Positions 1 to 64,000 of a stretch of 64,000 bases of DNA are shown here, piece after piece. The stretch comes from Acarospora socialis (lineage: Eukaryota > Ascomycota > Lecanoromycetes > Acarosporales > Acarosporaceae). Under the pieces are notes generated by a model, which saw only the letters and a program-made list of their open reading frames with translations, had not been told where the DNA came from and ran no database searches. The translations under genes were made by a program, and so were the position numbers. Location of the stretch: assembly GCA_025617375.2 (NCBI GenBank), contig JAMYGW020000004.1, positions 1,054,001 to 1,118,000 of the forward strand, given 5' to 3'. How positions within the stretch are numbered: position 1 is the stretch's first letter; every line of letters begins with the position of its first letter.

Positions 1-2128
1 GTCAAGACGCACCGCCATCTTCCCCGCGACGGAATCCGCAGCACTGCCGTCCCAACGCGCTTGGTCGGAAGCATAGGCTCGACGAGCAGCATTTGCGATT
101 GCGGTCCCTCCCATCGAAGTACCGATGACAACGCTCTTGATGTCCATGTAATCGAATTGCTTGAGACCTTTCCAGCCTTTGGTTCGGACGGCTTCCAGGA
201 GAAACAGGAGGACAACCAGGAAATTAATGGCGGCAATGGCGTAGATGTATTTTGGGTCCCCGACACGGATGGACGTTATGAGAGCGGTCGTTGGTACTTG
301 GTAGGTGTCGTGAGCGACCATCAGTTGCGCTGAGCTGTAGACAAGTAAGACGTTATCAAGCATCGAATTAAGACTATCTTCCACGCCTTGGAGGGTTATT
401 GCTGTAGTATTGATTCTGGAAGCATTCGGGGTAGCCTTCCGAGAGGCGTTGACATTTTTAATGTTCGATCGAAAGGTGTTGCCTATGACTGACGTGTACA
501 GGTTGCAGGCATTCTGTTGCGAGAAGGAGGTGAGCATCCTCATCGTGATGGCAATGAGGTCACCGCTTGGGTTGATGTCCTGAACCGGCATTTGCAGCGG
601 TAGAGGAGTTACTGCAATCGTCCTTTGGGTAATATTGACGCTGACGGAGAAATTCGTGGGGCTGAAAGTCACATTGCACTGCGTGGCGTTCAAAGCGCCG
701 TAGTTCCGTCCCGCTGCAATGGAGAAGACGTTCTGTCCTTTGTACGCTTGACCGGCAAGAGCAACAATGTCATCGCTGCTGCGAAGGCCACAAGCAGCGT
801 ACCAGTCAGATGCCCCGTTGGCGTGGGTTCCACTCGCGACATATGTATTCGGATACGTAAGATCCTGAGAGGTCTGAACAGTCGAGATGGTCCAAAGTAA
901 CGTGCTGTTCACGATACATTCAGCTTTCGCTCGATACCCAATTTCGGTATAGTTGTAACTCAGGGTACTCGAACTGTTCAACGAGCTATCGACCAGGCCA
1001 ACCGACGACCCCACGCCGAAAGAGCGGCCCACATATGAGAACTGAGAGTTGTCCATCTTGTCGTGCTTTTGAGTGGAGTTGTCCCGACTTGAGGCGGATG
1101 CTGCTTCGTTTAGTATGCGGCCTTGGAGATCATAATTGGGCGAGTACGTAAAGACCCCTTTCTCGTTGCGGATGGAAGGCCCCGGGCGGAGCCAGGTGAT
1201 ATTCCGCCAATACGGGTCGGAGGCATTGCTATATTGGGCAACGCTCAAATAGGGCCACTTTGAGTGAGCTGGAGACGGATGCGAAGCGAAATATGTGGAT
1301 GTAACAACTGGTGTCAAGGCACCTGCCCACAATGCCCCCGGTAGTAGAACCATGGTGAAGAAAACTATCAGGGGTAGCGAGAAGCGTAGAGGTAACGACC
1401 AATCGAGTCGTACTCCGCAGAGAGCGCTCCGAAACTTTAGCAGATCAAGCGCAGTAGGTCGTTTTGTAAGACGCAGCCTTGTAGCCAAATTGATAAGGGT
1501 GCACAAGGCGTGAACATGGACGGCACCCAAACACTGGGATAGGAGTTGAACGAAGATTTGGCTCGTAGCACGATTGTCTGTGATGAGTCGATAGAACAGA
1601 CCGGTGTCCGTCCAGTTGGATCTGTCGCTCCATAGAAGCAAGACTATGACGATGGAGGTGAGAAGCAGCCCAGGAACTGCCAAATATTTCATCCAGGTGT
1701 TCTCAATGCCAGTGTGAGGAAGCGCTCTTGCAGCCATTGTCTGGACAAAAGAGAAAGACAAAGAAGATTAATCCAGCATCTCTGTACCACGTCATGTGTA
1801 AATCAGAACAGAGAATGGCAACAGCTCGAGTATGGGTTGGAATCCTACACTAAGATATTACACGATATTTTGAGCGAAGCAATACCTTAGGCAGCGGTAT
1901 AATTATAGCAAGCATAGCCACCACCTCAAACAATGCGATGGACGCCGATATGATTGCTCCGTACACTACGTGTATACTGAGGTGCAAAGCCGGAGGGAAG
2001 AAATCCCGGCAGAAAATACGCAATAACTCATGAGGCCAACTGCGTAGATCTATGTCCACCAATTTCGTACTCTGATCTCTTGCAGTTGAAGCTAGCGCTA
2101 GGAAGAGGCGTCTCGCCGACATTAACAT
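1..2128 (-). CDS. Multi-pass membrane protein of unknown function, 3' end beyond window
   Basis: Two exons on the minus strand. Exon 1 (2128-1886, 81 codons) ends AAG|GTATTG. A 145-nt intron (1885-1741) ends in a pyrimidine-rich tract plus CAG. Exon 2 (1740 to the window edge) stays open for about 580 codons with no stop. I see four hydrophobic segments: one in exon 1 (ending AMLAIIIPL), one about 20 residues into exon 2 (GLLLTSIVIVLLL), one near residue 200 (LIVFFTMVLLPGALW), and one near the right end of the visible part (AIAAINFLVVLLFLL). A long Asn/Ser/Thr-rich stretch with many N-x-S/T sites lies between the third and fourth segments, so it is probably extracytoplasmic and glycosylated. 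The arrangement resembles the large uncharacterised fungal membrane proteins common in Pezizomycotina. I do not recognise a named family, and the C-terminus is outside the window. Confidence 0.75.
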
Positions 2129-2760
2129 TATTATTGGCGGTTGAGAGACGAAGCTACGACACTACTTAGTTAGACTTACGAGCAACAACAAATGTTGAAT
2201 AACTAAGGAGGTGGAACAACTGCGCTGGGTTGCGGAATAACAGAGTGAAATCGAACGGGGACTGCGTCAAAATCAATGCCTAGAACATCATCAGTATCCT
2301 CAGCGGAACGTGGCCGATAAACGATAGGCAAGCCACTCTGTACCTACCGTATATGCACGTCAAAGTTGGCTTTGCAAGAACCCTCTGATTGGCGAATCAA
2401 CTCTGCTTCATCAGGTTTACGACCTTCTTTCTAGAGTGTGCCGTGTTGGCTGCTCAGACGTTTCTAACTCTCCATCATGATTGGCAGCATTGTGCATGTT
2501 TACCATCCGTTTTGGAGGTCAACTCTCCATGAAGCTTTCCGTTGTCTCCAGTCTTCGCTACACTTCTCTGCTTTAGGGCAAATGACTTCCGTCAGCCTCT
2601 GCCGTTTGTTCTGCTGTTGCGGGTTACAGTAGTGCTAAGGCGGAGACCGATATGTCTCTCTAGGGACTATAAAAGGGCGTTCATATGCCCGCAACAGAAG
2701 CCTGCGTAGTTGAACATCGCAGGGGTCAATCCACAGCAGTACTTTGCCAGAGGACTCATC
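2129..2760. other. Divergent intergenic region
   Basis: This 632-bp gap lies between the start of the membrane-protein gene (minus strand) and the secreted-protein gene (plus strand). It presumably contains both promoters. Apart from a TATA-like site near its right end, I see no coding or repeat signal. Confidence 0.6.
2668..2675 (+). promoter_or_regulatory. TATA box of the secreted-protein gene
   Basis: TATAAAAG lies 86 nt upstream of the ATG at 2761, at a distance that leaves a 5' UTR of about 55-60 nt. It is the only good TATA match in this intergenic region. Confidence 0.55.
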
Positions 2761-3735
2761 ATGCAAGTCCGAGATCTATTTGCCGCCTTGCTCATCGCCC
2801 TCACGGCGAGTCCCATTGCGAGTGCCTTGTCCGGGATCAAGGATAGCGTTGAGGAGAAGAGGGCCGCCTGCAACCAAGATGATCCACTACGAGCACTCTC
2901 TGGTCATGCTGCAGCGGCTTCAGCCTTTTGCAGTACATTCATTCCTGTTACGACCGCAACGACTACGTTATTCCTTAACCCTGGGGTCACGCCTAGCTTG
3001 TATGTTCAAGCTCCTGACAACGTAGCCCTGTTCTCTTCGATTCGAGGTCCAGAAGGCTGATAGAGTTTGCACCCATTCTATAGCGTCACTAGCACAGCAA
3101 CAGCAACCTCTACCGTCTACCCTGGCGGCCGAAAGTTGGAACTGCATCCTCTACCACCTTATCTCTACCAGTACGGCATCCCGCGCGCCTCGAGTGCTTG
3201 CTCCTGTTTCTCCGTGAAAGCACCAACATCGACCGTTACCGCTACGAAGTCGGTCGTGGTAAACAACCCCCCCCCTTTCCCCCCCCCCCCCCCCACTCAC
3301 CAACAAGGCATGCCCACATTACTCACTACCACTCTCCAGACCGTGACCACAACGCTCACCACAAGATCCACACTCACCGGACCCTGCGCAACCAACACCC
3401 CCTACGTCGGCGCCGGCGGATTCACCAAATTCCCTAACGAATCCTCTTACGAATACGGCACGGCCGCCAGCAACTCTTACGCCTGCTGCCAAGATTGTCA
3501 AAACTCCGCCCAGTGCATCGCCTACTACTACAACCTGGGCCCGAACCCCTCGAACCAGCCGCTGTGTCATATCTTTGCCGAGAATGTGCTGGGGCAGAGC
3601 ACCTGCGTCGCAGGCAATGGGGGGGTGCAGATATTCGTGGGACAGGGGTTCAGTAATGATTTGCTTGACAATCTGGGCGGGACGGGTAGGTGTGTGGAGG
3701 ACGTGTTGATATGTCCGCCGGATTGTCGGTTTTAG
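2761..3735 (+). CDS. Secreted Cys- and Thr-rich protein with C-terminal apple/PAN-like module
   Basis: The ATG at 2761 begins a clear signal peptide (MQVRDLFAALLIALTASPIASA). Two blocks in the same frame are separated by stops at 3058-3063. An intron at 3000-3083 (GTATGT...CTATAG, 84 nt) removes them and keeps phase, joining 2761-2999 to 3084-3735 and giving about 296 residues. The N-terminal half carries Cys residues in a pattern common in fungal secreted proteins (ACNQDD...LRAL...ASAFCSTFI, then SSACSC) interleaved with Thr/Val-rich repeats. A Pro linker encoded by a poly-C tract follows. The C-terminal 110 residues hold about ten cysteines in an apple/PAN-like order (SYACCQDCQN...CIAYYY...LCHIF...TCVAG). 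Such proteins are usually cell-wall or matrix associated. The exact function is unknown, and the intron is inferred rather than transcript supported. Confidence 0.7.
3267..3294 (+). repeat. Homopolymer C tracts inside the secreted-protein gene
   Basis: Nine Cs, three Ts and then sixteen Cs encode the Pro-rich linker of the surrounding gene. The frame is preserved at the present length. Long homopolymers mutate easily and are also prone to sequencing error, so a frame change here would be easy to miss. Confidence 0.95.
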
Positions 3736-4077
3736 AGAGTCTCGTTTGCTCTCATGTTTTGGGGGCCTCTGTGGATCCAGGAAGCATTCCCATCCAGGTG
3801 TTGATCGACGAGTTATTTGCGTACTAGGTTTTCTCATTTACACCTGCAGGCTATGCGTGTGTCGAAGCAAAGAATACGTTCAAGATCTAAGTCTTTTTCT
3901 TGGTTCAGCATTGTGCACCGCTAAGCGCCGCTCGACGTTACACCTAGCTCTTGCCTGCTCCTCCAAACTCGAGCTGCGGCTCTGTGAGTTCGTGCCAGAT
4001 GGCACGAAGTAGATATGCATTGTTGATCAACTCTTAAGATCTAGGAGTATCCGTAGCAGTTGAAAGAAATCATAGGT

Positions 4078-5602
4078 ATGGCTTGCCAACACGAAACTCC
4101 GCAGCATCGCTCTGCGCTGGAATTCGAGATACATCACGAAACTACAGCTGGCCTGCAGTTAGTAAGGCATGATCCAACTGCCAATGCGCCGGAACGGGAT
4201 CACAATGTCGATGTCCCCGAGCTTGATCTTATCTCTGCTATATCTCAGGTTAGTGTAATAATAAGTAACCTCATAAGTGCGCAAACGCATAGCGCTAAGG
4301 TTGATGGACAAGGTTGCATTTACTCACGAGCTCCAAGTCGCTTACCATGAGTGTCTGCCGGAAGTAGTTGCCACTGCATCTGACAAAGAAGAGCATACCT
4401 TGCCTGATGAAAGTACATCCACCATCTGCGGTCTTCAACGAAAAAAGTTTTGGATTTTGTTATGTGTTGTGGTGTCTGTGGTTGTGGCAGTCGCTGTTGG
4501 AACTAGTGTTGGCATTGAGGCTAGAATGTCTAGGTTTGCAATACATTCACAGTCACACCCTTTGTCTCAGAAAACTAACCAACGTGCCAATAGTACACCC
4601 CAACCTTCAAACACACCGCTCACCGTACATCATACCATCTTCAATAGTTCATCTCTTGCAGCCGTAACACTGAGCAATGGAGATCGACGGCTGTTCTTCC
4701 AGGACGCCTCAGGAGCAATCAGAGATTCACTTTATTCTATTTCAAGTAGACAATGGGCAACCAATGTCAGCAACATTGTTGCTACAGATGCAAGGAATGA
4801 TACACCACTTGCGGCCATCAAGTTCCCAGACCCATCGGACCAGGTAACCCAATCACTTCCTCTGCTTCTACCTTCAAGGAGACAAGGACTGATCTGATCC
4901 CAGACCCTTCTCTTCTACATAGCTCTGAACAACAGCGTTGCTTTGCAACCTTCTGTACCTGACTCTTGGGTTAAAACTACTACAGGTGTCTCTGATTTTG
5001 TTGCTGCTAACGATACAAGGTTGTTATTTGCTGCGCTATCATCCCCTGTGGATACGGTACGATCCGGTGCTTTCGCAGCTTCTTTGGTATTTCAAGATGC
5101 GAATGGACAACTACGACGACTATTTTTGAATGGACGCGAAAGTTCGTGGACTATTGATCCCGATTTCCCTCCTAAGAACCTAACATTCATCGATTGCTGC
5201 AAGCTTGATTCTTTGAGAGGTGGGCCTCAAGCGGTGACGAACCCGCCAATACTTGCGCCCACCGAGCCTTTTCCAGACAACCTCGATGTCGCGCAAGTCC
5301 TTCTTTCCACAAGAGCTAGTAGGACTTTCAATATCTACTTGTTAACAATAAACGGAACAGCATTCGAGTCACTGTGTCGCCTTAGTGGAGATACAGATAA
5401 ATCTGCCTTCATTCCACCGGACCTCGCTAGTTTACCGACCTCTCCATTTCCGTTTGCCAGGTTGGCCGCTACATCCCTCACCAACGACAGTAGTGCCTTC
5501 TGTGTGTACCACCAGATCAACAACACCACATTCGCGGAGGACATCTATGACACTCTTAAGGGGGTTTGGACCTCGACCAATTTTACTACCCCAGTTACTT
5601 AG
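4078..5602 (+). CDS. Type II membrane protein with fungal fucose-lectin-like ectodomain
   Basis: Three exons. Exon 1 is 4078-4248 (donor CAG|GTTAGT). Exon 2 begins at about 4313 and ends at 4843; its acceptor is uncertain, because AGs at 4312, 4330 and 4336 all keep frame. Exon 3 is 4904-5602 (intron 4844-4903, GTAACC...CCCAG). With the 4313 acceptor the product is about 466 residues. An acidic cytoplasmic N-terminus contains a PEVV motif, followed by a basic stop-transfer (QRKK) and one membrane helix (about 103-126). An Asn/Ser/Thr linker with many N-glycosylation sites leads to a C-terminal domain with repeated blade-like motifs (LAAVTLSNGDRRLFFQD, SLVFQDANGQLRRLF, VYHQINNTTFAEDIY). This layout matches the AAL-type fucose-specific lectin (PF07938) six-bladed propeller proteins abundant in Pezizomycotina. 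Sugar binding is inferred from the family, not shown. Confidence 0.75.
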
Positions 5603-5900
5603 CGCGGTTTCGGGACCAGTCGCAAACCAGCATCAGCTCTGGATTCGCGGACCGCAAAAAAGTCAATGAGTTTCCTCTCAAGCTGGCAGCTAAGCGTGAA
5701 CTTAGGGTTTACTGAGGTTTTGGTCATGTCTACGAAGTGCCTACCTACGAAGTATCGCTTACGTAACTCATATGTATTACCTAAGCAGTCCCGCATTCCT
5801 GCTCTAGGTAGCCAAGATGTGACCTAAGGGGACGGAGCTGTCAACAACATTAACAAGTAATCGATCAAACTGCGTAGACTACAACAAAAACTCTGCGACC

Positions 5901-7505
5901 ATGTCGGGTAAAAAATCAAAAGCTGCACCTACTGATGAAGAGCTCCTTGCGCAATTCGACGACATTGTTGAGAACAACAGCAACGACTCGAAAGCTCCTA
6001 AGTCTTCCGATGCCAGAGCTCCCAGCTCAGCTGCAGGACAGCAAGAAGAAGACTTGCTTGCGGAATTGAACAACCTAGCCGTTGAACGGCCAGCGAGTAG
6101 ACCACATACACCTCGCCCAGCTTCATCCGCGAATACCCCGGCTGCCAGATCGTCGAAGAGGAACAGCGCCGCGGCTACACCCCCCACGAGCTCCGCTCGA
6201 TCAAGCGAAGATAAGATTGCGGAGCAGCAGACTCTACCCAGAAAGTCGACGGAGAGCTCAAGGTCATTCCACAAAAGCTTCACGCCGGCGACGGAAGCAG
6301 AACCAGAGCCCGAACCAGAGAAGAATGCAGCACCTGCATCTACAAGCGAAACGCAAGCGCAAGCAAGTGGAGGAGGCTGGTGGGGCGGTATCTTCGCTAC
6401 AGCCAGTGCTGCTGTGAAGCAGGCGGAAGCTGCTGTTAAGGAAATCCAGAAGAATGAGGAGGCTCAAAGATGGGCGGAACAGGTGAAGGGGAATGTTGGC
6501 GCGTTGCGGGGTTTAGGTATGTTAACTTGCAGCGCTACTTAAATAGTTGGCTGAATGAACTGTCTAGGGGGTGAGATACGATCACGCGCTCTTCCTACGT
6601 TCACCAACATTCTACATACCTTAGCGCCACCGATATCATCGCATGAGCGTCTCCAAATTCACATAACGCATGATTTTGTCGGCTACCCATCCCTGGATTC
6701 ACTAATCTATCAAACCTTTTCGCGCGTCATGGCCCAAGTAGAGGGTGGCGATCTCATGGTCATTCAACGCGGGCAAGAGTCTTCCCGTCGACGTGGCTCA
6801 GATGTTGGGTTCACTGGGTCAATCGGCAGTGGATGGAGTGATGGTCCATGGTGGCGCCAGCCAACAGAAACTCGGAACCTTGGCGCGGTCAAAGGTCTCG
6901 TGGAAGGCACGAAGCTGGTCAAAGTTAGCGCCGAGTCGTATGCGAACGACTACTTTGCCCCTCGTGGTGGCGTGGAGGAAGCCGCGAAACAAGCCACGGA
7001 AGTTCTAAGTGAGAGCAATCCTGTTAGAAGTAGCGACATATTCCTAGCCATCCAAGCCATAAGCCAGACCTCACCAGACGACCTGTTCGGAGGTGCTTCT
7101 CAGGCTCAAAATGACAACGACGCCGCAGAGGTCAAAGAGAAGCCCGACGAGCTCGTCTCTTTCGCCGTCTACCTAAACGATCCCATCCACGGCATCACCT
7201 TCCAAACCATCTCGCAGACCCTCCCGCAGAAATGGGTCGATTGGCTTGACGCCCCTGCCCCGACCTCGGACTCAAGCCAAGCACCGTTACCGGAGGAAAT
7301 CGCCGATATCATCAATACTGGAGGTGTCGACCCTCGAGAATGGGTAGCCGAGTGGATCGAAGAAGTCATCACCTTGTCCGTCGGTGTTGTCGCTCAGCGA
7401 TACGTCGCAAGAAGGATGGGCGTGGGAGAAGGAGGTATCGGGCGAGGTAAAGCGCCGGCACATGTGATCGAATGCGGGGGAGGGGAAGCGGCGAGGGCGA
7501 TTTGA
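5901..7505 (+). CDS. MTC1: Mtc1-like protein (DUF5427)
   Basis: Two exons, 5901-6516 and 6568-7505, with a 51-nt intron (G|GTATGT...TCTAG) joining LRGLG to GEIRSRALPTF in phase. The product is 517 residues. The N-terminus is acidic and helical (TDEELLAQFDDIV, then EEDLLAELNNL), followed by a disordered Ser/Pro/Ala region. A conserved Gly-Trp block (GGGWWGGIFATASAAVKQAEAAVKE as read across 6367-6441) comes next, then the globular C-terminal part with HITHDFVGYPSLDSLIYQTF and the QVEGGDLMVIQRG strand. These are the signatures of the Maintenance of Telomere Capping 1 family, slightly longer than the yeast protein. In yeast Mtc1 is linked genetically to telomere capping and to secretory-pathway membranes; its molecular role is not firmly known. 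Confidence 0.85.
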
Positions 7506-7948
7506 GCGGTTCCTCACTATTTCGCGGGCACTTTCCACACTCGCGATTTCTGCGAGCGGGGCATGGCGTTTCTCACCGCGTCCTGAGGGTTCCGCGTGAG
7601 CTTTCGTTTTAGGCGTTGGCGGCCGAGTGTTTAGCTGGAGGATCCCTCACTGTACTTCGTACCGCAACGCAAGCGCATCCGAAAACCGTCCTAGGAACTA
7701 ACATCCTCTCGCGAAACTATATCTTCAACTCAGGTAGAAGCGTGGATCGTAAACTCCAAGCACTGCTTCGCCCATCCCATAACCCACTTGCCCAACACCT
7801 CGATCCCCAATCCCCAATCTTGAAACCGTTCCATTTCCTTTTCTACGGGAGATCATTCACAAGACAATTCTCGGCCGATCCATCACATAATCCGAAAAGA
7901 TGGAGGTCCTCGAGCCAGAACTTCGAGAATTCCTGTGCAGCCTCATCC

Positions 7949-8393
7949 TCAGCCTTTCGTCCCTGTCCCCTTCCCCTCCTTCGCCTTCCCGCTTCCCTTG
8001 CCCTCTTCCTTGTTCTTCTCCTTCTTCCCCTTCCCCCTACTCGCGCCACCCAACAATTCCAAATACCCGACCCGCTCCGCCAACTTCCCTTCAGTGCTTG
8101 ACGTCAATCCAGCTGAATATTTCTACGCCATCGAAACCAGACATCAGCGTCTGCCCTAATGCCTTCTGCGCAGCTCACCGTACCAAAAGTACACGCGCAA
8201 ATGCCCACCTGCGGAGGGGAGAGGAAAGAGAAGGGGAAGGATGATCTACCTTGGTGATTTTGCCCGCCTTCACGAGGGAGGCTTTTTTCGGCGCGATGGT
8301 GCGGGAGCCTTTCTTTGGTTGGGATTGGGACTTTGTGCGGGTTTTGGTGGTGGTGGTGGATTTTGATTTCGATTTGGTGGGGCCTTGTGCCAT
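7949..8393 (-). CDS. UPF0390 / DUF2462 small basic protein (L10K-like)
   Basis: Two exons on the minus strand: 8393-8250 (48 codons) and 8122-7949 (57 codons plus stop). The 127-nt intron starts AAG|GTAGAT and ends GGCGTAG. The spliced product has 105 residues and is highly basic. It begins MAQGPTKSK, continues with GSRTIAPKKASLVKAGKITK, then across the junction KYSAGLTSSTEGKLAERVGYLELL and a Lys/Gly tail. The order (MAQG start, IxPKK, K-x-(Y/F)-S/T-x-G-L-T, ERxGxLELL) is that of the UPF0390 family, which includes the human C19orf53/L10K protein. Function is not established; the composition suggests nuclear or nucleolar localisation. The second exon has no ATG and would be missed by simple ORF calling. 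Confidence is high because the family motif is restored exactly across the splice. Confidence 0.85.
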
Positions 8394-9231
8394 CCTTTCT
8401 GCTTGGCGTGTTTGTGCGGGGAGGTATATTGTGGAGGGGGCGAACGGACAGAGGGTTGTTACTGGGCGAGACGTTTGCGAGTTGAACTGGCTGGTGGTGG
8501 TGCACGGGGTGAGAAGAGTGGGGTGGTTGCTTGCTTAGGTAAGGTTAGGCGGACAAGAAGCCAGCCTTACGAAGGCGGTGGGCAAACCCTATAATATTGA
8601 TACACACTCTCAGAGTACCTTTGCAAACATCAGGGCTCTAATGTTCTTTGCCGGATGACCATTGAAAATTACCGGTGAAGAACACAGATCTTGGCTAATT
8701 TGAGTTCATGTCTACATAAACAACAAACCTGCGGGGTGGCATACAATATTTGCTCCCCACCTTCGTACGAATGTTCTGTGATAGCCACCTGATATGAGGG
8801 GCAAGAAACAGAACTTATCACTGACTGGTGGCGATGCGTAACCCTCTGCAAAATATGAGAAAGGGAGTACTCCTCCTCGAAAGACATTCAACGATACTCT
8901 ATGAAGACCTCCGAATCTGGTTAGAGTGCATTGAGTGGTTTTGAGATACATTCACAGCAGACAAAATGCAAGCTAATCCACAAGGCAAGGCGTGCGTCCA
9001 AAGCCAACAGCTCTGGTTTCCGCTATCCCATTACTTTCCTCCTGGTGGTTTCCACAGCTGGACCCTCTGGTGGATTGTAAGGGTGTGAAGCCAGGAGAAC
9101 AAAGAGGCTGATCAGCCAACTAAAACTGACTCCATAGTCTTTGCAGGCAACTGCTGTACCATTCAAGTGTGTATCTTCTAAACGTTTGGGCCCGGAGAAC
9201 CCAACAGTGAAACTGACTCGGCCCAGCAGTC

Positions 9232-9865
9232 ATGGCACATAATCGCGAGAGCTACGACACCGAAGCAAACCCCATTGAGAGGTTCTTTGCCTCATATCCC
9301 GACTTTCCCTACGACCCATCACAACCTTCAGCCGAACAGTTTCAAGGCATGAGGAGATCGTACGGCTGGAGGCGAGGCGACGTCGAAGGAGAGAGCGCAT
9401 GGGCTGGATTCCGGCTGGCGTTGGTCAAAGAGTTCAACTGGCTGTTTGGAACGGACGAAGACGACCTGCTAGCCTGGCAGAACCTGTGCACCTTTGTGGG
9501 CGTTTCCGGGAAGTTCAAGACCAGTAATGACTGCATCAGGGTGAGGTCCATAGTTTCAAACGGCCCAAATGACGGCTTCTAACTAATCCCCACCATAGAG
9601 TTTGAAGGACCGACACTTCAATCTAGTCGACTTGATCGATACCCGTCGGCGTGGAAGCGGAGTCGCGCAAGCCTTTCCCACCAAGGAAGCATTGCAGGAC
9701 TACACGAGACGGACGGCCAGTTACTTTTCCTACGACCACCCTAAGGCGGGAAACCTCCTCAGGCGACTCGTCCGAAGGAGACTTCGCCAGACCATCGTTG
9801 GTAACGCGTCGAAGTCTCGCTTCCTCTCACCAATGGGATTTTACAGAGGAGGTTCACAATGGTGA
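9232..9865 (+). CDS. Small conserved-looking protein of unknown function
   Basis: Exon 1 is 9232-9540 and exon 2 is 9599-9865, separated by a 58-nt phase-0 intron (AGG|GTGAGG...CATAG). The product has 191 residues. It contains an N-P-I-x-x-F-F-x-x-Y-P-D-F-x-Y-D-P opening, then RRSYGWRRGD...AWAGFRLALVKEFNWLFGTDEDDLLAWQNLC, and after the splice DRHFNLVDLID and FPTKEALQDYTRRT. The aromatic and acidic spacing reads like a folded helical domain. I recall similar uncharacterised sequences in many ascomycetes and basidiomycetes, often in multicopy, but cannot assign a named domain or function. There is no signal peptide or membrane segment. The in-frame splice joining two halves of one motif-like sequence is the main evidence for the model. 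Confidence 0.65.
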
Positions 9866-10489
9866 AACACTACGGAGAAAAATACCAGAAAATCTTTTAT
9901 TGAGATGAAGTAGATGCTTTCATAACCTAGACTTTTTTTACCCATGCGTCGATTTGTGCAGTAAGAACGTAAAGAGTTTCAATGTATGTGAATGCTCTAG
10001 AGGTAATCTAGATCGTCTCGACTACATGGAGCCTTGTGGAGTGAGCTCCTTGTACAGCTAAGCTATCAGGTCTAAAGACTTTCGTGTCATAAGTCTGATC
10101 ATACCTATCCTTTGTGCTGTGAAGCTTATTAATTTCTCCTCCTCTGCCCTGAGATCCTGTTTGTCTTAGGGTGCAGTGGTCATCTATTCTGGATTGTGGA
10201 GCAGGTGTGCTGGTCCAGTCGAATTTCCCTATGACGATGAGTCCTTGACCCAGAAGAACAGGAAGCATCTGATCGGATGGAGCTCCGTTAAAATTAGCTC
10301 TATGTCGGAGCCAGCCATCGTCTCGGATGCTATCCAATATACAAGGGAAGTGACGCGCAGAACAAGCAAGCCGAATTAACCAATTTATTTCTCTATTCAC
10401 CAGGACGTTCTAACCCTAACACCGCTTCCTTCCCAACCATCACGACACGATTCCAAACCAACAAGCATCTCCCGCTCAAAAGAATCCAA
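9866..10489. other. Intergenic region between convergent genes
   Basis: This 624-bp stretch lies between two genes with facing 3' ends. Several short ORFs occur on both strands, but none shows recognisable protein character or splice support. A CTAACCCTAAC string at about 10410 resembles two telomere-type units and is probably chance. Confidence 0.6.
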
Positions 10490-13305
10490 TCACGCCATTC
10501 CCTGCGCCTCTAAACCCTGCACCGCCGCAAGGCTGTAGGGAAAATCGACGAACCCATCCAACATCCAATTGAGCGGATCAAAGACCTCATAATTCGACTC
10601 GCCAAAACTGTTACTCGGGCCCGGCGTCACCGGTCCACCCAACACGCCCCCAGGGGGAGCCAGACTGGTATCCATGACGGAGCTGGCGGAACTCTCGGCC
10701 GCCGAATCAGGGTTTGTTGGGTTCTTCACCGCGGCTAATTGTCGCGTCGTGTCGCTTTAGTAGCGTACCATAGGGTAGGGGCTGTGGAGAAGGGGGCACT
10801 TACATTCTAGATCGCCCCGGCCCTTGGCTTGATAATCTTCCCGCCACCGCCAGACAGCGTCGAAGACGTGGCTGACGCTCATCCGGCAGCGGACCTTCAG
10901 TTGCAGGGAACTGTCGACGGTGCCGTTGCCGGTGACGTCCGCTCGAGAACCGGCGCCGCCGCCCCTCCACAGCTGGGTGAGGACTTCGGCGAGGCGGCTG
11001 GGTAGGTCGTTTGCGCTGACGCTGATCTTTCGGATGGCCCATATTGTTCTGTTGAAAAGGCTCTTTCCGTAGGCTAGATCGATGTGGCTTGCGAAGAAGC
11101 TGTTGAGTAACTTCAACAGTGTGAAACCGGCCGCAATGATCATTTGCAAGATGTAGTTGCTGACATAGACGAGTACGCTGCCCGCAGAGGTCTCCACGTT
11201 CAGGGTGCTTTCGAGAAAGGAGGTGGTGGCGCTCCATAGACCGAGGAGATCCTCCCAGTAGTGCTGAGAATGGCTCGAGTCGAAGAAGGCGGATAGGCGG
11301 AGGTGGAGGCCGGCTGCGCGAAGATAGATCATGTTAATTACTAAAAAGTCAGCGATAGCTTCCCTTTAGCCACGAGCGATACCAATACTCAATGAGAGCG
11401 GACTATTTTCCGGAAGACACCTGAATCTTAAGGCGAAGCAGTAAAGGAAACCTAACAAGTATTCGCATAGGCATTCGTTCAAAGACTGATCATGCATCAA
11501 TGAGAAACCTACCAGAGATATTGGTCCCAAGCTGTCTTTCAAGCTCGTCGAAATCCCTTGCAAGGAACGAAGTCATAATTGCTCTTTGCTCCTCGCCAGC
11601 CAGGCCAACAGGATCTCGGTCATTACCGTATAACCTCTTCGTGACCTTATCGCAGAATTTCTCGATCCGCAACCGGGCTTCAATCTCATCAGGAAGCCTG
11701 AGACTCTTCGCTTCGACCGAGTTAACCGGGGGAGATAGTGTCCAGTCATAGAGTGTTGCCGGAGGCAGACCGTACCCAGTCGCAACGCTGTGCACGTATT
11801 CGTCTTAGCCTTTACGCTAGTATATGGGCTCACTACGTTTGGATATGAACACACCGTTGCGCAACTAAATTGCAGGCCGCCCAAGTCTTGACCCGATCTT
11901 TCAACTCTTCCTCCCGTAGCTCGACCCGAAACTTGGTAAAGTCCTGTGCATACGAGGGTCGATGCAGGCCAATCTGCATCGCGACTTGCATCATGATTCC
12001 ACTCAGCATGAACGTCGGTTCTGAGGAGGTGCTGCTGACAGGCAGCGGCCAAGTGCAAAGTACGCACAAAGCTTTCACCACATGGTAGCTTTGGGGAACG
12101 CCGGACAATGTAGACCAGACCAGTCTTGACAGAGGGTTGGAGAGAGAAGTAAGAAGTGTAGGTTCAGGTTCGTAGCGACGTGCGGCGACAGAGATGACGG
12201 TCCAAAATAGGAGTGGCGCCATGCTGAAGTACTCGTCTGGGGACTTGGTCGGGTCAAGTAGTGGCAGAAACTCGTGGTAGAAGGTGAAGAAACTGGGGTA
12301 AAGTAGTATGTCAGCTCAGAGAATGACAGGCCTATGGCTTTTCTTTGAGTTGTCATACTGGTTGAACAGTTCCCGAACTCGATCTTGCGTCAAGGAAACG
12401 TCTTCGATTCTCCAGAACATGCAAGCCTGGCCATTGGTACTTCTCAGATATGCTGCTCCATCATGTCCAGATCGAAGGTCCAACAGCGACGCAACGGCCT
12501 CTTGGGATCCTCGATATTGCTCGTGCGCGGAGGGGCTTTGGTAGATGCTCGGGCTTTCAGTTTTGACCGATGTAACACTGATCGCTGGGGTATGGTGGGT
12601 TGTAGGGGAGAATTGCTGTTGATTGGCAAGCTGTCGTCGGAGCTGAACAATCTCTCTCTCCATCTCCGCATTCTTGCTCCGCTTCCCTATCCGTTTAAAG
12701 TTCGACTCGATCTTGCATTCCAGGTTGAGACGGCGGCATCGCGAGCAGAGAGTGAACGGTTCCTGCACGACATCACATCGTAACTAGCCAAGCCATACCG
12801 TCAGTAGAGAAGACACGGACATGGCCATGTACTCTGTTCTGAACAATATCTTGTGTTGACCAACATACATGCCAATCCGTAGCCTTCCGTGACTCACCTT
12901 CTGCTGTCTGCACTCATTACATGCTCTCTTCACACCGGGAGCTCTCCTCCGATCTTCGGCCCCCTCGTCGCCCTCGCCATCTTCCACGCTGCCCGGCGAA
13001 CTGTCCAGCCCGGCAACCGACCGGTTTCGCTTGATGTCCCCAGCTCTCGCGCTTGTAGGGCTACTGATCGCACTGCCGGCGCCTACGCTGCTGGAGCCCT
13101 GGACTCGGCCCACCGCACCGGGGGTTATTTCCATGCGCCGCAACGGCTGCGGAATCGAAGTCACGGGGAGCCGGTAGGCTATGGCGATGTGGAACCCAAG
13201 ATCTCCGTTATCGCTGATATCGTCGGCCGATAGTCGGCGGAAGTGGGATGTTGATTGCTTTGGCGAGGCGGGGCGGGGGCGATTGTTCTTCCTTCTACCG
13301 TTCAC
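10490..13305 (-). CDS. leu3: Leu3/LeuB-type Zn2Cys6 transcription factor
   Basis: Six exons on the minus strand: 13305-12898, 12783-12359, 12292-11855, 11787-11513, 11340-10804 and 10734-10490. All introns are GT-AG (114, 66, 67, 172 and 69 nt) and all phases agree, giving 775 residues. The first intron splits the zinc cluster. After splicing it reads CNECRQQK|LRCDVVQEPFTLC then SRCRRLNLEC, i.e. Cys 129, 132, 139, 149, 152 and 159 with CX2CX6C-X9-CX2CX6C spacing. A basic linker and a coiled coil follow (ESNFKRIGKRSKNAEMEREIVQLRRQL). The middle-homology region contains FFTFYHEFLPLLDP and a run of alpha-helices (QVAMQIGLHRP, NMIYLRAAGLHLRL). The C-terminus has a short acidic/hydrophobic tail (FDPLNWMLDGFVDFPYS), a likely activation segment. 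Cluster and linker match the Leu3/LeuB/PrtT group that regulates branched-chain amino acid and related nitrogen genes. Leu3 versus PrtT cannot be separated here. Confidence 0.85.
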
Positions 13306-14256
13306 TACGAAGCTACAACGTGGAAGATAATGACACTATTCACAAGCAACACTATACGCAGAACTACTCCTGCTGGAGTATACGAGTAACACTGCTCCTG
13401 GATAAACCTAAGCTTACACCGAAGAATGGCCCAAAGGCAACCTCGCTCACTACCCAAAGGGTTCCTCCTGCCACCGAAAATACCGAATTGCAGACAGTCG
13501 TACTCAGAACCATCAGCACCGCACGGGGACATGGTTATCGAAACCAAGATGGCTCGTCGTGTCAAAGGTTCGAGGCTCCAAACAGTTGCCACTACCCGTC
13601 ATGCTGAACTGTCTACAGTGGTTTCGTTCAGTTCTAACCAGACTGCACAGCCTTTCTTAGACCCCGCCATATTGAGCAAAAGAATTGCCCTGGAAAAGGC
13701 CAATGGACAATGGGAGAAAAAATAACACAAGTGCTGCTGCCACGCGCTAGACACGTTTGCTACTGGTGAGAGTAAGCCTTCGGAGGCTGCGGGCATCTTG
13801 GGAGTTTGCGAGAGTAATTACGACTCTACAAGCCCTTTGAGCTGTAACACGTATTCGGGACGCCAACGCGACTGTCGCAGGCTTGGTGTTGGGCATATGA
13901 GATCACTTGTGCGAGGAGAATGGGCAAATCAAGCACGAAGAGGTGAAACTTGATCCATATTCCACTGCTGGAGGGGGAGGTGATGAGTATTATTGCAAGC
14001 TTGCAATCCTGAGGGCTAGTAAAGAGTTCTCCATTAAGGTCTGCTAGGGAACCCGAGATATATTAAATAGATAGTAGAAAATCGTATCATGAAAGTTCCG
14101 TGAATCATCGTCGTACCGGTTCCGTCCACGCTATGTGTTACATTTCATCAAATTGCCCAATCGCTTGCTCATTATTCATCATATAGAGGAAATCCACAAG
14201 TCGTCGTATGGATTGACGCTCCTCTGAGTCTTGACAGAACATCAGATCGACGTGCC
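13306..14256. other. Intergenic region upstream of the Leu3-like gene
   Basis: These 951 bp lie between the start of the Leu3-like gene and the stop of the next minus-strand gene. A 99-codon plus-strand ORF (13426-13725) lacks recognisable features. I see no repeat or RNA gene. Confidence 0.55.
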
Positions 14257-17076
14257 TCAAGCAAGTCGAGCGTCAGGCTGAACAATCATTGCGCCGATGC
14301 TCTTCCTCAACTTCGCCCTTTCCTTCTCCCGCCTCGCCTCCTCACGCTGTGCTTTGCTCTTCTCAAGTCTGTCCTGCAGACTCTTCCATGCGGTAAACTG
14401 CATGTGCAACCCGAGATTTGGCGCCGCGTGCAGACGCCTATCTCTCTGTAGATGTTGGTTCCGCAAACTGCCATAACTTTGCTTCCTCCTAACTCCAGTA
14501 CTTCCAGACCTCCGCGAAGTCGAGAGCCCCGTCAGACGACGGGCTAGGGTCATAGGACCGATCCCAGCACCCCTCTGCCGCAATCCTAGCGTATTACTGA
14601 TCATAAACCCATCATTGCCGAAGTCACTATCACTATCCGACAGATCATCCCAGAAGCCTCGCGGTCGCCAAAAAGGGTGGAGCTTGCTGTCTGTATCCTC
14701 GCTGATAATCGGTCGCGGATTCGTCGTCGTCGTCTTCTTCGATAGAGACCGAGTAAATGGAGATACGAATGACTCAGAGTATCGACGATTGCTCAAGGCA
14801 CGCTTAACCATTGAAAGAGGACCCACCGTATTTTGACTCCCATCGCTAGTTGACGGCCTCATGCCGAGTTGGCGATTGACCTCACTTGCTGGAGTAAGAA
14901 CAGCAGGTGTAGGAGGGATGACCTTGAACTCGGGTGGCTTAGGAGGTTCACGTGGGTTCTTGAGTGGAGAGTCGACCTGAGCCCGTGACATCCCGATAGC
15001 TCGATGGTTCAGGTGCTCGTCATCCATCCATTCCGGGGTACCATCAATTTGTGGCGGGTCGGTATTTGATACTGCAAGCTGCCTGGAGTCTCTTCTAGCT
15101 CGCTGTTGGACTACGAGTATAGACCGATTGTCGTGGGGGTAAATGCTGATGGCCGTTGCCTCGCTAACTTCGAGAGTGCCGGGCGTGGACGACTGAATCG
15201 AGTGCTGAGAGAAGGGCGTTATAAGCGCTGATTGAGGTCGCAGTGAGGACCACTCTCCTCCACCTGTTCTATCCGGATGTGCGACTGGGCGTTCTGATGA
15301 TCGTGGAATTTGCGAAGGAGGCTGAGACAGGATCAGGCCCTGATCGTGCACTGCATCGCGAAGTTTCAAACTTGCAGAGGTAAGCGAAGTTGCTCTCGAC
15401 GGGTTCCTACTCGTGGGCGCAGACAAGGAGGAGCTCCGGCGAGGTATGATTGGGGCAAAGTCTTTCCTCTTCCGTCCTTCGGACCTCGAGTTGGCGGAGG
15501 ATGGCTGTGACTCAGAACGAGTTCGGCTATGCTGACGAGGGATGTCGAAGTAGCCCGTGGCTTCGTCCGGTCTAGAATTAGTTTGTACTTGCTTGGCACC
15601 CGAAGAGAACGATAGAGATCTGGAGGCCCGTCTACTGCTCTCCGCGGACGAGGATAAAGACGAACGCCGCTCGGGTATAACAAGAACAGGAATACTCTCC
15701 CGCCTGCGTCGGGCAGTTTCAGAGGTTGCACTGGTGGACGTTTCTGAAGCGAAACTATGTCGATTTGGCCGCGCTTTTGGTACGATCGAGGCCGCACTGA
15801 GAGATGTTTCTGACGCATAGCTGTTTCTATTGCCTCGCTCGGGAAGGTTTGCACTTCGATGTACCAGTCGGTGTGGCTGCTCGTTTGATTTCACAGAACC
15901 ACGACTAGACTGTTGAACGGGCGAACTGGAGGATCGCAGAGCTAGATTCTTCCCCGTGTGACGTAATGTTCGCCTTCTTTGCGGTGTTGTATCCACCACC
16001 AGCGCTTCCACAATTGTAGACGTTCCAGACATTGCGGAGAAGCGTCGCCTGTCAACATCAGGTTGATTGTCCGGACTACCGTCATCAGGAACCAGTGGCC
16101 ATCCAATCCTCTCGGCAAATCTTTCGGTCGAGCTGCTAGCGAGGTTGTGGCGGTTGTTCCGTATCCTATCCCTCAAGCTTAGACCTCTTGCCAAGGATGG
16201 TATAGCTCCGCCGGTGTCGTCCGCTGCGCCGATGGGAGATATTTCCCGCTGGGATGTACGCGAAATTTGCCTTCCCGACTTCTTGATTGTATCAGCCTTC
16301 GCAAGATCAAGCTCCCAGTCTCGGCCTGAGAGACCATGCTCTTCCTCGCGGTTACTACCCCAAGCACCGTCGAAGGTGACGAAATCGCTTGCAGGAAACG
16401 TTTTCCCTGGCTGTTTCGCAGTAGGTGTAGTCTCTCCTTCTTCATCAAGCTCCAACCCCAGACCAAGCCCAATCTCCCGTAACCTCGCAGGCCTGGTAAC
16501 ATCCAGCCATTTCTGCCTTGCAACGAGTGGAGATGATGACCCAGACGTTTGCCCTTCCTCGTCCGATGACCATTGATTTTCCCTAGCGGTCCGAAACGAC
16601 TCCGCTCGAGAGGAAGGGTTCGGCTGTATCGGCCGAAGCAGCACCGTTGCATTGGACTGTGCGCTCGGGGGAGTAATATCTGGCGTTGGAGGGCTGCGCT
16701 GATTGGTCGGTGTAGTTAGACCAATGTCTTCGGATGCTTGAGAGGTACGCTTCCTCCGTCTAGTTGGAGAAGTTGCGGGGTTTGAATCTCCGAGAGAAGC
16801 TTCGTGGCCGTTGGACGGGGGTGTAAGCGGTAAGCTCGGGGTTGGGCCAGGACTCGTCACTGCCGTTGGGGTAACAGTACTAATGCTATTTGATGCTCCA
16901 ACTGATGAATTATTGTGCAGGTGAGGCGCGGCTCCACGAAGACTAAGATTGGCCGTCTGTAGATGAAGTGGTGGCGAACCATCCCATCTTCTCGGCAGGA
17001 CCTTGTGAGCTTTTAGCAAGGAGTGGCTGTGTGCGTTCTCTGATGCTGCCGGATTAAAAACCTCGAGTCCAGGCAT
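14257..17076 (-). CDS. Large Ser-rich, mostly disordered basic protein, conserved-looking, function unknown
   Basis: A single uninterrupted 939-codon ORF starts at the ATG at 17076. The bulk is low-complexity Ser/Arg/Pro with many SP and TP sites. Islands of ordered-looking sequence include VTRPARLREIGLGLGLELDEEG, FVTFDGAWGSN, RFAERIGWPLVPDD, RRFSAMSGTSTIVEALVVDT followed by QRRRTLRHTGKNLALRSSS, and WRPRGFWDDLSDSDSDFG. The C-terminal 45 residues form a strongly charged coiled coil (LQDRLEKSKAQREEARREKERAKLRKSIGAMI). Such islands inside disorder are typical of uncharacterised Pezizomycotina proteins phosphorylated by CDK or MAPK. There is no membrane segment or catalytic motif. Length, lack of introns and codon character support a real gene. 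I cannot name a function. Confidence 0.8.
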   Translation of the reverse strand: MPGLEVFNPAASENAHSHSLLKAHKVLPRRWDGSPPLHLQTANLSLRGAAPHLHNNSSVGASNSISTVTPTAVTSPGPTPSLPLTPPSNGHEASLGDSNPATSPTRRRKRTSQASEDIGLTTPTNQRSPPTPDITPPSAQSNATVLLRPIQPNPSSRAESFRTARENQWSSDEEGQTSGSSSPLVARQKWLDVTRPARLREIGLGLGLELDEEGETTPTAKQPGKTFPASDFVTFDGAWGSNREEEHGLSGRDWELDLAKADTIKKSGRQISRTSQREISPIGAADDTGGAIPSLARGLSLRDRIRNNRHNLASSSTERFAERIGWPLVPDDGSPDNQPDVDRRRFSAMSGTSTIVEALVVDTTPQRRRTLRHTGKNLALRSSSSPVQQSSRGSVKSNEQPHRLVHRSANLPERGNRNSYASETSLSAASIVPKARPNRHSFASETSTSATSETARRRRESIPVLVIPERRSSLSSSAESSRRASRSLSFSSGAKQVQTNSRPDEATGYFDIPRQHSRTRSESQPSSANSRSEGRKRKDFAPIIPRRSSSLSAPTSRNPSRATSLTSASLKLRDAVHDQGLILSQPPSQIPRSSERPVAHPDRTGGGEWSSLRPQSALITPFSQHSIQSSTPGTLEVSEATAISIYPHDNRSILVVQQRARRDSRQLAVSNTDPPQIDGTPEWMDDEHLNHRAIGMSRAQVDSPLKNPREPPKPPEFKVIPPTPAVLTPASEVNRQLGMRPSTSDGSQNTVGPLSMVKRALSNRRYSESFVSPFTRSLSKKTTTTNPRPIISEDTDSKLHPFWRPRGFWDDLSDSDSDFGNDGFMISNTLGLRQRGAGIGPMTLARRLTGLSTSRRSGSTGVRRKQSYGSLRNQHLQRDRRLHAAPNLGLHMQFTAWKSLQDRLEKSKAQREEARREKERAKLRKSIGAMIVQPDARLA

Positions 17077-19037
17077 GACTAGACCACCTCGGCTTGATTC
17101 GGTAGATTAAGAGGCGTTTGGTCTGTGTGCAGATGGCTGAAAACTCAGGTTCATGACAACGCAAGTCTCCGATGAAGAAGCCCAAAGCTGCAGAGCGGAA
17201 CCTATCAGTATGTCGCGAGGAGGTCCTCCCTGATGTTTCTTACCCCGCAGGACCTCGCATAGTCAGGTTGAGTGTTGTGCTGCCGCCGGGCTTTGGAGAT
17301 TAACACCGCTATCAACTCAGGCGCAGTTGAGATCCGGAAGTGTTAGTTGTGCCGTCGCAACGTACGCGAGCTGTCGAAAGTGATGATTTAATCCAAGGTC
17401 GTTGTTCACTTAACGAGCGGATAAGTTGTAGTAGGAAGAGTGGCCGAAAATCGTCGGTCATGCAGCGAGCCTCGAGTGCATCGATCTATCGCTACCAGTC
17501 TGCACAGCAGGCGGAACTGCTGATCGACGAAGATCTAAGACGGGGGCACTGGGTCGCCTTGCACGTGTGCACTGAAATGACCCTTTAAGAAGTGAAGATT
17601 TATGTTGAGTCGGATACAATAATAATTTGGTAAGGGGTAGGGGTGAAGGTTGTCAGTGTCAGTCGCAGTCTATGGGGGTGGGGGAGGCCGACCACTTTCC
17701 GTGAAGACGCTAAAGATGATTTAACGCCGGGTCGATCTTTCCAGGGCTCTGTGATTCATCGGGAGAACTCCCCTCAGTAAGTCTACGGAGTAACGAGTGA
17801 TGCTCATTGAAGGGTGACGGCAGCGAATGATTCGACCGAATGAAGAGCAGAGAGAATGTCCTATGGTACGGCTCGGGCAAAAGCCACCTCTTCGGACGCT
17901 TGCAGTATTTGTTGTCGAATGAAAACCGTTGAAGGGCACTCCAGGCACTTGACTCAAGATATCTCCCATGTACGATAGTAATCTTACGAGTATCACAACT
18001 GCGAGCTGCGAACCTACTTTGTAGGGCTTGGGAATTCATATCTTGCATCTTGATTGTGGCTATGGTATGGCTGGGTCGCCGCAGCAGCAAACCAACCCTT
18101 TTCTCTTCTATTCCGTAAATATACTCGGTAAGTTCTTCTGTATGCCCGTCTACCGTTAGTAGTATCTCATCACGTCATAATATCTACTGTACATAAAAAT
18201 AGGAACAGAATTACAACTTAACCATTTGGATCTGATTCAGGTCATCTTACCTTCAGATGATTGAGTTCCGCCCAACAATACAACGAACACACAACAGCGG
18301 TGTTGGTTCACTCACATTCACCGGGACTCTGTTGTCCAAATCGAAGAATCATGCACACGTTGATATTAGTTCCCCTCAGCCCCGCTAGGTCATGTTTCAA
18401 GTTGTTGTCTCAAGAGGCAGTAGAATACCTTATTCATTCAGATATTCCCAAAAGTTCAGGATACCGTGTAGGAGTACTCCGTACAGGAACTTGCCTCCTC
18501 TGTTGACTGAGGCAAAGTCGTTACTCTGAAGCCTGAATCAAGTGGAAATCAGATGGTCCGAGAGTTGAGTTAGATTGTCTGCTTGATGTCTATTTGCCTG
18601 TGTACCTGTGATCTTTTGCGCGTCATATTAATAAGTTAATGTTTAATTGACTCGGGCAACTCTTGGCACCGACGTTGTTTTCATCTGGTGAATGAAACCT
18701 CCGTCACGTGCACGTCGAAACTGGTAATTGGCGTCGATGACATCGTTCGCTTAAGGCCGCCCCCGACCCTGGAATTCCGTCATCGACGAATCTCACATCT
18801 CACCATACTTGCTACCCGTTTACTCGTATCCATGCTTTGCTTGCCTACCATTCACCTCCAATTTCGAACCTTTTCCCATTTCCCACTACCACTTCCGTCC
18901 GTCGCTATTAATTTTGAACCTTCTTCCTCTTCGACCTCCTCTCTCTCTCACTAGGAAAGTGGCCTAGTTTAATAAAATCCTACCCGTTCCTAATAACCGT
19001 CTCTTGTCACCGGCAAGAGTGAGGGCTCCTGTGCAGT
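17077..19037. other. Long divergent intergenic region
   Basis: About 2 kb separate the start of the disordered-protein gene (minus) from the kinase start (plus). A 126-codon minus ORF at 17710-18090 has no recognisable motif. A CACGTG E-box occurs near 18704 and a CT-rich tract near 18921. This probably holds two promoters and a long kinase 5' UTR. Confidence 0.5.
18921..18952 (+). promoter_or_regulatory. CT-rich tract upstream of the kinase gene
   Basis: A nearly pure pyrimidine run (CTTCTTCC... through TCTCTCTCTC) ends about 85 nt before the kinase ATG. CT boxes near transcription starts are common in filamentous-fungus housekeeping promoters. The assignment is by position and composition only. 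Confidence 0.4.
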
Positions 19038-21368
19038 ATGAGTACGATACAAAATCTCAAAAACTTCATCCGACATGGCAAACAAGCTCGCGCGTCACCA
19101 CCTCATGGTGACCCCACCACGAACGTGTCCCCGGTCCATGCACAGCAGCAACGTTACAACGGCCATCAGGCGCCCCCTCCCAACAATTACGCAATAAGCG
19201 ACCCTATCCTTGCTGGCCATAAACCACCGCAAGGAGCACATGCCCCTGGTGGGGACTACTCGATCGCCAACATGGACAATCGAAATGTAGCTGCGCAGGC
19301 CGGCGGTGCTGCCGCAAAGGCTGTAGGTGATCAACAGAGGATAGGTGATGGAGGCACAACGGAGAGAAAGAAGGACTACGATCCGTCCGCGATTGAAAGG
19401 ATAGTAGCAGAGGAGAGGGAAAGCAAGGGGAAGTTGCCTCGATATCCGGGATTGGAACGTTGGACTCTGTTAGACAAAATGGGAGATGGAGCGTTCAGTA
19501 ACGTCTACCGAGCGAGAGACAACACTGGCCAGATGGGAGAGGTTGCCATCAAAGTCGTACGGAAGTTCGAAATGAATTCCAATCAGGTCAGTATAAGTCA
19601 CGTTGCGATGGACATATTTCTTCACCTTCTTGCAGTGGATTCTTCTGTTTCGTCTCGCAAGACCCCAGTGCGGCTTCCTTGACATGACATGCGTCTCTCT
19701 CTGAGACACAACGCCAACAAGTGTTGTGATTAGGGCGATAACCATCTTCACCCGGACTTTAAGAAGCAGCCAAAGGTTGTGGAGGTGCGCATATCCATCC
19801 ATCTAAACTGCCATATAATATTTCCGCCGCTTCTGTTGAACTTTCTTCTTCCTCAAGTCTTGTTGGGTTGCAGGTTATTGACTTACAGTGCGTTACAGCG
19901 AGCGAACATCCTCAAGGAGATCCAAATCATGCGACAACTCGACCATCCGAACATTGTCAAACTCATCGACTTCTCCGAATCCCGTCAATACTACTACATA
20001 GTCCTCGAGCTTTGCCCTGGCGGCGAGCTTTTCCATCAGATTGTCCGGTTGACCTACTTCAGCGAGGATCTAAGTCGGCATGTCATTTCGCAGGTAGCGG
20101 AAGCTATGGAATACTTGCACGAAGACAAAGGCGTGGTGCATCGGTCAGTGATCACCCTGTCCTTCGTGCGCAGTTGCTGAACTGGTCGCTGTGTTAGTGA
20201 CATAAAACCCGAGAATCTTCTTTTCTATCCTGTTCCTTTTATCCCTACCAGACATCCGAAGCCACGTTCTGCGGAAGATGAGGACAAGGCAGACGAAGGG
20301 GAGTTTATCCCTGGTGTAGGATCCGGTGGGATTGGACGGATCAAGATTGCCGATTTCGGTCTGTCTAAAGTTGTGTGGGACAGTCAAACCATGACGCCCT
20401 GTGGAACAGTCGGCTATACGGCACCAGAGATTGTCAAGGATGAGCGTTACTCGAAGAGCGTGGACATGTGGGCACTCGGGTGTGTGCTGTACACCTTGCT
20501 CTGCGGATTCCCTCCTTTCTACGATGAAAGCATCCAAGTCTTGACCGAAAAGGTTGCAAGAGGGCAGTATACCTTCTTATCACCTTGGTGGGACGACATT
20601 TCCAAGTCAGCCCAAGATCTTGTTTCGCACCTCCTCACCGTCGATCCCGAGAAGCGCTACACCATCCAGGAATTCCTAAACCATCCCTGGATCCGACAAA
20701 CTGACGAAGAGACATATGCAGCTGCTGATGCCCCACCGTTAGCGACACCACTGGCAGTCCGCCAGAAAGAATACCAGTTCAACGCGAGAGCCGGTGACCA
20801 CGAACCAGTATCGGCCCAGTTCCTCGAAACTCCCGGTGGAGGTCTTCGCCGCATGGATTTCCGGTCACCTGGCGCCGTCAACCTGCGCGAGGTCTTCGAC
20901 GTCGGCTACGCCGTGCACCGCCAAGAAGAGGAAGGGAAACGGCGCAAGAACTTCAAGCAAGGCTACCGCGGTGCGGCAGGGATGAGCGGCCTTAACGCCC
21001 TTGACGAAGACGAGGACGACTACGAGGACGGCGACGACCCCGCCTATGCCGGCCATCAGCAGCACCCGCCCGCCAAACTTCCCAAGTCCCAAGGCGTCGG
21101 CGCCGACGTCAGCGGCGTCGAACAGAAGATGCGGACCACGAACCTAGGCCACACGAGCGCGGCGGCGCAGGCGAGACAGGCGGCCGCCCCACGCCAGCAG
21201 GAGAGAGGGTACGGGCAGCACAGTCCTGCCGTCGCGGCCGCGGCGAAACAGCAGGTCAAGAAGAACAGGGGTGCCTTCGAGCTGAGTCTGGATAATGCCA
21301 CTCTGTTGGGGAGGAGGGGGAAAGGCGCGCAGGACCCGAGTAAGTTGCGGCAGCAGGTTGTTCAATAG
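19038..21368 (+). CDS. RCK2: Rck2/Srk1-type CAMK serine/threonine kinase
   Basis: Four exons: 19038-19586, 19734-19784 (only 51 nt), 19899-20143 and 20198-21368. Introns are 147, 114 and 54 nt, all GT-AG and phase consistent, giving 671 residues. The disordered N-terminus starts MSTIQNLKNFIRHGKQA, which I associate with the fungal Rck2/Srk1 group. The kinase domain spans about 142-447: Gly loop MGDGAFSNVYRA, ATP-binding Lys in VAIKVVRK, catalytic loop HRDIKPEN (Asp 283, split by the third intron), DFG at 334-336, and activation segment CGTVGYTAPE. A kinase-family insertion (about 300-325) precedes DFG. The C-terminal 220 residues are disordered and basic, with GAFELSLDNATLL near the end. The family acts downstream of the Hog1/Sty1 stress MAPK in yeasts. 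The 51-nt exon encodes GDNHLHPDFKKQPKVVE, and skipping it would keep frame. Confidence 0.9.
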
Positions 21369-21497
21369 TTTCGAGCGCGGTTCGGCAATGTTGTCGGACA
21401 GTAGGGTACGGAGGGTAGAAAAGACACGTTGGGTCTTTGTACGTTTCTTGTCCTTTACTCTAGACTGGCGTGGCAAAGCAAGACGGATGGCTTGAAG

Positions 21498-21545
21498 GGA
21501 CGGACGAATGACGGACGAATGGATAGATGGATGGGATGGATAAGT
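21498..21545 (+). repeat. GGAC/GGAT-type simple repeat downstream of the kinase gene
   Basis: A degenerate tetranucleotide-like run (GGGACGGACGAATGACGGAC, then GGATAGATGGATGGGATGG) starts about 130 nt after the kinase stop. It is non-coding low-complexity DNA in the 3' flank. Confidence 0.7.
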
Positions 21546-21879
21546 TGAGACGAAACATCGGATTCGACATTTGCATTCTCATCCTCACTTTCGTCAGCAG
21601 CCAGGCTGGGTAAAGGTCCACTTTGCTATGTCCCTTTGTATTCCGCGGAGTCACGAACAGCATGTTCATTTCCTCTCTTCTTGCTTCCGTACTCCTTCCT
21701 TCTTTCTCTGTCAGGCACGAGTACACTTAGCAGATTCAGGCATGGAGCATACATGTGGCAATGAAAGGCTTTTTGATCCCCTTGGCTGTCTCCTCCATAA
21801 ATGTCATTAGTCAGCACCGCCATTCACCAGCACACCAAAAGCAACCCAAACTCCCCAATGCGGCCCCCAAACGTAAGCC

Positions 21880-22047
21880 TACAGGGTCAGGACAGAGCCG
21901 GTGGACAGCCACATATGGGAAAATCCTCTAAATTAGCCCTGTGAAAAATCCGCTCTCATACAAAATCTGTCAGTGCCATCTTGGACTTGGTATAAAATAG
22001 TGTTATTTTAGTATGCGGCTATCCACCCGCAGTGTCCTGACCCTGTA
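21880..22047. mobile_element. 168-bp MITE with TA ends (Tc1/mariner/Fot1-like)
   Basis: The left end reads TACAGGGTCAGGACA followed by GAGCCGGTGGACAGCC. The reverse complement of the right end reads TACAGGGTCAGGACA followed by CTGCGGGTGGATAGCC. That is an imperfect terminal inverted repeat of about 31 bp whose outermost bases are TA at both ends, as expected for TA target duplication. The interior is AT-rich and non-coding. It sits in the gap between convergent genes, 45 bp past the AT-hook gene stop, and could lie in that gene's 3' UTR. Assignment to the mariner/Fot1 class rests on the TA ends and size. No autonomous copy is in this window. Confidence 0.8.
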
Positions 22048-22092
22048 ACTTAGAGTTCACCCCCATATATGAAAACCCCAAAATCGTACATC

Positions 22093-23451
22093 CTAAAGAT
22101 CCGCCCCGCTATCCACTATCCGCTGCGACTTCAGTTTCAGCCTCTTCGCCGCCTCTCCCCAATACTTCCCAAACACCCCCGGCGGCCTTCCCTTTCTCTT
22201 CTTCTCCTTCGGAGGGCCCTCCGGCCCTACCGACCCCTCTTCCATCAAGCCCGGTAATCGACCCACGGCGGCGGCGGTGCCGAGTTTCGGCTTTCGACCC
22301 CGCCTCTTCGTCTCTAGCAGGTTGAGTCGTCCCGGCACCCCCGGTCCAGCCGGAAGGGCAGTGGCAGGAGCAGGTGTCCCTCCCTCTTCCGTCTCCAGTC
22401 CGGTCTCCATCCCCACCTCCGCCTCCGTCGTCGCCTCCGACGTCGCCGCCGTCCCTTCCCTTCCATCCGCGATGCCCAGCCTTGACCCCGCCAGCGGAAT
22501 CAGCCTCGGTCTACCCCGCTTCCGCGGCGGCGGCCTCGCCGCATCAGACGACAACCCCGCCTCCGGCGTCTCCTCGAAGCGCCGCTTCCTCCCTCCACCA
22601 CCACCACCACCGACCACCGACGCCGCCCGACTCCCACCCGTCTCGCTCCCCTCAGCTCGCCTCCCCGCCCTCCGCCCACCCCTCGCACCCACGCCCTCGT
22701 CCTCCGACTCCCCAAGCCCACGGCCCTTCCCCACCCCCTTCCTCTCCCTCAACACCTTCCCACCCACCGTCCTCCCCGTGCGCAGATGCGCGAACGGATC
22801 CTGCGCCCCGATCCGCGACTCGTGCCCATCGTACTTGAAGCCGTACAGGCCGGCCATCTTCATGTCCTCGAAGACGAGCGGGTCGAGCGGCCGGCGCGGG
22901 TGCAGCGGGCGCGGCTTGTGCTCGCTGAGCCGCGCGAGCGAGGTCTCGAGGGATAGGTATTCGTCTTGCCAGGTGAGGAGCGCGCTTTGCGTGTTGAGGG
23001 CGATGGCGTGCAGGGCGCGGGTCGAGCGGGAAGTGGGGTGCGATAGGGCGGTGAGGAAGGCGGTGGTTGGGGTTAGTGGGGGGTACTTGGTACTGGCGAT
23101 TGAGTCCGCCGTGAGGGGGTTGCGGCTGGTGGTTGGTGGGGCGGAGGCGTAGGGGGGTGGAAGGTCGCGGTCTGGGAGCTCGTCGTCGGTGAGGGTGGCG
23201 TCGGTGTCGGTGTCGGTGGTCGGGTCGGGGAGCTGTGGCTGTGATTTGGTGTTGTCGGTGTATTCTGGGATTGCGGCCATAGAGTCTTTGCTGGGTTTGT
23301 TGAGACAGTGTTCGATGTGGGCGCGGAATTTCTTGAGCGGGAGGTGTCCTAATTCAGTGTCGCAGAGTATGCAGACTCTTTCCTCGGGGTTTGGCGGTGA
23401 AGGTGGTGGAGGCATGGCTGAGGAGGTTACTTTTGCCTCTGGTATAGACAT
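22093..23451 (-). CDS. C2HC zinc-finger and AT-hook protein
   Basis: A single-exon 452-residue ORF. Near the N-terminus VCILCDTELGHLPLKKFRAH followed by IEHCLN gives Cys27, Cys30, His45 and Cys49 (with His48 alternative), a small C2HC/UBZ-like zinc finger. A Pro/Thr/Asp-rich linker follows, then a predicted helical stretch (TKYPPLTPTTAFLTAL...HAIALNTQSALLTWQDEYLSL) and FEDMKMAGLYGFKYDG. The C-terminal half is basic and low complexity, with three AT-hook cores: RKRGRPRL, RRGRKPK and KRKGRPPG. The last precedes a short conserved-looking block (VFGKYWGEAAKRLKLKSQ). This suggests a chromatin or DNA-associated protein that binds the minor groove of AT-rich DNA. The GC-rich coding sequence makes the opposite strand open too, but zinc finger and AT-hooks fix the strand. 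No specific orthologue is recognised. Confidence 0.8.
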   Translation of the reverse strand: MSIPEAKVTSSAMPPPPSPPNPEERVCILCDTELGHLPLKKFRAHIEHCLNKPSKDSMAAIPEYTDNTKSQPQLPDPTTDTDTDATLTDDELPDRDLPPPYASAPPTTSRNPLTADSIASTKYPPLTPTTAFLTALSHPTSRSTRALHAIALNTQSALLTWQDEYLSLETSLARLSEHKPRPLHPRRPLDPLVFEDMKMAGLYGFKYDGHESRIGAQDPFAHLRTGRTVGGKVLRERKGVGKGRGLGESEDEGVGARGGRRAGRRAEGSETGGSRAASVVGGGGGGGRKRRFEETPEAGLSSDAARPPPRKRGRPRLIPLAGSRLGIADGREGTAATSEATTEAEVGMETGLETEEGGTPAPATALPAGPGVPGRLNLLETKRRGRKPKLGTAAAVGRLPGLMEEGSVGPEGPPKEKKRKGRPPGVFGKYWGEAAKRLKLKSQRIVDSGADL

Positions 23452-24960
23452 AATGATTTGAGTTATAGAGCAACCAAGACACGTAGTCGCCTGTCGTCTG
23501 ATTGCGCCGGGTCGAGTCTGAGTGAGTCCTGTGGGAGTGCGCTGCGCTATGTTTTTGTACTTCCAGTGTCCAACTTCACAGTAAAGCAGAAAATGGCCGG
23601 ATATCTTGCTGAAGTGGTTAAAGCAAGAGACGAGTTTTTCACAGTTCGAAATGGCCCTGCGCCGGGTTGAGCTTTATTGCGTCCGTGCAGGATTCCCTCA
23701 GCTATCTCTTCCAGTTGCAATCTCTGTCTCGTGTCAAAAGCATAGAACAACGGGATGACTTCGTGAACTGATCAAAGGAAAAGAGCATATGGAAAGCTGG
23801 ATTGTGTTGTTTCAATGTCAAGGTGCAGGTCGACAACAGGTAAACACACTGAGATAGAAACACAAACACAAGGCTACAATAGGATGACTATTATATGAGA
23901 TGAGTGATTGTATTCTTAGCCATAATTGAACGTCTTATTTTTATTTGACAACAGTATCAATACCCAGGGCGTTAGTTGACATTGACGCAACAATGGTTTG
24001 GGAGTGGAACAATAAGGTAAAGTGGGTCAGTGGCGCCAGGCAGCAGATCTAATCTTATCTGATGGTTAGGTTTCTGCCATTAAGGATTAGGACATAGAAT
24101 TCAAAGCTCAGGCGAATATGAGCTCCTGATATTGATGTGCTTTGAAAGTATACTTCAATGTGGCTGCAAGCGGCTCCATCGAGCACTCCAAGAGCCTTGT
24201 TCGCCATCAATATCTTCCAGTACCCAACAATTCAAGGTCTTCCACCTCACCGCAATCTGAACTTATCCATCTGACCTTCTGCTCCTTTTCCTCCGTATAA
24301 CTACTGGCTTAACAGTCCAGATTGGTAGGCAAGGCCTACTAGGACAATAGCTTGGCAGCGTTCTATCTATGTTCTACTGTAGTTCCCGAGTACTTATAGG
24401 ATTAACGGTTGTATCTATATAAACTGCTATTATTCCTGCCAGAACTAAGTTGGAGGTCTAAGCTGTGGTACTAGGAGCTCTGATACAGTCGTGGCCCACC
24501 ATTATACGAAGCAAATCTGGCGTAAATGGGTGGGTGATGTGGCATGATTATATTCTATATAGATTCTAAGTTTGCTTGTGTACGGGGTCGCGTGTCTGGT
24601 AGCAGGACATTGCATGACAAAGAGAGGAGTCTAATCCATGCAAATTCAGTGCTCGTTAGGATAAGATGAAGACATCCACAAGAAAAGTTTGACTTACCCG
24701 AGCAATGAAACCCACTTTTGTGATTGGATCTATCGAGCTGATGCATCCAGTATAAGAATGGAAGAGTTGCAAGGAAGAGTTGCGCTGTGTTGAGCATTAT
24801 GATCTCGATGAGACCAAGCATCAAGGCACTCAAGGTGGTCCTGCATGGGGCATCGAAGATGGAACGTGCCCTTCACCGGTCATATCCGTCGATGGCCTAA
24901 AATAGTCCACTTTAGTGTTCAACGTGATGTATTGGAACAAAGGCCGCAGTTATGCTGGAC
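23452..24960. other. Intergenic region, no supported gene
   Basis: About 1.5 kb between the AT-hook gene start and the Clr5-gene stop. A minus ORF at 24833-24555 contains a plausible GT-AG intron (GTAAGT...CTAAC...TTAG), but the peptide either side is not recognisable. No RNA gene or repeat stands out. Confidence 0.5.
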
Positions 24961-25908
24961 TCACCCATAGTCTGGTGCAGAATCTGGATACTCATTGTAG
25001 ACACGACGCATCTGGAAGGGTACGGCGATCTGAGGATGATAACCAGTCACCCCGTGTTGTGCATGACCAGAAGGCTGGGAAGATGGTCTTTGGCCTAAGC
25101 TGCCGTTCGTGACATCCGGAGCGTGGGCCGCGTCGGTAAAGGGAGAGAAACCGAGTTCAGACTGGAAGTCTATTGGCAAACCCTCAAATATATTCCCCAA
25201 GACTGGCTGCCTTAGCTGAACTGCCGCGTCGGCAGCTGACCGACTCGGTAGCGCCGAAGGTTCATGGGAGTGGCTTGATGAACTAAGACTGGTCAGTGGC
25301 TTCATATATACAATGCAGTAATCTCAACGCACCTCCCCTGGTTCATCTTAGGTGTATCCAGATGCATCGATCTTGTAGGCTTTTCTGACCTGGCAAGCGG
25401 TCTGTAGCGACCCTCGCGGTATGCCCTGACATCAGAATCGCACTGTTTATCAGCAATGACAAAGGTGTCATGGCGGTGAAAATGTGGCACATAGCAGAGC
25501 TCCGCCATGCCTGAACTAATACAGATGCGGCATATTTGGCTTTTGGACGAGTGCTGACATTGCGAAGAGCAGCTCGAGGACCTTTCAATGCCCATATAGT
25601 CCAAAAAGCTTTGAGGGCATTTGTCCAAGTCCCACGCTACACCATGTTTGAAATTCCACGCCAACATTTGTTTCTTCACATCGGCTTCGCTATAAATTTG
25701 TTAGGTGCCTCACCAACACGCCGACCGTTGAAGGTAGAGGCTGAGAGGTGCTCGCTCACGTTGGTGTGAAACCCTCTGCTCGCCCTTCCCGAGCCAAAAG
25801 CTCGGTAATGTCCTTAAGGCTCATGGCCTTGTTGCATCGCAGATGGTAGATTTGAGCTTGTCGCGTCATCCATTGCTCCTCAGAATACTTGGACTGTTCC
25901 CGACCCAT
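24961..25908 (-). CDS. Clr5-domain protein, left flank of the AT-rich island
   Basis: Three exons on the minus strand: 25908-25760, 25689-25333 and 25288-24961. Introns are 70 nt (AC|GTGAGC...TATAG) and 44 nt (AG|GTGCGT...CCAG), and phases agree, giving 277 residues. The N-terminus forms a Clr5 domain (PF14420): EEQWMTRQAQIYHLRC, then MSLKDITELLAREGRAEGF, and across the first splice TPTEADVKKQMLAWNFKHG, matching the W...I..LY...L.L..V...M...GF..S..QYK..L..W pattern. The middle is rich in Cys, His and Ser, and the C-terminus is disordered and Ser/Pro rich. Clr5 domains are fungal specific, usually N-terminal, and found in presumed regulators; their biochemical role is poorly defined. The 44-nt intron is at the short limit for fungi, so the second junction is less certain. 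Confidence 0.6.
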
Positions 25909-27777
25909 TGGAAACACAAAACTGATTAGACCACAAAGGGCAAAGGGAACGGCAGCTGGGACGGTGGTGAATATGAGTGCAGGACAGAGTGGGCACACAA
26001 AGCTCTTATAGGTGATGTCAGAGATTGTTAACCCTCGAACATCATCGTCGCGATCATGAAAGCCTTTGGTGGCATGATTTCCAAAGGCAGCGCCGAGAAA
26101 TAATGTGTGTGCGCTATGTGACTGGCAAGTGTTCGATGAAGATCCTTGTCAGGACGGCCCACAACACATGCCAACAACTATCCTGTGTGGAAAACTATCG
26201 GGAGGGTCCGAGAAAGCCGAGAAAGCCGACCAGGACTGAGCTGGCGGGCCGAAACACGAGCTTTGCCGACGAGTAAGCGGCATAAATTCTCGCCGTTACC
26301 CTCTTCCTCGAAGGCGATGATGCATACCAAGCAGGTTGTGCTTTCATCGTAGAAACATTTTGTGACTCAAGAAGAACCCAGCCAAATATCCTAAACTAGT
26401 CCCCATACATCTCAGCGGGCAGTGCCCGGTGAGAATGCCTGAGACTTGTGGCGATCGACGAAAAGTATACTGACGGACGGAGGCTCAGCCACCGAGGGGC
26501 AATCTCTCTCAACTGTGAAGCTAGTACGTAGGAAGGAATGCGCTCGGACATTCAGAACGTTCCAGTAGATGGAACTGAAAGATTCCATCTGAAATATTGA
26601 TAAGGGTTCGTCACAGTGGAATAAGGAAGCCGCCCTCAGTACAGCACGATCGCGAGCAGGGGCCCAGGTCAATAGAAAACTAATAAAACAAGACATAATT
26701 TCTCTCAAGAGTGCTAGCAGAGCGGAGCAAGAGTACGACTATTTGTGACAGGGTATGCTCCGCTATACAAGGTTCTGAATTTTCCACTCCAATGTCGGTT
26801 CATGTACGGAGTATGTAGGTACGGTGTACTGGGAGACAGCATCCATGTGACGGCCAAGCCCGCATGCAGGTTCATGCTGGCCTCATGGGGCCCGTGTGTG
26901 AGGTGTGCTGAAGGTGGAGGCTGAAGGTGGAAATCAGTAGCGGTGAACTGATGGCTGGGTCATAGGTGTACTGTACTCGTAATACTATTTGTTCCAGGTG
27001 GAATCGCACCCGTCCTGCTGGGAAATTAGGCGCAGTGTTTGTTGCGCCCCTCTTTAGCTACAGTACCTTAGGTGAGGTGGCAGGGGGTCCATGGCCTCGC
27101 ACACAATCACCTGCAGTAGAACCCAGGTGGAAAAGGGCGTTGCTGGGGTCCAAAACGAGGGCAACTAGAAAGCATACCCGTAAGTAAGACTTACTTTGTC
27201 CATTCCCGGTACAGTACAACAAGGCACCTTATTCGAGATCCTGAGAACTGGGATCCACAAATCCACCCCGGTATTGAGTGAATAAAAGGGGTACTGCGCT
27301 GCGCTACGGGAGATTGGCTAGCCCTGGTCGGTATCGATATTACGTACCCTATAATGAGAGGTTTTCAGTACTATACGTACTTAGACCTTACGTATGGACA
27401 TCCATTAACAGGCTAGTACGAGTACTCTACCGGTCCGTGGTTGAGATTTGCGGATGGGGCCCATTTGGCGTTGCCGTGAGCAGGATACGAGTACTGCATC
27501 ATTGCACTTGTACATCTGCCTGACACTGGAAGTCTACCCGGACGCAGTGAGATCTCAATTTTAAACCTTCAACGTCCCACGTTCCGGAGACCCAATGTTG
27601 GGTCGCCCGGGGAAGGGGCATCTCAGATTCAAGGATACCGGCGGACCAGTAGGTTGACGGCTTTCTTCACCATCAACGCTCCTGTTCCCAATATCCGCTA
27701 TCAATGCTGCCTATACACCGCCCTTTCGAAGCCAGCAGGGGTGTTGTACGGAGCATTGGCGGCAGTTGTCCCGCGAT
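25909..27777. other. Gene-poor flank up to the AT-rich island
   Basis: Nearly 1.9 kb of mixed composition without a convincing gene. A minus ORF at 26708-26412 and short plus ORFs at 26966 and 27278 have no recognisable features. Repeated TACGGAGTA/GTACGGTGTACT-type words occur at 26810-26830, and similar words near 27340-27500. The sequence may be degenerate repeat DNA. Confidence 0.5.
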
Positions 27778-27818
27778 TAGGGAGGTTTTGCAACTTTCAA
27801 CTTCCATTTACACTTCAT
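27778..27818 (+). repeat. Left terminal inverted repeat of element F
   Basis: Forty-one bases starting TAGGGAGGTTTTGCAA match the reverse complement of 61104-61145 with a few substitutions and one 1-bp gap. Weaker similarity continues inward (TAGATTAG..., CCCAATC). The arm retains GG and CC but has no CG. Confidence 0.8.
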
Positions 27819-27865
27819 GCATTAGATTAGCCTGAACCCAATCTGGCAGTCACAGAGGGGTCAAA

Positions 27866-27902
27866 GTGAAACTCACTTACATCAAGTGTAAGTGATTTTC
27901 AC
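27866..27902. repeat. Palindromic hairpin just inside the left border
   Basis: GTGAAACTCACTTACA and TGTAAGTGATTTTCAC are inverted with a 5-nt loop; 15 of 16 positions pair. There is no counterpart that I can see at the right border. It may be the remnant end of another element or a structural cruciform. Confidence 0.65.
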
Positions 27903-28393
27903 CTCATAGATCAGGTATAGCATTCATTATATGTAGTTAGTATCAAATTTTAGCTTACTGTTGTCAACATCAAGTTGTTGTGATCATGATATATGATATA
28001 AATCAATAAATTGAAATATAAAACTATAAAAATGATAAAATACATGTTTCAAATCAACAATATAGACATCTCTGAATCTTTCAGTGATCAATTCAGATTC
28101 TCTATCAGACAATTATTCTGATCTGCAATTTTTGAACTCTTTTATCATTTCATCAGATTTTTTACTTCATCTCTGACAAATTTTCATGTCTCTGTCATAC
28201 TCATCAATTCTGTTCTCACTACTGATTTTCTGAATTCTGTTCAGATCTTTTTTCAAGTTCAATTCATCATTCTTTCATTCACTGAGACACTCACAACAAC
28301 AACAACATTGAAACTGTTGAACAAGATAAAGACAAAAAAGAAGATGAAGATGATAACAGCAACTTGAGAAACTCAATTGATGAAGAATAAAAA

Positions 28394-28743
28394 TGTAACA
28401 TTCTAACCTAAGATTTCTCAAGTATGTAGAACTAAGAGTTTGTGCTTATTGATATAACAATTGATCTGAAACAGTTCTGATCTTTAACTCTTAGATGATT
28501 ATTTAAGTTGAACACAATTCTTTTCATAAGAAAAATGACTGTGACTATATACTGAGTCACTCATCAACCTTGTTGTCAAGCCCATCAAAACAGCTTGCTC
28601 ATGCAATCTGTCAAGCTTGCTCATCAAGCTCACTGTTGAGCATGTCAAGATGTTACATGACTGCTGTCTAAATATTTTCTGAATATACACTCTTCACATG
28701 TACACATCAGTTCATTCTAAATTCATTCTGACTTAATCATAAC
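28394..28743 (-). repeat. 3' LTR of element B
   Basis: A 350-bp copy of the family 1 LTR. On the plus strand it begins TGTAACATTC and ends CATAACA. A purine tract in element sense (GAGAAGAAAAGAATAG at 28744-28759, reverse complement) abuts it as the polypurine tract. Confidence 0.9.
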
Positions 28744-28822
28744 ACTATTCTTTTCTTCTCAGGTGCTAGTTCTCTAGAATTTATATAAGTGAGAGTATTT
28801 ACATTGTCTGTCATCAGCAACA

Positions 28823-29233
28823 ATGCTTTTTAAAAATTTCAATCATCTAAGAATTGCAAAGAAAATTCAGATCAATGATGCATTCATCTCATTCTTTTGT
28901 GACTATTGTGTTCATTGTGACATCAATTGTTTTGTAATGAAATCTTGATCAAAATGCAATAAATATACTCACTGTGATCATCTGTGTGTCAATGTATTGT
29001 GAAAGTCTCTCAATAAAACTTGTCTTTTGCTTCACAAGAAAATAAGTAAAGCAAACAGTGAATTGACAGTCAAGCACACTGAGCTTGCTGCACTTTTCTT
29101 GAAAATTATGTATCTTCAGAAAACACTGAATCAAACAGACTGCTGTGCTTCACAAAAGACTGACTGTCTTGCTGCTGAACTTAATAGTGATAATGATGAA
29201 ACTGAGAATGAAGATTCTCAAACAATATTGTAA
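28823..29233 (+). pseudogene. Antisense Zn2Cys6-like ORF of element B
   Basis: One frame runs 136 codons from ATG 28823 to the TAA at 29233, interrupted by two TGA codons. It encodes MLFKN, then RIAKKIQI, the cluster CDYCVHCDINC, and after eight positions (one a stop) KCNKY...C, where the second Cys of the second pair reads Tyr. A helical segment ISKANSELTVKHTELAALF and an acidic tail (ELNSDNDETENED) follow. It is oriented opposite to gag-pol of its host element. A TATAAG motif lies about 45 nt upstream. Confidence 0.7.
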
Positions 29234-30043
29234 CTTATCAACTCAATGTCTTCATTCTTCTGAACTAGTATCAACTTCTTTTTTTAAAATGTTGAAGTGT
29301 TCTCATACAGTTCTTAAGATTTTCTCTGAGTTTTCAGATATTTTCTGAGATGTCATAATTTTTTCATTTGACAAAATAGTGAACTTTTTCACTAATCATT
29401 CTCTTCTCTAGAATGTTCTCAACTTTATATTCTTCATTGAATTTGACAGATGTTTTGATGACTTAAAGTGATATAAACTGATCACAATACTGTAACATGA
29501 ACACATGAAATATCAGATGTATTCTTATTCTCTTAAGTAAGTTTAATTTATAGCTTAATCTCTTGATGTTTCATATAATCTTAAATGATTCAATGCTCTT
29601 ATTCTTCAGCTTCTTACTTTTTTCTTTGATTTATATGTTGTCTGTTTTTAAATATATCTTCTTTTCTTCTTCAAACATTTTCATCTTTGTTATTCATCTC
29701 ATCTGCTGTTCAATTCATCTCATCAGATCTTGATGCAGTTTCTTTATCTGAGCAATATTCAGAATTACTTTTTGACTTTGTGATCTGTGTTCTTTGAAAT
29801 CTCATCATATCTTTGAGTTGTAGTCATAGTTCACATAGAAAGATGTTTCTTTCATGATTTCATTTCTTGTGTTGTTGTATGCAAACTGTGTCATTGACAA
29901 TAGTCATACTCAGTCATTCTGATTTCTGTTGACATAGTGTCTCAAATATGTTTTTACTGTCTGATTCATTTGCTTGCTTTGCTTATCTGTCTGTGAATAA
30001 TATACTGATGACATCTTGTGCTTTATTTCAAGTTCTGCTGTGA

Positions 30044-30395
30044 TGTAACATTTTAATTTGAGCTTTCTTGAGTATGTAGAGCTAAGAGTTTGTGCTTATT
30101 GATATAACAGCTGATCTGAAATGATTCTGGTCTTTAACTCTTAGATGATTACTTAAGTTGAACATGATTCTTTTCATAAGAAAAATGATTGTGACTATAT
30201 ACTGAGTCTGCTCATCAGTCTTGTTGTTGAGCTCATTAAGATGACTTATTCATGCAATCTGTTGAGCTTACTCATCAAGTTCACTGTTAAGCATATCAAG
30301 ATGTCATATAATTGCTGTTTAAATATTTCTTGAATATACATCTTTCACATGTACACATTAGTTTGTTCTAAGTCTGTTTCAGCTTAATCATAACA
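30044..30395 (-). repeat. 3' LTR of element A
   Basis: A 352-bp family 1 LTR beginning TGTAACATTT and ending CATAACA on the plus strand. It is preceded by the TGTGA target duplication and followed by the purine-rich (on minus) tract. Confidence 0.9.
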
Positions 30396-30470
30396 CTATT
30401 TTTTTCTTCTCAGACACTAGTTTTCTAGAATTTATATAAGTAAGAGTATTCACATTGTTCACTGTTAGTG

Positions 30471-30884
30471 ATGATGCTTTCTAAAAATTCAAATTGTCTA
30501 AGAATTGCAAAGAAAATTCAGATTGATGACATGTCTACTTTGTTTTTTTGTGACTATTGTGTTTGTTGCAGCATCAATTGTTTTGTAATGAAATTCTGAT
30601 CAAAATGCAATAAGTATATTCATTGTGATTATCTGTGTGTCAGTGTATTGTAAAAGTCTTTCAATAGAACTTATCTTTTGCTTCAAAAGAAAATAAGTAA
30701 AGCAAACAGTGAATTGACAATCAAGCACATTGAGCTTGCTGCACTTTTCTCAAAAATCATACATCTTCAAAAAACACTGAATCAAATGAACTGCTGTGCT
30801 TCACAGAAGATTGACTGTCTTGCTGCTGAACTTAATAGTGATAATGATGAGATTGAGAATAAAGATTCTCAAATAATGTCATAA
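30471..30884 (+). pseudogene. Antisense Zn2Cys6-like ORF of element A
   Basis: The frame starts at the tandem ATGs at 30471/30474 and ends at the TAA at 30884. It has internal stops after CFVMKF and after the cluster. The cluster reads CDYCVCCSINC then KCNKY...C, with the same spacing and the same Cys-to-Tyr change as in B. The second half (ISKANSELTIKHIELAALFSK, then ELNSDNDEIENKD) is uninterrupted. It lies antisense to pol between the chromodomain and the 3' LTR. Confidence 0.7.
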
Positions 30885-31014
30885 CTCATCAACTTAATAT
30901 TGTCATTCTTCTGAACTAATATTGACTTCTTTTCTCAAAATGTTGAAGTGTTCTCACACAGTTCTTGAGATTCTCTTTGAGTTCTCAGATGTTTTCTGAA
31001 ATACTATAATTTTT

Positions 31015-34000
31015 TTATTTGATGAGATAGTGAGCTTTCTCACTAATCATTCTTTTCTTTAAAATATTTTTGATCTCATATTCTTTTTTAAGTTCAACAG
31101 ATGTTTCAGTGATCTGAAGTGATATGAACTGATTGCAATGCTGTAACATGAATGCATGAAATACTGAGTATATTCTCATTTTCTTGAGTAAGTTTAGCTT
31201 GTAGCTTAATTCTTTGATGTTTTGTATAATCTTGAATGATTCTATGCTCTTGTTCTTCAGCTTCTTGCTTTTTTCTTTAGTTTTTATGTTGTTTATTTTT
31301 AAGTATATCTTCTCTTCTTTCTCAAAAGATTTTACATCTATCATTCATTTCATCTGCTGTTCAATTCATCTTGTTAGATCTTGATGCAGTTTTTTCATCT
31401 GAGTGATATCTAAAATTACTTTTTAACTTTGTGATCTGTGTTCTTTGAAATCTTGTTATATTTCTGAATTATAGTCATAATTTACATAGAAAGACATTTC
31501 TTCTGTGATCTCATTTCTTGCATTGTTATACACAAACTGTGCTGTTGACAACAGTCATACTCAGTTATCTTGACTCTTGTTGACATAGTGTCTCAAGTAT
31601 GTTTTCACTATCTAATTTATTCATTCACTTTGCTCATCTGTCTGTGAATAATATGTTATTAACATTTTATGTTTTATTCTGAGTTCTGCTGTGAGTGTTC
31701 TTTAAAACTTGCTTGTAAACAGCTTGTTTCTGTTGATGATAAATTCTTTTGATAGCTCATGACTGTTAATCAATTCTTGCAGTATAATGTACATCAATAC
31801 TGATGCTGTTGCAGTTTCTTTGAATGAAATGAACATTGTGTACTTAGTTAATCTATTCACTATTGTCAATATACTGTCAAATCTCACTTCTCATGCTGAA
31901 TTCTTCAATGATGATAACTTCATAATGAAGTTCATGATAACTGACTTTCATGATGCATTTGATGTGTTCAGTCATGTTACTTCATTATATTGCTTATCTT
32001 AATTGATCTTGTTTCTTTGACATGAATTGCACACAGTGATCATTCTGATGACTCAATTTCTAAAATTGTTAACATTGTATCTTCTCTGCACTAAATCTTC
32101 AGTGCATTTAACTTTTAGATGTTCTCTGATTCTGCTGTAGTGATATATTTTTATAAGTTCTTTGTTTATTAAGAGAGCTTGCTTCATCTTGTACATTGCT
32201 GCTAAGCTCTTCATAAGAACTTCTTTGTTATTTTCACTTAGAATTTCAACATGTATTGTCTGTACATCTTCATGATTCAATTATTTACTCAAGACATTTG
32301 TCTCATCATTCTCATTATTTTTCTTATAATGAATCTGAAACTCATAATCTGTCAACTGCTCTGCTCAACAAATCTGTTATTGATTGAGTTATTTTGTTGT
32401 TGCAAAGTTTCTCAAATTCTTGTGATCTGTATAGATCTAAATTGACTTGCTTGTTTCTGCAAGATAAAATCTTCAATTTTGTAATGCTTTTACTATTGCA
32501 AGAAGTTTTTTGTCATGAATTTTATATCTTTTCTTAAGTTCTGATAGTTTTCTAAATTGATATGTTATGAGTTTTTGCTGTTCATTCTTGATCTGATACA
32601 AACATGCTTTTACTGCAAAATCTAAAGCATCAGTTTTCAGTGTTTTTTTACATGCTGAATTGAGTATTCTCAGATGTGTCATTTTGCTAAAACTTTTCTT
32701 TAATATGTGAAATGCATTCTTCTGCTCTTTATTTCAATGCTATTTTTTACTTTTGTGCATTAAATGTGTTAGTGATTTTGCAATTCTTGCATAGTTTGAT
32801 ACAAACTTTCAATAATAGTTCATTAATTCTAGAAAGACTTGTACTTTCTTGATTTTTTTTGATGTTGATCAGTTTCTAACTGCTTTTATCTTCTTTAAAT
32901 TCTTCTTGATCTGTTCAGATCAAATTACATAGTTTAAAAACTTAACTTTCTTGATCTTGAATCTGCTTTTTGATTTTTTTATATACAAGACTTTCTCATT
33001 GAGCTTTGTTAATATCTTACACACATACTCTCAATATTTCTCAAGATCTTCTGAGTATATCAGAATATCATTAAGATATGTGATCACAAAATTATCAAGA
33101 TATTCTCTCAACATATTGTTGATCAATTTCTGAAAGATGACTGAAGCATTTTTCAGTTCAAATAACATAATGATGTATTTGTAATATCTGTATCTTGTTT
33201 AAAATGTTGTTTTTCATTCTTCATCTTCTTTCATTCTGACTTAGTAATAGACATTCTTAAGATCTAAGCTTGTAAATTACTTAGTCTTTTTTAACTGATT
33301 CTGCAACTCTTTTATCAGCAATAGAGAATAACTGTTTCAATGAGTTATCTCATTGAGTTGTCTGTAATCAACACATAGTCATTTCTTGTCATTTTTCTTT
33401 AATACAAACAGAATTGAATATTCTGCTGATGATTTTGATGATTTTATGAATTTTCTTTTCAGATTCTTGTCAAGATAAACTTTAACTTTCTTGAGCTGAT
33501 TCTTGCTCATTGAGTATAATGACATTTACTTAGATTGCTTTTCATTCAATAGTGATATCTCATGATTTCATAACTTATATTCTGATAAGCTCATCTCTGA
33601 TTGTTCAGAAATCTTATATGTGTCTTTAATCACACATATTTCTTTTATAACTCAGTCAATCTTCAGATTTCTCTCACACAATTAGAGCATCTTTAGCACT
33701 GCATTGTATTTGATCAATCTCATAACATCAAATGTTATCTCTTGTGAGTTTTCAAGAATTGAGACTTTCACACAGATTTTCTCATCAACTCTTTCAATGA
33801 CTTCATTCATCATTTGTATGTTGAATGAACAGCACACTCACTGTATCTCTAATTTCAACATGCTGACTGTTTTTTGATTCATGATATTACTGTCTGCTCT
33901 GAAATTCATCAATGTGTTGATTTGATATTCATTGATCATAATTTTGATTTATATTTAATGATCATTGTCTTGTCTTTGAGACACCACTAACTTCTTATTC
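31015..34000 (-). pseudogene. pol remnant of element A (PR-RT-RH-IN-chromodomain)
   Basis: Recognisable pieces on the minus strand are a protease-like TLMN..ADSNIM segment near 33900; RT with YLND in place of YLDD near 33067-33078; RNase H (TDALDFAVKACLYQI, then FRKLSELKKRYKIHDKKLLAIV); the integrase zinc region (YHYSRIREHLKVKCTEDLVQRR); the integrase core (FDSILTIVNRLTKYTMFISF, RNKLFTSKF); and a chromodomain start (YEIKNILKKRMISEKAHYLIK, where the expected Trp is a TGA). The order RT-RH-IN-chromodomain identifies a Ty3/gypsy chromovirus-clade element. Stops are scattered throughout and no product is possible. Confidence 0.85.
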
Positions 34001-35856
34001 TCTAGTCTTGTTGAGAAAGCTCTTCATTTTTTGACTTACTTAATTGTTCAACTTGTCTTCAAAGTTCTTAAAATCATCTGAGTTTTCTTCTGATCATAAG
34101 ATTTACATATTTTAGACTGTACTGCTCAATGTGTCTTTCTGAATGTAGTTAAAGTTCATACTGATTGTACTTCATCTGTAACTGACTCTCAATGACTTTT
34201 ACTCTTTGCAGAAATTTGAGTGACATATACTCTTCACTGAAGATTCATCTGTCTTCATTCTGCATGATACATTCTTCAGATAGATATATCTTAATTTTGT
34301 AACTCTTCATTTTTCAATTAAGAGATTTAAACAATGTCATGTTGTTGCTGCTGAAACATTCATTTTTAACAGCTATCATTAGCTCTTTTAGTTGATCATA
34401 TGTCTCTTGTGTCTTTGCATTTTTGTGTTGTGTCTCTTTTCTCTGAGCACTTAAATTCTTTTTGATCTTTGTTCAATACTTTCTTGAGAGTTCTGTTTCA
34501 GCATCATTCAAACTTTCTTTCACAAGTGTATTACTATCAGAAAATATTCAGAATTCATCAATCTGAGATTCATGATCATCAGTTTCTTCAATGTCATCTT
34601 CAAGAGCATTATCTTCTTTCTTGACATCAAGAACTCTTTTCTTGATAAGAATAGTTAATTTTCTTTTGTAAATTGATCAACTTGTTGTGTCATATTCATT
34701 CTTCATATCTTTGTGCAGTTTTTGAGAGTATCATCTGACTTCATCTTTTGCACTCATGTGTACTCTGCACATGTCATTGTAACAGACTGTTCAGCTGAGA
34801 GTGTCATGCACTACACATGTATTCTTCTTGATTGTCACTACAACATTTTTTCTTTTCATTTGAGATCTGTTGCATTTTCAGACAAGATGTTCAGGTTTTT
34901 CACAGTTATAATACATTTACATCTTGTTTCACAATGTTATCTGAAACTTAGTGAATCACTCTGTTTAACATTCATACTCTGTTCATTTAGTCTTTCATGA
35001 TTTTTAACAGCACTTCTTAATTACATCAAGATTCATAGAGTCTGTTCTTTTATGTCTTATCAATAAAACATATCACTTAATTCACAGTCAGAAGCTTTCT
35101 TCTTGATCTTTTATCATAGATGACATTCAATATTCTTTTTATTTCATCTGTCATTTTCATTGACAACTGTCAATATTAATACTCAGATCAATCATTCTCT
35201 GAAGATTGTCTGATCATTCTGCTCAGATTATTTTGTCTTTGATGAACTTTCTTAACTCACAATAGTACTGATAGATGAGTGCTTTGTTATTTCATCTAAT
35301 AAGTATCATTAATCACTGAAACTTCATGACATATACTGCTGCTGATTCACACTGTCACAAAATATGAACTCATCTCTTTGCTGCTCTTTCTTCATTAATT
35401 ACTTCAAAGACTTTTCTTAATTCTTTCTTAAATCATATGTAGTCATTGAACATAAACTTCATGTCTGCATTGCATTTCTTGTACTTTTTTTCTAGAAATT
35501 CATGTAGCTTGAGATCAACTCAATTGAAAACTGCATTCACAAAATAGATTGCTGCAAACAGTGTCTTTTCTTGATTGATTTGAAACTTCAGTTGATTGAA
35601 TTCAATATATAGATCAAGTTTAGTTACAAAGACTCACAACTTTTCTCTTTCTTCATCAAAGATATTTGATATCTGTATCTTGAGTGCACTCAGAGATAGT
35701 TGTATAGCTTGAGTTGACATCATCACTGATTGTATCATCATTCTACTCAGAGTAAATAATAGAGATGAGTTCATCTGAACTTATTTCAAGAACAAAGTTG
35801 AGATGTTTTTCTGTGTGTCAGACATCATACTCATTATATTGTAAGAATGTTCAAAG

Positions 35857-36208
35857 TATAATATTCTAATCTGAGCTTTCTCAGATATGTAAAACTAAGA
35901 GTTTGTGCTTATTGATATAATGACTGGTCTGAAACAGTTCTGGTTTTTAACTCTTAGATGATTATTTAAGTTGAACATGATTTTTTTCATAAGAGAAATG
36001 ATTGTGACTATATACTGAGTTCACTTGTCAATCTTGTCATTAAGTTTGTTGAGGTGACTCACTCATGCAACTTGTCAAGCTTGCTTGTCAAGCTCATCAT
36101 CAAGCATGTTGAGATGTCACATGACTGCTGTCTAAACATTTCTTGAATATATGTCTCTTGCATGTATGCATCAGTTCACTCTAAGTTCATCTCAGCTTGA
36201 TTATAACA
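35857..36208 (-). repeat. 5' LTR of element A
   Basis: A 352-bp family 1 LTR directly adjoining gag of element A. The TGTGA duplication follows at 36209-36213. Confidence 0.9.
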
Positions 36209-36213
36209 TGTGA

Positions 36214-39200
36214 GCATTTCTCAAAACTTACTTGTAAACAGCTTGTCTCTGTCAGTGATAAACTCTTTTGATAGTTCATAATTGTTAATTAATTCTCTTA
36301 GTATTGTATATGTCAATATTGATGCTGTCACAGTTTCTTTGAATGAAATGAACATTGTGTATTTGATTAATCTATTCACTATCATCAATATGCTGTTGAA
36401 TCTCACTTCTCATGTTGAATTCTTCAACAATGATAGCTTCATAATGAAGTTCATGATAACTGACTTTCATGATGTATTTGATGCATCTAGTTGCATTACT
36501 TCATCATATTATTTATCTTAATTGATCTTGTTTCTTCAGCATGAATCATACACAGCAATTATCTTGATGATTCAATTTTGAAGATCACTAACATTGTGTC
36601 TTCTTTGCACTAAATTCTCAGTGTATTTAACTTCTAGATGTTCTTCAACTCTGCTGTAATGATACATTTTAATGAGTTTTTTATCTGTCAAGAGAGCTTG
36701 CTTTATCTTGTATATTGCTGCTAAATTCTTCATGAGAACTCTGTTGTCATCTTTGCTGAAAATTTCAGTGTGTATCATCTGTATGTCTTCATGATCAGAT
36801 TATTTACTTAAGACATTTACTTTGTCATTTTCATTATTTTTCTTGTAATGAATCTGAAATTCATAGTCTGCTAACTGTTTTGTTCAATAAATCTGTTGTT
36901 GATTGAGTTGCTTTGTTGTTGCAAAGTTTCTCAGATTCTTATGATCTGTGTAGATTTGAATTGACTTGCTTGTTCTTGCAAGATAAGATCTTCAATTCTG
37001 TAATGTCTCTATTATTATAAGAAGTTTTTTGTTATAAATTTCATATCTTTTCTTAAGTTCTGATAGTTTTCTAAATTGATATGTTATGAGTTTTTGCTGT
37101 TCATTCTTGATCTGATACAAACATGCTTTTACTGCAAAATCTGAAGCATCAGTTGTCAGTGTTTTCTTGTATACTGAATTGAGTATTCTCAGATGTGTTG
37201 TTTCACTAAAACTTTTCTTTAATATGTGAAATGCATTCTTCTGCTCTTTATTTCAATGTTATTTTTCACTTTTGTGTGTCAAATGCATCAGCAGTTTCAC
37301 AATCTTTGCATAGTTTGATACAAATTTTCAATAATAATTCATCAATTCTAGAAAGATCTGTACTTTCTTGATTCTTTTCAGTGTTGATCAGTTTCTGACT
37401 ACTTTTATCTTCTTTGAATTCTTCTTGATCTGTTCAAGTTAAATTACATAGTTTAAAAACTTAACTTTCTTGATTTTGAATCTGCTTTTTGACTTTTTCA
37501 CATAGAGAGCTTTCTCATTGAGCTTTGCTAATATTCTTTGCACATGTTCACAGTGCTGCTCAAGATCTTCTGAATATATCAGAATATTATTGAGATATGT
37601 GATCATAAAATTATCAAGATATTCTTTCAACATATTGTTGATTAATCTTTGAAAGATGACTGAGACATTCTTCAGCTCAAATGACATGATGATGTACTTA
37701 TAATGTTTATATCTTGTTCAAAATGCTGTCTTTCACTCTTCATCTTCTTTCATTCTGACTCAATAATAAATGTTTTTAAGATCTAAGTTCATGAATCATT
37801 TAATTTTGTCTAATCAGTCTTGCAACTCTTCTATCAACAGTAAAGAATAATTATCTTGATGAGTTATCTTGTTGAGTTGTTTGTAGTCAACACATAGTCA
37901 TTTCTTGTCATTCTTTTTTAATACAAACAGAATTGAGTATTCTGCTGATGACTTCAATGATTTTATGAATTCTCTCTTTAGATTCTCATCAAGATAAGTT
38001 TTAACTTTCTTGAGTTGGTTTTTGCTCATTGAATACAATGACATTCACTTAGATTGCTTTTCATTCAATAGCAGTATTTTGTGATTTTATAACTTATATT
38101 TTAATAAGCTCATTTCTGATTGTTCAGAAATCTTATATGTGTCTTTGATTGCACATATTTCTTTTATAATTCAGTCAATCTTCAGATTTTTTCTGCACAA
38201 TCAGAACATCTTTAGTACTATATTGTATTCAATTGATCTCATAACATCAAATATTATCTCTTGTGAGTTTTCAAGAATTGAGACTTTCACACAGATTTTC
38301 TCATCAATTCTTTTGATAACTTCATTCATCATTTGTATGTTGAATGAACAGTGTGCTCACTGTGTCTTTAATTTCAACATGTTGACTGTTTGTTGACTCA
38401 TGATATTACTGTTTACTTCAAAATCTATTAATGTGTTGATCTGATGTTCATTGATTGTAATTTTGATTCATATTCAATGATCATTATCTTATCTTTAAGA
38501 CATCACTAGCTTCTTATTCTCTAATCTCATCAAGAGAACTTTTCATTTTTTGACTCACTTAATCATTCAGCTCATCTTCAAAGCTCTTGAAATCATTTTG
38601 ATTTTCTTTTGATCATAAGATTCACATACTTTAGACTATATTGCTCAATGTGTCTTTCTGAATGTAGTTGAGATTCATACTGATTATACTTCATCTACAA
38701 CTGACTTTTAAAGATTCTTACTCTTTGCAGAAATTCAAATGATATATATTTTTCACTGAAGATTCATCTGTCTTCATTCTGTGTGATATATTCTTCAGAT
38801 AAGTATATCTCAATCTTGTGACTCTTAATTTTTCACACAAGAAATTCTGATATTGATTCTTTCATGACTATTTATATGTCTCTCATTAAATTGTCAAACT
38901 CTTTGCATATCTCTACTTTCTGATCATGAGTTCTCTGTTTTTTTCTCAGTATCTTTTTGCTGATTGATGTTGTTTTTCTTTGAGCATTTAGATTTCTTTC
39001 AATCTTCATTCAATATTTCTTTGAGAGTTCTGTCTCAGCATTGTTCAAACTTTCTTCTGTGAGTGTATTGCTATCAGAAAATATTCAAAATTTATTAATC
39101 TGAAATTCATGATCATCAGTTTCTTCAATGTCATCTTTAAAAACATTGTCTTCTTTCTCAGCATCAAGAACTCTTTTCTTGATGAGAGTAGCTAATTCTT

Positions 39201-40380
39201 TTTTGTAATTTGATTGACTCATTGCATCATATCTATTCTTTGCATCTTTGCATGATTTCTGAGAATATTATTCAGCTTTATCTTTTGCACTTATGTGTAC
39301 TTTGCACATGTTATCATAACAGACTGTTCAGTTGAGAACATTATGCACTATGCATGTATTCTTATTAACTATCACTGCAACATTTTTTCTTTTTATCTGA
39401 GATCTGTTGCATTCTTAAACAAGATGTTCAAATTTCTTACAGTTATAACACATTCACATCTTGTTTCACAGTGTCATCTGAGACTTAGTGAATCACTTTG
39501 ACTAACATTCATGCTTCACTCATCTAGTCTTTTATGACTTCTGATGACACTTCTTAATTATATTGAGATTTATAGAATCTGTCTTTTTATACTTTATTAA
39601 TAAAATATATTACTTCACTTATGATCAGAAGCTTTCTTCTTGATCTTTTATCATAGATGATATTCAATATTCTTTTTGTTTCATTTGTCATTCTCACTGA
39701 CAACTATAAATATTAATACTCAGATCAATCATTTTCTAAAGATTGTCTGATTGTTCTGCTTGAGCTATTTTGTCTTTGATGAACTTTCTTAACTCACAAT
39801 AATACTGATAGATGAGTGCTTTATTATTTCATCTAATAAGTGTCACTAACTACTGAAACTCTGTGATGTATACTGCTGCTGATTCACTCTGTTGCAAGAT
39901 GTAAACTTGTTTCTCAGCTGTTCTTTCTTCATTAATCACTTCAAAGACTTTTTTTAATTCTTTCTTAAATCATGCATAGTCATTGAACATAGACTCTGTG
40001 TCTGCATTGTGTTCTTTGTATTTCTTTTTTAGAAATTCATGCAGCTTGAGGTCAACTCAATTGAAGACTGCATTCATAAGATAGATCATTGCAAACAATG
40101 TCTTTTCTTGATTAATTTAAAACTTCAGTTGATTAAATTCAATGTACAGATCAAGTTTAGTCACAAAGATTTGCAGCTTTTCTTTCTCTTCATCAAAGAT
40201 ATTTGATATCTGTATCTTAGATGCACTCAGAGATAGTTGTATCATCAAGACTGACATCACTAATTGTGTCATTATTCTATCTGAAGTAAATGATAAAGAT
40301 AAGTTTGTCTGAGCTTGTCTCAAAAACAAAGTTGAGATGTTCTTCTGTGTGTTAGACATCATACTCATTATATTGTAAAA
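36214..40380 (-). pseudogene. gag-pol remnant of element B (right-hand part)
   Basis: From high to low coordinates: gag start (ISTLFLRQAQTNLSLS and FDEEKEKLQIFVTKLDLYIEF at 40398-40117), a knuckle region near 39400-39450, protease near 38400, and RT including FELKNVSVIFQRLINNMLKEY. In the RT, YLNN at about 37581-37598 replaces the catalytic YLDD. RNase H follows near 37100, the integrase zinc region at 36778-36572 and the integrase core at 36406-36221. The remainder of the integrase C-terminus and the chromodomain lie left of the nested element at about 29300-30038. Confidence 0.85.
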
Positions 40381-40390
40381 ATGTTCAAAG

Positions 40391-40741
40391 TGTAACATTC
40401 TAATCTAAGATTTCTTGAGTATGTAGAACTTAGAATTTGTGCTTATTGATATAATAACTGATCTGAAATGATTCTGATCTTTAACTCTTAGATGATTATT
40501 TAAGTTGAACATGATTTTTTTCATAAGAAAAATGACTGTGACTATATACTGAGTTGCTTGCTGATCTTGTTGTTGAGTCTGTTGAGATGACTTGCTTATG
40601 TAATCTGTTGAGCTTGCTTGTCAAACTCATTGTCAAACATATTGAGATGTTACATGACTGCTGCCTAGATATTCTCTGAATATACACTCTTCACATATAT
40701 ACATCAGTTCATTCTAAGTTCATTCTGACTTGATCATAACA
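40391..40741 (-). repeat. 5' LTR of element B
   Basis: A 351-bp family 1 LTR adjoining gag of element B; the likely target duplication GAAAA follows at 40742. Confidence 0.9.
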
Positions 40742-40746
40742 GAAAA

Positions 40747-42344
40747 CACTACTCTTGTTCAAATCTGTCTGCAAAATCAGTTAATATATGAAACAGTAAA
40801 AATCATGAAGTTCTGAAAAGATATAAGAATTAAATTAGCAAAAGAGATAAAACAAGACTATACAAATCTTCAATGACATATGACAGATTTAATTGAAAAA
40901 AGAAAGATGCAATTGAATCTGTTAGCAACAGAAAATGAAGATTTGAAAAGCATTTATATAAAAGTAATTAATGAATGAATCATCATTGTCAAAACACACA
41001 GTGCAAATATCAATAAGAAGAAAGAAACAGCAAAAGAACTAATTAAGAAGATCAGAAAAGAAGAAAAGATAAGAGATAACTTGATGTAATACATAAACAA
41101 CAAACATTTCTATGTCTTCTCATTCAGCAAAGTCTTTTTTTCATTTTTCTTCTCTTTTGACAACAATAATAACAAGATAGAAAAGAGAGATCTTGACTCA
41201 TCAGTCACAGTTTCTCAGTTCTGTAATATTTTTACTTTCAGAGTAGTATTTATATTCTTCAATTTTATTCACAGATTCTCAAAACAATCTCAACATTCAA
41301 GATTCTCAATCAACAATAAGTTCACAGAACTGAACAAGATCAGCAAGATTTTCATAATATATATTGAGTTGCTGACAACACAGAAGATCTTACAGACAGA
41401 AAAGACAACAATGTAAAGAATAAAGAAAACACAAAGAGTGAAAAAGACACAGAAGACAATTAATCTGAAAATTATCAGCAGACTGATCAAACTGAAGAAG
41501 AATCTTGAGTGACTTAAAATTTTAAAAACAAGTCTGTCAGCTTTAATAAATCATTTAAAAGCAAGAGAGAGAAAAAAAACTTAATCTTTAATTAGATATT
41601 TCTGTATAATAGAGAGTCAAACAAGAAAATAACTTTCAGCTGCATTGTCATGCATGTAGATGTAGCAATTGATTAATAAAATACTTATTAAATAGTAAGC
41701 AGTCACAGATTGTAAATTAAAACATAAATCAATGCTAAAAGCATTGAACATTCACAAGTTCTAAATCTGTTCAAAGATCTGCTTCACAGCAATTTAGATA
41801 CTTAAAAAACAACAATTGAAGAATGCTTTATAATCTGTAAGTATTTATTCATCTCAATAAGAATCAAAGATCTCATTTAGATGCTTGTAGATCTGATCTT
41901 CAAACAGATATAATTGTCAACAGTCACTACACACTATTCAAAGATCTTTCTTCAGATCTGAGAATCACACAATTGTGTAATTATTTGCTTTTTCTTTATA
42001 AAGATCAGCAATTAATTCTATCAGATCATCTGAACAGACAACAGTTTGATACTTAAAGTCATGATGTTTTTTGTACTCAAAGTACAGCATTTACTGCTTC
42101 TTCAATGACTGATAGATCTCTCAAAACATTTTATTCACAAAGTCTCAGATGATGTCTTGTTTTCTTTATTCTTCAGTCTTTTGTATTGTCTTTAAGTACT
42201 GTTATAATCATTAATATTGTAAAATAGAATGTTAGTGAAGCATCTTGTGATATCATTGAGTCAGATACTTGATAATATTGATGTAGACAGTCAATAAATA
42301 GATCATTGAGCAGTTAAAGAAGAGTGTAAGTTCAAATAGTTATT
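40747..42344 (+). pseudogene. Central part of element F, degenerate coding-like sequence
   Basis: This 1.6-kb piece lies between elements B and E and belongs to neither. In one plus-strand frame the first 350 bp read as a charged, helix-rich protein (QLNLLATENEDLKSIYIKVI, KKKETAKELIKKIRKEEKI) broken by TGA codons that may once have been Trp or Arg. Further right, short Asp/Glu/Lys-rich segments continue. Upstream, in the 28044-28393 piece of F, a plus frame starting MFQINNIDISES may be the beginning of the same gene. The coiled-coil character could come from a gag or a transposase. I cannot identify the family. Confidence 0.4.
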
Positions 42345-42652
42345 TGTTACATTCTAGTACTGAGCTTTCTTGATAATGTAGAACTAAAAATTTTGACTTA
42401 TTGATATAAAGATTACTCAGACTTCTTGATGATAAATCAGTAACAATGTATTGAATTGATAATGAAAGTTAAACACAATTGTTTTCATAGAGAAAATGAT
42501 TTTACTATATAGAGATTTGCTTGATGTCTTGTTGTTGAGTGATTAACTCATTGCTTACTGTCTCATCATCAAGCTGTCAAACTCATATCAAGACATATAC
42601 TTCTTGAGACAGTTCTCAGAACTTTCTAGCTCATTCAGATCTGACTATAACA
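42345..42652 (-). repeat. 3' LTR of element E
   Basis: A 308-bp family 2 LTR, beginning TGTTACATTC and ending CTATAACA on the plus strand, with a purine tract in element sense next to it (42653-42677). Confidence 0.85.
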
Positions 42653-42726
42653 TCATTTTTTCTTTTTTAGACACTAGTTTCTAGAGTCTATTTAAGTAAA
42701 AGTATATATATTCATCATCATCAGCA

Positions 42727-43125
42727 ATGATGCTTTCTAAAAATCTTAATTGTCTAAGAATTGCAAAGAAAATTCAAATTGATGACTTGTTGACTTTCTT
42801 TTTCTGTGACTTCTGCATTTCATGCAATTTTGACTGTTTCATTATGTCAGATAGTCATTCTAAGTGTGACAAGTGTACTTGTCATGATCATTTCTGCATT
42901 CAGATGTTGTAAAAGTCTCTTGACAGAACTTGTTTCTCTTTTTGTAAGAAAATAAGCAAGATAAACAATGAATTGACAGCTCTCTCTGTAAAGATTGTTT
43001 GAATGTAAAAAACTCTTGATTAAGTCAATTATTATACTTTAAAAAAAACTGACTGTCTTGCTGCTGAGCTTGATAGCAATAATGATGATATGAATTCTGA
43101 AGAGAATTCTTTGAATATTCAGTAA
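42727..43125 (+). pseudogene. Antisense Zn2Cys6-like ORF of element E (best-preserved cluster)
   Basis: A 132-codon frame from ATG 42727 to the TAA at 43125. The first 61 codons are open and contain all six cysteines: CDFC-ISCNFD-C, nine residues, C-DK-C-TCHDHF-C. That is CX2CX6CX9CX2CX6C, the spacing of fungal binuclear zinc clusters. Stops then interrupt the linker (TTG TAA AAG, probably from an Arg CGA codon) and coil. The C-terminus keeps the acidic tail (ELDSNNDDMNSEENS). A TATTTAAG motif lies about 40 nt upstream of the ATG. The start context MLSKN..CLRIAKKIQIDD is the same in all copies. Confidence 0.75.
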
Positions 43126-43229
43126 CTTATCAATTTGATGTTTTCATTCTTTTAAAATTCTATCATCATCTTTTCTCAAAATGTTGAAGTGTTCTTGCAC
43201 AGTTCTTAAGATTCTCTTTAGATTTTCAG

Positions 43230-46039
43230 ATATTTTCTGAAGTATGATATTCTTTTTATTTTATGAGATAGTGAACTTTTTCACTAATCATTTTCTTTCT
43301 CAGAATGTTCTTAACTTCATATTCTTAATCAGGTTCAATTGATGTTCTGATGATTTGAAGTGATATGAATTGATTGTATTGTTAAAGCATTGATGCATGA
43401 AATACTGAGTGTATTCTTATGTTCTTAAGTAAATTTAACTCATAACTTATTTTTTTGATGTCTCTAACAATCTTAAATGATTCTATGCTCTTGCTGTTCA
43501 ATTTTTTGCTTGCTTGCTTTGTTTACATGTTGTTAATTCAAAAATATACTCTCTCTTCTTTCTGAAAAGATTTTCTGAACATCTTTTTGCACATTAGCTG
43601 CTCAATTCTTCTCTGAAAATTGTTATGCAGTTTCTTTATACTTGTAATATTCAGTACTGTCTGTTGACTCTGTGATTCATGCTGCAGTAGATCTCATTAT
43701 ATCTTTAAATTGTATTTATAGTTTATGTAGAATGATGTCTTTTTCATGATTTTGTTTCTTGCATTGTTGTATGCAAACTGTGTCATAAACAGCAGTTGTA
43801 CTCAGTTGTCTTGATTCTTATTGACATAGTGACACAAATACATTTTGATTATCTGATTCATTCATTTGCTCTGTTTATCTGTCTGTGAATGATATACTGT
43901 CAACATTTTATGTTTTATTTTAAGTTCTACTGTGAGTGTTTTTCAAAATTTGCTTGTGAACAGCTTATCTCTGTTGATGATAAACTCTTTTAATAGTCTG
44001 TAATTGTTAATCAATTCTTGCAGTATGATGTATATCAATACTGATGTCATCACAGTTTCTTTGAATGAAATGAACATTGTGTACTTTGTCAGTTTATTCA
44101 CTATAATCAATATATTATTGAATCTCACATCTCATGCTGAATTCTTCAATGATAAAAGCTTCATTATGAAGTTCATAGTAACTGATTTTCATAACTCACT
44201 CAGCACATCAATTTACATTATCTTATCATATTATTTATTTCTCTAAATCTTGTTCTTTCAATATAAATTGCATCTGACAATCATTTTGATGATTTAATTT
44301 CTAAAATTACTGACATCATATCTTCTCTGCACTAAGTTCTCTGTGCATTTAACTTTCAGATGTTTATGAGTTCTGTTTGTATAACATTTCTGTATAAGTT
44401 CTTTGTTTATTAAGAAAGCATTCTTCATCTTATATGTTGCTGCTAAGTTCTTTATGAGAATTTCTCTGTTGTCTTTGCTTAGAATTTTTGTATGTATTTG
44501 TTTCACATTTTCATGATTAAGTTATCTGCTCAAAACATCTACTTCATTATTCTTATTATTCTTTCTGTAATGAATTTGAAATTCAAAGTCTGTTAACAAC
44601 TCAGTTCAGTAAATCTGTCATCTGTTTAGCTTCTTGATTGTTGTGAAGTTTCTTAAATTCTTGTGATTCATAAAGATCTGAATTGACTTGCTTATTTCTG
44701 TAAAATAAGATCTTCAATTTTGCAGTGCTTTCACTATCACAAGTAGTTTCTTATCATGAACTTCATATCTTTTCTTGAGTTCTGATAGTTTTTTAAATCA
44801 ATAAATTATGAATTTTCTTTGTTCATTCTCAATCTAATACAGACATGCTTTTACTGTGAAATCTGAAGTGTCAGTTTTCAGTATTTTCTTGCATGCTGAA
44901 TTGAATATTCTCAGATGTGCTATTTCACTAAAACTTTTCTTTAATATGCAGAATGCATTCTTCTGTTTTTGATTTCAATATTATTTTTTATTTTTTTGTG
45001 TCAGTTGCATGAGAGATTTCATTATTCTTAAATAGTTGAATACAAACTTTCAGTAATAGTTCACTAGTTCTAAAAAAATCTGTACTTTCTTGATCTGTAT
45101 TGATGTTAGTTAGTTTCTAACTGTTATAGTCTTTTCTGAATTTTTTTCAATGTAGTCAGATCAAATAATATATTCTAGAAACAGTACTTTCTGAGTTTTG
45201 AATTTGCTCTTTGACTTTTTCATTTACAAAGCTCTTTCTTTTAACTTTTCTAATATCTTGTACACATGTCTGCAGTGTATCTCTAGATCTTATGAATATA
45301 TCAGAATGTTGTTAAGATATATGATCACAAAGTCATTGAAATATTCTCTGATCATATTATTGATCAGTTTTTAAAAGATGACTGAGACATTCTTCAGTTC
45401 AAATGACATAATAGTATATTCATAGTGTTCATATCTTGTTCAGAACACTGTCTTTCATTTTTTTTCAGCTTTCATTCTTACTTAATAATAGATATTTTTA
45501 AGATCTAAGTTCATGAATCACTTAGTCTTGTCTAATTAATTCTGCAACTCTGCTATCAAAAGTAGTGAATAATTATCTTGTTTAGTTATATTGTTGAGTT
45601 GTCTGTAGTCAATGCATAAATATTTCTTGTCATTCTTCTTTGATATGAACAGAATCAGATATTCTGTCAGTGATTTTGAAGATTTAATGAATTCTCTTTT
45701 AAAATTCTCATCAAGATAGTTCTGAACTTTCTTGAGTTGATTTTTGTTCATTGAATATATTGACTTTCATGTTGATTGTTTTTTCTTCAATAGCAGTATC
45801 TCATGATTTCATGATTTGTACTCTGACAAACTCATTTCTGATTGTTCAGAAATTTTATATGTGTAATTTGTTGTGTATATTTCTTTTCTTGTTCAGTCAA
45901 TCTGTGAGTTCTGTTGCTGCAGTCATGATATATTCAGTATGACATTGTATTTCATTGACTTCATGATGTTCAACATCATCTTCTCACATCACTCAGCAAT
46001 GTTAGTAGTAATATGAACTTGCTGATTAATGTGCACATA
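43230..46039 (-). pseudogene. pol remnant of element E
   Basis: Minus-strand pieces: RT start (NQLKKVQNYLDENFKREFIK...LCIDYRQLNNIT, 45751-45536), YLNN near 45307-45318, RNase H near 44700-44900, integrase zinc region (TNRTHKHLKVKCTENLVQRR, 44506-44294) and integrase core (FNNILIIVNKLTKYTMFISF...RDKLFTSKF, 44128-43943). The C-terminal region reaches the antisense ORF. The protein is more divergent from A-D than those are from one another, in line with the separate LTR family. Confidence 0.8.
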
Positions 46040-46400
46040 TGTTACAATCATATTTAAAGAGAAAGAAACTCACAAGTCTGTGATCAAGAGTTCACTCAGA
46101 GCATATACAAGAAAAACTGCTAGACAGCAGTCACATAACAGCACAACAGCTTGACAGTGAGCAGACAAGCTGAAAACTTAATTTCTTGATATTAAAACAT
46201 TAAAACATCAAGAGTGCTCAATGCAGAGACATTAAGCACATTCTATATAGTAGAGTTGTTTTTTTTATAAAAATGATCATGTTCAACTTAAATAACTATT
46301 TAAAAGTTAAAGATCAGAACTGTTTCAGATCAGTCATTATATCAATAAGTACAAACTTTTAACTCTACATACTTGAGAAAGCTTAGATTAGAATATTATA
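46040..46400 (+). repeat. 5' LTR of element C with TATA box and putative self-priming site
   Basis: A 361-bp LTR. A TATATAG box at 46244-46250 lies about 36 nt before ATGTTCAA (46279-46286), a plausible RNA start. The bases immediately after the LTR (46401-46410) are CTTTGAACAT, whose reverse complement starts ATGTTCAA. Confidence 0.85.
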
Positions 46401-46422
46401 CTTTGAACATTCTTATGATATA

Positions 46423-47400
46423 ATGAGTACAGTGTTTGACACACAGAAGAATGTCTTAACTTTGTTCTTGAGACAAGTTCAGACAAACTCATCTTTACTA
46501 TTTACTTCAAATAGAATGACAACACAATCAGTGATGTTAGTCTTAATAATACAACTATCTGTGAGTACATTTAAGATACAGATACTGAATGTTTTTGATG
46601 AAGAGAGAGAAAAACTGTGAGTCTTTGTGACTAAACTCAATTTATATATTGAATTCAATCAGCTGAAGTTTCAAATCAATTAAGAGAAAACATTGTTTGC
46701 AGTGATCTATCTTGTAGATGCAGTCTTCAATTAAATTAATCTCAAACTGCACAAGTTTCTGAAAAAAGAGTACAAAGAATGCAATGCAGACACAGAGTCT
46801 ATGTTCAATGACTATGCACAGTTTAAAAAAGAATTGAGAAAAACTTTCAGAATAATTAATGAAGAAAGAGCAGCAGAGAAATGAGTTTACATTTTGTGAC
46901 AGAATGAATCAGCAACAATATACATCACAAAGTTTCAGTATTTAGCAGCACTTATCAGATGAAACAATGAAGCACTTATTTATCAGTATTATTGTGAATT
47001 GAGAAAGTTCATCAAGAACAAGATAGTTCAAGCAGAATAACTGAACAATCTTTAGAGAATGATCAATCTGAATATCAACATCAATAGTTGTCAATGAAAA
47101 CAACAGATAAAACAAAGAGAATATTAAATACTATTTATGATAAAAGATCAAGAAGAAAGCTTCTGATCATGAATGAAGTGATATGTTTTATTAATAAAAT
47201 ATAGAAGAATGAACTCTATAAATCTTAATACAATCAAGAAGCATCATCAAAAGTCATAAAAGACTAAATAAACAGAGTATGAACATCAGTCAGAGTGATT
47301 CACTAAGTCTTAGATAACACTGCAAAATAAAACACAAATATATTATAACTGCAGAAAATCTGAACATCTTACTTAAGAATGCAACAGATTCTGAATAAAA
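46423..47400 (+). pseudogene. gag remnant of element C
   Basis: The frame begins MSTVFDTQKNVLTLFLRQ and continues with KIQILNVFDEEREKL, then a stop. Further gag similarity (FNQLKFQIN, TLFAVIYLVDAVFN in the next frame segments) leads to a CCHC-type knuckle near 47341-47385 with the pattern Y-N-C-x2-K-x-x-H-x4-C. The first knuckle Cys is lost. Confidence 0.75.
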
Positions 47401-50400
47401 AGAAAAAATGTTGCAGTGATAGTTAAGAAGAATACACATATAGTGCACAACATTCTCAGCTGAACAGTCTGTTACAATGATATATGCAGAGTACACATGA
47501 GCACAAAAGATAAAGTTGAATAATATCTTCAGAAATCACACAGAGATGTGAGAAACAGATACAATGAGAAAAGTTGATCAACATACAAAGAAGAATTAAC
47601 TATTCTTATCAAGAAAAAAGTTCTTGATGTTGAGATTGAAGAGACTGATGCTTGAGAAACTCAGATAAAAAAAGACTACAGTGACAGCATCTGACAAGCA
47701 CTGAATTTGAATGTGAATCAGAAAGAAATCAACAAATAAGAAGTTGACATGAGACTGAAGACAGCATGTCAGCACTTTAAGAATCAACATTAAGTGTTGA
47801 AAGAAGAAAAGCTTCAGTTTGAGAAACAAGAGCTTGAGCAAGAAATGCAAGCTTGAAAACAGAAAGCACAATGCAAAAGTACAAAAAAACAAAAGACATA
47901 TGATCAGCTAGAGAAGCTGATGATAGCTGTTAAAGATGAATGTTTTAACAGCAACAACACAGTATTGTCAAAATCTTTTGTGTAAAAGATCAAGAGTCAC
48001 AAAATCAAGATATACTTATCTAAAGAATATATTATGCAGAATGAAGACAGATAAATTTTCAACAAAGAATATATATTACTCAAATTTCTGCAAAGAGTAA
48101 AAGTCTTTGAGAGTCAGTTGCAGATAAAGTATAATCAGTATGAATCTCAACTACACTCAGAAAAATGCATTGAGTGATACAGTCTAGAATATGTGAATCT
48201 TATGATCAAAAGAAAATCAAAATGATTTCAAGAACTTTGAAGATGAGCTGAATGATCAAATGAGTCAAAAAACAAAGAGCTCTCTTGACAAGACTAAAGA
48301 ATAAGAAGTTAGTGACATTTTAAAGATAAAACAATGATCATTAAATATAAATCAAGATTACAATCAACAGAAATCAAATCAACACATTAATAAATTCTGA
48401 AGCAGACAGAAATATTATGAATCAATAAATAGTCAACATGTTAGAATTAGAGACACAGTGAGTGCACTGTTCATTCAACATACACATAATGAATGAAGTC
48501 ATCAAAAGAATTGATGAGAAAATCTGTGTGAAAGTCTCAATTCTTGAAAACTCACAAGAGATAACATTTAATGTTATGAAATTAATCAGATATGATGCAG
48601 TACTAAGAATGCTTTAATTATGTGAAAGAAATTTGAAAATTAATTGAGTTACAAAAGAAATATATATAATCAAAGACACATACAAGATCTTCAAACAATC
48701 AGAAATGAGCTTATCAGAGTATAAGTCATGAAATCATGAAATACTGCTATTGAATAAAAAGCAATTTAAGTGAATATCATTATATTCAATGAGCAAAGAT
48801 CAACTCAAGAAAGTAAGAATTTATTTTGATGAGAATCTCAAAAGAAAATTCATAAAATCATCAAAATCACTGACAGAATATTCAATTCTGTTCATGCTGA
48901 AGAAAAATGACAAAAAACAACTATGTGTTGACTACAGACAACTCAATGAGATAACTTATTAAGATAATTATTCTCTATCACTGATAGAAGAATTGCAAAA
49001 TTAATTAGACAAGACTAAAAGTTCATGAGTCTAGATCTTAAGAACATCTATTATCAAGTCAGAATGAAAGAAGACAAAGAGTGAAAGACAGCATTTTAAA
49101 CAAGATATGAACACTATGAATATACTGTCATGTCATTTGAGTTAAAGAATGTCTCAGTCATCTTTCAAAGATTAATCAATGACATGTTGAGAGAATATCT
49201 CAATGATTTTATAATCATGTATCTCAATAATATTCTGATATACTCAGAAGATCTTGAGAAGTATTAAGAGCATGTGCACAAGATATTGACAAAGTTCAAT
49301 GAGAAAGTCTTGTATGTGAAAAAATCAAAAAACAGATTCAAAATCAAGAAAGTTAAGTTTCTAAATTATGTGATTCAATCTGAACAAATCAAGAAGAATT
49401 TAAAGAAGATAAAAGTAGTCAGAAACTGATCAACATCAAAATGAATTAAGAAAGTACAGATCTTTCTAAAGTTAATAAACTATTATTAGAAGTTTATATC
49501 AAACTATGCAAGAATTGTGAAATCACTGACACATTTAATGCACAAAAGCAAAAAATAGCATTGAGATTGAGAACAGAAGAATGCATTTCACATATTAAAG
49601 AAAAGTTTTAGTGAAACAGCACATCTGAGAATACTCAATTCAGCATGTAAAAAGACACTGAAAACTGATGCTTCAGATTTCACAGTAAAAGCATATTTAT
49701 ATTAGATTGAGAATGAGCAACAGAGACTCATAATATATTAATTTAGAAAGCTATCAGAACTCAAGAAAAGATATGAGATTCATGACAAAAAACTTCTTGT
49801 GATAGTAAAGACACTACAAGATTAAAGATCTTATTTCACAAAAATAAACAAATCAATTCAGATTTACACAGATCACAAGAATCTGAGAAACTTCACAATG
49901 ACAAAACAACTTAATCAATAACAGATTCATTGAGCAGAGCAGTTGACAGATTATGAATTTCAAATTCATTACAAAAAAAATAATGAAAATAATAAAACAA
50001 ATGTCTTGAGCAGACAATCTGATCATGAAGATATACAAACAATATACATTAAAATTCTCAGCAAAGACAACAACAGAATTCTCACAAAAGACTTAGTAGC
50101 AATGTACAAGATGAAGCAAGCTTTCTTGACAAATGAAGAACTCATTAAAATGTGTTACTACAACAGAGTTGATGAACATTTAAAAGTTAAACACACTGAG
50201 AATTTAGTGTGAAGAAGATGCAATATTAATGATTTTTGAAATTGAATCATCAAAATGATTGCTGTATGCAATTCATGTCAAAGAAACAAGATTAATTAAG
50301 ATAAACAATATGATGAAGTAATACAACTAAACACATCAAATACACTGTGAAAGTCAGTTATCATAAACTTCATTATGAAGTTATCACTGTTTAAGAACTC

Positions 50401-51413
50401 AGCATGAAGAATGAGATTTGACAGTATATTGATGATAATGAATAAATTGATTAAGTACACAATGTTCATTTCATTCAAAGAAATCACAACAGCATCAATA
50501 TTGACATACATCATACTGTGAAAATTGATTAACAATCATGAGCTATTAAAAGAGTTTATTATCAACAGAGACAAACTGTTTACAAGCAAGTTTTGAAAAA
50601 TACTCACAGCAGAACTTGAGATAAAACACAAAATATTGATAACATATTATTCACAGACAGATAAACAGAGTAAATGAATGAATTAAATAATAAAAACATA
50701 CTTGAGACACTATGTCAATCAGAGTCAAGATGACTGAGTATGACTGTTATTAATGATACAGTTTGCATACAACAATGCAAGAAACAAAATCATGAAAAAA
50801 ATGTCTTTCTATGTGAACTATGACTATAACTCAAAGATATAACAAGATTTCAAAGAACACAGATCACAGAGTCAAAAAGTGATTTTGAATATCACTCAGA
50901 TAAAGAAACTGCATCAAGATCTAATGAAATAAATTGAACAGCAGATGAGACAAACAGCAGAGATAAAATCATTTAAGAAAGAAAAAAAGATATATTTAAA
51001 AATAAACAATATACAGATTAAGAAAAGAAGCAAGAAACTGAAAAATAAGAGCATTGAATCATTCAAGATCATATGAAACATCAAAGAATTAAGTTATGAA
51101 CTAAACTTACTCAAGAAAATGAGAATACACTCAGTATTTCATGCATTCATGTTACAGCATTGCAATCAGTTCATATCACTTCAAATCACTGAAACATCTG
51201 TTGAATTCAAAAAAGAATATGAAGTTAAGAACATTTTAGAAAAGAGAATGATTAGTGAGAAAGTTCATTATTTCATAAAATGAAAAAATTATAATATCTC
51301 AGAGAATATCTAAAAATTCAGAGAAAATTTCAAGAACTGTGTGAGAATACTTCAACATTTTGAAAAAAAAAGTCAATATTAGTTCAGAAGAATGATGACA
51401 TGAAGTTGACAAG

Positions 51414-51638
51414 TTATGATATTGTTTGAAAATCTTCATTCTCAATCTCATCATTATCACTATTAAGTTCAGCAACAAGACAGTCAGTTTTCTGCATGAC
51501 ACAATGATCTGTTTGATTCAAAGTCTTTTGAAGATGCATTATCTTGGCAGCAAGAGCATCAAGAACTGCATTTGCATCACTTATTTTCTTTACAATTCTT
51601 AGACAATTGAAATTTTTAGAAAGCATCATTGCTGACAA
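51414..51638 (-). pseudogene. Antisense ORF of element C lacking the zinc cluster
   Basis: An open 74-codon frame on the minus strand reads MLSKNFNCLRIVKKI then directly SDANAVLDALAAKIMHLQKT and the acidic tail (ELNSDNDEIENED). Compared with A, B, D and E, about 55 codons containing the whole Cys cluster are missing, in frame. The junction falls between two AAGAAAAT-type direct repeats present in the other copies, so a slippage or recombination deletion (or a processed transcript) explains it. The residual product would be a short coil plus acidic tail without a DNA-binding part. Confidence 0.7.
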
Positions 51639-51704
51639 TAGAAATTGTTATATACTCTTGCTTGAATAGACTCTAGAGAACTAGTGTCTAAAGAGAAAGA
51701 ATGA

Positions 51705-52065
51705 TGTTATAATTATATCTAGAAAGAAAGAAACTTGTGAGTCTGTGATTAAGAGTTCATTCAAAGTGCATACAAGAAGAACTGCTAGACAGCAGTTACA
51801 TAACAGCACAACAGCTTAACAGTGAGCAGACAAGCTGAGAGCTTGATCTCTCAACATTGAGACATCAAGACATCAAAAGTGCTCAACACAGAGACATTGA
51901 GCACATTCTATATAGTAGAATTGTTTTTCTTATGAAAATGATTGTGTTCAACTTAAATAACTATCTAAGAGTTAAAGATCAGAATCATTTCAGATCAGCT
52001 GTTATATCAATAAGTACAAACTTTTAGTTCTACATATTTGAGAAAACTCAGGTTAGAACATTACA
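51705..52065 (+). repeat. 3' LTR of element C
   Basis: A 361-bp LTR beginning TGTTATAATT and ending ACATTACA, followed by the ACATA duplication. It differs from the 5' copy at many sites that are C/T or G/A differences. Confidence 0.9.
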
Positions 52066-52070
52066 ACATA

Positions 52071-53916
52071 GTTTCTGTCTGTTATAAATACTCTTTCAGA
52101 TTGTGATGCAGACATTAGTTATAACTGCATTTTTCTTATTAAATCTTTTGAGATGTAGTTGTTGATCACTTTCAAGTCAACTACTACATAGATCATCTCA
52201 ATCAGTCAATCTTTTACTTTTATTTTCATCTCAATTCATAGCTTGTATTTCTCATAATCATGAGACATTAAAAGCTTCTTGTTCTCTAGTCTTGTTGAGA
52301 AAGCTTGCAGTTTTTTAATTGAACTGTCTTCTCAGCTCTTCTTCATATCTTCTTGAATCATTTGAATTTCTTCTCTAGAACAAGTAGATTAATATACTTT
52401 TTGCTGTGTTTTTCAATATACTGTTCTGAATGTAATCATGATTTATACTGATTGTACTTTATTTGCAATTAATCTTGCATTCTCTTGACTCTGTTAAGAA
52501 ACTCTTTCAGTATATATTCATCAGAGTGAATTCATAATTCTCTGTTTCTGATGATGTATTTTAGAAATAGATCAATTTTGATTTTGTGTAATTTTGTTTT
52601 TCACATCAACATCTTAGACATATCTTGCTGCATTGTTCAATCATTTTGCTGTAAAGCTTTTAGCTCTTCTTTCAGTTGTTTTTTGCAATTCAGTGCATTT
52701 TGTTGACACTCTTCTAACATCACTAGATCTCAATCACACTTATTGCAATATTATTTCATTAATTTCTGATCTTTATCTTCTGAGAAGCTTTTTTCTGTGC
52801 AGATGTCAGAACTTAAGTAGTGACATAGTGACTCTCAATTTTCTTCAAATTTCTCAAATTCAAAATCTATCATTAACTCAAGATTCTGAATCTTCTGAGT
52901 TTCATGAGTATTGATTTTTTTGATCTCATTTAATTCTTCTTTAGTGAAAATAATTAATTTTTTTGTCTGAGTTAATTAATCTGTCATGTTGTAATCATCT
53001 TTCTTATTGTTTCTTAATCATTGTGAATATCATCTGACTTCATCTTTACTGTTCATATGTGTTCAACATATATTGTCATAACATGCTGTTCAACTCAGAG
53101 CATCATGCACTATACATATATTTTTCATTGTTTTCTTGCTTGCTACTGCAGCATCTTTTCTCTTACAATGAAACTTCTTGCACTGTCTAACAAGATGTTC
53201 TGTTATTCTGCAGTTGAAGTATTTATATGTTTTTTTGTTGTGTTGTTGTCAAGACTTAAAAACTTGTTCACATTAATATTTCTGCTTCATTTATCTGTCA
53301 TATTCTGAGATTTGACAATACTTCTTAATCATGTCAAGATTCATAGAGTTCAAATATTGTAATCACAACAATCTCTTATACACATTTCTCTGAGCATAGT
53401 CAGATACAAATTCTTCAGTTTGAAATTTCTTCTTCTTTTGTTGTCTTTTTCATGTACAATTATCAATGTTAATCATTATGTTGATTGTTTCTTGTAACTT
53501 ATTAGATCAATTGAATCTGACTATTTCATTCTTAATGAAATCTTTCAGTCTTCAATAGAACTGAGAATTCAAAGCATCATTGTTTCATTTCATTAAGATC
53601 ACAACTCATTGAAATTCTGCTGCATATTGTGCTGTTAATTCATTCTGATGTAAAATATGAATGTATTGTTTAGTTGCACACTTCTCATTAATTATCTCAA
53701 AGATTTTTCTTATCTCTTCTTTAAACTTCTTAAAGCTATTAAACATAGACTCAGTGTCTTCTTGCTTCTTCTTGAAAGTCTTGTTGATGAACTTTCTCAT
53801 GAATAAGTCAATTCAATTAAACATCATATTTTTAAGATAGAATACTGCAAACAGAATCTTGTCTGCATTGCTGAGAAACTTGTATACATTAAATTTGATA
53901 TACAAGTCAAGTTAAA
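52071..53916 (-). pseudogene. gag and linker region of element E between C and D
   Basis: A minus-strand gag segment at 53800-53606 reads FINKTFKKKQEDTESMFNSF then IFEIINEKCATKQYIHILHQ and TAQYAAEFQ, a retrotransposon gag core. A knuckle-like zone lies near 53180-53220. This piece connects across the D insertion to the gag N-terminus at 60139-60314 and across C to the protease region at 46039. Confidence 0.7.
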
Positions 53917-54267
53917 TGTAATGTTCTAACCTGAGATTTCTCAAGTATGTAGAACTAAGAGTTTGTGCTTGTTGATATAACAGCTGGTCTGAAATGATTC
54001 TGAACTTTAACTCTTAGATGATTACTTAAGTTGAACATGATTGTTTTCATAAGAAAAATGATTCTACTATATAGTGAGCTTGCTTGTTGATCTTGCTGTT
54101 GAGCTCATTGAGGTGACTTGCTCATGCAACTTGTTGAGCTTGCTTGTCAAGCTCACTGTTGAGCATGTTGAGGTGTTATGTGACTGCTGTCTAAATATTT
54201 CTTAAATATACACTTTCTGTGCATACACATCAGTTTGTTCTAAGTCTGTTCTAACTTAATCATAACA
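53917..54267 (-). repeat. 3' LTR of element D
   Basis: A 351-bp family 1 LTR beginning TGTAATGTTC and ending CATAACA on the plus strand, with the purine-rich tract (minus sense GAGAAGAAAAGAATAG) adjoining at 54268-54283. Confidence 0.9.
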
Positions 54268-54345
54268 CTATTCTTTTCTTCTCAGGTGCTAGTTTTCTAG
54301 AGTTTATATAAGTGAGAATATTCACATTGTTTGCTGTCAGTGATG

Positions 54346-54756
54346 ATGCTTTCTAAAAATTTCAATTGTCTAAGAATTGCAAAGAAAATTCAAATTGGTG
54401 GTGTGCTTGTCTTGTTCTCTTGTGACTATTGTGCTCATTGTGACATCAACTGTTTTGTAATGAAATCTTGATCAAAATGCAATAAGTGTACTCATCATGA
54501 TCACTCATGTATCAGTGTATTGTGAAAGTCTCTCAATAGAACTCATCTTTTGCTTCAAAAGAAAATAAGTAAAGCAAACAGCAAATTAGCAGTCAAGCAC
54601 ATCAAGCTTGCTGCACTTTTCTCAAAAGTCATGCATCTTCAGAAAACACTGAATCAGATGAATTGTTGTGCTTCACAGAAGACTGACTGTCTTGCTGCTG
54701 AACTTAATAGTGATAATGATGAAACTGAGAATGAAAATTCTCAAACAATGTCATAA
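54346..54756 (+). pseudogene. Antisense Zn2Cys6-like ORF of element D
   Basis: A 136-codon frame from ATG 54346 to the TAA at 54756 with two TGA interruptions. All six cysteines are present: CDYC-AHCDIN-C, eight positions (one TGA), C-NK-C-THHDHS-C. The following 67 codons are open: KKISKANSKLAVKHIKLAAL and the acidic ELNSDNDETENEN tail. TTATATAAG lies about 40 nt upstream. Together with E this is the clearest view of the cluster. Confidence 0.75.
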
Positions 54757-54869
54757 CTTATTGACTCAATATTGTCATTCTTCTGAACTAATATCAACTT
54801 CTTTTCTCAAAATGTTGAAGTGTTCTTGTGCAGTTCTTGAGATTCTCTTTGAGTTTTTAGATATTTTCT

Positions 54870-57790
54870 GAGATATTGTAATCTTTTCATTTTATGAGAT
54901 AGTAAGCTTTTTCACTAATCATTCTCTTTTCTAGAATGTTCTCAACTTCATATTCTTCATTGAGTTTGACAGATGTTTCATTGATTTGAAGTGATATGAA
55001 CTGGTTGCAGTGCTGTAGCATGAATGCATAAAATATTGAGTGTATTCTCATTTTCTTGAGTAAGTCTAGCTCATAGCTTAATCTCTTAATATTTCATATG
55101 ATTTTGAATGATTCAATGCTCTTGTTCTTCAGCTTCTTGCTTTTTTTCTTTGTTTGTATGTTGTTTGTTTTTAGATATATTTTTTCTTCTTTCTTAAATG
55201 ATTTTGCTTTCATTGTTTGTCTCATCTGCTGTTCAATTCATTTCATTAAATCTTGATGCAGTTTCTTCATCTGAGTGATATTCAAAATCACTTTTTAACT
55301 TTATGATTCATGTTCTTTAGAATCTCATCATATCTCTGAGTTGTAGTCATAGTTCACATAGAAAGATGTTTCTTCTGTGATCTTGTTTCTTGCATTGTTG
55401 TATGCAAACTGTGCTGTCAATAACAGTTGTACTCAGTTGTCTTGACTCTTGTTAACATAGTGTCTCAAGTACATTTCTATCATTTGATTCATTTGTTTGC
55501 TTTGCTCATCTGTCTGTGAGTGATATGTTATTAACATTTTGTGCTTTATTCTGAGTTCTGCTGTAAGCATTTTTCAAAATTTGCTTGTAAACAGTTTGTC
55601 TCTGTTGATGATAAACTTCTTTGATAGTTTATGATTGCTAATCAATTCTCTTAGTATCATGTATGTCAATATTGATGCTGTCATGATTTCTTTGAATGAA
55701 ATGAACATCATGTACTTAGTTAATCTGTTCACTATGATCAATATACTGTCAAACTTCACTTTTCATGTCAAGTTCTTGAACAGTGATAACTTCATAATGA
55801 AGTTCATGATAACTGACTTTCATGATGCATTCAGTGCATCTAGTTGTGTTACTTCATTGTATTATCTATTTTGATTGATCTTATTTCTTCAGCATGAATC
55901 ACACACAGCAATCATCTTGATGATTTGATTTCTAAAATCATCAACATTGCATCTTCTTCACATTAAATCTTCTGTGCATTTAACTTCTAAGTGTTCTTCA
56001 GCTCTGTTGTAGTAACATATCTTGATGAGTTCTTTGTCTGTTAAGAAAGCTTGCTTTATTTTGTACATTGCTGCTAAGCTCTTCATGAGAATTCTGTTGT
56101 TGTCTTTGCTTAAAATTTTGACATGTATCATCTGTACATCTTCATGATCAGATTGTCTGCTCAAGACATCTGCTTCATTATTCTCATTATTTTTCTTGTA
56201 ATGAATTTGAAATTCATAGTCTGTCAACTGCTTCACTCAACAAATCTGTCATCAGTTGAGTTGCTTTATTGTTGCAAAGTTTCTCAGATTCTTGTGATCT
56301 GTGTAGATCTGAATTGACTTGCTTGTTTCTGCAAGATAAGATCTTCAGTCTTGTAGTGCTTTCACTATTGCAAGAAGTTTCTTGTCATGAATCTCATATC
56401 TTTTCTTGAATTCTGATAACTTTCTAGATCAGTATACTATGAATCTCTGCTGTCTCTCTTCAATCTGATATAGATATGCTTTTACTGCAAAATCTGAAGC
56501 ATCAGTTTTCAGTGTTTTCTTGCATGCTGAATTGAGTATTCTCAGATGTGCTGTTTCACTAAGACTTTTCTTTAATACATGAAATGCATTCTTCTGTTCT
56601 CTATCTCAATGTTATTTTTTGCTTTTATGTGTTAAATGCATCAGCAGTTTCACAATTCTTGCATAGTTTGATACAAACTTTCAATAATAGTTTGTCAATT
56701 CTAGAAAGACCTGTACTTTCTTGATTCATTTTAATGTTGATTAGTTTCTGACTGCTTGTGTCTTTTTTGAATTCTTCTTGATCTGTTCAGATTGAATCAC
56801 ATAGTCTAGAAACTTAACTTTCTTGATCTTGAATCTGCTCTTTGACTTTTTCATGTACAAAGCTTTCTCATTGAGTTTTGCTAATATCTTTCACATATGT
56901 TTGCAGTGCTTCTCAAGATCTTCTGAATATATCAGAATGTTGTTGAGATATGTGATCACAAAATCATTGAGATATTCTTTCAACATGTTGTTGATCAATC
57001 TTTGAAAGATGACTGGGGCATTCTTCAGCCCAAATGACATAATGATGTACTTGTAATGTTTATATCTTGTTTGAAATGTCATTTTTCACTCTTCATCTTC
57101 TTTCATTCTGACTTGATAGTAGACATTCTTAAGATCTAAGTTTGTGAATTACTTAGTCTTGTTTAGTCAGTCTTGTAACTCTTCTATCAATGGTAGTGAA
57201 TAATTATTTTGATGAGTTATCTCATTGAGTTGTCTATAATCAACACATAGTTGTTTTCTGTCATTCTTCTTTGATATGAACAGAATTGAATATTCTGCTG
57301 ATGACTTTGATAATTTTATGAATTCTCTCTTAAGATTCTTGTCAAGATAAGTTTTAACTTTCTTGAGTTGATTCTCACTCATTGAGTATAATGACATTCA
57401 CTTAGATTGCTTTCCATCCAATAGCAGTATTTTGTGATCTCATGACTTATGCTCTGATAAGCTCATCTCTGATTGTTCAGGAATTTTATATGTGTCTTTG
57501 ACTGCACATATTTCTTTTGTAACTCAGTTAATCTTTGAATTTCTTTCACACAGTCAGAACATTCCTAGTACTGCATTGTATCTGATTGATTTCATAACAT
57601 TGAATGTTATCTCTTGTGAATTTTCAAGAATGAAGACTTTCACACAGATTTTCTCATCAATTCTTTCAGTGATTTCATTTATCATTCTTATGTTAAATGA
57701 ACAGCACACTTGCTGTGTCACTAATTCTAACATATTGACTATTTATTGATTCATAATATTTCTGTTCACTTCAGAATCTATTAATGCATT
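54870..57790 (-). pseudogene. pol remnant of element D
   Basis: RT begins LYSMSENQLKKVKTYLDKNL (57397 downward) with LCVDYRQLNEIT, continues with TFQTRYKHYKYIIMSFGLKN and FQRLINNMLKEYLNDFVITY, and the catalytic box reads YLNN (56950-56939). RNase H, integrase (FDSILIIVNRLTKYMMFISF, NRDKLFTSKF) and chromodomain follow. Trp codons are systematically TGA. This copy is the most readable of the five and serves as the reference for domain order. Confidence 0.85.
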
Positions 57791-59782
57791 GATTTGATGT
57801 TCATTGATCATGATCTTGATTCATATTCTATGATCATTATTCTGTCTTTGAGACACTGCTAGCTTCTTATTCTTTAGTTTTGTTGAGAAAGCTTTTTGTT
57901 TTTTGACTCACTTGATCACTCAGCTCATCTTCAAAGTTCTTAAAATCATTTGAGTTTTCTTCTGATCATAAGATTCACATACTTTAGATTGTGCTGCTCA
58001 ATGTGTCTTTTTAAATGTAGTTGAAATTCATACTGATTGTACTTCATCTGCAACTGACTCTCACAGACTCTTACTCTTTGCAGAAATTTGAGTGATATAT
58101 ACTCTTCACTGAAGATTCATCTATCTTCATTCTGCATGATATATTCTTCAGATAAGTGTATCTCAATCTTGTGACTCTTTGTTTTTCAAACAAGAAATCT
58201 CAGCAATATTGTGTTGTCACTGCTGAAACATTCATCTTTAACAGCTGTCATCAGCTCTTCTAGCTGATCATATGTTTTTCATTCTTTTGCACTTTTGTGT
58301 TGTGCTTTCTGTTTTCAAGCTTGCATCTTTTGCTCAAGCTCTTGCTTCTTAAATTGAAGCTTTTCTTCTTTTAATGCTTGTCATTGATTCTCAGAGTGCT
58401 GATATGCTGTCTTCAGTCTCATATTGACTTTCTATTCATCAATTTCTTTCTGATCTGTGTCTGAATTCAGTGCTTATCAGATGTTATCACTGTAGTCTTC
58501 TTTTATCTGAGTTTCTTGAGCATTGATCTCTTCAATCTCAGCATCAAGAATGTTTTTCTTGATAAGAATAGCTAATTCTTTCTTGTAGATTGATTGACTC
58601 ATTGTATTGTATTTATTCTTCATGTCTTTGTGTGATTTCTGAGAATATCATTTGACTCTGTCTTTTGCACTCATATGTGTTTAGTATATATTGTCATAAC
58701 AGACTGTTCAACTCAGAACATCATGCACTACACTTGATTTCTTTGTCTTTGTTTCAGTCATTACTGCTGCAACATTCTTTCTTTTTATCTGAGATCTGTT
58801 GCACTCTTAAACAAGATGTCTGAGTTTTCTGCAGTTATAACACATTCATATTTCATTTCACAATGTTATCTGAGACTTACTGAATCACTTCATCTGACAT
58901 TCAGACTTCACTCATTTAGTCTTTTATGACTTCTGATGACACTTCTTGATTGTATTAAGATTTATAGAATTTGTTTCTCTATGTCTTATTGATGAAATGT
59001 ATTGCTTCACTTACAGTTGAAAGCTTTCTTCTTGACTTTCTATCATAGATGACATTTAATATTTTTTTCATTTCATTTGTTGTTCTCATTGATGACTGTC
59101 AATGTTGATACTCAGATCAATCATTTTCTAAAGATTGTCTGGTTGTTCTGCTTGAACTATCTTGTTTTTGATGAACTTTTTCAACTTACAATAGTACTGA
59201 TAAATGAGTGCTTCATCATTTTATCTGATAAGTGCTGTTAATTGCTGAAACTCTGTGACATATACTGTCACTAATTCATCTTGTCACAAGATGTGAACTC
59301 ATCTCTCTGCTGCTCTCTTCTCATTGATTACTCTGAAGACTTTTTTTAACTCTTTTTTAAACTGTGCATAGTCATTGAACATAGACTCTGTGTCTGTGTT
59401 GCATTCTTTGTAACTTTTCTCTAGAAACTCATGCAGTTTGAGATTGACTCAATTGAAGACTGCATCTGTAAGATAGATTGTTGCAAATAGTGTCTTTTCT
59501 TAATTGATTTGAAACTTCAGTTGATTGAATTCAATATATAGATTGAGCTTAGTCACAAAGACTTGCAGCTTCTCTCTTTCTTCATCAAAGATATTCAGTA
59601 TCTGTATCTTTGATGCACTCAGTGATAGTTGTATTATCTGAATTAACATCACTGATTGTGCTGTCATTCTATCTGACATAAATGATAGAGATGAATTTGT
59701 CTGAGCTTGTTTCACAAACAAAGTTGAGATGTTCTTCTGTGTGTCAGACATTGTACTCATTATATTGTAAGAGTGTTCAAAG

Positions 59783-60133
59783 TGTAACATTCTAATCTGA
59801 GATTTCTCAAGTATGTAGAGCTAAGAGTTTGTGCTTGTTAATATAACAACTGATCTGAAATGGTTCTGAACTTTAACTCTTAGATGGTTACTTAAGTTGA
59901 ACATGATTGTTTTTATAAGAAAAATGATTTTACTATATAGTGAGTCTGCTTGCTGGTCTTGCTGTTGAGTCTGTTGAGGTAGCTTGCTTATGCAACTCAT
60001 TGAGCTTGCTTGTCAAGCTCATCATCAAGCATATTGAGATGTCACATGACTGCTGCCTAAATATTCCTTGAATATACACTTCTCATGCATACACATCAGT
60101 TTGCTCTAAGCTTGTTCTGACTTGACCATAACA
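59783..60133 (-). repeat. 5' LTR of element D
   Basis: A 351-bp family 1 LTR adjoining gag of D and followed by the TTAAA duplication and the gag N-terminus of element E. Confidence 0.9.
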
Positions 60134-60314
60134 TTAAACTAGAAAGAATCAAAGCTTCTTATACTTTTCAGTGAAGTTGTCAGATGTCTTAATCTTTGAT
60201 GTGTCAATAATTGTGTTTACATTCTAAGTGACTTCAATCTAACTTGCTGCTAACAAAGCAATGAAGATGTTTTTCTGCTGAGTGATCATCTTTATATCAT
60301 AAGAATGTTCAAAG

Positions 60315-60622
60315 TGTTATATTTTAGTACTGAGCTTTCTCAATAATGTAGAGCTAGAGATTTTGACTTATTGATATAAAGATTACTCAGACTTCTCAAT
60401 GATAAATCAGTAGCAATGTATTGAATTGATAACTGAAGTTGAACACAATCATTTTCATAGAAAAAACAATTTTACTATATAGAGATTTGCTTGATGTCTC
60501 ACTGTTGAGTGATTAACTCATTGTTTGTTGTCTCATTGTCAAGCTGTCAAGCTCATATCAAGACATACACTTCTTGAGACAGTTTTCAGAACTCTCTAGT
60601 CTGTTTGAGTCTGATTATAACA
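60315..60622 (-). repeat. 5' LTR of element E
   Basis: A 308-bp family 2 LTR matching 42345-42652. In element sense it is followed immediately by CTTTGAACAT, the same putative primer site as in family 1. Confidence 0.85.
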
Positions 60623-60627
60623 TTGTT

Positions 60628-61103
60628 GTGAAAACAACAGTCAAACAAGAATGAGACATAGAGTGAGTTCAGAGAAAAGAGTGTATTGAGTTCTTCAAAA
60701 AACAGACTCAAGATTGAGAAGAAGAAGAAGAAAGCAGATTTTGTCTTTTGTGAATCTAGAATGATGTCAGTTAATGTACATAGATAAAGAAAGCACTTAC
60801 TGCATCATTTGATGCTGTCTTTTGTTGTCTCATGCATTCAGTGAGAATTTAAAGAATTCATACTCAATGAAAGACTGATAGAAATGTTGAGAGTATCTCA
60901 ATTGATGATAACTAACTATATAAACAAGTAACACAAGCATCAGAAGCAACTCATCATCATTATTTATGAGGAGTGACATTTAGAAGGTTGGTAAGTCTTG
61001 AAAAGGTCTTAGTATTTATATCTGCAATTATCACATGCTTTTGCAATTTTTATATTGCTTGATTGGGCCTAGTCTATATGCTAACTAAATCTAGAAGGGT
61101 CCT
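60628..61103. other. Right part of element F
   Basis: About 330 bp of AT-rich, CpG-free sequence, then about 140 bp (from roughly 60965) in which GG pairs reappear before the right inverted repeat. There is no readable ORF. It contains a GAAGAAGAAGAAGAA run at about 60718. Confidence 0.5.
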
Positions 61104-61145
61104 ATGAAGTGTAAATGCATAGTTGAAAATTGCAAAACCTCCCTA
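61104..61145 (-). repeat. Right terminal inverted repeat of element F
   Basis: Read on the minus strand it starts TAGGGAGGTTTTGCAA and continues TTTTCAACT, CATTTACACTTCAT, matching 27778-27818. The outer dinucleotide TA is the same on both sides. Confidence 0.8.
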
Positions 61146-61323
61146 TTACTGAAACATTTCACCTCTTGACAATTGGTTCCGCAGACGGTTTGGGGCCAGT
61201 ACCGGGGTCATAACCCGTTTACAACCGGAAAAGGACAGGTAGGTCGACTATTATTACTTGGGTATAGATCAACATACGCGGCGAATCGAGCCGAATGGGC
61301 TTGCGTAAGTGATAATCCCACCG

Positions 61324-61479
61324 TATGCATCAGGGCACTACCGACTGAAAGTTGCATATGCTAAAATGGCCAAATCAACCGCTGAATTCTGGTAACTTCC
61401 ATAGAATTCCGTCTGTGTCATCCCTGAAGTTAGCGGATCGTCATAGGCAAATTTCAGTCCGCAGTGTCCTGATGATGTA
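61324..61479. mobile_element. 156-bp MITE with TA ends
   Basis: The left arm TATGCATCAGGGCACTACCG then ACTGAAAGTTGCATATG is inverted relative to the right arm, whose reverse complement is TACATCATCAGGACACTGCG then GACTGAAATTTGCCTATG. The imperfect inverted repeat is about 38 bp, and both ends are TA. The interior is non-coding. It shares the core TCAGGACACTGCGG with the right arm of the MITE at 21880-22047, so both probably belong to one mariner/Fot1-like group. Confidence 0.7.
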
Positions 61480-62049
61480 ACTGGGCGGAGGATCTGCGAC
61501 CTCAGTTGAGAGGTTGAGGTACCGACCAAGCGGACACAGTTCTAGGTGTGTATTGCTTTTGGAAGAAAGACTCGGGCTCAAGTTGCCTTGCAGCTGTAGT
61601 CTCCTTCTTCGCGGTGTTCATTCAACTCAAGTTGCGTGATATCTCAAGTGCTCGTAAAGCACTAGGTAACAACAGTTGCTTGCAAGTAGTAAACCTGATG
61701 TTATTATTCTGGGCTCCTGATACAACTCTCTGCGTATATTCAGGAGACTGACTTAGGAAAATGAACCAGATGGTGGTGAAGACCGCTAATGAAATTTGAT
61801 TGGAAAGTAAGACGGGTATTGGTTGGCTAAACGTTACGTGCTATCAAATAAAAACAAGATCAAGGTGGACTGAAGGATTGAAAGAGACCGTCCAGCGGCG
61901 ATAAAACCAAAGCCCGAATGCATTAGGAAGAATGTAACTGATACAAAGGAAACAGTGAACATTGCTGACATCTCTTCAGGGTTGTTAACACATCTCTTTC
62001 TTTTGCATGCTTACTGTCCATCATATCACTTTACTTTTTGGAAAAAAGA
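61480..62049. other. Intergenic region, nothing recognised
   Basis: These 570 bp of normal composition lie between the MITE and the stop of the right-flank Clr5 gene. Short ORFs only. Confidence 0.5.
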
Positions 62050-63136
62050 CTATTGAGTGTCCTCTTGCCTGGACTCTGCGTCGCTGTCATATGCAAACTG
62101 AGACTCGCTGTAGGTGTTGATCGGATCCCACCACGGGAAGGACAGCGGGTCGATGCCAAGCTCCGTGAAACCATTATTGTTGTGAGAGGAGTCGAAGAAC
62201 CCTGCTTGATGGCCACGAGGTTCGAACAAGCCTTCAGCGACATTGTCGACAGAGGCCCCTGGGTCATTATGACCTCGGAGACCATGAGATCGTTGCGAGC
62301 TGGGCCCATCCTGGGCCATCATCCAGTGAGAGTCAACATCGTCAAGCGAATCTCCATCGTGTTGAGAGGTCCACGAGGGGTGGGGGGTAACACCAGCAGT
62401 ATGATGATCCCAGCGTGGGGTCGCACCGAAAGACGGGCCCGAGGACGCCCTGTGACATCCTAAGTTAAACACTTCAAGCAGAAGATCATAGACTTACGAG
62501 ACTTGAATATGCTCATGGCAAGATGTGTCGCTTTCGCCAGCGGCCCTGCTCGATTCATGAGTATCACCTTCAAGGGTCAGGAGGAAGCAGTGACTTACCA
62601 AACGCTCCCTGGTTGGGTCTGCTCACTGCTGGTTGATGTTGGGTCAGGGATGCCCATCCGAGAGTTTTGGAGAACTCACAGTAGGTTCAGCTCCGTGTTG
62701 GTCTGATGTGAAGCTGCGTCATCGTCCCCATCTCTGAGGGTGCATCAGCAGGAAACTGAGACCGATCGCCACTGGGAATACCTCTGCTCAAAAACGGTGC
62801 TTTGACTGTTCTGACCAGTTCGGGTCCCTGAAGAAGCCGTGTCCATTGGGAGGCGTTTCCTCAAGCCCCATCTCCTCGCTCGGTAGCCGACCTGGCTTCC
62901 CCTGAGACCCAACAAGTCAACACACTGCCAAGATGAGTCGGGAATTCTAAGGCTTACTTGACATAGAAGCCGCGTGTGGTGGCCAGCTTCTCTGCTACTT
63001 CATTGCCTGTGAACCCTTCAACCAGGTACCATTGACGAACGGCTGGCCGGTGTGGTAACCATTCATGTTTTGTAGGCTTCCTGAGTGATGTACACCCGTA
63101 TCTGCGAGGCATTTTCTCAGCTACTTTGTGATTCAA
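62050..63136 (-). CDS. Clr5-domain protein, right flank of the AT-rich island
   Basis: Six exons on the minus strand: 63136-62958, 62901-62782, 62733-62680, 62628-62599, 62545-62498 and 62449-62050. Five short GT-AG introns (56, 48, 51, 53 and 48 nt) all preserve phase, giving 276 residues. The N-terminus is a Clr5-like domain: KHEWLPHRPAVRQWYLVEGF, TGNEVAEKLATTRGFYVK and, after the first splice, SQVGYRARRWGLRKRL. The rest is hydrophilic and disordered, rich in Asp, His, Ser and Asn, ending in an acidic segment (AYDSDAESRQEDTQ). The start could also be the Met eight codons in (MPRRYG). Small exons of 54, 30 and 48 nt make the central model less certain than the ends, but every junction has consensus sites. 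It may act as a regulator or DNA-associated factor, by family only. Confidence 0.6.
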
Positions 63137-64000
63137 CCGGTAACTGCAGAGTCTTGATCATTGAGGATCACCTCAAGTGAAGGGAGAGCCGTTTTATAGT
63201 GTTGAGCCGTGCATGGTAAGTAGACTTCGTACCCGGCAAGACTTGAGGAGCGGTTGGTCCTTTATTGACGGAGAATTTTGACCGAGAATGGACGCCTGGG
63301 TAACGGCCCTCGTCGGCGAGCGTATCGACGTATTCTGACTTCGGCAGGTCAAACTGTTGCTGCAGCAATGCAGGCTTCCAGCTGCCACCATGTCGGACCA
63401 TCACTACGTCCCGGCCTTACTGGTCTGATGCCTGGACAATCAGGAAGCGCAGATGTTAAATCATAAACTTCGCGAAGCTTCTGCAAACCTGCCGGGGGAG
63501 CCATAGCCGCGTTGGGTTACTAGGGTTAGAGACGCGAAGACGTTTCAATACAAGAGCACCAGCTTAAACACGCCCCTAAGTGTAAATGATCATCGGCAGT
63601 GATCTGAAAAGTTCATCTGGACAGTACGCGGGCCTTATTGACTGGGATTAGCAACGAGTATAAACAGACCAATGCGTCTGAGTGGGAGTGCTCGCGTTTC
63701 CAGCCACGCTACTTTCATTGACGCACGGCTGTCAGATAGAGCTAGGCCTCTGTATAGGTCAGCTGGTGAGACTCAGAGGAGAACGTTTCTTCATCAATTT
63801 GGTAAAACGCATAGAACGATGTTTAACACAGCTCTTCCAATCTTTTGGTGATAGGCTCGGAGTGACTGTATTGATCGTGAAATTACCCGCTGACATCGTA
63901 GTGGGGTCCAGTATCTGCCACACGCTCTTGATATGAAAGCACGTATGTTTTTCTTGTCCACTGTCAAGCAGACAAAGCTCGAGGTGCCAATTAATCTAGC
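63137..64000. other. Right-end intergenic sequence
   Basis: No supported gene. A minus ORF at 63404-63168 and a plus ORF at 63682-63936 (84 codons) show no recognisable motif. A single TAGGGTTAG word near 63520 is not a telomere array. Confidence 0.5.

Follow-up and report, generated by a model that had tools for sequence, protein, structure and literature searches.

What is the small reading frame that lies antisense to pol, between the chromodomain and the 3′ LTR, in gypsy elements of Acarospora socialis, and is it a gene? The window, the whole 64,000-nucleotide stretch analysed here (C4:1054001-1118000), belongs to a genome of 38 contigs and 31.1 Mb and contains an AT-rich island at ~28-60 kb, which self-comparison of the window resolves into a nest of gypsy elements. 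Five elements (A to E) were delineated, each carrying a frame antisense to pol between the chromodomain and the 3′ LTR:

~28391-30042 and 36209-40741: element A, split by element B (self-comparison)
30043-36208: element B, inserted in element A (self-comparison)
46039-52063, pol on +: element C, inserted in element D (self-comparison)
Element D: outermost of the second group, split by elements C and E (self-comparison)
53917-60133, pol on −: element E, inserted in element D, with TTAAA flanking both sides
28823-29233, +: antisense frame of element A, in which Tyr replaces the fifth of the six Cys
30471-30884, +: antisense frame of element B, in which Tyr replaces the fifth of the six Cys
42727-43125, +: antisense frame of element D; CX2CX6C-X9-CX2CX6C, coil and acidic tail
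54343-54756, +: antisense frame of element E; first ATG at 54343, second at 54346; six Cys with an X8 linker, one of whose eight positions is a stop
51414-51638, −: antisense frame of element C; coil part kept, zinc part lost through an internal deletion; no internal stops
42345-42653, −: 3′ LTR of element D (self-comparison)
60315-60623: 5′ LTR of element D (self-comparison)
53917-54267, −: 3′ LTR of element E (self-comparison)
59783-60133, −: 5′ LTR of element E (self-comparison)
54268-54284, −: candidate polypurine tract of element E, adjoining the 3′ LTR and pyrimidine-rich on +, assigned from its position
42689-42696, +: TATA-like block TATTTAAG of element D, upstream of the antisense frame, read from the sequence
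54305-54312, +: TATA-like block TATATAAG of element E, upstream of the antisense frame, read from the sequence
54775-57397, −: remains of the pol gene of element E; stop-to-stop pieces resembling a chromodomain and RT, assigned by their likeness to the domains of the L031 element described below

The initial annotation had placed antisense frames at these positions in all five elements, with Cys patterns of X9 at 42727-43125, X8 at 54346-54756 and five of six Cys in elements A and B, together with a shortened frame at 51638-51414; reading the frames confirmed each of these points, the zinc part of the shortened frame being deleted. The four long frames (28823, 30471, 42727 and 54346) are closed by 2, 2, 4 and 2 internal stops, respectively, and the window copies of the frame are dead. 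That pol and the frame occupy opposite strands is seen in the stop-to-stop fragments of element E and is clearest in the less damaged L031 element. Elsewhere in the window, two adjacent frames at 5901-7505 (+) both match DUF5427 (PF10310) and probably represent one host gene with an intron or a frameshift.

The island bears a distinct mutational signature. CpG is absent from every 4-kb bin of 28001-60000, against 175-307 per 4-kb bin before it and 140 in the bin after it, and TpA/ApT is low over the same interval (0.59-0.70). The two LTRs of an element differ almost solely by transitions: 73 transitions and no transversion over 348 sites in element B, 53 and none over 360 sites in element C, 39 and one over 309 sites in element D, and 47 and none over 349 sites in element E, which for these four pairs, the pair of element A being set aside, sums to 212 transitions versus 1 transversion over 1366 sites. 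This composition points to hypermutation of CpG and away from RIP of the classical CpA type, and the LTR differences indicate that elements B to E are recent insertions that have undergone C-to-T mutation, which affected CpG and to some extent other sites. In the window frames, the Arg codons CGT and CGC have decayed to TGT and TGC (Cys) or to CAT and CAC (His); the extra Cys are thus decayed Arg, and Cys counts in these frames need care, a warning that CpG decay makes false Cys in frames of this kind.

These observations bear on the earlier argument that conservation of the frame despite massive decay demonstrates function. As an argument from old decay it was rejected, since nearly all differences within each of the four tested LTR pairs are transitions; the tested copies are recent, hypermutated insertions, some Cys are former Arg, and conservation among the window copies is therefore weak evidence of function. 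Support for selection on the frame comes from transversions (see below). Element C inserted recently even though its frame is without the zinc part, which argues that the protein is not needed in cis; this case fits a trans-acting product and would fit a dispensable product as well.

An open copy of the frame is present elsewhere in the genome, at C14:276308-276808 (locus L031; + strand, ATG at 5309, stop at 5812). It encodes 167 residues with the pattern CX2CX6C-X10-CX2CX6C and has a normal CpG content, and the LTRs of its element are 99.06% identical over 319 nt. On the strand opposite the frame lie SH3_Tf2-1 and Chromo at 5760-6200, followed by interrupted frames that encode parts of RNase H, integrase and RT; RVT_1, RT_RNaseH, Integrase_H2C2, rve, SH3_Tf2-1 and Chromo all score above their Pfam cut-offs. 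With RT, RNase H, integrase and a chromodomain between LTRs, the carrier is a chromodomain Ty3/gypsy element, in which the frame and pol overlap tail-to-tail by 53 nt. The initial annotation had named intact relatives lacking the frame, or dN/dS near 1 together with unconserved Cys in young copies, as evidence against a functional frame; the opposite was seen here, an element with near-identical LTRs whose frame is open and retains six Cys. Right after the pol stop, on the pol strand, a 121-aa open frame (L031:5394-5759, −) covers the DNA whose other strand encodes the open copy's zinc part.

To collect further copies, the genome was searched with part of a database relative (P0007; best 150 of 343 candidates scored) and with the open copy (best 150 of 317 candidates scored). 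The 96 source sequences (the window plus L001-L095) yielded 104 places, of which 101 were left after matches of less than ~110 query residues were dropped and 100 after one duplicate was removed, so that the frame recurs in at least 100 distinct places of the genome. A chromodomain on the opposite strand downstream of the frame was found in 98 of the 100 copies and not found in 2, and an LTR of the window type lies upstream in 94 of the 100, at a modal distance of 78 nt. In the reverse direction, 13 loci were chosen by eye among the best 150 of 362 chromodomain candidates, and the three of them that were examined, all loci without a listed frame, proved to contain it (one whole, two internally deleted). 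Four further stop-free copies were listed, those at C5, C3 and C6 reading as the frame with all six Cys; at these three loci, CpG counts are none in L092, 2 in L094 and 16 in L093, and the zinc linker of L092 is 18 residues long. In the fourth copy, at C14:525486 (L095, C14:524700-526100), which lies in DNA of normal CpG content (69 CpG in 1401 nt), the coil part is open and the zinc part is no longer readable as such.

Between the polypurine tract and the ATG, a block is common to five divergent representatives, with invariant CTAGT and TAT(A/T)TAAG. In 94 of the 100 in-genome copies, the motif TAT[AT][AT]AA begins 20-70 nt before the frame, whereas just one of 600 control windows, each 57 nt long and placed within the frames, contains it; the figure is descriptive because the copies are related. 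The block could be the promoter of an antisense transcript. Strong conservation extends over the whole stretch (54268-54312) that starts at the edge of the LTR, takes in the polypurine tract and reaches the TATA-like motif, and this stretch occupies the same place in the five representatives.

The pattern of replacement among in-genome copies sets the zinc Cys apart from the Cys made by decay. Zinc Cys columns 1 to 6 are Cys in 97/97, 98/98, 98/98, 95/98, 72/98 and 93/98 copies, respectively, all exceptions being Tyr, and a seventh Cys after the coil is kept in 98 of 100; the remaining Cys-rich columns consist largely of Cys and His together, a mixture that marks lost Arg. Selection on codons, for which the initial annotation had proposed dN/dS, was checked on transversions, which CpG decay cannot produce, using five divergent representatives and only the section of the frame outside the overlap with pol. 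Summed over pairs, transversions at codon positions 1, 2 and 3 number 259, 176 and 348. The third position thus exceeds the mean of the first and second by a ratio of 1.60 (bootstrap 1.31-1.97), a value reached by 0 of 5000 within-codon permutations, with the pairs not independent of one another. Ratios of single pairs range from 1.21 to 3.00; the weakest pair, L031 versus the window copy at 42730, was reached by 832 of 5000 permutations, and other weak pairs by 316 (L031-L077), 71 (L031-L003) and 53 (L031-L092). Purifying selection on the antisense frame is supported by these counts. Coding on the pol strand, in the 121-aa frame mentioned above, was rejected as the cause of the conservation by reasoning from coordinates: the sites that change fastest would be second codon positions of that frame, which therefore fails to account for the pattern.

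Relatives of the small Cys-cluster protein, for which the initial annotation had advised a search, were found in protein databases. Three profile searches of 5.8 billion proteins returned 58, 64 and 93 proteins (161 distinct ids), with identities down to about 30%. The six-Cys pattern CX2CX6C-X(5-25)-CX2CX6C is present in 98 of the 161, with a linker of 8 in 70 of these 98 and a range of 7-14; many of the relatives outside this count appear to be short or damaged. A loose motif of the C-terminal region, antisense to the pol tail in L031, occurs in 81 of the 161 relatives and in 64 of the 98 six-Cys ones, and 24 of the 161 extend further, into the region lying antisense to the chromodomain in L031. 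A sizeable share of the relatives thus seem to be located on gypsy elements as well. Among the matches listed, one is named with its organism, a hypothetical protein of Sporormia fimetaria (ascomycete, Pleosporales). Relative P0144 carries the precomputed family PF27583.1, a family absent from our own Pfam scan results. Short "SWESLDRTR" zinc-cluster proteins are common among the hypothetical proteins of fungal genomes, and some of the small zinc-cluster "hypothetical proteins" of these genomes may be retrotransposon genes.

Is the domain a Gal4-type zinc cluster, as the initial annotation proposed? Zn2Cys6 domains follow the spacing CX2CX6CX(5-12)CX2CX(6-8)C, and the Cys pattern fits in 98 of the 161 relatives and in the open copy (X10), the linker of 18 in L092 lying outside this range. 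However, the gathering score of Pfam Zn_clus (PF00172; 21 bits) was reached by none of the 21 frames or relatives scanned; Zn_clus was listed below the cut-off for 10 of them, with a best score of 18.6 bits, and we therefore term the domain Zn2Cys6-like rather than file it as a Zn_clus member. In Gal4-type domains, a basic first loop contacts DNA. In the 98 six-Cys relatives loop 1 is poor in basic residues, with a mean of 0.42 K/R compared with 1.80 for loop 2; among 49 relatives chosen by an undecayed-looking second loop, loop 1 contains no K/R in 32, one in 14 and two in 3. An AlphaFold2 model (pLDDT 83.7) predicts two short helices in the Cys region and a long helix at 67-135, after which an acidic stretch follows, in agreement with the coil-like helix and acidic tail described from the sequence. 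The nearest structural neighbours of the model are HAP1, PUT3, LEU3, PPR1, GAL4 and Pho7, and in a second structural comparison 14 of the 15 listed matches are Zn2Cys6 domains, the resemblance of the model being weak.

In our judgement, the frame is almost certainly a real protein-coding gene, and its product very probably has a Zn2Cys6-like fold; that its role is regulation of the element has about an even chance of being right. The best explanation of the whole, which we likewise consider evenly balanced between true and false, is an element-encoded, coiled-coil, Zn2Cys6-like regulator acting in trans. On this view the frame is an extra gene of a group of chromodomain gypsy elements, antisense to pol and filling the interval from where pol ends to the polypurine tract beside the 3′ LTR. 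The product, of ~135-190 residues, is predicted to begin with a short helix and to continue with a Zn2Cys6-like domain (CX2CX6C-X7..18-CX2CX6C), whose second loop is RRGRP-like; a coiled-coil-like helix spanning ~70 residues comes next, and an acidic D/E stretch after it. Transcription would most likely start at a promoter of the TATA type lying immediately internal to the polypurine tract, and the protein would act in trans as a nucleic-acid-binding dimer, regulating either the LTR-driven transcription of its own element or the fate of element copies. Of these points, the gene with its location and strand, the Cys motif, codon-level selection and the conserved TATA-like block can be read from the sequence, while the fold and the long helix are predictions and the start of transcription, dimerisation, binding to nucleic acid and the regulatory role are inferred.

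Several other readings have to be set against this one. The protein could possess a zinc-cluster-like fold and yet be an accessory factor, such as an RNA/cDNA chaperone, a partner in integration targeting or a blunter of host defence, rather than a sequence-specific transcription factor. The first loop without the basic residues of Gal4-type DNA contact, the sub-threshold Zn_clus scores and the retention of the gene in its place on the element speak for such a factor, whereas the DNA-binding domains among the nearest structural matches, the basic second loop and a compact zinc part followed by coil and acidic tail, much as in a transcription factor, speak against it; on balance we find it rather unlikely. 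Improbable to a greater degree is a protein that acts mainly on the host, modulating its transcription or silencing in favour of the element's persistence, a possibility suggested by analogy with HBZ of HTLV-1, which the frame resembles in position and strand (PMC11963269).

It might also be the antisense RNA that matters, through copy-number control by antisense transcription. The conserved TATA-like block does face the antisense direction, but the codon-position signal and the six conserved Cys argue for selection on a protein, which leaves this reading with very little probability. Least credible is a functionless chance frame or mutational artefact. It would account for the stops in the four long window frames and for the several Cys-rich columns that are decayed Arg, but the excess of third-position transversions and the young element with an open frame led to its rejection, and the six-Cys pattern of the 98 database relatives at such low identities also contradicts it. 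Returning to the trans-acting regulator, a broader version may be offered tentatively, as something we would not yet bet on: an entire lineage of chromodomain gypsy elements in fungi might possess a dedicated gene with its own antisense promoter by the polypurine tract, encoding a trans-acting zinc-cluster LTR regulator, a fungal counterpart of HBZ and TRP28 with a different fold. Elements without the zinc part, element C among them, would then depend on the regulator supplied by other elements.

A search by title and abstract found no description of an antisense zinc-cluster gene in fungal gypsy elements, which is no proof that it is unpublished. The legend of an element-structure figure mentions an additional ORF of unknown function in fungal gypsy elements, for which the accessible part of the paper gives no strand, motif or sequence, the words "antisense", "opposite" and "zinc" occurring 0 times in its main text (PMC2864245); the same three words have 0 occurrences in the accessible text of "LTR Retrotransposons in Fungi" (PMC3248453), and PMC3538342, as far as its accessible text goes, is unrelated. 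If our reading is true, fungal retrotransposons encode a transcription-factor-like protein on the opposite strand, and regulation at the level of the element becomes testable in simple laboratory hosts.

Compared with fungal Zn2Cys6 (Gal4-type) factors of PF00172, the protein shares the Cys spacing, the two short helices in the Cys region and the structural neighbours, yet differs in scoring below the Pfam cut-off, in its K/R-poor first loop, in its total length of ~135-190 residues and in its origin from the antisense strand of a retrotransposon. HBZ, a bZIP protein, differs from the fungal protein in virus group, host and domain. An opposite-strand gene has been described both for HTLV-1, in which HBZ, encoded antisense to gag-pol, is a nuclear regulatory protein, and for plant gypsy elements (accessible sections of PMC11963269). 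In Retand elements (also Grande and RIRE2), antisense ORFs with a TRP28 domain (PF04195) lie between pol and the 3′ LTR in nearly all recent copies, and DNA binding and a regulatory role were suggested by the author (PMC11963269). TRP28 was not among the Pfam families listed for the 21 frames or relatives scanned. The two systems are alike in orientation antisense to gag-pol, in location between pol and the 3′ LTR and in presumed role; however, Retand is a plant, non-chromovirus element with TRP28 and a pol-3′ LTR region of 2.9-6.6 kb (PMC11963269), whereas the fungal element has a chromodomain, a Zn2Cys6-like domain and a compact pol-3′ LTR region. Since domain, element lineage and host kingdom all differ, Retand represents a parallel to the fungal gene rather than a group to which it belongs.
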